NCBI GenBank assembly: GCA_026396805.1
Contig: JAPLVZ010000010.1
Span: forward strand, 1 to 37,403
Direction of reading: 5' to 3'
DNA length: 37,403 nt
Source: Candidatus Falkowiibacteriota bacterium
GTDB taxonomy: Bacteria > Patescibacteriota > Patescibacteriia > Patescibacteriales > UBA12465
The translations under genes and the position numbers were made by a program. Below, piece by piece: positions 1-37,403 of the stretch (the stretch's first letter is position 1; every line of letters begins with the position of its first letter). The notes under the pieces are model-generated. The model worked only from the letters and a program-made list of their open reading frames with translations. It was not told where the DNA came from and did not search any database.

Positions 1-1
1 T

Positions 2-508
2 ACCGTTGCTCCAACTTGCACTGATGGAACAAAAAATGGAAATGAAACAGGAATTGATTGCGGCGGAAGTTGCCCGGCTTGTTTTGATTGTGCTACCTGT
101 CCGACGGCCGGCATCTGCCAGACCGGAGGGGGATGCTTCAACGGACAATGCATACCGGTGACCAATGTTCTTTCCGGTAATGAAGGCCCTAATTGTACCA
201 GCGCGTGTTCCGCCTGCAACGGCACAGGAGCCTGCGTGGCTTTTCCTGATGGTAGTCAAGATAATTCCGGCATAAACCAATGCAATACTCCTCATTATCG
301 TTGCGACGGTTTGGGGGCGTGCACTGCGCCTAGAACATATCGCTGTGACGACGTCACAAATCCGCAACAACAGAAGTGCGGTTCGTATTGTGCTTCTATC
401 GGCGCGGCGGCCTGTATAGGCGGAGGAGGAGTCCCCTCTGAGTGTTATATAAATAATTGCTCCACCCATACTTGGGATTGGTGCGCGTGTAGTATATACA
501 AGTATTAA
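2..508 (+). CDS. C-terminal part of a Cys-rich secreted/surface protein (5' truncated)
   Basis: The frame is open from base 2 to the TAA at 506-508, so the gene starts before the window; the internal GTG at 158 is not a credible start because Cys-rich coding continues upstream of it. The visible part is about 168 residues and very rich in Cys, Gly and Asn. It opens with a CTDGTKNGNETGIDCGGSC stretch, a Cys-rich motif seen in many bacterial extracellular proteins, followed by further regularly spaced Cys pairs (CSACNGTGAC type). No membrane segment is visible in this part. A disulphide-stabilised extracellular module is inferred. It belongs to the same run of cell-surface genes as the TSP3 proteins downstream. 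Specific function unknown. Confidence 0.75.
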   Translation, partial: TVAPTCTDGTKNGNETGIDCGGSCPACFDCATCPTAGICQTGGGCFNGQCIPVTNVLSGNEGPNCTSACSACNGTGACVAFPDGSQDNSGINQCNTPHYRCDGLGACTAPRTYRCDDVTNPQQQKCGSYCASIGAAACIGGGGVPSECYINNCSTHTWDWCACSIYKY

Positions 509-543
509 AAAAACTGTAATAAAAATCGAAGCCAATCAGACTT

Positions 544-1428
544 ATGTTGAATAAAAAAACAAAAATTATTATTTTAGTGATTATCATATTATTTTTGTCG
601 TTGGTTTTGATTTTTGCCTTAAGAGCCAAAAATAAAAACGCGGCTGACAATAAAAATAATAATATTACCGCCCTCAGCGAAAATGAAGCGTCAAGCACCG
701 CGAATAAGATACCGACCGCGGCCACCAGCACAAATGTCGGCCCGGAAAATACGGATAATAAAGAGTTGAGAGAAGCCAGTAACGCTAAATTCTTAGCCGA
801 GTTGAAGACTAATCATCCGGAATACAGCGCGGCGCAATTGGAGTTTTACGGCGCTACGGCGGCAAAAGGAGAAATGGTGTCTTGCCGCGACCGAGACGAT
901 GAAAACAGTTGTATTTCGGCGGTGGCGTTTATCACTAGAGCTGATGGTTTCTGCGGGGAAATTAACGATAAAACCGATCAGCTGGCATGTTCCAATGTTA
1001 TTTTAGACGAAAAAGCGGCGCTAGAAATCAGTCAGTGCCAGTCTTCCGGTACCGACGACCTTAAGGCGCGTTGCCTGATAAATATTTTTAACGCCTATAA
1101 ACAAGCGGAAGACTGCGCCAATCTAAAAACAGATTCGGTAAAGGAAACATGCGAGAGCGTCGCTTATTGTCAGATGGCCTTAACCTGGCAAAACAATAAA
1201 TTATGTGACGTTATCAGTAATAAATATATCAGAATTTATTGTTCTGAAAGCATCGTTGATAAACTCCAAGATTCCGACGGCGACGGTTTAAGCGACGAAG
1301 AAGAAACGAATAAATATAAGACCGACCCTTTTAATCCCGATACGGACGGCGACGGCTATAAAGACGGGGAGGAAGTAAAAAATGGCTTTAATCCCAACGG
1401 ACCGGGTAAGCTGATTACCAATAAATAA
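544..1428 (+). CDS. Membrane-anchored protein with Cys-rich middle and TSP3-type calcium repeats
   Basis: 294 residues from ATG 544. Residues 8-27 form one hydrophobic segment after a lysine-rich start (MLNKKTK), giving an N-terminal anchor with the rest outside. Residues about 115-240 hold about ten cysteines (for example SCRDRDDENSC, YCQM, IYCSE), probably disulphide-bonded. The C-terminus carries thrombospondin type 3-like repeats: DSDGDGLSDEEE, then DTDGDGYKDGEE, ending NPNGPGKL. Such Asp-rich loops bind calcium in known families. The same repeat-plus-GPGKL ending occurs in the proteins at 1849 and 2812, so they are paralogues in this part. Exact role unknown; a surface adhesion or structural role is inference. 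Confidence 0.75.
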   Translation: MLNKKTKIIILVIIILFLSLVLIFALRAKNKNAADNKNNNITALSENEASSTANKIPTAATSTNVGPENTDNKELREASNAKFLAELKTNHPEYSAAQLEFYGATAAKGEMVSCRDRDDENSCISAVAFITRADGFCGEINDKTDQLACSNVILDEKAALEISQCQSSGTDDLKARCLINIFNAYKQAEDCANLKTDSVKETCESVAYCQMALTWQNNKLCDVISNKYIRIYCSESIVDKLQDSDGDGLSDEEETNKYKTDPFNPDTDGDGYKDGEEVKNGFNPNGPGKLITNK

Positions 1429-1463
1429 AGTTACAAAAATTGTTTAGTTTCCGGATTAAAAAT

Positions 1464-1790
1464 ATGTTGAAAAATATGTTAAATAATAAAAAAAATATCA
1501 TTATCGCCGGGCTGGTCGTATTGATTTTGATTACGGCGCTTATTTTAACTTTGACTAGTCGTCGGAATAACAAGCCGGGAGCTGATGCTAATTCGCCGGC
1601 GCCGGAATTTTTGACCGCCGAAGAAAAAACCTATTTTAAATTAGATAATAATGTTAAAGCCCAAGTATTGGGCCGAAATGCCAGCGGCACGCCGACTGTT
1701 TATAAGCTTATAAATACCGACGCCGATATAATCGCGGACCCTTCCAAAATCGGTCCGATTAGTCCGCGCCAATTGGAGACGGCGAAATAA
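1464..1790 (+). CDS. Small single-pass membrane protein, unknown function
   Basis: About 108 residues. The frame extends to a TTG at 1440, but an ATG at 1464 (MLKNMLNNKK) or 1476 is a more likely start, because it gives the same short basic N-terminus before the membrane segment as the neighbouring gene. One hydrophobic segment (NIIIAGLVVLILITALILTL) is followed by a polar extracytoplasmic tail with no Cys and no TSP3 repeat. It lies 35 nt after the preceding gene and is probably cotranscribed with it. I do not recognise the family. Confidence 0.6.
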   Translation: MLKNMLNNKKNIIIAGLVVLILITALILTLTSRRNNKPGADANSPAPEFLTAEEKTYFKLDNNVKAQVLGRNASGTPTVYKLINTDADIIADPSKIGPISPRQLETAK

Positions 1791-1792
1791 AA

Positions 1793-1821
1793 TTGGCAAA
1801 AGATGAGATTTCCGTTATAAT
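1793..1821 (+). promoter_or_regulatory. Sigma70-type promoter for the TSP3 gene at 1849
   Basis: TTGGCA at 1793-1798, a 17-bp spacer, and TATAAT at 1816-1821. Expected start of transcription is near 1828, about 20 nt before the ATG at 1849. The -35 begins just 3 nt after the preceding stop codon. Confidence 0.65.
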
Positions 1822-1848
1822 AAAGATAATAATAATTTAGAAACTTAT

Positions 1849-2586
1849 ATGTTTAACGATTCAAACGATCCTAATAACCAAAATCGCCAAGCCGTTGACG
1901 ATATTTTCGCGGAAACCGACAAGGCGCAGGAAGGCGCGGCCGCGGCGGCGTCAACCGTTTCAAGGTCATCAGGCGGCGCGGAAATCGATACTCAAAAAAT
2001 CGGTTTAGCGGCCACCGATGAATTTTCCGCCGGCGCTCCGGAAAAAAGAGGACAAGATAAATTATTCAAGATTATCATCATTGTTATCGTGGTCTTGGTT
2101 GTGGGTTTGGCCGGATATCTGGTTTATAGCAAGTTTTTAAAGGCGCCGCCTAAGACCGCGACGACCGTTCCGACGGATCAGAAGACCGAGGCTTCTTTGA
2201 CCGCGACCACTTCCGTCCCGGTCGAACCATCTGGTTCTTTCGTGGAAGTTCCGCCTATTCCGGGAGTTAACGCCCCGGCGGCTACGACCACAACCGGAAT
2301 CGCAACCTCCACAATCCCGACATCTTTGGTCGATTCCGACAGCGACGGTTTGACCGATGTTGAAGAAAAAGCGGCCGGTACGAATATTAACATCATTGAT
2401 ACTGATAACGACGGCTTGAGCGATTATGAAGAAGTGAAAATTTATAAGACTAATCCGCTTAGCGCCGATACGGACGGAGACGGCCATTTGGACGGCGTGG
2501 AAGTCAAGGCCGGATATAATCCTAACGGTCCCGGAAAGCTCTCCGCTGCCACTTCCACTCTTGGAATTCCTCCAGTAACTAGATGA
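1849..2586 (+). CDS. Single-pass membrane protein with TSP3-type calcium repeats
   Basis: 245 residues. The N-terminal 70 residues are polar and probably cytoplasmic (MFNDSNDPNNQ, Ala-rich stretch). One membrane helix follows (about 75-95, IIIIVIVVLVVGLAGYLVY), then a Thr/Pro/Ser-rich linker. Three Asp-rich calcium-type repeats come next (DSDSDGLTDVEE, DTDNDGLSDYEE, DTDGDGHLDGVE), ending NPNGPGKL. This topology differs from the protein at 544, where the anchor is at the extreme N-terminus. A promoter lies directly upstream. Role unknown; calcium-stabilised extracellular protein inferred. Confidence 0.75.
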   Translation: MFNDSNDPNNQNRQAVDDIFAETDKAQEGAAAAASTVSRSSGGAEIDTQKIGLAATDEFSAGAPEKRGQDKLFKIIIIVIVVLVVGLAGYLVYSKFLKAPPKTATTVPTDQKTEASLTATTSVPVEPSGSFVEVPPIPGVNAPAATTTTGIATSTIPTSLVDSDSDGLTDVEEKAAGTNINIIDTDNDGLSDYEEVKIYKTNPLSADTDGDGHLDGVEVKAGYNPNGPGKLSAATSTLGIPPVTR

Positions 2587-2594
2587 TTTAAACT

Positions 2595-2789
2595 ATGATA
2601 ACCGGAAATTTGAACAACAAGCCGCGGCCGCGGACTAGCGCTTTTATCGGTTCCCGGAATTTTCCCCGGGTATCTTTAAATCTGCATACTATGCCGCCGA
2701 CTTCCGACAGCCATTTTAAAAAATGGCTCTTTTTAGGATTGCTTATCGTCGGGTTGATGATTCTTGTCGCCATTTTATTATTTTGGTAA
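2595..2789 (+). CDS. Small C-tail-anchored membrane protein, unknown
   Basis: 64 residues from ATG 2595, 8 nt after the preceding stop codon. The first 40 residues are polar and basic. The last 20 (LFLGLLIVGLMILVAILLFW) form one membrane helix ending right at the C-terminus. An overlapping minus-strand frame (2588-2773) looks like a shadow, since this strand has the right operon spacing and a membrane-helix pattern. Family not recognised. Confidence 0.5.
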   Translation: MITGNLNNKPRPRTSAFIGSRNFPRVSLNLHTMPPTSDSHFKKWLFLGLLIVGLMILVAILLFW

Positions 2790-2811
2790 TAAAGCGTTGT
2801 TTTAATTATTT

Positions 2812-3846
2812 ATGTTTGGCCAGAAGAAAGAAAAACCGGCCCAAGCGCCTGAAGCGGAAGTTCTATCTCCCGATCAGGATATAATCGTCCATAATATGCC
2901 GAGCCCGGCCAGGCTGGGAGGTAGTTTTTCTAGTTCTCCAAAAACAGCTGACGGCGATTTTGATTTAACTCCAGTTCCTCAAAAAAAGAATTTTAAGACT
3001 ATCGGTTTGGTGATTATCGGCGCGGGGATTATTTTTATCGGCGCTCTAGTCTATTTAAGCTATCGTTTTATCATTTCTCCGACCGCCGGCCCAGATAAAA
3101 CGATTGCCAGTCAGCCAGTTGTCAATAAACCGAAAGAAATTGCCACGGTTACGCCCACTATTATTCCGACCCCTGTTCCGGAGGCGGCGCCGATTGTTAT
3201 TTCGACCTCAACGCCGAGTGAAATCGCGACTTCGACCGGTGCGGTTGACTCGTTAATGAACGAGGAATTAAGCGGACAGAATGGGAGTAGCCTGCCGCCG
3301 CTTCTAGATAGCGATAATGACGGTTTGTTTAATGAGGAGGAAGTATTACTGGGGACATCGGCCACTTCCACCGATTCCGACGGCGATAAATATGGCGATT
3401 TAGCCGAACTGGGCAGCGGGTATGATCCGGCCGGCCCGGGAAAATTGGCGGACAATCCTCGTCTAGTCAAATACGATAATACGACTTTTAATTATAGCCT
3501 TCTTTATCCGCTTAGTTGGAAACCGCAATCCTTAGCCGAGGGGACTACTGTCGTTTTCAAGGCGTCGGAAGACTCTTTGATTCAAATTTCTGTCCAGGAC
3601 AATTCTGACAAAGCCGGAATATTAGGCTGGTATGAAAATTTATTTCCGGATACGACCGCCGCTTATGATCAACTATTAAGCGTTGACGGCTGGGACGGGA
3701 TAATGGGAGCGGATAATCTTAATTTTTATTTGACTGATTCCCAGCATAAGAATATTTACGTCGTTTCTTATATTCCGGCGGTCGCGGGCCGGATCGTTTA
3801 CCCGAACATCTTCAGGATGATGTTAAACTCTCTAGTCGTCAAATAA
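2812..3846 (+). CDS. Membrane-anchored TSP3-repeat protein with C-terminal globular domain
   Basis: 344 residues. A polar N-terminus is followed by a helix at about 63-83 (IGLVIIGAGIIFIGALVYL) and a Pro/Thr-rich linker. Two TSP3-like repeats (DSDNDGLFNEEE, DSDGDKYGDLAE) end in a DPAGPGKL signature close to that of the neighbours. Unlike them it continues for about 125 residues (from NPRLVKYDNTTFNYSLLYP) into an alpha/beta domain. The FNYSLLYP...W start resembles PsbP/lipoprotein-like domains; this is only a resemblance. It is the last gene of the surface cluster and converges on clpP across a shared terminator. Confidence 0.7.
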   Translation: MFGQKKEKPAQAPEAEVLSPDQDIIVHNMPSPARLGGSFSSSPKTADGDFDLTPVPQKKNFKTIGLVIIGAGIIFIGALVYLSYRFIISPTAGPDKTIASQPVVNKPKEIATVTPTIIPTPVPEAAPIVISTSTPSEIATSTGAVDSLMNEELSGQNGSSLPPLLDSDNDGLFNEEEVLLGTSATSTDSDGDKYGDLAELGSGYDPAGPGKLADNPRLVKYDNTTFNYSLLYPLSWKPQSLAEGTTVVFKASEDSLIQISVQDNSDKAGILGWYENLFPDTTAAYDQLLSVDGWDGIMGADNLNFYLTDSQHKNIYVVSYIPAVAGRIVYPNIFRMMLNSLVVK

Positions 3847-3874
3847 TTTTCCGCGCCTAAATATCCGAATATAC

Positions 3875-3908
3875 AAAAATCCCCGGCTGCGAAGTCGAGG
3901 ATTTTTTT
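3875..3908. terminator. Bidirectional Rho-independent terminator between the surface cluster and clpP
   Basis: The arms AAAAATCC and GGATTTTT pair perfectly and enclose a shorter G/C stem with a GCGA loop. The A-tract on one side and T-tract on the other allow termination in both directions between the convergent genes. Confidence 0.75.
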
Positions 3909-3915
3909 GCTTTCA

Positions 3916-4500
3916 TTATTTAGTCTTGCCGATAACCTTATCAATGATGCCGTATTTTAAGGCTTCCTCGGCGCTCATAAAATTATCGCGGTCGCTGTCA
4001 TGCTCGACTGTCGCGACTTTCTGGCCGGTATGTTGGGCCAAAATCTTATTCATCTTATCTTTTATCTTTAAGATATGCTCCGCCCGGATTTTGATGTCCG
4101 AGGCCTGGCCTTCCGCGCCGCCCATGATTTGATGGATCATCACTTCACTATTAGGAAGCGCGAATCTCTTGCCCGACTTGCCGGCGGCCAGTAAGACCGA
4201 GGCCATTGAGGCGGCTAAGCCGACACAGATGGTCGAAACGTCGGCTTTGATATATTGCATAGTATCATAAATCGCCAGCCCGGCAGTGACGGAACCGCCC
4301 GGAGAATTAATATAGAATTTAATATCGGTATCCTTATTTTCGGCGTCGAGAAATAATAATTGCGCGATAACAATATTGGCGACATGGTCGTTAATCTCCT
4401 CGCCCAAGAAGATTATCCGGTCTTTTAAAAGCCGGGAATAGATGTCATAGGCGCGCTCGACTTGGCCGTCTTTTTCAATAACTGTCGGTATTAATGGCAT
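3916..4500 (-). CDS. clpP: ATP-dependent Clp protease proteolytic subunit ClpP
   Basis: 194 residues, normal ClpP length. This is the serine peptidase that forms the tetradecameric degradation chamber and works with ClpX/ClpC-type unfoldases in the cytoplasm. The catalytic triad is visible: Ser98 in GLAASMAS, His123 in MIHQ, Asp172 in DRDNF. The substrate-binding strand INSPGGSV (65-71) is also present. No obvious propeptide. It is monocistronic on the minus strand, with its own promoter (4537-4565) and the shared terminator at 3875. No unfoldase gene is in this window. Confidence 0.95.
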
Positions 4501-4536
4501 ATTTTTAAAAATTTTAATTAATTAACGGTAAATTAA

Positions 4537-4565
4537 ATTATAAATAAAAAATGGATTTTTGTAAA
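4537..4565 (-). promoter_or_regulatory. clpP promoter
   Basis: Read on the minus strand: TTTACA (4565-4560), 17-bp spacer, TATAAT (4542-4537). Transcription should start near 4530, about 30 nt before the clpP ATG at 4500. Confidence 0.65.
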
Positions 4566-4637
4566 GCCTATGACGCTTGATTTTTTATTCTACCTATTCT
4601 AAGATAAAACCAGTTTAAGCTAATATAAAATAAGTAT

Positions 4638-6197
4638 ATGTCACTTATCCAAAAATTCTCAAAATTGTCTGTTTGGTCCAGAGCCTGGTGGGTTTTGGCA
4701 ATCATTATTGTTTTCGCAATCACTGTCGGACTCGCGGCCGGCGGACATGTTTATAATAATTGGACGAAAAAATTAGCCGCCAAAACGAATGATATCGTTA
4801 TTTTGCCGTCAGTCAAAGAATTGCCTTATAACTTGGGACTGGACTTGCAAGGCGGAGCGCATTTAGTCTATTCGGCCGATGTCACTACCATTGCCGCCGC
4901 CGACAGAGCCGATGCCATGGAGTCCGTCCGCGACGTCATTGAGCGCCGCGTCAACGCTTTCGGCGTCAGTGAACCCCTCGTTCAAGTCAATAAAAGCGCG
5001 AGCGGCGAATATCGCATTATCGCGGAATTAGCCGGCATCAAGGATATTAAAGAAGCTATTAAGACTATCGGCGATACGCCCATCTTAGAATTTAAGGAAC
5101 AGGCGACTACCACCCAAGCTCTTCAGGTAGACGCTTCCGGTACGGCCGTTTTAGACGCCAGCGCCGCCGTTAATTGGAAAAACACCGAGCTCACCGGAAA
5201 ATATTTAAAAAGATCTTCCGTCCAATTCAATCCTAACGACGGGTCCCCGGAGGTTTCTTTGGAATTTGATGCCGCCGGCGCGAAATTATTTGAAGAGATT
5301 ACCGCCCGCAATATCGGCAAACCGGTGGCGATTTTTCTTGACGGTTATGCTATCAGCGTTCCGAACGTCAATGAAAAGATTACCGGCGGCAAAGCTTCCA
5401 TTTCCGGACACTTTAACGTTGAAGAAGCTAAATTATTGGTTAAGAGATTAAACTCCGGCGCTTTGCCCGTACCGATCACTTTGATTTCCCAGAAGACTGT
5501 CGAAGCCAGTTTAGGCTCCAAATCGATTGATAACAGTATGGTGGCGGGACTGGTTGGTTTATTGCTTGTTTCTATTTTTATGATCGTTTATTACCGCTTG
5601 CCGGGATTATTATCGGTTTTATCGTTATTAGTTTATGGTTTGACGGTTTTAGCTATTTTTAAGGCTTTACCGGTCTGGTTGGCGTTAGGACTAGTCGTTA
5701 TTATGATCAGTCTGATTTTTTACACTTTTAATGAACTAAAAATATTTAACGGCACTTTAGCCTTCTTGTTCGCCATTATCGGTTTATTATTGTTCTTTTA
5801 CGCCTTAAAGCCGATTACGCTATCATTATCGGGCGTCGCCGGATTCATTCTTTCCATCGGTATCGCCGTCGACGCTAATATTCTTATCTTCTCACGCACC
5901 CGCGAAGAACTTAAGGCCGGAAAATCCGTCCGTCAGGCGGTTGATGACGGCTTCAAGCGCGCTTGGCCGTCTATCCGAGACGGGAATATCTCCACTATTC
6001 TTACTTGCTTGATTTTAATGTTCTTCGGCACCTCCGCCGTTCAAGGTTTTGGGACGACTTTATTTATTGGCATCGCCGTTTCCTTATTCAGCGCTATCGT
6101 TATCACTCATACCTTGTTCGTGGTAATCCTCGGCGATTGGCTGGAAAAACGGACCTGGCTTTTGGGCGTCAGCCGCTCTAAAATAGAGAATAAATAA
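4638..6197 (+). CDS. secD: Protein translocase subunit SecD (with extra membrane hairpin)
   Basis: 519 residues. SecD with SecF forms the proton-driven membrane complex that assists Sec-dependent export. The first helix is at 17-37, followed by the signature LGLDLQGGAHLVY (66-78). The periplasmic P1 region includes RRVNAFGV and a VAIFLDG segment, and helices follow from about 302. The conserved SGVAGFILSIGIAVDANILIF motif (397-418) and the final helices are intact. Odd: about 48 residues (roughly 346-392) with two extra hydrophobic segments sit between the usual third and fourth helices. secF follows after 12 nt, so the two form an operon. ATG 4638 lacks a Shine-Dalgarno sequence, as is common here. 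Confidence 0.93.
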   Translation: MSLIQKFSKLSVWSRAWWVLAIIIVFAITVGLAAGGHVYNNWTKKLAAKTNDIVILPSVKELPYNLGLDLQGGAHLVYSADVTTIAAADRADAMESVRDVIERRVNAFGVSEPLVQVNKSASGEYRIIAELAGIKDIKEAIKTIGDTPILEFKEQATTTQALQVDASGTAVLDASAAVNWKNTELTGKYLKRSSVQFNPNDGSPEVSLEFDAAGAKLFEEITARNIGKPVAIFLDGYAISVPNVNEKITGGKASISGHFNVEEAKLLVKRLNSGALPVPITLISQKTVEASLGSKSIDNSMVAGLVGLLLVSIFMIVYYRLPGLLSVLSLLVYGLTVLAIFKALPVWLALGLVVIMISLIFYTFNELKIFNGTLAFLFAIIGLLLFFYALKPITLSLSGVAGFILSIGIAVDANILIFSRTREELKAGKSVRQAVDDGFKRAWPSIRDGNISTILTCLILMFFGTSAVQGFGTTLFIGIAVSLFSAIVITHTLFVVILGDWLEKRTWLLGVSRSKIENK

Positions 6198-6209
6198 TAA
6201 TTCAAACAT

Positions 6210-7118
6210 ATGATTTACAGAATAATCCAAAAAAGAAGATTCTTTTTGACCCTCTCTACCTTAGTGGCCCTGGCGTCAATCTTGGCCCTGATTTTTTGGG
6301 GCTTGAATTTTGGAGTTGATTTTACCGGCGGCAGTCTGCTCGAAGTCGGGTTCAAGAATTATCAGCCGACCGTGACTGAAATTCAGGATAGCTTGAAAGG
6401 CGTTGATCTTCATGGCTTGATTGTCCAGCCGACTAATGATTCCATTATTTTACGTTTTAAGGAGAGTACCGAAGAAGCGCATCAGGCGGTTTTGACGAAG
6501 CTCCAGGAGTTAGCGGCCTCTAAAACCGATGCTTCCATAACGGAATTACAGTTTGACGCGGTCGGTTCCAGTATCGGCAAGGAACTTAAAAGCAAATCAT
6601 TTAACGCCATCGCCATCGTTTTTGTCATGATTATCATTTACATTTCCTGGGCCTTCAAGAAGGTTTCTAAGCCGGTGGCTTCTTGGAAATACGGCGTGGC
6701 CGCGATTATCGCTTTGATTCATGACATCTTATTTATTCTTGGTGTTTTTTCCGTCCTCGGTCATTTCTACGGGATTGAAATCAATACGCCTTTTATCGCC
6801 GCCGTCTTAACCGTTCTCGGTTATAGCGTCAGCGATACGATTATCGTTTTTGACCGTATCCGCGAAAATTTGCCCAAGAGCCAGGAAGACTTTGAAAACA
6901 CCATTAATCGCAGCGTCAATCAGACGATTGTCCGTTCCATTAATACGTCCGTTTCTTCTACCTTGGCCTTGATCGCTATTTTATTTTTCGGCGGCGACAC
7001 CATTAAGGATTTCGCCTTAGCCCTTATCGTCGGCATCTTTGTCGGCACTTATAGCTCCATCTTTATCGCCAGTCCGGTTTTAGTCGTTTGGGATAATTTA
7101 ACCCGTCGTCAGAAATAA
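6210..7118 (+). CDS. secF: Protein translocase subunit SecF
   Basis: 302 residues, normal length. It has an N-terminal helix (14-34), the signature FGVDFTGGSLLEV, a short periplasmic domain, then five membrane segments. The conserved VLGYSVSDTIIVFDRIREN motif marks the proton-relay region shared with SecD. It is translated right after secD and ends before a hairpin terminator. No unusual insertion is seen here, in contrast to SecD. Confidence 0.95.
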   Translation: MIYRIIQKRRFFLTLSTLVALASILALIFWGLNFGVDFTGGSLLEVGFKNYQPTVTEIQDSLKGVDLHGLIVQPTNDSIILRFKESTEEAHQAVLTKLQELAASKTDASITELQFDAVGSSIGKELKSKSFNAIAIVFVMIIIYISWAFKKVSKPVASWKYGVAAIIALIHDILFILGVFSVLGHFYGIEINTPFIAAVLTVLGYSVSDTIIVFDRIRENLPKSQEDFENTINRSVNQTIVRSINTSVSSTLALIAILFFGGDTIKDFALALIVGIFVGTYSSIFIASPVLVVWDNLTRRQK

Positions 7119-7141
7119 TTTGGCGCCCCCTTGAAAATATT

Positions 7142-7186
7142 AAAAAGATTTGTCCGGCCGGGCGAGCTGATGGCAGATCTTTTTTT
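7142..7186 (+). terminator. Terminator of secDF
   Basis: AAAAAGAT (7142-7149) pairs with ATCTTTTT (7177-7184). The inner bases extend the stem with some G-U pairs, and a run of T closes it. The loop is rather long, so strength is uncertain. Confidence 0.55.
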
Positions 7187-7189
7187 ATT

Positions 7190-7198
7190 TGATATACT
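7190..7198 (+). promoter_or_regulatory. Extended -10 promoter, near-leaderless transcript
   Basis: TGA followed by TATACT (7193-7198) forms an extended -10 element; there is no good -35. Transcription would start about 7205, only one or two bases before the ATG at 7207, so the mRNA would be essentially leaderless. Confidence 0.5.
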
Positions 7199-7206
7199 GT
7201 TAAGAC

Positions 7207-9609
7207 ATGAAGCTCAATTTAAGTCTTAAATTTCATAAGCGTTGGGCCGCTGATTTCGGCCGGGAAATCCTGGATTTACTGATCGAAACCACTTATTTGG
7301 CGGCGATTTTTTTAGTGCCCCTGTGGTTTGCCTATCTTTTTCCGACTTATAATATCTTTGAGTTCAATAAGCTGATTATCTTTGAAATTCTAGTTTGGCT
7401 CTTATTTCTGTTTACCGCTCTGAAGCTGATATTTTTTCATTCTCATCTTAGCTTCGCGCCCGGGAAGTTTTCACGGAAATATTGGCTTTGGCCATTAGTT
7501 TTTATCGCCGGCCTTAGTCTCACCCTTTTATTTTCGGATAATCCGCTTCTTAGTTTTTACGGGACGATTGAGCGGCAAGCGGGCTTAGTTTCTTATTTAT
7601 TTTATTTTTTTTGGTTTATTCTAGTAAGTTTCAATATTTTGACGGTTGATAACCACTTACCGCGGGGTGTGGACGATAAAATAAAAAAAATAAAAAGAGT
7701 CGCGGCGACGGCCGTTATCGCCGCGTCCCTGGTGGCTATCTACGGAATCCTTCAAATCTTGAATATTGATTTTCTTAGCTGGCCCGAGTCGGCTTTTATG
7801 ACGCAGCGGACTTTCTCAACTCTTGGCCAACCGAATTTTCTAGCTTCTTGGTTATTATTGGTTATTCCTTTAAGTCTGTATTTAGGATTCAGCGCCCGCC
7901 GATATTTAATTAAGTTTTTTTGTTTTCTGGCGGCCACTATCCAGATTATCTGTCTCGTCCTGACCGGCAGCCGGGGCGGGCTGCTGGCTTTATTTTTTGC
8001 CGGCGTTCTCTGTCTGGTTTATCTATTTGCGGTCGTGGCTTGGCCGCGCCGCCGAAAATTTTTTCTCGGGTTGGTTTTTGTTTTTTTAATGATCATTTCC
8101 TTGGTAGCCGCTAATAATATCTGGCCGGGGCGTATCAGCGGTATTTTTGACTATCGATCCGGCAGCGTCGCCGCGCGCGCCAATTTCTATTCCGCCGCCG
8201 CCGATTCTATTAAGACCCGTCCTTTATTCGGCTATGGCCTGGAGAGCGGCCAGGAAATATTTATCAAATATTATGAGTCGGATTGGGCGGTTTCTGGCGA
8301 TGTCGGCCAATCGGCCGATCGGGCGCATAATTTGATTTTAGATATTATTCTGGGGGTCGGTTTTTACGGCCTGATCTTATTCGCGCTTCTTTACTATTTT
8401 TTCTTCGCGTTGGCCGGGGATAATATCAAAAAGAAGCGCCGGCCAGCCTTATCTTTAGCGCTGTCTTTGGGCGCGGCCGCTTATCTTTTTTCACTGCTCT
8501 TCAGTTTTACTATCATCTCCGGCGAAATTTATTTCTGGCTTTTTTTAGCGCTCTTAGCGGTTATTAATCATGAGGCGGACGAAACCGCTGGCAAGCCGGA
8601 CCGGATTGGTCTGGTCGCGAGATTATTTAGATTCCTGAAAGAGCGAATTATCTTCAATCGAAGACGGTTATTGCCTAAAAAGGTGCGATTTTTTGTAAAA
8701 GTTGCCGCCGCTTTAGTTTTAGTCATTTTAACTTTTTGGCGGATATCCCTGGTCTTCCGGTCTCTAGTGGCGGATTATTATTTCAATAAGATTTATTTTA
8801 CGCTTGCCCAGCCTGATTATTTTACGGCCTTGACGCTCGACGGTTATCTTAAGGAACAGAAGACAAATCCGATAAATCAAGCGGCCTATGATTCTTTTTG
8901 GGGCGAGAAATTAAGCGAATTCTATCCGTCAATTGACGAACTAACAGTTAAGTCAGCCGCGGCGGAGAAACTGAAAGAAGTTGATAGGTCGTTGCCGGAT
9001 AATAGTTATGAGAATTTATTGGTTAAAGCCAAGATTAATAACGTTCTCGGACGTTATCAGCTCGCCCAGTTTTATTTAGACCGTGTTATCGCGATTACTC
9101 CGCGTTGGCCTTTAGTTTATCTGGAGCAGGGGAAATTATCAGTTAACCGGAATGATTTTAAGTCGGCGCTGATCGCTTATAATTTAGCCCTGCTTAACCT
9201 GCCTTCAGTCGAGGACGACCGCCTTAACGATCCGCATCGTGATTTAATTCGGCGTTACCGATATTTCATTTATTATAAAATCGGCGATATTTACGAGCGG
9301 GAAAAGAATTATGGCGCCGCCGCCAAATATTTTCGGCTGGCTTATGGCAGCGACCCGTCTGATTTTATCTTACTGAAAAGAATCGCGGACATGTATTACC
9401 GTCGCGGCGATTTACCAACAGCGATTGATTATACCAAACACGGCTTGGCGCGTAATCCCGGAGACTATAAATGGTCGGTCGCCCTGGCGTCTTTATATTA
9501 TGAAAGCGGCGATAAGGCCAGCGCCTTAGAATATTTGGAAAGGGCGTTAATGTTGACGCCTGATAATAATGAGGAGGTAAAAAGTTTGCTGTTAGAGTAT
9601 GAGAAATAG
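7207..9609 (+). CDS. O-antigen ligase/polymerase-like membrane protein with C-terminal TPR domain
   Basis: 800 residues. The first ~470 residues contain a dozen or so hydrophobic segments. They include the Wzy_C/O-antigen ligase pattern: LTGSRGGLLAL around 250, and PLFGYGLESGQE with a following DRAHNLILDI around 340-375. This is the loop that acts in glycan transfer in WaaL/PglL/Wzy enzymes. After one more helix (about 497-515) the last 250 residues are TPR-like (YLDRVIAITPRWPLVYLEQGKL, AAKYFRLAYGSDPSD, ALEYLERALMLTPD), probably outside the membrane. It likely attaches or polymerises a lipid-linked glycan on the surface or on proteins such as pilins. A GT8 glycosyltransferase follows. Substrate unknown. 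Confidence 0.8.
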   Translation: MKLNLSLKFHKRWAADFGREILDLLIETTYLAAIFLVPLWFAYLFPTYNIFEFNKLIIFEILVWLLFLFTALKLIFFHSHLSFAPGKFSRKYWLWPLVFIAGLSLTLLFSDNPLLSFYGTIERQAGLVSYLFYFFWFILVSFNILTVDNHLPRGVDDKIKKIKRVAATAVIAASLVAIYGILQILNIDFLSWPESAFMTQRTFSTLGQPNFLASWLLLVIPLSLYLGFSARRYLIKFFCFLAATIQIICLVLTGSRGGLLALFFAGVLCLVYLFAVVAWPRRRKFFLGLVFVFLMIISLVAANNIWPGRISGIFDYRSGSVAARANFYSAAADSIKTRPLFGYGLESGQEIFIKYYESDWAVSGDVGQSADRAHNLILDIILGVGFYGLILFALLYYFFFALAGDNIKKKRRPALSLALSLGAAAYLFSLLFSFTIISGEIYFWLFLALLAVINHEADETAGKPDRIGLVARLFRFLKERIIFNRRRLLPKKVRFFVKVAAALVLVILTFWRISLVFRSLVADYYFNKIYFTLAQPDYFTALTLDGYLKEQKTNPINQAAYDSFWGEKLSEFYPSIDELTVKSAAAEKLKEVDRSLPDNSYENLLVKAKINNVLGRYQLAQFYLDRVIAITPRWPLVYLEQGKLSVNRNDFKSALIAYNLALLNLPSVEDDRLNDPHRDLIRRYRYFIYYKIGDIYEREKNYGAAAKYFRLAYGSDPSDFILLKRIADMYYRRGDLPTAIDYTKHGLARNPGDYKWSVALASLYYESGDKASALEYLERALMLTPDNNEEVKSLLLEYEK

Positions 9610-9668
9610 GTAGTCGGATAGTTTTTAAACTGTCAGTTATTTGAGTACTAGATAATCAGTCCAAGCTT

Positions 9669-10616
9669 ATGTTTGAATTTAAAAACGAAATCAATCTAGT
9701 CTTGGCCGCCGACGATAATTACGCGCCGCCTTTGGGAGTGGCGCTAATTTCTATTATAGAAAATTATCATGATAGCCGTTTTTTATTTTTTCATATTCTC
9801 GATAACGGCATCAGCGACAAAAATAAAGAGTATTTAAAAATAATCGGCAAAAAAAAGGGGGTGGAATTAATATTTTATGATATTCCCGAGAATTTATTAG
9901 CTGATTGCCCGGAAGTTAATCATCTCTCCCGGACAAGCTATGCCCGCCTCATGATTTCAGAATTATTGCCATCCGATGTTGATAAGGCCCTTTATTTAGA
10001 CGCTGATATTGTTGTTTTGGAAAATATTGCTGAACTTTATGATCAGGATTTAAACGGCCTTTCCTTGGGAGCTGTCGCCGACGTCATGGCCAAAGAAATT
10101 TTGCGGATTTATTTTTATTCCGGCCTTTCCAATTATTTTAATGCCGGCGTCTTACTCATTAATCTTGATTCTTGGCGCCGCCAAGACGTCAAGAAGAAGT
10201 CCCTGGAATTTATTAGTCGTCATTTCAAAGATATTATCCGCGCTGACCAGGATATCCTTAATTGTTTGTTCAAGGATGATTGGAAATTATTAGATAATCG
10301 TTTTAATACTGATTTGAAACGCCGGGGTCGTAAAGCGATGCCTGGGCGCGGGACGGTTGTCTTGCATTATTCAGATAGAGTAAAACCCTGGCAGTATCTT
10401 TTTTCCGGAGCAAGCGGCCGCTATTATTTTGACTATTTAAGAAAGACTCCTTGGCCTGATTTTAAGTTCGGCGATAAGAATTTCAAGAATTTTTTCAAAA
10501 AATATTATTTATTACTGGTTAAAGAATTTAAAAAATTCTTATTGCCTTATTTGCCGACGTCTTTATCGGACAATTATCGCCGCTTATTATGGCGAACATA
10601 CAGGATGAAAAAATAA
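9669..10616 (+). CDS. Glycosyltransferase family 8 protein
   Basis: 315 residues. The N-terminus INLVLAADDNYAPPLGVALISII is the nucleotide-sugar binding start of GT8 enzymes. The metal-binding DxD is D111-A-D113 in ALYLDADIVV. Further family marks are YFNAGVLLINLDSWR, a DQDILN segment, and VLHYSDRVKPW towards the end. It should transfer a hexose from a nucleotide sugar to a glycan acceptor with retention of configuration; the acceptor is unknown. It lies 59 nt after the O-antigen-ligase-like gene and plausibly works with it. Confidence 0.88.
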   Translation: MFEFKNEINLVLAADDNYAPPLGVALISIIENYHDSRFLFFHILDNGISDKNKEYLKIIGKKKGVELIFYDIPENLLADCPEVNHLSRTSYARLMISELLPSDVDKALYLDADIVVLENIAELYDQDLNGLSLGAVADVMAKEILRIYFYSGLSNYFNAGVLLINLDSWRRQDVKKKSLEFISRHFKDIIRADQDILNCLFKDDWKLLDNRFNTDLKRRGRKAMPGRGTVVLHYSDRVKPWQYLFSGASGRYYFDYLRKTPWPDFKFGDKNFKNFFKKYYLLLVKEFKKFLLPYLPTSLSDNYRRLLWRTYRMKK

Positions 10617-10633
10617 AGTTCCTGTGTAATATT

Positions 10634-10661
10634 TTGACATAATATAATATATAATTATGTC
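10634..10661 (+). promoter_or_regulatory. Possible promoter for prepilin peptidase gene
   Basis: A perfect TTGACA (10634-10639) is followed by a very AT-rich stretch. At 16 bp spacing the -10 would be TATGTC, a weak match; the TATAAT copies in between are at wrong spacing. Exact start uncertain. Confidence 0.35.
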
Positions 10662-10684
10662 TTATCAATTCTAAAAAATAATCT

Positions 10685-11449
10685 ATGTCCATCTTATTCT
10701 CAATCTTCGTCTTTGTCTTCGGCTTAATTATCGGCAGTTTTTTAAATTGCCTGATTTGGCGTTTATATAAAGATGAAAGTTTAAGCGGCCGTTCTTATTG
10801 CCCGAAGTGCCGGCACACTATCGCTTGGTATGATAATATTCCGCTCTTGAGCTTTCTTATCCTTGAATGCCGTTGCCGTCATTGCCGCGAGAAAATTTCT
10901 TGGCAGTATCCGCTCGTAGAATTCGTGACGGCGGTTTTATTCTTGCTGACCTTCCAAGCGGACGCTTCCTCCTCGCAATTCTCTTGGCTCTTACTCCGCG
11001 ATTGGTTTTTAATAATTACGCTGATGATAGTTTTCGTTTACGATTTGCGCTGGCAATTAGTTCCGTTAAAAGTTGTTTGGTTTATGGGCGCGCTTATCCT
11101 GGTACTCAATATCATTCTCGGCGTTCCTTTACTGACGGAATTATTTTTTGCCGCCCTGGGCGCAACTTTCTTTTTGGCGCAATATTTATTAACTAAAAAG
11201 AGGGGGGTCGGAGAAGGCGATATTTGGCTCGGGGCATACTTAGGCGCCGCTTTCCCGGGTGCTTGGTCGCTGCTCTTGATTATGGTTTTTTCTTATGGCC
11301 TCGGGGCTATTATCAGCCTTATTCTGATATCAGGAGCGAAAAAGAATTGGAAATCCCGCATCGCCTTAGGGCCATTTTTAGCCAGCGGGGCTATTATTAC
11401 CTTAATTTGGGGCGAGAAAATAATTACCTGGTATCTGGGCCTGTTTTGA
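10685..11449 (+). CDS. Prepilin peptidase / N-methyltransferase (type IV pilus, A24 family)
   Basis: 254 residues, polytopic. The N-terminal methyltransferase part has the zinc-binding Cys set (C39-P-K-C42 and C62/C64/C67) flanking TIAWYDNIPLLSF. The two catalytic aspartates of A24 peptidases are visible as D120 in VFVYDLRWQLVP and D179 in GVGEGDIWLG. It cleaves the leader of type IV prepilins at the membrane and methylates the new N-terminus. No pilin gene is in the window. It stands alone between the GT8 gene and ftsA. Confidence 0.93.
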   Translation: MSILFSIFVFVFGLIIGSFLNCLIWRLYKDESLSGRSYCPKCRHTIAWYDNIPLLSFLILECRCRHCREKISWQYPLVEFVTAVLFLLTFQADASSSQFSWLLLRDWFLIITLMIVFVYDLRWQLVPLKVVWFMGALILVLNIILGVPLLTELFFAALGATFFLAQYLLTKKRGVGEGDIWLGAYLGAAFPGAWSLLLIMVFSYGLGAIISLILISGAKKNWKSRIALGPFLASGAIITLIWGEKIITWYLGLF

Positions 11450-11462
11450 GGAGCCAAAAGAA

Positions 11463-11491
11463 TTGTTTAATTTCTGAAAATTTTGTATAAT
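11463..11491 (+). promoter_or_regulatory. ftsA-ftsZ promoter
   Basis: TTGTTT (11463-11468), 17-bp spacer, TATAAT (11486-11491). Transcription should begin near 11498. This decides the ftsA start: the in-frame TTG at 11483 lies inside the promoter, so ATG 11525 is the real start. Confidence 0.75.
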
Positions 11492-11524
11492 ATTAACAGC
11501 AATTATTTAAAGCATAAAATACTT

Positions 11525-12784
11525 ATGAAAGATAATGTTATCGCCGGGTTGGATATCGGCTCTACCTCTATCCGTCTGGTCATCGGCCAAAGAATCGCCG
11601 GTCCGGCTGGTGACGAACTGCAGATTATCGGAGCGATTTCCGTTCCGACCGCCGGTGTTAATCGCGGCATCGTCAATAGCATTGAAGAAACGACTTCTTC
11701 AATTTCGGCCTGCCTGGAAAAAGCGGAGCGCCTTGTCGGCGTACCGATTTCTCGCGTCTGGGTCAGTATTAATGATCCGTATATAAAATGTGAACGCTCT
11801 AAGGGGGTAGTGGCTGTCGGCCGCAGTGACGGAGAAATAAATGAAAACGACGTTAACCGGGCGATTGAAGCGGCTCGAGCTTTAGCTGTCCCGGTCAATT
11901 ACGAAATTTTGCATGTCATTCCCATAAAATTCGGCGTTGATAATCAAAGCGACGTCAAGGATCCTATCGGTATGAACGGTATCCGCCTGGAAGTGGAAAC
12001 TTTAATTGTCCAGGGATTAAGCACGCAGATAAAGAATTTAACCAAGGCGATTTATCGCACCGGCCTGGAAATTGAAGATCTGGTCATCGCCCCGCTCGCG
12101 GCCGCCGAGGCGGTTTTAAGCACTAAGCAGAAAGAACTCGGCGTCGCCTTAATTAATCTGGGGTCATCGACGACCAGTTTGGCGGTTTATGAAGACCGTA
12201 ATCTTATCCATACCGCGGTTTTGCCTATCGGCGCCGAACATATCACGGCCGATATCGCTATCGGCTTGCGCTGTCCGATCAACTTAGCCGAGAGGATTAA
12301 ACGCGAATACGGGACGGCGGCGGCTGATGAGGTTAATAAGAAAGACGAGGTTGATGTCAGTCAATTGGTTAAAGAAGAAGAGGTTAATGATGATATCAGC
12401 ATTATTTCGCGTAAATACTTAGCGGAGATTATCAGCGCTCGGGTAGAGGAGATTTTTGATAAGGTTGATAATGAATTTAGGCGCATTGACCGCTCCGGCA
12501 TGCTTCCGGCCGGGATTATTTTCGTCGGCGGCGGCGCGGAACTCGACGGCTTAGTGGAAGCGTCTAAAAAGAAATTGCGTTTGCCGGCGGCGCTGGGAGC
12601 GGCCAAGAATATTAATGTTATTATTGATAAAGTTAAGAGCCCGGAATTCTTAACCGCTCTGGGTTTAGTCATTTGGGGAAGCCGGGTTGATGTTGTCGGC
12701 GGTAAAAGTACGAATTTAAAGAGAATCTTAAGCGGGCTATTCGAAAAAACCAAGGGCTTATGGAATAAGATAATGCCCAAGTAA
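11525..12784 (+). CDS. ftsA: Cell division protein FtsA
   Basis: 419 residues from ATG 11525. This actin-like ATPase tethers FtsZ to the membrane. The phosphate-1 motif is GLDIGSTSIRLVIG near the N-terminus. The SHS2 domain follows, with VWVSINDPYIKCERSKG, and the phosphate-2/second-domain motif is INLGSSTTSLAVYED. The adenosine motif is IFVGGGAEL. The C-terminus (LSGLFEKTKGLWNKIMPK) looks like the amphipathic membrane-targeting helix. ftsZ follows after 26 nt, so the two form the classic operon. Confidence 0.95.
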   Translation: MKDNVIAGLDIGSTSIRLVIGQRIAGPAGDELQIIGAISVPTAGVNRGIVNSIEETTSSISACLEKAERLVGVPISRVWVSINDPYIKCERSKGVVAVGRSDGEINENDVNRAIEAARALAVPVNYEILHVIPIKFGVDNQSDVKDPIGMNGIRLEVETLIVQGLSTQIKNLTKAIYRTGLEIEDLVIAPLAAAEAVLSTKQKELGVALINLGSSTTSLAVYEDRNLIHTAVLPIGAEHITADIAIGLRCPINLAERIKREYGTAAADEVNKKDEVDVSQLVKEEEVNDDISIISRKYLAEIISARVEEIFDKVDNEFRRIDRSGMLPAGIIFVGGGAELDGLVEASKKKLRLPAALGAAKNINVIIDKVKSPEFLTALGLVIWGSRVDVVGGKSTNLKRILSGLFEKTKGLWNKIMPK

Positions 12785-12810
12785 TTATTTTTTAATATTT
12801 CAATAATCGT

Positions 12811-14001
12811 ATGGCTGAAATTAAACCGGAAATTGAAACATTCGCTAAAATAAAAGTGATCGGCGTCGGCGGCGGCGGCGGCAGCGCTGTCAATCGCATG
12901 GTCACAAGCGGCATCAGGGGTGTCGGCTTTGTGGCGATTAATACCGATGTTCAAGCTTTGCATTATAATAAAGCGACGGAAAAGATTCATATCGGTAAGA
13001 CCGTAACCAAAGGCTTGGGAGCCGGCATGAATCCGGATCTGGGCAAGGGCGCGGCCGAAGAATCTCAGAATGAAATCCGAGAAGCTTTAAAGGATTGCGA
13101 TATGGTCTTTATTACTTGCGGCCTCGGCGGCGGGACCGGCTCCGGCGCATCGCCGATTATCGCTCAAATCGCTAAAGATTTGGGAGCTTTAACGGTCGCG
13201 GTCGTCACTAAGCCGTTCATGTTTGAAGGCGGCCAGCGCAAAAATATCGCCGATCGGGCATGTTCTGAACTAGCCGACAAGGTTGATACGATTATTACCA
13301 TTTCTAACGATAAATTATTACAGGTCGTTGATAAAAGGACCTCGCTTTTAGATGCTTTTAAGATAGCCGATGATGTTCTGCGCCAGGGCGTCCAGGGAAT
13401 TGCGGAAATTATCACTGTTCCCGGCATTATTAATGCCGACTTTGCCGATATTAAAGCGGTTATGGCTAATGCCGGTTCCGCTCTCATGGGTATCGGCACC
13501 GCTACAGGCGAAAATAAGGCCGTAGAGGCGGCTAAGGATGCGATTAACTCTAACTTATTGGATATGTCCATTGACGGCGCCAGGGGCATCGTTTTCACGA
13601 TTACCGGCGGTCCGGATTTGAGCATGACCGAGGTCAGTGAAGCGGCTAAAGTTATCACTTCCGCGGCCGATGAGGACGCTAAGATTATTTTTGGAGCCGT
13701 GATTGATGATAAGATGAAAGATTCCATCAAGATTACTGTGGTAGCGACAGGTTTTGACGGTCATGGCAAGAGCCAGAAGAGCGAATCTTTAAAAGTTTAT
13801 ACTCCAAACACTTTTATCGCTGAAAAGGAAAATGAATTGGAGACCGGTTCAATCTCGAATGTCGATAAAAATAAGAGTAAATTTTCAGTTTTCAAGAATA
13901 TTCCGATTAAGCCGGCTTTGGAAAGGAAGGCGGAGAAACCGGCTATTGACGAGGATGACGATTTGAGCGTTCCGGCCTTTATTCGCAAGAAGATGGGGTA
14001 A
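12811..14001 (+). CDS. ftsZ: Cell division protein FtsZ
   Basis: 396 residues. This tubulin-like GTPase forms the Z ring. GTP-binding residues are in IGVGGGGGSAVNRM near the N-terminus and in the tubulin signature GLGGGTGSGASP (about 105-116). The T7 loop NADFADIKAVM carries the catalytic Asp residues. A linker of about 55 residues leads to the C-terminal peptide DDDLSVPAFIRKKMG, which matches the FtsA/ZipA-binding tail of other FtsZs. The terminator directly downstream closes the ftsAZ operon. Confidence 0.97.
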   Translation: MAEIKPEIETFAKIKVIGVGGGGGSAVNRMVTSGIRGVGFVAINTDVQALHYNKATEKIHIGKTVTKGLGAGMNPDLGKGAAEESQNEIREALKDCDMVFITCGLGGGTGSGASPIIAQIAKDLGALTVAVVTKPFMFEGGQRKNIADRACSELADKVDTIITISNDKLLQVVDKRTSLLDAFKIADDVLRQGVQGIAEIITVPGIINADFADIKAVMANAGSALMGIGTATGENKAVEAAKDAINSNLLDMSIDGARGIVFTITGGPDLSMTEVSEAAKVITSAADEDAKIIFGAVIDDKMKDSIKITVVATGFDGHGKSQKSESLKVYTPNTFIAEKENELETGSISNVDKNKSKFSVFKNIPIKPALERKAEKPAIDEDDDLSVPAFIRKKMG

Positions 14002-14025
14002 AATTAGAGAAAATACGGAGATATT

Positions 14026-14055
14026 AAAGAGTCATACTCGCTTATGGCTCTTTTT
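14026..14055 (+). terminator. Terminator of ftsAZ
   Basis: AAAGAGTCAT pairs with ATGGCTCTTT (one G-U) around an 8-nt loop, followed by a T run at 14049-14055. Confidence 0.8.
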
Positions 14056-14058
14056 GAT

Positions 14059-14087
14059 TTGACTTTTTACATATAATCGCATATAAT
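14059..14087 (+). promoter_or_regulatory. Promoter of the fic operon
   Basis: TTGACT (14059-14064), 17-bp spacer, TATAAT (14082-14087), starting right after the ftsZ terminator. A second TATAAT occurs 10 bp upstream at 14072. ATG 14118 then follows about 24 nt after the expected start point, which favours it over the TTG at 14106. Confidence 0.75.
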
Positions 14088-14117
14088 CAAATATATAAGC
14101 TATATTTGAATAAAACT

Positions 14118-15188
14118 ATGCAAGACAGGTTTATAAAAAGATTTAATTTTAAGAACATTGAAGAGGCGCATAAGATTCAAGGCTTTATCGCTGAAATCGA
14201 GCGTTATCAAGGAATGTGGACAGCGACAACAACTTTGTCGCCGCAGATTTTAACTATGCTTAAAAAATCTACAATTATTACCTCGGCCGGAGCATCTACT
14301 CGTATCGAAGGCTCTAAACTTACTGATGAGGAAATTGAAAAATTATTCAAGAATGGATTAAAAATAAAAAAATTCAGTACGCGCGATGAGCAGGAAGTTG
14401 CCGGCTACAAAGAATTATTAGAAAATGTTTTTGAAGCTTGGAAAACGATAAAGTTCAGCGAGAATACAATAAAACATTTCCATAAAGAATTATTAAAATA
14501 TTCCGATAAGGATCAAGGACATTTAGGCAACTATAAATACGGTGAAAATAAAGTGGTCGCTTATGATCATAACGGAAAGGTTGTCGGAATAATTTTCGAA
14601 CCGACATCGCCGTATTTAACGCCGTTTGAAATGAGCGAACTTGTCGAATGGACTCAAAAAGCTTTAGCAGAAAAAATGATCCACCCGCTTTTAATAATTG
14701 GCAATTTTATTCTTGAATTTTTGGCGGTTCATCCTTTTCAAGACGGTAATGGTCGCACCTCAAGAATATTAACTAATTTATTGCTTTTAAAAACGGGCTA
14801 TGATTTTGCGCCCTATGTTTCGCATGAAAAATTTATTGAAGACAATAAAGATATTTATTATTTGGCGCTTAATAAAAGTCAGAAATCATTAAAGACGGAT
14901 GAATCAAATATTGTTCCGTGGCTTTTATTTTTCTTAGAAATAATAAGAAATCAAGCTAAAATGGCCGTTGAATTAAGCCAAAAAGAAAAGATTGAGGCGC
15001 TTCTTTCTGAAAAGCAATTGGCGGTCTGGTATTTTATTTTAGAGAAAAAAGAAACAACCCCAAAGGAAATTCGCGAGGCTCTTAAAATTCCAACTGTGAC
15101 TGTTTTGCAGGTATTAAATAAGCTTTTAGATATGAAAAAAATTGAAAGGCTTAGCGCCGGAAGAAGTACGAGATATAGAGTAAAATAA
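14118..15188 (+). CDS. Fic family protein (probable AMP-transferase) with N-terminal inhibitory motif and C-terminal wHTH
   Basis: 356 residues from ATG 14118. Fic enzymes transfer AMP or other phosphate-containing groups from a nucleotide to target hydroxyls. The active-site motif HPFQDGNGRTSR is intact, at about 200-211 of this start. Near residue 60 the sequence STRIEGS fits the (S/T)xxxE(G/N) inhibitory helix, here on the same polypeptide ahead of the Fic fold (class II autoinhibition). The last ~60 residues (TTPKEIREALKIPTVTVLQVLNKLLDMKKIERL) look like a winged helix-turn-helix. The gene is AT-richer than ftsZ and has its own promoter, suggesting acquisition. Target unknown. Confidence 0.9.
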   Translation: MQDRFIKRFNFKNIEEAHKIQGFIAEIERYQGMWTATTTLSPQILTMLKKSTIITSAGASTRIEGSKLTDEEIEKLFKNGLKIKKFSTRDEQEVAGYKELLENVFEAWKTIKFSENTIKHFHKELLKYSDKDQGHLGNYKYGENKVVAYDHNGKVVGIIFEPTSPYLTPFEMSELVEWTQKALAEKMIHPLLIIGNFILEFLAVHPFQDGNGRTSRILTNLLLLKTGYDFAPYVSHEKFIEDNKDIYYLALNKSQKSLKTDESNIVPWLLFFLEIIRNQAKMAVELSQKEKIEALLSEKQLAVWYFILEKKETTPKEIREALKIPTVTVLQVLNKLLDMKKIERLSAGRSTRYRVK

Positions 15189-15189
15189 T

Positions 15190-16080
15190 ATGAAACAAAT
15201 CCAATCATTCTGTAAATGTAAAAGTTGCGGCGATAAAATTAGCGCTAATACGAATAGCCGCCTAGTTTATTGTAAGTGCGGAAAGCTTGGTTTAGAGTTG
15301 CTTGAGAATATTTCATATTCATACGATAATTTTCCCGACCATCGGGCGGTGTTCAGCGAACTTAAAAAATACCGGCTTTATTCAATTACCATTATCATTG
15401 AAAATTTAAAATCCGATTATTATTTAAGAAAAAAATATACCGAAAAGAAGGTGATTTCGATTCAATCTAAATATAAAGAATTGTTATTTAAGTTTTTTTT
15501 CGATGAGTTCGGCAATTCGCAAGGCAATAAAATTTATGCGGATTTTTTACATAAATATCGAAACTTGATTGATCCCGACGAGGATATTGATGAGTATATT
15601 ATCAAAAAAGAGCTGGAAACTCGTTATCGTGAAAGGATATTAAAGCAATATAAAAATATTGAAAAGCTGATGGCGCCTCGTGTTCGGATTGACCGAGAAC
15701 GATATTATAATTTGCCGGAGCCCTTAAATCGTTTAGATTGGCGCAATCCTTATGATAATATTTTTGTTTGGGAAAAAGAGGGAAAAAAATATTGCGTGCG
15801 CGGCGGAAGCGGTTCTTCCGGCCAACGCGAAAAAAATTCCAGGTTTATTTATGGCTTCGGTTTAATAGATAAAATTAAACCGATCCCCTCGTATTTGTTT
15901 ATCTATAGCGATGGGAATGAGTTGAAATTAGTAAAAAAGTTTAATCATCTGATTGTGCCGGCTTATGACATAGGGTCAAATTATAATTTAAAATCCGAAG
16001 AGTCACAAAAGATTTTAAGTGATATAAATTTATTGGAATGGAGCGATTTTTTTAAGGTTAAAACAATAAAGATTTGTTAA
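15190..16080 (+). CDS. Unknown zinc-ribbon protein cotranscribed with fic
   Basis: 296 residues starting 1 nt after the fic stop codon, so it is almost certainly translated with it. The N-terminus CKCKSCGDKISAN...YCKCGKL contains Cys pairs typical of a zinc ribbon. The middle is charged and helical (LKSDYYLRKKYTEKK, LETRYRERILKQYKNIEKL). The C-terminal half has a motif rich in aromatics and glycine (VWEKEGKKYCVRGGSGSSGQRE) that I do not recognise. No membrane helix. AT-rich like fic. Given the pairing it may be a partner, target or regulator of Fic, but this is inference only. Confidence 0.6.
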   Translation: MKQIQSFCKCKSCGDKISANTNSRLVYCKCGKLGLELLENISYSYDNFPDHRAVFSELKKYRLYSITIIIENLKSDYYLRKKYTEKKVISIQSKYKELLFKFFFDEFGNSQGNKIYADFLHKYRNLIDPDEDIDEYIIKKELETRYRERILKQYKNIEKLMAPRVRIDRERYYNLPEPLNRLDWRNPYDNIFVWEKEGKKYCVRGGSGSSGQREKNSRFIYGFGLIDKIKPIPSYLFIYSDGNELKLVKKFNHLIVPAYDIGSNYNLKSEESQKILSDINLLEWSDFFKVKTIKIC

Positions 16081-16169
16081 ATTGTTTTTTTGTGCGATTT
16101 TTGGACAATTGCTATGCTTCAAAAGAATAGAGTAATTAGGTATAATAATCATCTCGCGGAAAAACAGGA

Positions 16170-16178
16170 TGTGGATAA
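16170..16178 (-). promoter_or_regulatory. Perfect DnaA box 1
   Basis: TGTGGATAA on the plus strand is TTATCCACA on the minus strand, the exact DnaA consensus. It is followed by a strongly AT-rich stretch (16179-16260). Confidence 0.5.
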
Positions 16179-16285
16179 GTTAAATATATAGATAAAATAA
16201 ATAATTAATATATGTTCTGATAATCTTAATTTTTTTCTTAAATTAGCTTAAATTAATACATATAGTAAGCTACGTGATTTACTAT

Positions 16286-16316
16286 AAAATCAGCTATTTA
16301 GTTATGCTGATTTTTT
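16286..16316 (+). terminator. Terminator downstream of the fic operon or of an intergenic transcript
   Basis: AAAATCAGC pairs with GCTGATTTT around an 11-nt loop and is followed by a T run. It lies 205 nt after the last codon of the zinc-ribbon gene and before the nrdR promoter. Confidence 0.7.
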
Positions 16317-16323
16317 GTTTTTC

Positions 16324-16332
16324 TGTGGATAA
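16324..16332 (-). promoter_or_regulatory. Perfect DnaA box 2
   Basis: A second exact TTATCCACA (minus strand), 154 bp from the first and in the same orientation, 39 bp upstream of the nrdR -35 element. Confidence 0.5.
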
Positions 16333-16370
16333 CTTTTAAAAAGCTTATATTTATTTTAATTTTAGCATAA

Positions 16371-16399
16371 TTGACCCCCTTTCCGAATTTTGCTAGAAT
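16371..16399 (+). promoter_or_regulatory. nrdR-nrdD promoter
   Basis: TTGACC (16371-16376), 17-bp spacer ending in TGC, TAGAAT (16394-16399): a -35, an extended -10 and a -10 all at correct spacing. Transcription should begin near 16406. Confidence 0.75.
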
Positions 16400-16407
16400 A
16401 CTACTAG

Positions 16408-16456
16408 ATACAACATTTAGTGGTCAATTTTTTAAAAAGGCCACTAAATATAGGGT
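16408..16456 (+). promoter_or_regulatory. Paired NrdR boxes (operator) over the transcription start and 5' leader
   Basis: The 16-mer at 16441-16456 (CCACTAAATATAGGGT) matches 13 of 16 positions of the NrdR-box pattern ACACTATATATAGTGT. The 16-mer at 16408-16423 (ATACAACATTTAGTGG) matches 12. Their centres are 33 bp apart, about three helical turns, as in known paired NrdR boxes. They also contain a perfect inverted repeat ATTTAGTGG / CCACTAAAT (16415-16423 and 16441-16449). Binding here would block the promoter, giving autoregulation of nrdR and nrdD by the nucleotide-sensing repressor encoded just downstream. Confidence 0.6.
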
Positions 16457-16467
16457 TTTATACAAAT

Positions 16468-16926
16468 ATGAAATGTCCCATTTGCTATTTCCCTGATACC
16501 GGCGTAGTGGATTCCCGGGTCGCCCCTGACGGCTTATCCATACGGCGGCGCCGTAAATGCTTAAAATGCGACTTCCGTTTCTCCACTTATGAGGAAATAG
16601 AGTTGTTGGATTTAATGATTGTCAAGCGGGACGGCCGCCGGGAATCTTATAACCGTGAAAAAATGGTTAACGGTTTGAAAAAATCCTGCGAAAAACGCCC
16701 GATTACCGCCGATCGCTTCAAAAAATTAATCCATTCCATCGAGAGAGATCTGCAGCGCTTGAAAAAGACGGAAATAACTTCTCTGCAGATCGGCCAAGCG
16801 GTGATGAAGAACCTGAAGAAGGTAGACCCGGTCGCTTATATCCGCTACGCCTCGGTCTATGAATCTTTTAAAGACGCGCATGAATTCCGCAAGGAACTGA
16901 ATAAACTTATCAATGAAAAGAAATAA
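16468..16926 (+). CDS. nrdR: Transcriptional repressor NrdR
   Basis: 152 residues from ATG 16468 (MKCPICYFPDTGVVDSR), the family's usual start and length. The frame extends to a GTG at 16420, but that lies inside the operator. The N-terminal zinc ribbon uses C3/C6 and the pair in RKCLKCDFRFSTYE. An ATP-cone follows (VKRDGRRESYNREKMVNGLKKSCEKRPI...) that senses ATP/dATP. NrdR represses ribonucleotide reductase operons. Its own target pair of boxes lies upstream and nrdD starts 4 nt downstream, so it probably controls this locus. Confidence 0.95.
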   Translation: MKCPICYFPDTGVVDSRVAPDGLSIRRRRKCLKCDFRFSTYEEIELLDLMIVKRDGRRESYNREKMVNGLKKSCEKRPITADRFKKLIHSIERDLQRLKKTEITSLQIGQAVMKNLKKVDPVAYIRYASVYESFKDAHEFRKELNKLINEKK

Positions 16927-16930
16927 TATT

Positions 16931-19900
16931 ATGTCGGAGACTATCAGCAAATTAATCAAGAGGTCCGGTGAAATCGTTGATTTTGATCAAGATAAAATCG
17001 TCAAGGCTATTTATAAGGCCGGTTTTGCGGTCGGAGTTGACGATCGCCATTTGGCGAAGAAGTTGTCCGATCAAGTAACCATGCGCTTGAACCAGAAGTT
17101 CCATAAGAACAGTATTCCGGCCGTTGAGGAAGTCCAAGATATCGTGGAAGAGATTTTGATAGAAAGTAAATTAATCAAGATCGCCAAGGCTTATATTTTG
17201 TATCGCGATCAGCACCGCCAATTGCGCGATATCAGTACTTCCACTTCCGACGATAAGTTATTGGAAGATTATTTAGGCCGCGCCGATTGGCGTTTAAAGG
17301 AAAACAGCAATATGAGTTTCTCCGTCCAAGGTTTGAATAATTATATCGCTTCCTCCATTTCCGCCCGCTATTGGCTTAATAAAATGTATCCGGAGAATAT
17401 CCGCCAAGCGCATATCAACGGCGATATCCATCTTCATGATTTGGGGTTGCTGGCGCCTTATTGCTGCGGCTGGGATCTGAAAGATCTGCTTACGCGCGGT
17501 TTCCGCGGCGTCAGTGAAAAGGTCCAAAGCAACGCGCCGAAACATTTTAGGAGCGCTCTCGGCCAGATCATTAATTTCTTTTATACGCTTCAGGGCGAGG
17601 CGGCCGGAGCGCAGGCGTTCGCTAATTTTGACACTTATCTCGCGCCGTTCATTCGTTATGATAATTTGAGTTTCAAAGAAGTTAAACAAGGCTTGCAGGA
17701 ATTTATGTTCAATATCAATGTCCCGACCCGGGTCGGATTTCAGTGCCTGTCCGCGGATACGGAAATCTTAGGCCAAGACGGGTGGAAGAAATATAATGAA
17801 GTTAAAAAAAATGATATAATCGCTACTTTCAATATTGAACGCGGTTTTATTGAATATCTGCCGGTTAATCATGTTTTTGCCCGGGAGTATAAGGGGAAAA
17901 TGTATAATTTAAAAAATCGAATCAGCGACCAATTAATTTCTCCAGACCATCGCGTCGTCAGAAAGAAATTCTATTCCGAGGAATATGTGCTTGAAACAAT
18001 TGAAAAAGTTAAGGAATTAAAATCTCCTTTTATCGTTCCGGTGGGCAGTTTAGGAAATAATAAGGCCACCAGTCCTTTAACCGACGACGAGGTTAGATTA
18101 ATCGCCTGGGTTATTGCCGAAGGAACTCTAGATAAAGGTGAACGAGGCAGCGGGCGGGTAAGTATTTATCAATCAAAAATTGTTAACCCGCAGGATTACC
18201 AAGAAATAAAAGATATTTGCGATAATTTAAATTTAAAATATACGGAAAGAAGCCAAATCGGCTTGGGGCAAGATTGCCAGGTTGTTAGGTTTGATGCCGG
18301 CAGTACCCGGAAAATTTTACAGTACTTTGGCGGCCATAAAAGCGACGGGATTAAATTTATTCCTAAGGCTATCTTGGGAGCCGACGCCGAAACGGCCAAA
18401 TTATTTTTAGCTACCTATATCAAAGGTGACGGCCATGATGATTGTAAAATTACCACGACGTCTTCGATTATTCGTGATGGTTTAATGCAGTTAGCCGTAC
18501 ATGCCGGTTATGGCGCTACGGTTTTAGTCAGAAAACCGGATAATAATTTATCTAAAAAAGATCGTTATATTATTAGATTAATCAAACATCGCGATACCTT
18601 TATTAATCAAATCAAGTCAGTTGATTATCAGGGCATAATTTGGTGTCCGAATACCAAAAACGAAACGGTTATCGCTCGCCGTAAAGGGAAAATTTTTATT
18701 ACCGGCAATACTCCGTTCACTAACATTACCCTGGACGTTACTCCGTCCCCATTGATTGGCGAAGAGAACGTGATTATCGGCGGCGAGATTAAACCGGAAA
18801 AATATAAGGATTTCCAGGCGGAAATGGATATGTTCAACCAGGCTTTCGCGGAAGTCATGTTGGCGGGCGATTCTTCCGGCCGGGTTTTCGGCTTTCCGAT
18901 CCCGACTTATAATATTGATAAGAGTTTTGATTGGAACCGGGAATGCTTGAAACCGGTCTGGGAGATGACCGCTAAATTCGGCATTCCTTATTTTTCTAAT
19001 TTCGTTAATTCCGATATGGACAGGGATGATGCCCGTTCGATGTGTCCTTTGGCCGGCGATGAAAAAGTCTTGATTAAATCTTCCCGCGGCCGCGATTTGG
19101 AATACTCGGCTATTAGAAATATCTATGAAGGCAATAGCCATCAAGAAGAATATGATATTTATAGCGATGGCCAGTTTATCAAAGGTAAATTTAATCGGTT
19201 TGTCAACCAAAAAATGCTGGAAATCACTCTGGTTAACGGGCATAAACTAAAAATATCCGAAGAACATTTAAATTTTGTCGTCAGGAGTAAAAAAGATAAG
19301 ATCCAAGTTTTAACCGGCCGGGAATTAAGCGCTGATTTTTATTTGCCTTACTCTCTAAAGGCTTATCAGGGTGAAGGAGGAAATTATGATTTGGGGTTTT
19401 TTGTCGGCGCTTATGCCGGTGACGGCTCATTTGACGGCGATAGCACGGTAGTTTTTTCTTTAGAAGGACATTACAAGAAAGATCTAATAAGCCAACTGGA
19501 AAAAATCGCTAAAAAATATTTTAAGGCTCATAGTTCGGTAAAAGCGGATACTAAATCTAAACTGGTAACCTTAAAAATACATTCCCGGGCGGCGGTGGGC
19601 TTATGCCGGGATTTTGTTAACGACAAAGAAAGAAATAAACATTATGCCGCTCGCCTCTTTGGCGCCAGTTTGGAATTCAGACGAGGAGTTTTTGACGGTC
19701 ATTACCGCACTGACGGGAGTAACAGAAATCGAATTTATACTTCTTCGGTAAAAATGGTGGAAACTTTAAATATGTTGGCCGCCTCTTTAGGAACGACCAC
19801 CAGCCTTTACGAAGACAAGCGAGTTAATCGTTATGGCCGGGAAACTAATTATGCCGTTTTATTCTATAAATTGAATCGTGAACAATATGGCCGGATTTGG

Positions 19901-20950
19901 TTTAAGAAAGATAATAAGTTATGGGTGAAAATAAAATCTATAAAAAAAATAGCCAGTAGCACCGCCTATTGTTTTGAGGTTAAAAACGGCGCGCCAGTAT
20001 TTACCGTCGGTACTACCGGAATTTTAACGCATAATTGTCGTTTGCGTTTGGATAATCGCGAACTGCGCAAGCGCGGCGGCGGCCTCTTCGGCGCCAATCC
20101 TTTAACCGGTTCTTTGGGCGTCGTGACCATTAACTTGGCGCGAGTCGGCTATTTATCCAAGAACAAAGAAGAATTCAAAGACCGTCTGACTAAATTAATG
20201 GAAATTTCCAAAGAAAGCCTGGAAATAAAACGCAAGATTATTGAAAAATTTACCGACGATCATCTTTATCCTTACTCGATGTTCTATTTAGAGGGTATTA
20301 AGGAACATTTCGGAACATATTGGAAGAATCATTTTTCGACTATCGGCATCAACGGCATGAATGAAGCGTCTCTGAATCTGATGGGCAAGGACATTTCTAC
20401 TCCCGAAGGCCATGCTTTCGCTGCGGAAATCCTGGATTTTATGCGTGAAAAATTAATGGATTTCCAGAATGAAACCAATAATCTTTATAATCTGGAAGCG
20501 ACTCCGGGCGAAGGCAGCACTTACCGCTTCGCCAAAAAGGATCAACAGCTTTACCCGGGAATAATCTGCGCCAATACCGAGGCGGTTAAGCGCGATAAAG
20601 CCGACCCTTACTATACGAATTCTACTCATTTGCACGTTAATTTTTCCGATGATATCTTTTCCGCCCTTGATTTACAGGATGATCTTCAGACCAAATACAC
20701 CGGCGGCACCGTTCTCCACGGTTACTTGGGAGAGCGTCTGCCGAGCGGGGATACCGCCAAGAAACTGGTCAAGAAAATCGTGGAATCTTATCGCTTGCCT
20801 TACTTTACTATCACTCCGACTTTTTCCATCTGCCCGAAACACGGCTATCTCTCCGGCGAGCATAAGTATTGCCCGAAATGCGACGAGGAAATCGGGTATA
20901 AAGAGAGCGTTAAAGAGAGCGTTAGCGACATCCGCTCCGCCAACCAGTAG
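16931..20950 (+). CDS. nrdD: Anaerobic ribonucleoside-triphosphate reductase NrdD, catalytic part, with two inteins and without the glycyl-radical loop
   Basis: 1339 codons from ATG 16931 (ATG 16913 would overlap nrdR). After removal of two inteins about 687 residues remain. The N-terminus is an ATP-cone (IKRSGEIVDFDQDKIVKAIYKAGFAVG). The active-site region includes HLHDLGLLAPYCCGWDL, the TPFTNITLD segment, SMC...CRLRLD and RGGGLFGANPLTGS. Near the end is the zinc site CPKHGYLSGEHKYCPKCDEE. The polypeptide then stops at TAG (20948-20950), so the usual C-terminal RVxGY radical loop is absent from this chain. That loop is encoded by the next small ORF. The enzyme makes dNTPs from NTPs without oxygen. 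Inteins: 17744-18709 and 19046-20035. Confidence 0.93.
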   Translation: MSETISKLIKRSGEIVDFDQDKIVKAIYKAGFAVGVDDRHLAKKLSDQVTMRLNQKFHKNSIPAVEEVQDIVEEILIESKLIKIAKAYILYRDQHRQLRDISTSTSDDKLLEDYLGRADWRLKENSNMSFSVQGLNNYIASSISARYWLNKMYPENIRQAHINGDIHLHDLGLLAPYCCGWDLKDLLTRGFRGVSEKVQSNAPKHFRSALGQIINFFYTLQGEAAGAQAFANFDTYLAPFIRYDNLSFKEVKQGLQEFMFNINVPTRVGFQCLSADTEILGQDGWKKYNEVKKNDIIATFNIERGFIEYLPVNHVFAREYKGKMYNLKNRISDQLISPDHRVVRKKFYSEEYVLETIEKVKELKSPFIVPVGSLGNNKATSPLTDDEVRLIAWVIAEGTLDKGERGSGRVSIYQSKIVNPQDYQEIKDICDNLNLKYTERSQIGLGQDCQVVRFDAGSTRKILQYFGGHKSDGIKFIPKAILGADAETAKLFLATYIKGDGHDDCKITTTSSIIRDGLMQLAVHAGYGATVLVRKPDNNLSKKDRYIIRLIKHRDTFINQIKSVDYQGIIWCPNTKNETVIARRKGKIFITGNTPFTNITLDVTPSPLIGEENVIIGGEIKPEKYKDFQAEMDMFNQAFAEVMLAGDSSGRVFGFPIPTYNIDKSFDWNRECLKPVWEMTAKFGIPYFSNFVNSDMDRDDARSMCPLAGDEKVLIKSSRGRDLEYSAIRNIYEGNSHQEEYDIYSDGQFIKGKFNRFVNQKMLEITLVNGHKLKISEEHLNFVVRSKKDKIQVLTGRELSADFYLPYSLKAYQGEGGNYDLGFFVGAYAGDGSFDGDSTVVFSLEGHYKKDLISQLEKIAKKYFKAHSSVKADTKSKLVTLKIHSRAAVGLCRDFVNDKERNKHYAARLFGASLEFRRGVFDGHYRTDGSNRNRIYTSSVKMVETLNMLAASLGTTTSLYEDKRVNRYGRETNYAVLFYKLNREQYGRIWFKKDNKLWVKIKSIKKIASSTAYCFEVKNGAPVFTVGTTGILTHNCRLRLDNRELRKRGGGLFGANPLTGSLGVVTINLARVGYLSKNKEEFKDRLTKLMEISKESLEIKRKIIEKFTDDHLYPYSMFYLEGIKEHFGTYWKNHFSTIGINGMNEASLNLMGKDISTPEGHAFAAEILDFMREKLMDFQNETNNLYNLEATPGEGSTYRFAKKDQQLYPGIICANTEAVKRDKADPYYTNSTHLHVNFSDDIFSALDLQDDLQTKYTGGTVLHGYLGERLPSGDTAKKLVKKIVESYRLPYFTITPTFSICPKHGYLSGEHKYCPKCDEEIGYKESVKESVSDIRSANQ
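17744..18709 (+). mobile_element. Intein 1 in NrdD with LAGLIDADG homing endonuclease
   Basis: 322 residues between VGFQ and TPFTNITLD, which rejoin to a normal NrdD sequence. It starts C1-LSADTEIL (block A). Block B is LISPDHRVV. Two LAGLIDADG helices are seen as LIAWVIAEGTL and LFLATYIKGDGHD. Block F is GIIWCPNT and the end is IFITGN with Thr as the next extein residue. Odd: the penultimate residue is Gly rather than the usual His; other inteins with an ARR-GKIF-TGN-like end are known to me, so it may still splice. Splice sites are inferred from alignment by eye. Confidence 0.9.
19046..20035 (+). mobile_element. Intein 2 in NrdD, apparently starting with proline (class 3-like)
   Basis: 330 residues. 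The junctions read SMC | PLAGDEKVL ... GILTHN | CRLRLD. Removing P...N restores SMCCRLRLD, the form I recall for this NrdD group, and also puts L2-A3-G4-D5 in register with block A of intein 1. Taking the preceding Cys as residue 1 would leave SMCRLRLD, one residue short. Block B is LKISEEHLNF. LAGLIDADG-like helices are LGFFVGAYAGDGS and FRRGVFDGHYRTDGS. Block F is AYCFEV, with Cys at position 4. Block G is ILTHN, with Thr before His-Asn. The Cys and Thr fit class 3 inteins, but the typical Trp two residues after the block-B His is Asn here. Confidence 0.8.
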
Positions 20951-20975
20951 TCGGCAATCAGTCAATGGCCGGAAT

Positions 20976-21004
20976 TTGTAATTTTAATGAATATAATTTA
21001 TAAT
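20976..21004 (+). promoter_or_regulatory. Promoter directly upstream of the glycyl-radical ORF
   Basis: TTGTAA (20976-20981), exactly 17 bp, TATAAT (20999-21004). Transcription would begin near 21011, about 6 nt before ATG 21017, giving a nearly leaderless mRNA. It lies in the 66-nt gap after the nrdD stop codon. Confidence 0.6.
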
Positions 21005-21016
21005 AACATTAATCAT

Positions 21017-21157
21017 ATGAGTCCAATCCAGACCCAAAGACAAGAATGTATCGTCTATAGCCGCGTTGTCGGCTGGCTGACTCCGGTCAGGAATTATAAT
21101 CCCGGAAAAGCGGCCGAATATAAAGATCGTAAGATGTTTAAAATTTCCGGCGTCTAA
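21017..21157 (+). CDS. Separate glycyl-radical domain of anaerobic ribonucleotide reductase (46 aa)
   Basis: 46 codons, ATG 21017 to TAA 21155-21157. The sequence RQECIVYSRVVGWLTPVRNY followed by NPGKAAEYKDRKMF is the C-terminal radical loop of NrdD; Gly19 in RVVGW is the expected radical-bearing glycine. In most NrdDs this loop is the tail of the main chain; here the main chain ends before it. The ORF is in the same frame as nrdD, and the 22 codons between the TAG and this ATG contain no other stop. It has its own promoter and is followed by nrdG after 11 nt. It probably docks on NrdD, comparable to the free spare-part subunit YfiD/GrcA of pyruvate formate-lyase. Confidence 0.88.
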   Translation: MSPIQTQRQECIVYSRVVGWLTPVRNYNPGKAAEYKDRKMFKISGV

Positions 21158-21168
21158 GTTTTTAATCT

Positions 21169-21894
21169 ATGATAATTGGCGGTTTAGAGAAATTAACCCT
21201 TCTTGACTACCCCGATCATCTAGCGGCCATTATTTTCACCCAAGGATGTAATTTCCGTTGCCACTTCTGCTATAATCCCAGGCTTGTCCTGCCTCCTAAG
21301 GGAGGGGACGAAAAAAATAAAAAAGAAAAAGGTTTTTCCCCGCTTTCCAATAAGAACCTTTTTCTTTTTTTAACGGAAAGATTCGGCCGTTTAGAAGGAG
21401 TAGTCATCACCGGCGGGGAGCCGACTCTGCACCCCGACCTGCCTTCTTTTATTAAAAGGATAAAAACCATCGGTTATCTCGTTAAATTAGACACAAACGG
21501 CACTAACCCCAAGATGCTGGCAGGGCTTATTCACGACAAGCTTATCGACTATATCGCGATGGATCTGAAAGCGCCACTTGCCAAATACGCGGTCGTAGTC
21601 GGCGTGCCGGCTGACTGTAAAAATATCGCCAAAAGTGTTAATATAATAAGGCGGAGCGGTCTGCCTTATGAATTTCGGACGACCGTTGTTCCGGGTTTAT
21701 TGGGTAAGGATGATTTTGAGGCGATGGGTCAGACCATTAAAGGCGCCCAAAAATGGTATCTTCAGAATTTTAAATCCGATACCGGCCTGGTGGATGATAA
21801 TTTCGAGCGCCAGCCGGGCTATACGGCTAAGGAAATGGCGGAATTTGCCGCTATCGGGAAAAAATATGTTGACTTTTGCGAGGTGCGCGGATAA
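21169..21894 (+). CDS. nrdG: Anaerobic ribonucleotide reductase activating protein NrdG (radical SAM)
   Basis: 241 residues. The radical-SAM cluster motif is C27-NFR-C31-HF-C34 (QGCNFRCHFCYNP), preceded by GGLEKLTLLDYPDHLAAIIFTQ, typical of NrdG-like activases. GGEPTLHPDLP binds SAM. The protein uses a [4Fe-4S] cluster and SAM to abstract hydrogen from the radical glycine, here located on the separate 46-residue protein just upstream. At 241 residues it is longer than the short E. coli NrdG and resembles the form common in archaea and CPR. Confidence 0.93.
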   Translation: MIIGGLEKLTLLDYPDHLAAIIFTQGCNFRCHFCYNPRLVLPPKGGDEKNKKEKGFSPLSNKNLFLFLTERFGRLEGVVITGGEPTLHPDLPSFIKRIKTIGYLVKLDTNGTNPKMLAGLIHDKLIDYIAMDLKAPLAKYAVVVGVPADCKNIAKSVNIIRRSGLPYEFRTTVVPGLLGKDDFEAMGQTIKGAQKWYLQNFKSDTGLVDDNFERQPGYTAKEMAEFAAIGKKYVDFCEVRG

Positions 21895-21942
21895 CCACGA
21901 GCCGGGCGCGGATAATTTTTAAAAAACAATCAATCTGCAAAT

Positions 21943-22212
21943 ATGCCGGAAATAAACAAAGCGGAATCGGAAAAAGTGGAAACAAACAAATTCGACTTCC
22001 AAAAATTGGAAGAGTTGCTTCAGGATAACCTTAAGAACAGCGCGGCCACGCTTCAAGCCATCAAAGATATCAAGAGATATATCCGCTGGCAGCAGGTTTG
22101 GAGCACCTGCCGTTTTTTTCTTATCGTCGTTCCTCTCGTTCTGGGCTTTATTTACCTGCCGCCGCTCATCAAAGACGCGCTGCAATCTTATAAGAATCTC
22201 TTTTCTAATTAA
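21943..22212 (+). CDS. Small membrane protein upstream of TraG-like ATPase, unknown
   Basis: 89 residues. A charged helical N-terminal half (KVETNKFDFQKLEELLQDNLKNSAATLQAIKDIKRYIRWQQ) is probably coiled. One membrane helix follows at about 57-77 (FFLIVVPLVLGFIYLPPLI), then a short tail. It is 38 nt before the TraG-like gene and may be its membrane partner, since that ATPase lacks membrane helices of its own. This is inference from context only. Confidence 0.6.
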   Translation: MPEINKAESEKVETNKFDFQKLEELLQDNLKNSAATLQAIKDIKRYIRWQQVWSTCRFFLIVVPLVLGFIYLPPLIKDALQSYKNLFSN

Positions 22213-22250
22213 AAAATACTTTAATTTAAAATAATACTTTTTTATTTCTT

Positions 22251-24113
22251 ATGCGGGATATCGCGGTGTTCGCCCAAACAACTTATCGCAACGAATTTAA
22301 AAGATTCGGAATCAAAACCGACGATCGCCGCCGGCATATGTATTTGGTTGGGAAAACCGGCATGGGCAAGTCAACGGTTTTGGAAAACATGATCATCGAC
22401 GATATCCGCGCTGGCCATGGCGTCGCCGTCGTCGATCCGCACGGCGACTTGGCGGAAAAAATCATTGAATTTATTCCCTCTGAACGGGTTAAGGACGTTG
22501 TTTATTTCAATCCGTCCGATATTAACTTTCCGATCGCTTTTAACGTCGTGGAGCAAGTCGAACCGCATCTGCGGCACCTGGTCGCTTCCGGCCTAATTGG
22601 CGTCTTTCAGAAATTATGGGCGGATTCGTGGGGACCGCGTTTGGAATATATCTTGCGTAACGCCATCTTGGCGATTTTAGATTTTCCCGGTTCCACGCTT
22701 TTGGGCGTTGTCCGCATGCTCTCCGATAAAAATTATCGGAAGCGCGTCGTCTCGAACATTAAAGACCCGGTTGTGAAAGCGTTCTGGGAAAAGGAATTTT
22801 CCGGCTATGCCGACAAGTTCGCTTCCGAAGCCGTTTCGCCTATTCAGAATAAAGTCGGTCAATTCTTATCCAGCTCGCTCATGAGAAATGTCATCGGCCA
22901 AGTAAAATCGTCGATTGATATCCGCGATATCATGGACAACGGCAAAATTTTAATAATGAATTTGTCCAAAGGCCGTATTGGTGAAGATAACTCCGCCTTG
23001 TTGGGAGCGATGATGATTACTAAGATCCAGTTGGCGGCGATGAGCCGCATCGATATTCCGGAAAAAGAACGCCATGATTTTTATCTATACATCGACGAAT
23101 TCCAAAATTTCTCTACCGACAGTTTCGCCAATATCTTATCGGAAGCCCGTAAATATCGTTTAAATCTGATTTTAGCGCATCAGTATATCGAACAGCTTAG
23201 CGAAAAAGTGAAGCCGGCGGTTTTCGGCAATGTCGGGACGATGGTGGTTTTTCGCGTCGGCGCGGCCGACGCCGAAGAATTGGTCAAGGAATTCACCCCG
23301 ACTTTTACCGAGGAAGATATTGTTAATCTGCCGAAATACGAAATGTATTTAAAACTGATGATTGACGGCGTCTCTTCTTCTCCTTTTTCCGCCAAAGGCT
23401 TGCCGCCTCTGGCCGACGACGAGAAGACGGGCAATACCCAGCCGGTGATTGATTATTCTCGGGAACATTACGCCTCTGATAAGGCATCGGTTGAAGAAAA
23501 GATTATGAGCTGGCATGAAAATACCGGAGAGGAAAGCATTCCCACTCCGGTTCTAGCTTCAACACCCGCCTACCGGCCGACACCTCTCGCTTCTCGGCCC
23601 GCGCCGGCGTCAGCGGCGCCCGTGGCGTCAGCGGCGCCCGTGGCGCCAGTGACACCAGTGGCGCCCGCGTCTTTAAATGTTCCGGTTATAACCAAAAAAG
23701 AATTTAAAAATTCAGCTTCAAATTCAGCTCCGGCCTCCGGCAATTACAAGACTATTTGCAGTTCTTGCGGCCAAGCCACGACTACTATTTTTGAGCCCGA
23801 TGGCATACGTCCGGTTTATTGCCGCGACTGTTTAAGTAAAAAAAAAGAAGAGAAACGCCAGGAATTAGCCCAGCGCCAATTGGCCAAGACGGAGGAAAGG
23901 CGCCGCGTCGACGAGGTTGAAGCTAAACCAGAAAACGTCCCGACCTTGTCGCTTAATGATTTGAAAAATGTCACTCTGCGCGATTTTCGCGGCCGAGAAA
24001 TAAAAACCAAGGTCGCACCCGGAGTTCATCCGTCTCCATTTAGTTCCGGCGTCAAAACCCCTTATAAGGAACAGGAGATAAGCGAGGGTGAAAATATTAC
24101 TTTCAAGAATTGA
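22251..24113 (+). CDS. TraG/VirD4-HerA-like type IV secretion DNA-binding ATPase with C-terminal zinc ribbon
   Basis: 620 residues. Walker A is GKTGMGKST at 34-42, and the region VAVVDPHGDLAEKIIEFIP is typical of the TraG/DUF87 group. Walker B is FYLYIDEFQNF near 280. Later motifs are ILAHQYIEQL and GTMVVFRVGAADAEEL. There are no membrane helices. Residues about 430-480 are low-complexity Pro/Ala (PVASAAPVAPVTP), encoded by short tandem repeats at about 23610-23665. A CxxCG...PVYCRDC zinc ribbon follows, then a charged tail. It likely pumps DNA or protein at a membrane channel, for uptake, transfer or pilus-linked processes. The substrate is unknown and no VirB partners are in the window. Confidence 0.85.
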   Translation: MRDIAVFAQTTYRNEFKRFGIKTDDRRRHMYLVGKTGMGKSTVLENMIIDDIRAGHGVAVVDPHGDLAEKIIEFIPSERVKDVVYFNPSDINFPIAFNVVEQVEPHLRHLVASGLIGVFQKLWADSWGPRLEYILRNAILAILDFPGSTLLGVVRMLSDKNYRKRVVSNIKDPVVKAFWEKEFSGYADKFASEAVSPIQNKVGQFLSSSLMRNVIGQVKSSIDIRDIMDNGKILIMNLSKGRIGEDNSALLGAMMITKIQLAAMSRIDIPEKERHDFYLYIDEFQNFSTDSFANILSEARKYRLNLILAHQYIEQLSEKVKPAVFGNVGTMVVFRVGAADAEELVKEFTPTFTEEDIVNLPKYEMYLKLMIDGVSSSPFSAKGLPPLADDEKTGNTQPVIDYSREHYASDKASVEEKIMSWHENTGEESIPTPVLASTPAYRPTPLASRPAPASAAPVASAAPVAPVTPVAPASLNVPVITKKEFKNSASNSAPASGNYKTICSSCGQATTTIFEPDGIRPVYCRDCLSKKKEEKRQELAQRQLAKTEERRRVDEVEAKPENVPTLSLNDLKNVTLRDFRGREIKTKVAPGVHPSPFSSGVKTPYKEQEISEGENITFKN

Positions 24114-24116
24114 TTT

Positions 24117-24689
24117 ATGTATTTATTTTTCGATACGGAAACCACCGGGTTACCGAAAAATTATCAAGCGCCGCTTGATGATTTTTCGAATTGGCCGAGA
24201 ATAGTTCAGATCGCCTGGAGTTTATATGACGAGGACGGCAACCATTGGGAAAGCCAGAATTATATAATCAGACCGGACGGCTTTGTTATTCCCGAAGAGG
24301 CCGTGAAAATCCACCGTATTTCTCAAGAGCGCGCTCTTAAAGAAGGCGTTGAATTAGCGGTGGCCTTAAATCATTTCTCGCGTGATATCAGAAACGCTTC
24401 TCACCTAGTCGCTCATAATCTTGATTTTGACGAAAAAATTATCGGCGCGGAACTGCTCCGGGCCAAGCTTGATAATTATCTCCAGAGCGCCAATAAGATT
24501 TGCACGATGAAGACGAGCGTCCAGTTTTGCAAACTTCCCAGCGTCCGGGGCGGCTATAAATGGCCTAATTTGATGGAATTATATCAATGCTTGTTCGCTG
24601 CCGGATTTCCCGACGCTCATGACGCGGTTTTCGATGTTAAAGCTTGCGCGGCTTGTTTTTTTGAGTTAAAAAGAAAGGGGGTTGTTTAA
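24117..24689 (+). CDS. DEDDh 3'-5' exonuclease (DnaQ-like)
   Basis: 190 residues, starting 3 nt after the TraG-like gene. The exonuclease I motif is FFDTETTGLP (D6, E8). Exo II is the AHNLDFDEKI segment, and Exo III is AHDAVFDVKAC, with His and Asp. This is the DnaQ/RNase T superfamily fold acting on single-stranded DNA or RNA ends. It could be the epsilon proofreading subunit or a free exonuclease; no polymerase domain is attached, so I give no gene symbol. Confidence 0.88.
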   Translation: MYLFFDTETTGLPKNYQAPLDDFSNWPRIVQIAWSLYDEDGNHWESQNYIIRPDGFVIPEEAVKIHRISQERALKEGVELAVALNHFSRDIRNASHLVAHNLDFDEKIIGAELLRAKLDNYLQSANKICTMKTSVQFCKLPSVRGGYKWPNLMELYQCLFAAGFPDAHDAVFDVKACAACFFELKRKGVV

Positions 24690-24702
24690 ATTAAATTTAA
24701 AT

Positions 24703-26282
24703 ATGGACCAAGCCATTGATTATCTAAAAATTGGCAAAGCGACCGACTTAATCGGCCGCGACCGCAAAATTTATCGAATCTTAGAAATATTTCCCGGCTT
24801 CTTATCGATTGCGACTCTCGTCGTCTTGACGGTCCTGTCTTATTTCAAGCCGGTTATTGTCGCCTATTTTATTATCGCTTTCGACGTCTACTGGCTACTC
24901 CTCGTCATTTACATGGCTATTTTTTTAATTACTTCATATCGCCGCTTGAAGCAAGGGATGAAAACCGATTGGCCGGAGAAATGCGCCGCTTTGACGCGCG
25001 GGGAATTAGATCCGCGTGAAGTCGCCGCCGACTCTTTAGTCAGGAAGGGTGTTAAACCGGATGATATTTGGCAATTAATAGTCCTGCCGACTTATCAAGA
25101 AAGCGTAATTATATTATCGGAATGTTTACAATCGTTACTTGATGACGGTTTCAGGACCGATCAAATGATAGTCGTTCTGACTTTCGAAGCCCGAGCCGGT
25201 TTAGTCGAGGCTGAAGCTAGAGCCACGGCCATAAAAGAGAAGTTTAATAATAAATTCGGGCGTTTCCTTATTACCTTCCATCCGGACGGCCCGGTTGGAG
25301 AATTAAAGGGCAAGGGAGCGAATCAGGCTTGGGGCGCGCAAAAAGTTAAGGAAGAAATAATCGAACCGGAGAATTTTGATGAATCTAAATTACTAGTCAG
25401 CGTTTTTGACGGCGATACTGTCGTCAAACCGGGATATTTTTTCGCGCTGACTTACACGTTCTTAACCGTGACCGATCCCTATCACGCCAGCTATCAGCCG
25501 GTTCCGGTTTATCATAATAATATTTGGAAAGCGCCTTTCTTTTCCCGGGTGGCCGCGACTTCCAATACTTTTTGGCAGATGATAATGCAAGTTCGCGAAG
25601 AAAGCCTGGTGACTTATTCATCCCATTCCATGACTTGGCAAGCGCTGAAAGAAATCGGTTTTTGGGGGACGAAAAATGTTTCCGAAGATTCCCGTATTTT
25701 TTGGCATTGCTTAATGTATTATAATGGCCATTATCGCGTTGAGCTATGGATGTCACTTGCGGCCAGAACGCGTGGCAGACCGCCAGGAGCTTATATAAAC
25801 AGCAACGCCGCTGGGCTTGGGGCGGGGAAAATATCCCTTATTTAATATTCAACGCCGCCAAGCGCTGGAAGAATAAAGATTTGGACAAGGGCCGGATTAT
25901 CGAGCATATCATCATTCAGATTTACGGGTTTTACGCTTGGGCGACGACCGCTATAATTATCGGCGTCATCGGTTGGTTGCCGATGCTCCTCGGCGGTGAT
26001 CGTTTCAATTCCACCGTGCTTTCCGGCAATTTGCCGTCTGTCACCCAGAACTTGATGAATTTCGCGATGATCGGGCTGATTTTATCGGCCATCGTCTCCG
26101 CTCTGCTCCTGCCTAAAAAACCGGAGGGCTATAAATTTTGGAAAAAAATCTTCATGGTTTTGGAATGGGTCGCCGTGCCGGTTACGATAGTTATTTTTGG
26201 CTCCGTTCCATGTTTGGAAGCGCAAATCAGGCTGATGACGGCCAGATATATGGGTTTCTGGGTGACGCCGAAAGTGCGTTAG
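24703..26282 (+). pseudogene. Membrane glycosyltransferase family 2, frameshifted
   Basis: Two frames make one gene. Frame A runs from ATG 24703 (a TTG at 24682 overlaps the previous gene) to 25743. It has two N-terminal membrane helices, a GT2 domain (QLIVLPTYQES), a metal-binding VFDGDT, and YNGHYRVE. Frame B takes over at about 25746 (MDVTCGQNAWQTARSLYK) with the acceptor-site motif QQRRWAWG and four membrane helices to 26282. In homologues as I recall them, a few residues (Pro-Leu-Tyr-Tyr-Pro-Val-like) lie between, so about 19-20 nt seem to be missing near 25744. Without repair, the DxD and QxxRW halves sit on separate chains. It could be a real mutation or an assembly error. Confidence 0.8.
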
Positions 26283-26312
26283 ATCTGATTAACTTAAACT
26301 AAAAAACTAATC

Positions 26313-26342
26313 AAAAACGGGCTATCCTTGGCCTGTTTTTTT
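26313..26342 (+). terminator. Terminator after the glycosyltransferase
   Basis: AAAAACGGGC pairs with GCCTGTTTTT over ten base pairs (one G-U), loop of about 8 nt, then a T run. Confidence 0.8.
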
Positions 26343-26343
26343 A

Positions 26344-26352
26344 TGCTATAAT
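26344..26352 (+). promoter_or_regulatory. Extended -10 promoter of the FtsB-like gene; leaderless
   Basis: TGC followed by TATAAT (26347-26352) is a perfect extended -10; no clear -35. The expected start (about 26359) coincides with the ATG at 26360. Confidence 0.55.
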
Positions 26353-26359
26353 AAATAAC

Positions 26360-26791
26360 ATGACAAAAAATAAGTTAAGCCATCAGCCTCGGGTGGCGAG
26401 CTTCGGCGCTGCGCCCGATAATTTTTGGTATCGTTTTTTTTCCAGCCAGCGTTTTTTGGCGATTATCGGCTTAGTTTTTTTAGTGGTCATTATTTTTCCG
26501 TTAGCCAAGGCTTACAGCCAGCGCCGGTTGGTGGAAAATGAGATAAACGAGGTGAAGAAACAAATCAGCGATTATGAAAATCAGAATCAGCAATTGAAAG
26601 AGCTGGCTTCATATTTGCAGTCCGAACAATCCTTGGAAGAACAAGCGCGCTTGAATTTGAATATGAAAAAACCGGGTGAGGCCGTAGTTGTGATCGAGGG
26701 CTCTAAGAATAACGTCGTTTCTATCGGCGCGGCTTCCTCCGATGAGAACGTCAGTAATCTGGTAAAATGGTGGCGCTATTATTTTAATTAA
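26360..26791 (+). CDS. FtsB/DivIC-like septum formation initiator
   Basis: 143 residues. A polar N-terminus is followed by one membrane helix (about 34-51, FLAIIGLVFLVVIIFPLA) and then a coiled coil (VENEINEVKKQISDYENQNQQLKELASYL). The next segment, SLEEQARLNLNMKKPGEAVVVI, is the DivIC/FtsB signature (…E..AR..L.…PGE.v). FtsB-type proteins join the FtsQ-FtsL complex of the divisome. The gene sits on the same strand as ftsA/ftsZ and ftsE/ftsX in this window but is separately transcribed. Confidence 0.85.
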   Translation: MTKNKLSHQPRVASFGAAPDNFWYRFFSSQRFLAIIGLVFLVVIIFPLAKAYSQRRLVENEINEVKKQISDYENQNQQLKELASYLQSEQSLEEQARLNLNMKKPGEAVVVIEGSKNNVVSIGAASSDENVSNLVKWWRYYFN

Positions 26792-26833
26792 AAAACGGCC
26801 GCTCCGCCAACTGGCGGATGGACCGCTGGCCGT
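26789..26833 (-). terminator. Terminator of the tRNA-Gly/tRNA-Thr transcript (minus strand)
   Basis: On the minus strand ACGGCC...GGCCGT closes a stem with an inner CCGCCA/TGGCGG hairpin, followed by TTTTTT over the end of the FtsB-like gene. Confidence 0.6.
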
Positions 26834-26870
26834 CCGGCTGAATCCTGTTTAATAGCTGATTTAATACTTG

Positions 26871-26943
26871 AGCCGAGAAGGGGATTCGGACCCCTGACCT
26901 ACGCGTTACGAGTGCGTTGCTCTACCAGCTGAGCTATCTCGGC
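26871..26943 (-). tRNA. tRNA-Thr (anticodon CGT)
   Basis: Acceptor GCCGAGA/TCTCGGC, D-arm AGCTCAGCTGGTAGAGC, anticodon loop CTCGTAA giving CGT (reads ACG), and T-loop GGTCCGAATCC are all present. The anticodon stem (ACGCA/CGCGT) has one A-C mismatch next to the loop. No CCA is encoded. It is transcribed with tRNA-Gly 39 nt upstream. Confidence 0.92.
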
Positions 26944-26982
26944 GTTTATTCGCTTTAGAGCGGACTTATTTCGCTCGAAATG

Positions 26983-27054
26983 AGCGGGTGAGCGGAATCG
27001 AACCGCCTTCATCAGCTTGGGAAGCTGATGTAATAACCATTATACGACACCCGC
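26983..27054 (-). tRNA. tRNA-Gly (anticodon CCC)
   Basis: Acceptor GCGGGTG/CACCCGC with discriminator T. The anticodon stem TCAGC/GCTGA encloses TTCCCAA, giving CCC (reads GGG). T-arm GCGGTTCGATTCCGC. No CCA is encoded. First gene of a two-tRNA transcript. Confidence 0.92.
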
Positions 27055-27098
27055 GTCTTAGCGGCCAGTCCGCTTAAATTTAAATCATTTCTGAATCA

Positions 27099-27128
27099 AT
27101 TATAGTCTGAAAAAATAATTTTAGTCAA
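27099..27128 (-). promoter_or_regulatory. Promoter of the tRNA-Gly/tRNA-Thr operon
   Basis: Minus strand: TTGACT (27128-27123), 18-bp spacer, TATAAT (27104-27099). It lies back to back with the carboxypeptidase start at 27134. Confidence 0.65.
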
Positions 27129-27133
27129 TCAAC

Positions 27134-28642
27134 ATGTCTATAAACATCAAGCGCCGGAGCTATTTTTTGATTTTCAGCTTTATCTTTTTATTGGTTCCGA
27201 TTTTAGCGCGGGCGCAATCCGGTTCTGGTTTGGAAATAAATTATGAAGCCGCGGCCTTTACGGCGCCGGCCAGTTTAGAAATAAGCGCTGACGCCGTTAC
27301 CGCGGCCGCGAATCTGCCTTGGGAATGGCAGTCGCTGACTCCAATCTATGAATATTCTTTGACGACGGCCGGGCTATATGACCCGAGTCGGCCTTTAGAG
27401 CTGAAGATTTATTATCCGGAAACGAATAATTACTTAAAACAGATTTTTTCTTACGACTTTTTATCTAAGACTTGGCGGCCGATTTTGACGCATGATAATC
27501 CGCGGGAAAAATATGTGACGGCGGCGACCGATTCTCTGGCCGGACGGCTGGTAGTCTTGTCTAATCCCGATACGCTTAGCGTCGGCACGGCCAGCTGGTA
27601 TAAATATAAGAACGGCCTGTTCACGGCTTCGCCGGACTTTGCCAAAGGGACGATTTTGCGCGTTTATAATCTTAATAATAATAAATTCGTTGATGTGACG
27701 GTTAACGACTATGGACCGGAGCGCGATAAGCATCCCGATCGAGTCGTTGACTTGGATTATGTCGCTTTTTCTAAAATCGCTTCTCCGGGAGCGGGGCTGA
27801 TTTCAGTTAAAATAGAAGCGCTGAAAACGATTATTCCGGCCATCAAGAAACTGACGCCGCAAGAAACGAGCAATTTAAATATTACCGCCTCTTCCGCCGT
27901 AATAATGCTGGAAAAGGACGGTCGCGTCCTTTGGGGAAAAAATGAAAACGATTCGGCGCCTTTGGCGAGCCTAACGAAACTGGTGGCGGTAAAAATATTT
28001 TTAGAGACGAAACCGGATTTGAAAAAAGTCGTCACTTATAAATATCAGGATGAAAAATATAATTATGCGTATTGCCAGCCCTGGGAGTCGGCGCGTTTGA
28101 CGGTTAAAGAAGGGGAAACGCTGACGATTGAAAATCTGGTTTATAGCGCGCTCGTCGGTTCGGCCAATAACGCCGTGGAGAGTCTGGTGCGCGTCAGCGG
28201 CTTAAGCCGCGACCAATTCATCGCCAAAATGAATGAGGTTGTCAAATCTTGGGGAGCGACGAGCACTTCTTTTGTCGAGCCGACCGGGCTGTCGCCGGAA
28301 AACGTGAGCTCGCCGCTTGATTATGCTATAATAACTAAAGAAGTTTTTGGCGATCCGTTAATCAAAAAAATCAGCACGGCCGTTAAGTATACTTTCAAGA
28401 CCATTAATACCAAGAAAAGCCATACTTTAACGAATACCAATAAGCTTTTGAAAACCGGAATCTACCCGATTGTCGGTTCTAAGACCGGATATTTGGAAGA
28501 GGCCGGATATTGTCTGATGACTCGCGTTCAGACCGCGATCGGGAACATAATTGCCGTTAACTTCGGCTCGCCGAGCTCGGCGGCGAATTTTTCCGATAAC
28601 GAACAGCTGATTCGTTATGGTTTGCGCCTGCTAAAGAAGTAA
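27134..28642 (+). CDS. RlpA-like double-psi barrel fused to D-alanyl-D-alanine carboxypeptidase
   Basis: 502 residues. A signal peptide (FLIFSFIFLLVPILARAQS) precedes a beta-rich region to about 150. An RlpA-like double-psi beta-barrel follows: GTASWYKYKNGLFTASPDF and VNDYGPERDKHPDRVVDLDYVAF, at about 155-225. The rest is a low-molecular-weight penicillin-binding protein of the S11 family with catalytic S279-L-T-K282, S343-A-N345 and K450-T-G452. The PBP part should trim the last D-Ala of peptidoglycan stem peptides outside the membrane. The RlpA-like part may bind or cleave denuded glycan at the septum, although the catalytic Asp of true RlpA was not verified. ftsEX follows after 28 nt, which fits a septal peptidoglycan role. 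Confidence 0.88.
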   Translation: MSINIKRRSYFLIFSFIFLLVPILARAQSGSGLEINYEAAAFTAPASLEISADAVTAAANLPWEWQSLTPIYEYSLTTAGLYDPSRPLELKIYYPETNNYLKQIFSYDFLSKTWRPILTHDNPREKYVTAATDSLAGRLVVLSNPDTLSVGTASWYKYKNGLFTASPDFAKGTILRVYNLNNNKFVDVTVNDYGPERDKHPDRVVDLDYVAFSKIASPGAGLISVKIEALKTIIPAIKKLTPQETSNLNITASSAVIMLEKDGRVLWGKNENDSAPLASLTKLVAVKIFLETKPDLKKVVTYKYQDEKYNYAYCQPWESARLTVKEGETLTIENLVYSALVGSANNAVESLVRVSGLSRDQFIAKMNEVVKSWGATSTSFVEPTGLSPENVSSPLDYAIITKEVFGDPLIKKISTAVKYTFKTINTKKSHTLTNTNKLLKTGIYPIVGSKTGYLEEAGYCLMTRVQTAIGNIIAVNFGSPSSAANFSDNEQLIRYGLRLLKK

Positions 28643-28670
28643 ATTTTTCATAAAAAGCAAATTTTTCTTT

Positions 28671-29351
28671 ATGATCACCCTGGAAAATGTTTCTAAATCA
28701 TACGACCATAAACATAAAGTCTTAAAAGACATTTTTTTGGCGATTAAGCCGGGAGAGTTCGTGTCTATTGTCGGTCAGTCCGGCGCCGGTAAAACGACTT
28801 TAGTCCGATTGTTAATCGGCGAGGAAAGGGCTGATGAGGGCAAGGTCATGATCGGCGATTGGGATATCACGCGCTTGCGCCGCCGCGAAATTCCGTATCT
28901 GCGCCGCCAGATTGGCGTTATTTTCCAGGACTTCAAATTATTGCCCAAAAAAACCCTGGAAGAAAATGTCGCCTTCGCTTTACAGGTTTGCGGAGAAAAA
29001 TCGAGCAAGACCAAAAAAATCGTGCCCAGCGTCTTAAAGATAGTCGGTTTGGACGATAAGAGAAAACGTTATCCCAGCGAAGTGTCGGGCGGCGAACAAC
29101 AGCGGGTGGCGATTGCGCGCGCCTTGGTTCATCAGCCGAAAATATTACTGGTTGACGAACCGACCGGAAATCTGGACGCGATTAACGCTAACGAAATCAT
29201 TAATTTATTGCTTCGAATAAATAGGTTCGGCACAACCGTTGTCCTGGTTACCCATAACAAGGAAATCGTGAATCGCTTGAATCACCGGGTAATCACGATG
29301 GAAAACGGCCAGATTATCAGCGACCGCGCCCACGGCAAGTACTTGCTTTAA
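28671..29351 (+). CDS. ftsE: Cell division ATP-binding protein FtsE
   Basis: 226 residues. ABC ATPase with Walker A GQSGAGKTT (35-43), Q-loop GVIFQDFKLLP, signature SGGEQQRVAIARAL, Walker B ILLVDEPTGNLD and the switch His in LVTHNKE. FQDFKLL and the short length are typical of FtsE. With FtsX it forms the complex that activates peptidoglycan hydrolases at the division site. ftsX starts 11 nt downstream. Confidence 0.95.
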   Translation: MITLENVSKSYDHKHKVLKDIFLAIKPGEFVSIVGQSGAGKTTLVRLLIGEERADEGKVMIGDWDITRLRRREIPYLRRQIGVIFQDFKLLPKKTLEENVAFALQVCGEKSSKTKKIVPSVLKIVGLDDKRKRYPSEVSGGEQQRVAIARALVHQPKILLVDEPTGNLDAINANEIINLLLRINRFGTTVVLVTHNKEIVNRLNHRVITMENGQIISDRAHGKYLL

Positions 29352-29362
29352 AATATTTTTTT

Positions 29363-30271
29363 ATGCCTTCTCTTTATCACATCATCAAATTCAGCTTCCA
29401 GGACATCGTCAGGAATATTTGGCTGACTATCGTGACGATCACTATTCTTTTACTCGCTTTGTTTTCCATCAACACGCTCGCGACCGTGCGGCTTATCAGC
29501 GATAACGCGGTGGCGGCCATAAAAGAGAAGATCGATATCAGCCTTTATTTGAAACCGGAAACGGCGGAAAGCGAAATCATCGCTTTAAAGAATAAAATCG
29601 CCGCTTCGGCGAAAGTCAAAGAAGTCATCTATACTTCCAAACAAAGCGCGATCGTGTCTTTCCGGGCGAAATACGAGAATGACCCGACCGTCCTGGCGGC
29701 TTTGCAGGAATTGGGCCGCAATCCGCTGTCTCCGAGCTTAACGGTTATTCCCAAAAATTTTGACGAATCTAATCTGGTTATCAATGATTTGAAAATGCTG
29801 GATAGTTCTATCATTGAATCGCGCGATTTTTCCGATAACTCCGCTATTTTAAATAAGATTAATAATATCACCAAGCGGGTTAACGAAGTCGGCTTAGTGC
29901 TGATTATGATTTTTGTGCTGACGAGCTTACTCGTCGTTTATAACACTATTCGGGTGGCGATTTATACGCACCGCCAGGAGATTGAAATCATGCGGCTTGT
30001 CGGCGCTTCCAATTCTTTTATCTTTATGCCCTATGTGTTTTCCGCGCTGGTTTACGCGCTGGTCAGTATTTTGATAATCATTTCTATTTTTTATCCGTTT
30101 TTGACATTGCTCCAGCCCTATCTGGAAACTTTCTTTATGGGCTATAACGTCAATATCCTTTCTTATTTCGTGGATAATTTTTTCTTGATTTTCGGAGTTC
30201 AGCTTTTGGCGGTTTTAGTCATTAATATTGTCGCCAGCTTGTTTGCGGTCAGGAAATACGCCAAGGTTTAA
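29363..30271 (+). CDS. ftsX: Cell division protein FtsX
   Basis: 302 residues. One N-terminal helix (about 18-38) is followed by a large extracytoplasmic domain (IDISLYLKPETAESEI...), then three C-terminal helices with the FtsX/permease signature RQEIEIMRLVGASNSFIFMPYVF. It couples FtsE ATP hydrolysis to activation of a septal hydrolase. The RlpA/carboxypeptidase gene directly upstream is a plausible functional neighbour. Confidence 0.95.
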   Translation: MPSLYHIIKFSFQDIVRNIWLTIVTITILLLALFSINTLATVRLISDNAVAAIKEKIDISLYLKPETAESEIIALKNKIAASAKVKEVIYTSKQSAIVSFRAKYENDPTVLAALQELGRNPLSPSLTVIPKNFDESNLVINDLKMLDSSIIESRDFSDNSAILNKINNITKRVNEVGLVLIMIFVLTSLLVVYNTIRVAIYTHRQEIEIMRLVGASNSFIFMPYVFSALVYALVSILIIISIFYPFLTLLQPYLETFFMGYNVNILSYFVDNFFLIFGVQLLAVLVINIVASLFAVRKYAKV

Positions 30272-30331
30272 GAGGATAAACCGTTTCCGTGGAAGAACGC
30301 TCGGGTTGACATATCGCTCCATTTTTAATAA

Positions 30332-30357
30332 TATCCTCTTGAGAGGGTATTTTAAAT
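30332..30357 (+). terminator. Weak hairpin after ftsX
   Basis: TATCCTC/GAGGGTA stem (one G-U) with TTGA loop, followed by a short T run. A TTGACA (30306-30311), 17 bp, TAATAT promoter-like sequence overlaps its start, so the role is uncertain. Confidence 0.4.
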
Positions 30358-30396
30358 TAAGAAGATGATCGGGACTTTAAAAATTATGTTGGATAC

Positions 30397-30424
30397 TTGT
30401 GTTTTAGAACCACGATGGTATAAT
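30397..30424 (+). promoter_or_regulatory. Promoter of the HTH protein gene at 30450
   Basis: TTGTGT (30397-30402), 16 bp ending in TGG, TATAAT (30419-30424): an extended -10 promoter. Start near 30431, 19 nt before ATG 30450. Confidence 0.55.
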
Positions 30425-30449
30425 TAAGGAAATATTAACTGTAGTTCGC

Positions 30450-31139
30450 ATGGTATCTAAAACATCCGACAAAGAAAAAGCCGTAAAGCTTAGAAGAAAA
30501 GGCCGTTCTTATTCCGAGATTTTAAAAGAGGTCTCAGTGGCGAAATCCACGCTCTCTATATGGCTGAGGAGCGTCGGATTGAGTCAACCGCAAAAGCAGA
30601 GGCTTACGGATAAGAAAATGGCGACAATAAAAAAAGGCGGGGAAAGAAAAAGAGAAATAAGGATCTCCACTACTAAGAGAATTAAAGATGAAGCGCGCGG
30701 CGATATTGGTCAATTAAGCATTCGGGACTTATGGCTTTTTGGGGTTGCTCTTTATTGGGCTGAAGGACAAAAAGAAAGAGGAAGAGGCAGTTTGGTGGCG
30801 CTAGGAAACTCCGATCCATTCTTAATAAAGGTATTCTTAAGATGGTTAATCGATATTTGTGAAGTTCCTAGGAATGATATCCATTTTTGGATATTTCTTC
30901 ACGAAACAGCAGCTGAGAAATTACTGGAAGTGCAAAAATATTGGTCCCAAGCGACCGGGTTCTCTCTTAATGAGTTTAGGAAGGTGACTTGGAAGCGTAA
31001 TCAGATCAATAGTAATAGAAAGAATCGCGGCGAAAGTTATCATGGGCTGTTAAGAGTCATCGTGCGTAGAAGTACGAATTTGAATAGAAGGATACAGGGT
31101 TGGGTAGAGGGAATAAATATTCATTGCGGGATCGTCTAA
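30450..31139 (+). CDS. HTH protein with LAGLIDADG-like region, overlapping tRNA-Gln
   Basis: 229 residues. Residues about 10-45 (KAVKLRRKGRSYSEILKEVSVAKSTLSIWLRSVGLS) are a resolvase-type helix-turn-helix. After a basic linker, LWLFGVALYWAEGQKERGRGSLVALGNSDPFLIKVFLRWL resembles a single LAGLIDADG/homing-endonuclease-like helix and following strands, but the acidic motif is weak. The basic C-terminal part (RKVTWKRNQINSNRKNRG) suits nucleic-acid binding. The last five codons (31125-31139, including the stop) overlap the 5' end of tRNA-Gln. It could be a DNA-binding regulator or a domesticated endonuclease; function unknown. Confidence 0.65.
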   Translation: MVSKTSDKEKAVKLRRKGRSYSEILKEVSVAKSTLSIWLRSVGLSQPQKQRLTDKKMATIKKGGERKREIRISTTKRIKDEARGDIGQLSIRDLWLFGVALYWAEGQKERGRGSLVALGNSDPFLIKVFLRWLIDICEVPRNDIHFWIFLHETAAEKLLEVQKYWSQATGFSLNEFRKVTWKRNQINSNRKNRGESYHGLLRVIVRRSTNLNRRIQGWVEGINIHCGIV

Positions 31140-31198
31140 CGGCAGGACCATGGCCTTTGAAGCCATTTATCCTGGTTCGAATCCAGGTCCCGCAGCCA
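31125..31198 (+). tRNA. tRNA-Gln (anticodon TTG), CCA encoded
   Basis: Acceptor TGCGGGA/TCCCGCA, discriminator G, encoded CCA (31196-31198). Anticodon stem ATGGC/GCCAT encloses CTTTGAA, giving TTG (reads CAA). T-arm CCTGGTTCGAATCCAGG. Its 5' end overlaps the preceding ORF by 15 nt. Unlike the two other tRNA genes here it encodes CCA. It marks the left side of the AT-rich defence island. Confidence 0.93.
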
Positions 31199-31266
31199 AC
31201 ACATTTTTCGTGTGGGTGACCGACACACGTCAAATTAGCGCTAAAATTCAATATTTAAGGCAAGAG

Positions 31267-31291
31267 ACACCTCGTAAAAGAGGTGTTTTTT
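31267..31291 (+). terminator. Terminator after tRNA-Gln
   Basis: ACACCTC (31267-31273) pairs with GAGGTGT (31280-31286) around a GTAAAA loop, followed by a T run. Confidence 0.8.
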
Positions 31292-31364
31292 GCTTTGACT
31301 TTTGCACAAATATGTGGGATTATGAAGGAAAGATAAAGAAAAGATAAAATTTTTCTAAAGAAAA

Positions 31365-31370
31365 TATAAT
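31365..31370 (+). promoter_or_regulatory. Likely -10 element of the SIR2-DUF262-nuclease operon
   Basis: TATAAT 14 nt before ATG 31384 in a very AT-rich leader; no convincing -35 at the right distance. An alternative TTGACT (31295-31300) with GATTAT (31318-31323) lies further upstream. Confidence 0.4.
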
Positions 31371-31383
31371 AAATATATTTAGT

Positions 31384-32376
31384 ATGCGTGCAGAAGCACC
31401 GAAAAAAATAGTGTATTTATTTGGAGCTGGAGCTACGCATGCTGAATTAGCTAATTTAGCAAAAGATCCACTCTCCGAGGCTTTTAAAAAAAAGAAAGGA
31501 CTATTGATAAGTGATGTTTCTAGTAGAGTAATGGCTCAGGCTGTTAATAAAAGTAGTTATTTGAAAGATATAATCATGGTTTCCTCAACAAGTGGATCAT
31601 TAAATATCGAATTATTTATTAGTCTCATTGAGAATAGCAGAATTTGTAACTGGCAAAAGAAAACAGTATATCTAAAAGGTTTAGTAGAAAAAGATATTAA
31701 AGGAATTATAAAAAAAGAAAAAAGTTCTTTTTATCTGTATAAAGCCTTACTCGATCTCCACAATGATAATGAGTTTAAGAAAAAAGAAAAACTTTTAGGA
31801 CTAATATCTTTAAATTATGATGACGTTTTAGATTTAGCCTATAAAGAAATTTATCGAACAAAACGTCCAAATTATTTTTTTTATCCAAATGATACAGAGG
31901 GAATTCCTTTATTAAAACTGCATGGCTCTTTTAACTGGGATAGAATAAATATAAATGGCAGAAAAAGAAATATTCAGATTATTCCGCTTGGGTCTAATAA
32001 AAGCTATATCCATGCGCCGTATAATTTTATTTGGAATAAGGCTCTGGAAATATTAATAGAATGTGATATTTTACGTATAGTTGGCTGCTCTTTAAGCCAA
32101 AATGATTTTCACTTAATTGATTTATTATTTAAGGCTCATTTAGAGAAAGGCGCCGCATTCGATATAGAAGTTATTGGCCCAGATAAAGTCGGGAGAAATA
32201 TAAAGAACTTTTTGGGGTTTTTTCCAAATGTAAAACCATTAAATGAAATTGAGCAGTCGTTAATCCCTGATGCCAAACCAATAAATCCATTTAAAACATG
32301 GTTAGCAGCTAAAATAAGAAGGGCGTATGGCAGTCGTTTGCCTAAAACAGAATATATTAAAAAAGTCTTAAAATAA
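31384..32376 (+). CDS. SIR2-like domain protein (putative NADase, defence)
   Basis: 330 residues. The Rossmann start is VYLFGAGATHAE (GAGAT at 14-18). Later motifs are ISLNYDDVLDLA (N144, D146), LLKLHGSFNW (H180) and ILRIVGCSLSQNDFHLIDLLF (G234 to D241). The Asn-Tyr-Asp, His-Gly-Ser and GxSLSxxD set is that of bacterial SIR2-like proteins, many of which cleave NAD+ during abortive infection rather than deacetylate. It is the first of three genes spaced 6 nt apart and is AT-rich. The trigger would have to come from a partner, perhaps the DUF262 protein. Predicted soluble. Confidence 0.85.
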   Translation: MRAEAPKKIVYLFGAGATHAELANLAKDPLSEAFKKKKGLLISDVSSRVMAQAVNKSSYLKDIIMVSSTSGSLNIELFISLIENSRICNWQKKTVYLKGLVEKDIKGIIKKEKSSFYLYKALLDLHNDNEFKKKEKLLGLISLNYDDVLDLAYKEIYRTKRPNYFFYPNDTEGIPLLKLHGSFNWDRININGRKRNIQIIPLGSNKSYIHAPYNFIWNKALEILIECDILRIVGCSLSQNDFHLIDLLFKAHLEKGAAFDIEVIGPDKVGRNIKNFLGFFPNVKPLNEIEQSLIPDAKPINPFKTWLAAKIRRAYGSRLPKTEYIKKVLK

Positions 32377-32382
32377 ATTTAT

Positions 32383-33477
32383 ATGGAAAATATCAGTAAG
32401 CCAAAATTAAAAAGAAAAATATTAGGTATACCCGTAGCCAAACTTATAGATGATTGGATTTATAGGATCGATTTAGACGCTGACTATCAGAGAGAAAAAA
32501 TATGGTCTAGAAAGAATCAGGAAGAACTCTTGGATTCAATAATTCAAAATATTGATATACCTAAAATATATTTAGCGGAAGTTAAAAAAGGCGAACAATT
32601 CGATTATGAATGTATCGACGGTAAGCAGAGAATGTCAACGTTATTAAATTTTTTTAAACCAGATGATAACACGGACTCGTTGGTCGTTAGGATCGCTGGC
32701 GAGAAGTATACTTATAAACAATTAAAAAAAGAACTGCCATCTCTAGCTAAAAAAATTGAAGATTTTGAGCTTACTTTTGTTATATATCCTGAGTTAGAAG
32801 ATGAATTTATAAGGCAGATATTTAGTAGACTGCAACTCGGCATCAGACTTAATAGCGGGGAACTATTAAAGATGGATATGGGGTCGATGAGAAATTTTAT
32901 TTATACAGAAATGGGCAAGGATGCTCCGTTTTTTAGAAACACAAAACTTTCTGAAAAAAGGTTTTCTCGACAATTTACTCTAGCTCAGATTTGTATAAAT
33001 TCTTTTAGCTACAATAATAATGGTAGTTTTGTTCGAGCTAGATACGATGATCTAGTAGACTTTTTTAAAGAAAGAAATGATGTATCAAAAAATGATGAAA
33101 ATTTAGCGCGTATCAGAAAGGTGCTAGAAATTATGGACGAAGATTTCGGAGATAACGCGACATCTATATCAAGCAGGGCTATTGCTGTTACGGCGTATTT
33201 ATTTATTGAAAATCTATATACAAAGCAAAATAGATCTCTTATATCGGAATTTGTTAAATTTTATTTACAGTTATTATCAGAAATCAAAAAAAATATAGAA
33301 TTAGTAGGTAAATATAAAAAGCCAGAGAATAGCTTTATTTTAGAAGAATTTCAAAAATATATCTCTCAAGCATCTGTTGAATCAAGTTCCATATTGAGAA
33401 GACATAATTTTATTAGTAAGGCGTTCGAATATTATCTAAATCAAAAGACAAAAGGGGAGATTATTAATAGTAAATAG
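32383..33477 (+). CDS. DUF262 (GmrS-like / ParB-fold) protein
   Basis: 364 residues. The N-terminal DUF262 domain shows LDADYQREKIWSRKNQEELLDSII (Y35-Q-R and W41), PKIYLAEV and the hallmark CIDGKQRMSTLLNFF (D79-G-K-Q-R83). In GmrSD type IV enzymes this fold binds and hydrolyses nucleotides and controls a DUF1524 HNH nuclease. No HNH motif is seen here, so this chain probably supplies sensing or NTPase activity only. It sits between a SIR2-like protein and a restriction endonuclease with 6-nt gaps on both sides. A sensor or regulator role for either neighbour is inference. Confidence 0.88.
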   Translation: MENISKPKLKRKILGIPVAKLIDDWIYRIDLDADYQREKIWSRKNQEELLDSIIQNIDIPKIYLAEVKKGEQFDYECIDGKQRMSTLLNFFKPDDNTDSLVVRIAGEKYTYKQLKKELPSLAKKIEDFELTFVIYPELEDEFIRQIFSRLQLGIRLNSGELLKMDMGSMRNFIYTEMGKDAPFFRNTKLSEKRFSRQFTLAQICINSFSYNNNGSFVRARYDDLVDFFKERNDVSKNDENLARIRKVLEIMDEDFGDNATSISSRAIAVTAYLFIENLYTKQNRSLISEFVKFYLQLLSEIKKNIELVGKYKKPENSFILEEFQKYISQASVESSSILRRHNFISKAFEYYLNQKTKGEIINSK

Positions 33478-33483
33478 GTTTAT

Positions 33484-34368
33484 ATGCATTATAAATTCGT
33501 AAAAAATGCTAAAGATTTGCAAACTACTCAATCCGACATATGTCAGGGGTTTTCCGCTCAAGCTTTACAAAAAATTGATAAAGCGGCTCCATATATAAAA
33601 AGTGCTTTTACTTTGAAAGATGCTATAAACAAAGCAAAGAGTCTCGATGATTTATTGAAAGATGAAAAAATATACGAAGAGCTATCATCTGCTTGTGGTT
33701 TTTCCGATAAAGCAAAATCCCAATTAACCCACCAAGAACTAGTGTTTGCAACTAAACGAGTTTTGAAAAAAATTAATGATAATACAAAAAATAATTTTAA
33801 TGACGAAGTGGTTTTCCGATATTTATTAACTAAAGGTGATTCTTTGGGCGGAAGTATGAGAAACTTAACAGGAGCTAATGCAGGTGTTAAATTAGTTAAT
33901 CTTATATTAAATAATTTAAAAAAGAAAAAGATTTCACCCAAGATTTTTAAAAGTAAAACTGGTAAGATTCAGCAGTTATCTTGGAATAATAGAATATTGT
34001 TATTTGATATTAAGCCTTCAAGAATTGGTAAAAACATAGATTTAATTTTATTAAAAAGTAATAATAAGAGTGATGCAAATTCTTTATTACTTAAAGATGA
34101 TAATTATTTGGCGTGTGGAGAATTAAAGGGGGGGATAGATCCCGCCGGCGCCGATGAACACTGGAAAACCGCCAACAGCGCTTTAAGTCGAATCAGAACT
34201 TCTCTAAAAAAGCAAAAACCGCACCTATTTTTTGTTGGTGCGGCGATTGAGTTTTCCATGGCCGAAGAAATTTATGAACAGTTAAATGATGGTAGATTGT
34301 CTCATGCTGCGAATTTGAATAATGAAGAACAGGTAGATGATTTAGTAAAATGGTTAATTAATTTATAG
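33484..34368 (+). CDS. Type II restriction endonuclease, AvaI/BsoBI family
   Basis: 294 residues. The PD-(D/E)xK core fits D186 in GKNIDLILL and E213-x-K215 in CGELKGGIDPAGADEHWKTA; the last stretch is the best-known conserved block of AvaI/BsoBI enzymes. A second conserved region is GDSLGGSMRNLTGANAG (118-134). AvaI and BsoBI cut CYCGRG, so a related site is expected but not proven. The gene is the third of the SIR2-DUF262-nuclease operon and converges on the methyltransferase; its TAG stop (34366-34368) overlaps the methyltransferase's last codons. Confidence 0.87.
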   Translation: MHYKFVKNAKDLQTTQSDICQGFSAQALQKIDKAAPYIKSAFTLKDAINKAKSLDDLLKDEKIYEELSSACGFSDKAKSQLTHQELVFATKRVLKKINDNTKNNFNDEVVFRYLLTKGDSLGGSMRNLTGANAGVKLVNLILNNLKKKKISPKIFKSKTGKIQQLSWNNRILLFDIKPSRIGKNIDLILLKSNNKSDANSLLLKDDNYLACGELKGGIDPAGADEHWKTANSALSRIRTSLKKQKPHLFFVGAAIEFSMAEEIYEQLNDGRLSHAANLNNEEQVDDLVKWLINL

Positions 34369-35751
34369 TTTTTTCCATAAGTAAACACACTTTCTTAGTT
34401 CTTGTCTCCCATGTTTTCCCATTTGCTGGCTGCTATTTCCTTTACCGGTAGGTAAGACCCAAATTTTCTCAACTTTTAATTTAGCATTCTGAGCTATATC
34501 CGATAGGATTAAGTCTACCGGGATGTTTATTCCAGCGTATCTTACATTATCGTTAACCATAACAAAATAAGCGCCCTTTTTTAGTATTCTTGCTGATTCA
34601 AAGATGATTAATGATAATTCAAAAAAATAATTTTTTACCATCCTCACTATTCCGGGATTATTTAGCGTTTTCTTTATTTTTTCCTGCTCCAAATATTTAA
34701 GTATGTCTTGAAGTACCTTTTGCCCGTTAAAAGCTTTTGAAACATTTCGATATACATTCTTAGAAAAAGATTCTTCTAAATTATTTTTATCTTTATTTTC
34801 AACCGTGCAAGACATCATGTCTTGCCGCATTTTCTTTAAAGATTCTTCGTTGGCGCCCAGTAGAGCCAGCTCTAATGCATAAGTTCTAGTATAGTCATAT
34901 CTATTACAATAAGGCGGGGAAGTCATTAGAATATCAAAAGATTTTGTTTTTAATTTTTTTAAACCTTCTAGGCATGATCCATTGATAGTGTCTATTTTTT
35001 TATTATTTATTTTTATATCAATGTTTGTTTTTTCTATGTCTTCGATTATTTGATTTAGTTTATTAACTATCGCCTCATCGAATTTTTTGATAATACCTTT
35101 ATTGAATGCATTTTTACCTTCGCCACGTCCGGATCGGTAATCCCATCTTAAGTATTGTCCGTCTTTTCTTGTAAAACTTATCTCCTCTAAAATACACAAA
35201 AAAACAAAAATGAGAATTTCCCTTATATCGGGATTCTTCTCTTTATTTGTGGATGTTATGTATTTCCCAATAAAAATTTCAGTATCTTTAGGGAAAGCTC
35301 CTCTAGTAATATTCAGATAGTTAATATCTTGCGCTTTTTTTTCGCTAATCCAGGGTTTATTTATCAGCCATATTTTTAGAGTTTCTAATATTTTTTTTGA
35401 TGAATTTTGTATAATTTTTTTTCTGACCTCAATGATTTTTTGCCCAATTGGTAGAAGTTCTATACCCACAGCATTTATTCCATTTTCATTAGCTACAAAC
35501 AGGGAGGTGCCACTTCCGGCAAATGGATCTATTAAGGCCCCGTTTTTTATATTTAATTTCTTTAAAACATATTCAACCAGAGAAGATGAATAACCTTCTT
35601 TAAATTTATACCAACGATATCCAGCTAAGGCCTTATTAGCTTGAAAACTAACGAGGCTTCTTTTTAAATCTGGGTTAATTTGAATAATACCCTTGAACTT
35701 CTTTTCAAGAGTATTATTATCTTTTTCTATAATACTTAAATCTATAGACAT
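34363..35751 (-). CDS. DNA methyltransferase partner of the AvaI-like endonuclease (probably N4-cytosine)
   Basis: 462 residues. The SAM-binding motif I is LIDPFAGSGTSLF (D75 to T82) followed by AVGIEL. The catalytic motif IV is ILMTSPPYCNRYDYTRTY (TSPPY at 277-281). SPPY favours N4-cytosine over N6-adenine methylation. Motif I precedes motif IV by about 200 residues, an alpha-like order rather than the beta order usual for N4C enzymes; the intervening region may hold the target-recognition part. It presumably protects host sites from the nuclease at 33484. It has its own promoter, so protection need not depend on the nuclease operon. Confidence 0.85.
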   Translation of the reverse strand: MSIDLSIIEKDNNTLEKKFKGIIQINPDLKRSLVSFQANKALAGYRWYKFKEGYSSSLVEYVLKKLNIKNGALIDPFAGSGTSLFVANENGINAVGIELLPIGQKIIEVRKKIIQNSSKKILETLKIWLINKPWISEKKAQDINYLNITRGAFPKDTEIFIGKYITSTNKEKNPDIREILIFVFLCILEEISFTRKDGQYLRWDYRSGRGEGKNAFNKGIIKKFDEAIVNKLNQIIEDIEKTNIDIKINNKKIDTINGSCLEGLKKLKTKSFDILMTSPPYCNRYDYTRTYALELALLGANEESLKKMRQDMMSCTVENKDKNNLEESFSKNVYRNVSKAFNGQKVLQDILKYLEQEKIKKTLNNPGIVRMVKNYFFELSLIIFESARILKKGAYFVMVNDNVRYAGINIPVDLILSDIAQNAKLKVEKIWVLPTGKGNSSQQMGKHGRQELRKCVYLWKKL

Positions 35752-35771
35752 AAATGAAATTTTACTTGATT

Positions 35772-35800
35772 ATTATACCTTTTTTAATAGTATTAATCAA
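35772..35800 (-). promoter_or_regulatory. Methyltransferase promoter
   Basis: Minus strand: TTGATT (35800-35795), 17-bp spacer, TATAAT (35777-35772). The -35 overlaps the TGA stop of the recombinase. Start near 35765, about 14 nt before the ATG at 35751. Confidence 0.7.
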
Positions 35801-37149
35801 TTACTAAAAATGCGTTTATTTTTTATAATTAAAGCTCCTTTTAAATACCCCAAAACCTCTCGTTTTTCAAGGATTAATCCCTCTCTAAGCACATATTTGG
35901 CATAATTGCGTATATCTATATCTTTCTGCTTGTCGAAGTCGACTCCAGCCTTTCCTAATACCCCCTTACTGAACTTATAATACCTCTCATTTTCTTTATT
36001 GAATTGGCGCTTTATACCTAGCATATTTATATCCAACTTATCTATCAATCGGACTAGCTGTTCAACTAATTCTTCTTCTCTAAGATAACCACCTTTGCAG
36101 TCAATATCTTTTGACCGCGCACAGCCGTAATAGACATATCTTTTAACTGAGCCATCGCTCAGTTTTTTAAATTTCTCATCGGCCGTTATCCCTGAGCCGC
36201 AATGTCCGCATTTAATGAGTTTGGTAAAAGCAAATTCTTTACATTCATGCCTTGAGATATTACCCCTTTTTAATCTCTCATTAGCCTCAGTATATAAATC
36301 CTTGGAAATAATTGGATCATAGCCGCCCCTATACCATTTATTACTTTTAACCGGATATTCAAATTCGCCATAGTAAAATGGCTCTCTTATCATCAATTGA
36401 ACCATGCTGATGGTCATGAATTTATCATTTTTCGTCCGGAAATCAGTCTCTTCCTTAAGCCATCTATATATCTTGCGGCAACTAAATTGTTCATGAGCCA
36501 TTTTCTCAAATATTTGTTTAACTATTGGCGCTCGCTTCGGGTCAAGAAATACTTTTTTTTGCCCGTAGTCCGCGTATTTGTCATGTAGATAGCCAATCGG
36601 CGGCCGGCCAGGCCGCCAGCCCTGTTCGCATTTAGCTCTTAATCCTCGTTTTACATTTTCACCTTTATGATCGTTTTCTAATTTAGCTTGAGAACCTAAT
36701 ATCATCAGTAGGAATTTTTCATTGGGGCTATTAGTAAATCTTTGGCCGTGTGTCCTGATTTCTATCAATCTCCCCTGATCCATTAAATCAACAATAGATC
36801 CTAAATCCCCAGCATTGCGACTCAACCTATCCGGCGCCCAGCAAAGGACGCCATTAAATACTCCCTCCCTGATATCGGCTAATAACTGGTTATAGACTGG
36901 CCTTTGTCCAGAGTCTTTGGCCGAATGGCTTTCTTTTCGGATCTCGTTTATTTGGATATTATCCCGAACAGCCATTTCCAGCATTTCCTTGATTTGAGAG
37001 TCTATGGAAAGAGCCTGGCGTTCATCTTCCTCGGAAGATTTGCGGGCATAGAGGCAATATTTCATTTCTGGAGCTAGTACCTCTAAATTAGCCCTGTTGC
37101 GCCCCATAAGAGCCGTTTTAGGCTCTAAGGTTGTAGTCGTCTGGTTCAT
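35797..37149 (-). CDS. Large serine recombinase (site-specific integrase)
   Basis: About 450 residues from ATG 37149; an upstream TTG at 37185 would place a palindromic site inside the gene, so ATG is preferred. The catalytic domain begins YCLYARKSSEEDERQALSIDSQ with Ser38 as probable nucleophile, and continues with CWAPDRLSRN. The Recombinase domain follows (GWRPGRPPIGYLHDKY), then a zinc ribbon (IKCGHCGSGI...YYGCARSKDIDC) and a charged C-terminal region. Large serine recombinases integrate phages and islands at short att sites, usually next to their gene. It is probably the mobility gene of the defence island. Confidence 0.92.
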   Translation of the reverse strand: MNQTTTTLEPKTALMGRNRANLEVLAPEMKYCLYARKSSEEDERQALSIDSQIKEMLEMAVRDNIQINEIRKESHSAKDSGQRPVYNQLLADIREGVFNGVLCWAPDRLSRNAGDLGSIVDLMDQGRLIEIRTHGQRFTNSPNEKFLLMILGSQAKLENDHKGENVKRGLRAKCEQGWRPGRPPIGYLHDKYADYGQKKVFLDPKRAPIVKQIFEKMAHEQFSCRKIYRWLKEETDFRTKNDKFMTISMVQLMIREPFYYGEFEYPVKSNKWYRGGYDPIISKDLYTEANERLKRGNISRHECKEFAFTKLIKCGHCGSGITADEKFKKLSDGSVKRYVYYGCARSKDIDCKGGYLREEELVEQLVRLIDKLDINMLGIKRQFNKENERYYKFSKGVLGKAGVDFDKQKDIDIRNYAKYVLREGLILEKREVLGYLKGALIIKNKRIFSN

Positions 37150-37152
37150 ATA

Positions 37153-37169
37153 GTTGTAATTATTACAAC
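37153..37169. repeat. 17-bp perfect palindrome before the recombinase start
   Basis: GTTGTAAT-T-ATTACAAC, directly upstream of the recombinase ATG (37149), with weaker symmetry continuing outward (CAT/ATG on the flanks). It could be part of the att site of the serine recombinase or an operator for its expression. Confidence 0.6.
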
Positions 37170-37277
37170 CTAATGGATGACGCAATTTAGTAAGGAAGTC
37201 TAGGGCATAGAGTAGACAAACTGTAGGTAACTACCCTTTTACTTTTAGGCCTTTTTAAGGTATCCCGCATTTCACCC

Positions 37278-37403
37278 TCAAGTGCAACACCGCTCTTTTA
37301 AATAAAGTTCGCTGAATACTTCTTGCGGAGTCCGGAAACCCAATCGTTTTCTCGGAGTGTTGTTCATCAGTTCAATAATAGCAGATATTTTTTCATCGGT
37401 GTA
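37278..37403 (-). CDS. IS30-family transposase, C-terminal end (runs off the window)
   Basis: 41 codons and a TGA stop on the minus strand. The sequence YTDEKISAIIELMNNTPRKR is followed by LGFRTPQEVFSEL. The NNTPRKRLGFRTPxEVF block is the characteristic end of IS30-family DDE transposases. The N-terminal part lies beyond the right edge, so whether the element is intact cannot be said. It points towards the recombinase gene, about 130 nt away. Confidence 0.85.
   Translation of the reverse strand, partial: YTDEKISAIIELMNNTPRKRLGFRTPQEVFSELYLKERCCT

Follow-up and report, generated by a model that had tools for sequence, protein, structure and literature searches.

A SIR2-DUF262 gene pair accompanied by DNA methyltransferases: a candidate methylation-dependent effector module, found here on a BsoBI-type restriction-modification system

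Genes for a SIR2-like protein and a DUF262 protein form a pair that is regularly accompanied by a DNA methyltransferase gene, and in only some of its loci by a gene for a type II restriction endonuclease. The pair looks like a methylation-dependent effector module, which in the locus described here is placed on a type II system, and not like an extra layer specific to AvaI-type systems. The evidence was read from sequence: which genes are present, how strictly they occur together, that methyltransferase and effector are both exchanged, and that the catalytic motifs are intact. The locus lies in a contig of a Candidatus Falkowiibacteriota bacterium (JAPLVZ010000010.1, assembly GCA_026396805.1); the whole stretch analysed, of 37,403 nucleotides, is called the window below. 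Three of its genes stand in tandem, with gaps of 6 nt each between the SIR2-like and DUF262 genes and between the DUF262 and nuclease genes, and the methyltransferase gene is convergent with the nuclease gene, overlapping its end by 6 nt (Table 1).

Table 1. Features of the four-gene locus and its borders (window positions)
Feature	Position	Strand	Remarks
tRNA-Gln	31125-31198	+	ARAGORN; upstream edge of low-GC island
SIR2-like predicted NADase	31384-32376	+	330-aa ORF; proposed effector
DUF262/GmrSD_N protein	32383-33477	+	364-aa ORF; helical C-terminal half; predicted DNA-state sensor/NTPase switch
AvaI/BsoBI-family type II restriction endonuclease	33484-34368	+	294-aa ORF
Type II DNA methyltransferase	34363-35751	-	462-aa ORF; AvaI/BsoBI-type
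Large serine recombinase	35797-37185	-	Pfam Resolvase/Recombinase/Zn_ribbon_recom; GC 39.5%

The GC content of all four defence genes is 30.4-31.5%, against about 45% across most of the window, and because of this common low value they probably arrived together. The block sits between the tRNA-Gln gene and the serine recombinase gene; the latter differs from the defence genes in GC content, lies outside the conserved unit and possibly belongs to the element carrying the island. In a relative of the same family (G339) tRNA-Gln directly follows ftsX, the order also seen in the window flank, and a SIR2 search of that genome gave no match. A search for attachment-site repeats around the island returned short AT-rich matches only, and a promoter and terminator scan gave about as many matches as in shuffled sequences. 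In the window a gene for an HTH protein (30450-31139) is located between ftsX and tRNA-Gln, its 3' end overlapping the tRNA gene by 15 bp; it is missing from this place in G339. The contig end (37278-37403) resembles, as judged by eye, a C-terminal fragment of a transposase.

The SIR2-like protein matches Pfam SIR2_2 (E 3e-6). Its residues N144 and H180, invariant across 18 relatives, fall on the NYD and KLHGS motifs when aligned with defence SIR2 proteins of solved structure, and its structural model (pLDDT 87) has SIR2-HerA and DSR2 as nearest folds; no CxxC zinc ribbon was found in it. From these features it is predicted to be an NADase effector. A search for its relatives in phages and plasmids found none.

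The DUF262 protein matches Pfam GmrSD_N/DUF262 (E 9e-12) and two PADLOC profiles, NsnA PDLC03877 (E 2e-24) and PD-T4-2_A (E 7e-14). Its YQR and DGKQR motifs are intact; the folds nearest to its model, by weak matches, are those of ParB, BrxU and SspE. Besides DUF262, no DNA-recognition domain was identified, and in phages and plasmids only distant DUF262 relatives were found. As described in PMC13251355 and PMC12137116, sensing of modifications is an established function of DUF262 proteins, which switch through NTPase activity, and residues for NTP hydrolysis are required for defence in GrwAB and SspE.

The nuclease is a clear member of the BsoBI family (Pfam BsoBI PF09194, E 1e-78; BsoBI structure PDB 1dc1, E 7e-60), with the stretch GELKGGIDPAGADEHWKTAN identical to BsoBI and the active-site region intact. 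The methyltransferase matches Pfam N6_N4_Mtase (E 2e-8) and PADLOC MTase_II PDLC03224 (E 1e-144); it is 50% identical to the enzyme of L022, a further SIR2-DUF262 locus, and 64% identical to that of L057, a plain BsoBI locus from the same phylum as the window, and its relatives adjoin BsoBI in L022, L057, L058 and L059. The TSPPY/SSPPY motif, the one indication of class, probably places the methyltransferases in the N4-cytosine class. The convergent order of nuclease and methyltransferase genes is the same in L057, where SIR2 and DUF262 are missing; plasmids likewise carry BsoBI/methyltransferase pairs lacking them. In one of these, from Enterococcus faecalis (L058), a TIR-domain protein is encoded at 7088-8014, about 1.7 kb downstream of the BsoBI pair. 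ORF coordinates, Pfam and PADLOC confirm the description given in the first-pass annotation, a SIR2-like gene, a DUF262 gene and an AvaI-like nuclease gene with 6-nt gaps facing a methyltransferase gene, and its attribution of two of these genes to a type II nuclease/methyltransferase pair is borne out. The same holds for its remark that DUF262 lacks the HNH partner domain of GmrSD, since neither Pfam nor fold comparison revealed a DUF1524/HNH (His-Me nuclease) domain in the protein or its neighbours.

In all 19 loci with intact flanks DUF262 immediately follows SIR2, and a gene for a DNA methyltransferase is found within two genes. The 19 are the window, L012-L015, L017, L019-L029, L054 and L056, found partly by SIR2 motif patterns, with L016 and L018 left out of the count because contig ends cut them; they span many bacterial phyla and one archaeon. 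A search with SIR2 alone in 380 genomes of the window's phylum recovered one strong relative besides the window itself, with DUF262 directly next to it, and a two-row SIR2 alignment of both, run against 84,980 species, led to 23 loci. Started from DUF262 instead, a search of 217 genomes of the L018 phylum (titled Nitrospirae) added two loci, both with the order methyltransferase-SIR2-DUF262. No locus was added from 396 genomes of the L012 phylum (titled Acidobacteriia) or 209 of the L019 phylum (titled Omnitrophota). At the thresholds used the pair occurs in 2 of the 380 genomes (window included), 1 of the 396, 1 of the 209 and 4 of the 217, the centre genome of each of the last three sets being already known and one of the four being the L025 genome again.

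Five distant SIR2 relatives without DUF262 (L030-L034) are also devoid of such a methyltransferase in the flanking DNA examined. The exact split between these five and the 19 loci has a chance probability of about 2e-5, a value to be read with the reservation that related loci are not independent. Among the 11 loci with the dedicated methyltransferase described below, the distances of SIR2 track those of DUF262 (r = 0.91), and methyltransferase distances correlate with those of SIR2 and DUF262 at r = 0.36-0.49 (p 0.02-0.007). That the genes are chance neighbours in a defence island gains some ground from the general enrichment of DUF262 genes near restriction-modification (RM) genes (PMC4619093), which raises the background rate of such neighbours. 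Against it stand the 19/19 co-occurrence, the fixed SIR2-DUF262 order, the correlated distances and the location of stand-alone trios among housekeeping genes; we consider it highly improbable, and for the SIR2-DUF262 pair as such it is refuted by the strict co-occurrence. The first-pass annotation had proposed looking for SIR2 and DUF262 apart from each other in other genomes as a sign of chance; when this was done, they were found strictly together. Two of the distant relatives, L031 (4999-8753) and L032 (4634-7948), have similar-looking neighbour genes in their two genomes and possibly represent a different SIR2 defence operon.

While one methyltransferase is always present, its type changes at least six times along the SIR2-DUF262 tree. 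Twelve of the 19 loci carry a dedicated family of about 410 aa, encoded either upstream on the same strand or convergently downstream; in ten of them it is 44-72% identical across bacterial phyla and the archaeon, and the enzymes of two later loci are 59-62% identical to that of L028. BsoBI-type methyltransferases are present in two loci (the window and L022), a beta-type enzyme with reversed motif order in three (L012, L014, L017) and a further type in two (L013, L029). Only four loci have a type II nuclease adjacent: a BsoBI enzyme in the window and in L022, a XhoI enzyme in L014 (Pfam E 2e-79) and, presumably, a member of an unnamed family in L017. L025 retains a frameshifted BsoBI remnant. 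Other loci adjoin systems of type I (L019), type III (L020, L023) or type ISP (L021, L024), and in L026, L027, L028, L054 and L056 the trio is accompanied by no recognised restriction enzyme, several of these trios lying among housekeeping genes.

Given these five lone-methyltransferase loci, protection against a nuclease next door does not account for the methylase. Judged by gene content, the conserved core is methyltransferase, DUF262 and SIR2, and the nuclease is not needed. Since the nuclease is optional and BsoBI pairs occur without SIR2-DUF262, the latter appears to be an add-on to methyltransferases and not to BsoBI. Of the composite defence system proposed in the first-pass annotation, the composite unit looks supported, and DUF262 retains the NTPase/sensor motifs known for such proteins; the tie to the AvaI/BsoBI nuclease does not stand, the constant partner being the methyltransferase. 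The same counts bear on the view that SIR2-DUF262 guards restriction, firing in response to phage inactivation of the RM system or to DNA ends left after cutting. PARIS-like guards of restriction are known, according to a review (PMC12707154), and the pair adjoins systems of type I, II, III and ISP; however, 15 of the 19 loci have no adjacent type II nuclease, which also speaks against the nuclease as a fixed partner, and at least five have no recognised restriction enzyme of any kind, so that we find this guard role quite improbable.

The effector is exchanged as well. In L017 an unnamed 235-aa protein (6154-6861), of a family with no Pfam or PADLOC match, is encoded beside the methyltransferase gene. 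In L061, from a Paraburkholderia plasmid, the methyltransferase shares 74% identity with the L017 enzyme, and the 235-aa protein has a homologue (4877-5593) that is 51% identical; both proteins are presumed to form a restriction endonuclease family, possibly of XhoI isoschizomers. The RM pair of L061 is followed by DUF262 and HEPN (5664-7473), with HEPN in the effector position and no SIR2. As L017 combines DUF262 with SIR2 and L061 combines it with HEPN, a DUF262-effector module stands behind RM systems of one kind with either of two killers. Four viral contigs from IMG/VR (L050-L053), which lack SIR2-DUF262, encode methyltransferases sharing 36-40% identity with the dedicated family; these might, speculatively, serve phage self-protection.

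For the module as a whole, we lean towards a self/non-self mechanism, in which the methyltransferase would mark the cell's own DNA, and the DUF262 protein would detect DNA lacking the mark, switch through NTP binding or hydrolysis and thereby activate SIR2; the activated SIR2 would destroy NAD+, and the infected cell would stop or die. In the window the mark would be written by the BsoBI-type methyltransferase and would therefore also protect against BsoBI cutting, with cutting as the first response and suicide as the back-up. What we infer here is the reading of the methylation state by DUF262, its activation of SIR2, the consumption of NAD+ by SIR2, and phage or plasmid DNA as the target. 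Silencing by self methylation and firing on unmethylated DNA is preferred because, among mechanisms that require a methyltransferase and can do without a nuclease, it is the simplest.

Alternatively, the pair might be a type IV-like layer, with DUF262 sensing hypermodified phage DNA and firing SIR2 while the methyltransferase or RM system deals with unmodified phages. The characterised DUF262 enzymes GmrSD, BrxU and GrwAB target modified DNA, BREX with BrxU is a precedent for such complementary pairing, and several loci do adjoin type I, III or ISP systems. The lone-methyltransferase loci, however, would have no arm against unmodified phages to complement, and for this reason the type IV reading is ranked below the self/non-self one; as one dedicated methyltransferase family moreover accompanies SIR2-DUF262 across phyla, we hold it to be unlikely. 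A second alternative is licensing, in which host methylation would prime DUF262 and a second phage cue would trigger SIR2. The obligate methyltransferase fits such a scheme, and SspE, itself a DUF262 protein, is described in PMC13251355 as activated by the host phosphorothioate mark, whereupon it attacks unmarked DNA. The nuclease of SspE is nevertheless aimed at DNA, whereas destruction of NAD+ is untargeted, so that activation of SIR2 by self DNA would be lethal to the host and licensing would require a second signal. As there is no way to direct NAD+ loss at foreign DNA, we regard activation by the host mark as less likely, although it may operate in a two-signal version like that of SspE; licensing is given little credence here. 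What weighs against sensing of unmarked DNA is that the DUF262 proteins characterised so far respond to modified and not to unmodified DNA and that the host mark licenses SspE (PMC13251355), together with the lack of a DNA-recognition domain other than DUF262, the general enrichment of DUF262 genes near RM genes and the small number of loci (19).

As a tentative and somewhat doubtful extension of the self/non-self mechanism, the system may amount to restriction through NAD depletion: the DUF262 proteins would recognise, in a sequence-specific way, that a mark is missing, possibly at a site common to all of them close to CTCGAG, and would be coupled to exchangeable killers (SIR2, HEPN), whichever methyltransferase writes the mark. 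The AvaI/BsoBI family recognises CYCGRG and XhoI recognises CTCGAG. One shared site is hinted at by the overlap of both targets at CTCGAG and by the remnant in L025, which is BsoBI again. That all the methyltransferases have a single target is no more than suggestive, since the dedicated family is variable in two regions, residues 100-140 and 200-235, with 32-34% identity.

The locus shares parts with several known systems. Its nuclease and methyltransferase are those of an AvaI/BsoBI type II RM system, to which SIR2 and DUF262 are added upstream of the nuclease. With the type IV systems GmrSD, BrxU and GrwAB it shares the DUF262 fold with QR and DGxQR motifs; unlike them, it has SIR2 as partner in place of a DUF1524/HNH nuclease, and a methyltransferase is always present. 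SspABCD-SspE similarly couples a writer of self-DNA modification to a DUF262 sensor with an effector, but there the writer is phosphorothioation by sspABCD and the effector an HNH nickase, whereas here they are a methyltransferase and SIR2. The DUF262 protein matches the profiles of both PD-T4-2 and Menshen, NsnA of PADLOC being what we take to be the Menshen gene, for which literature searches gave no confirmation. For PD-T4-2 the domains listed in PMC10952713 include DUF262 as well as HEPN, a combination also present in L061 on the plasmid; the window locus differs in having no HEPN protein and SIR2 as its effector. The partner in Menshen is an OLD-type nuclease (PMC10952713), a gene absent from the window locus, where the neighbours are SIR2, BsoBI and the methyltransferase. 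The SIR2 fold with catalytic N/H motifs and no zinc ribbon is common to SIR2-HerA, DSR1/DSR2, Thoeris and SPARSA, in which the sensor is HerA, a fused sensor, TIR/ThsB or Argonaute, and not DUF262; no HerA ATPase gene was found in the window locus.

Profile libraries and the open-access literature searched contain no name for the combination of methyltransferase, DUF262 and SIR2, in agreement with the first-pass annotation, which knew of no named system with this exact gene set; subscription papers or preprints may hold one. The one open-access article found to mention SIR2, DUF262, restriction and defence together lists them in separate systems. If the self/non-self mechanism is true, it would join methylation-based self recognition, as in RM systems, with NAD-depleting abortive infection, two strategies usually kept apart; restriction systems that have no restriction enzyme would be expected, and a number of the many DUF262 genes near RM systems would acquire a concrete role.

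Elsewhere in the window, a second low-GC stretch (14106-16080, about 33%) contains a gene for a Fic/Doc protein as well as a 296-aa ORF whose only match, a weak one, is to DUF7695, and at 16913-20950 the anaerobic ribonucleotide reductase NrdD is split by an intein with a LAGLIDADG-like domain.
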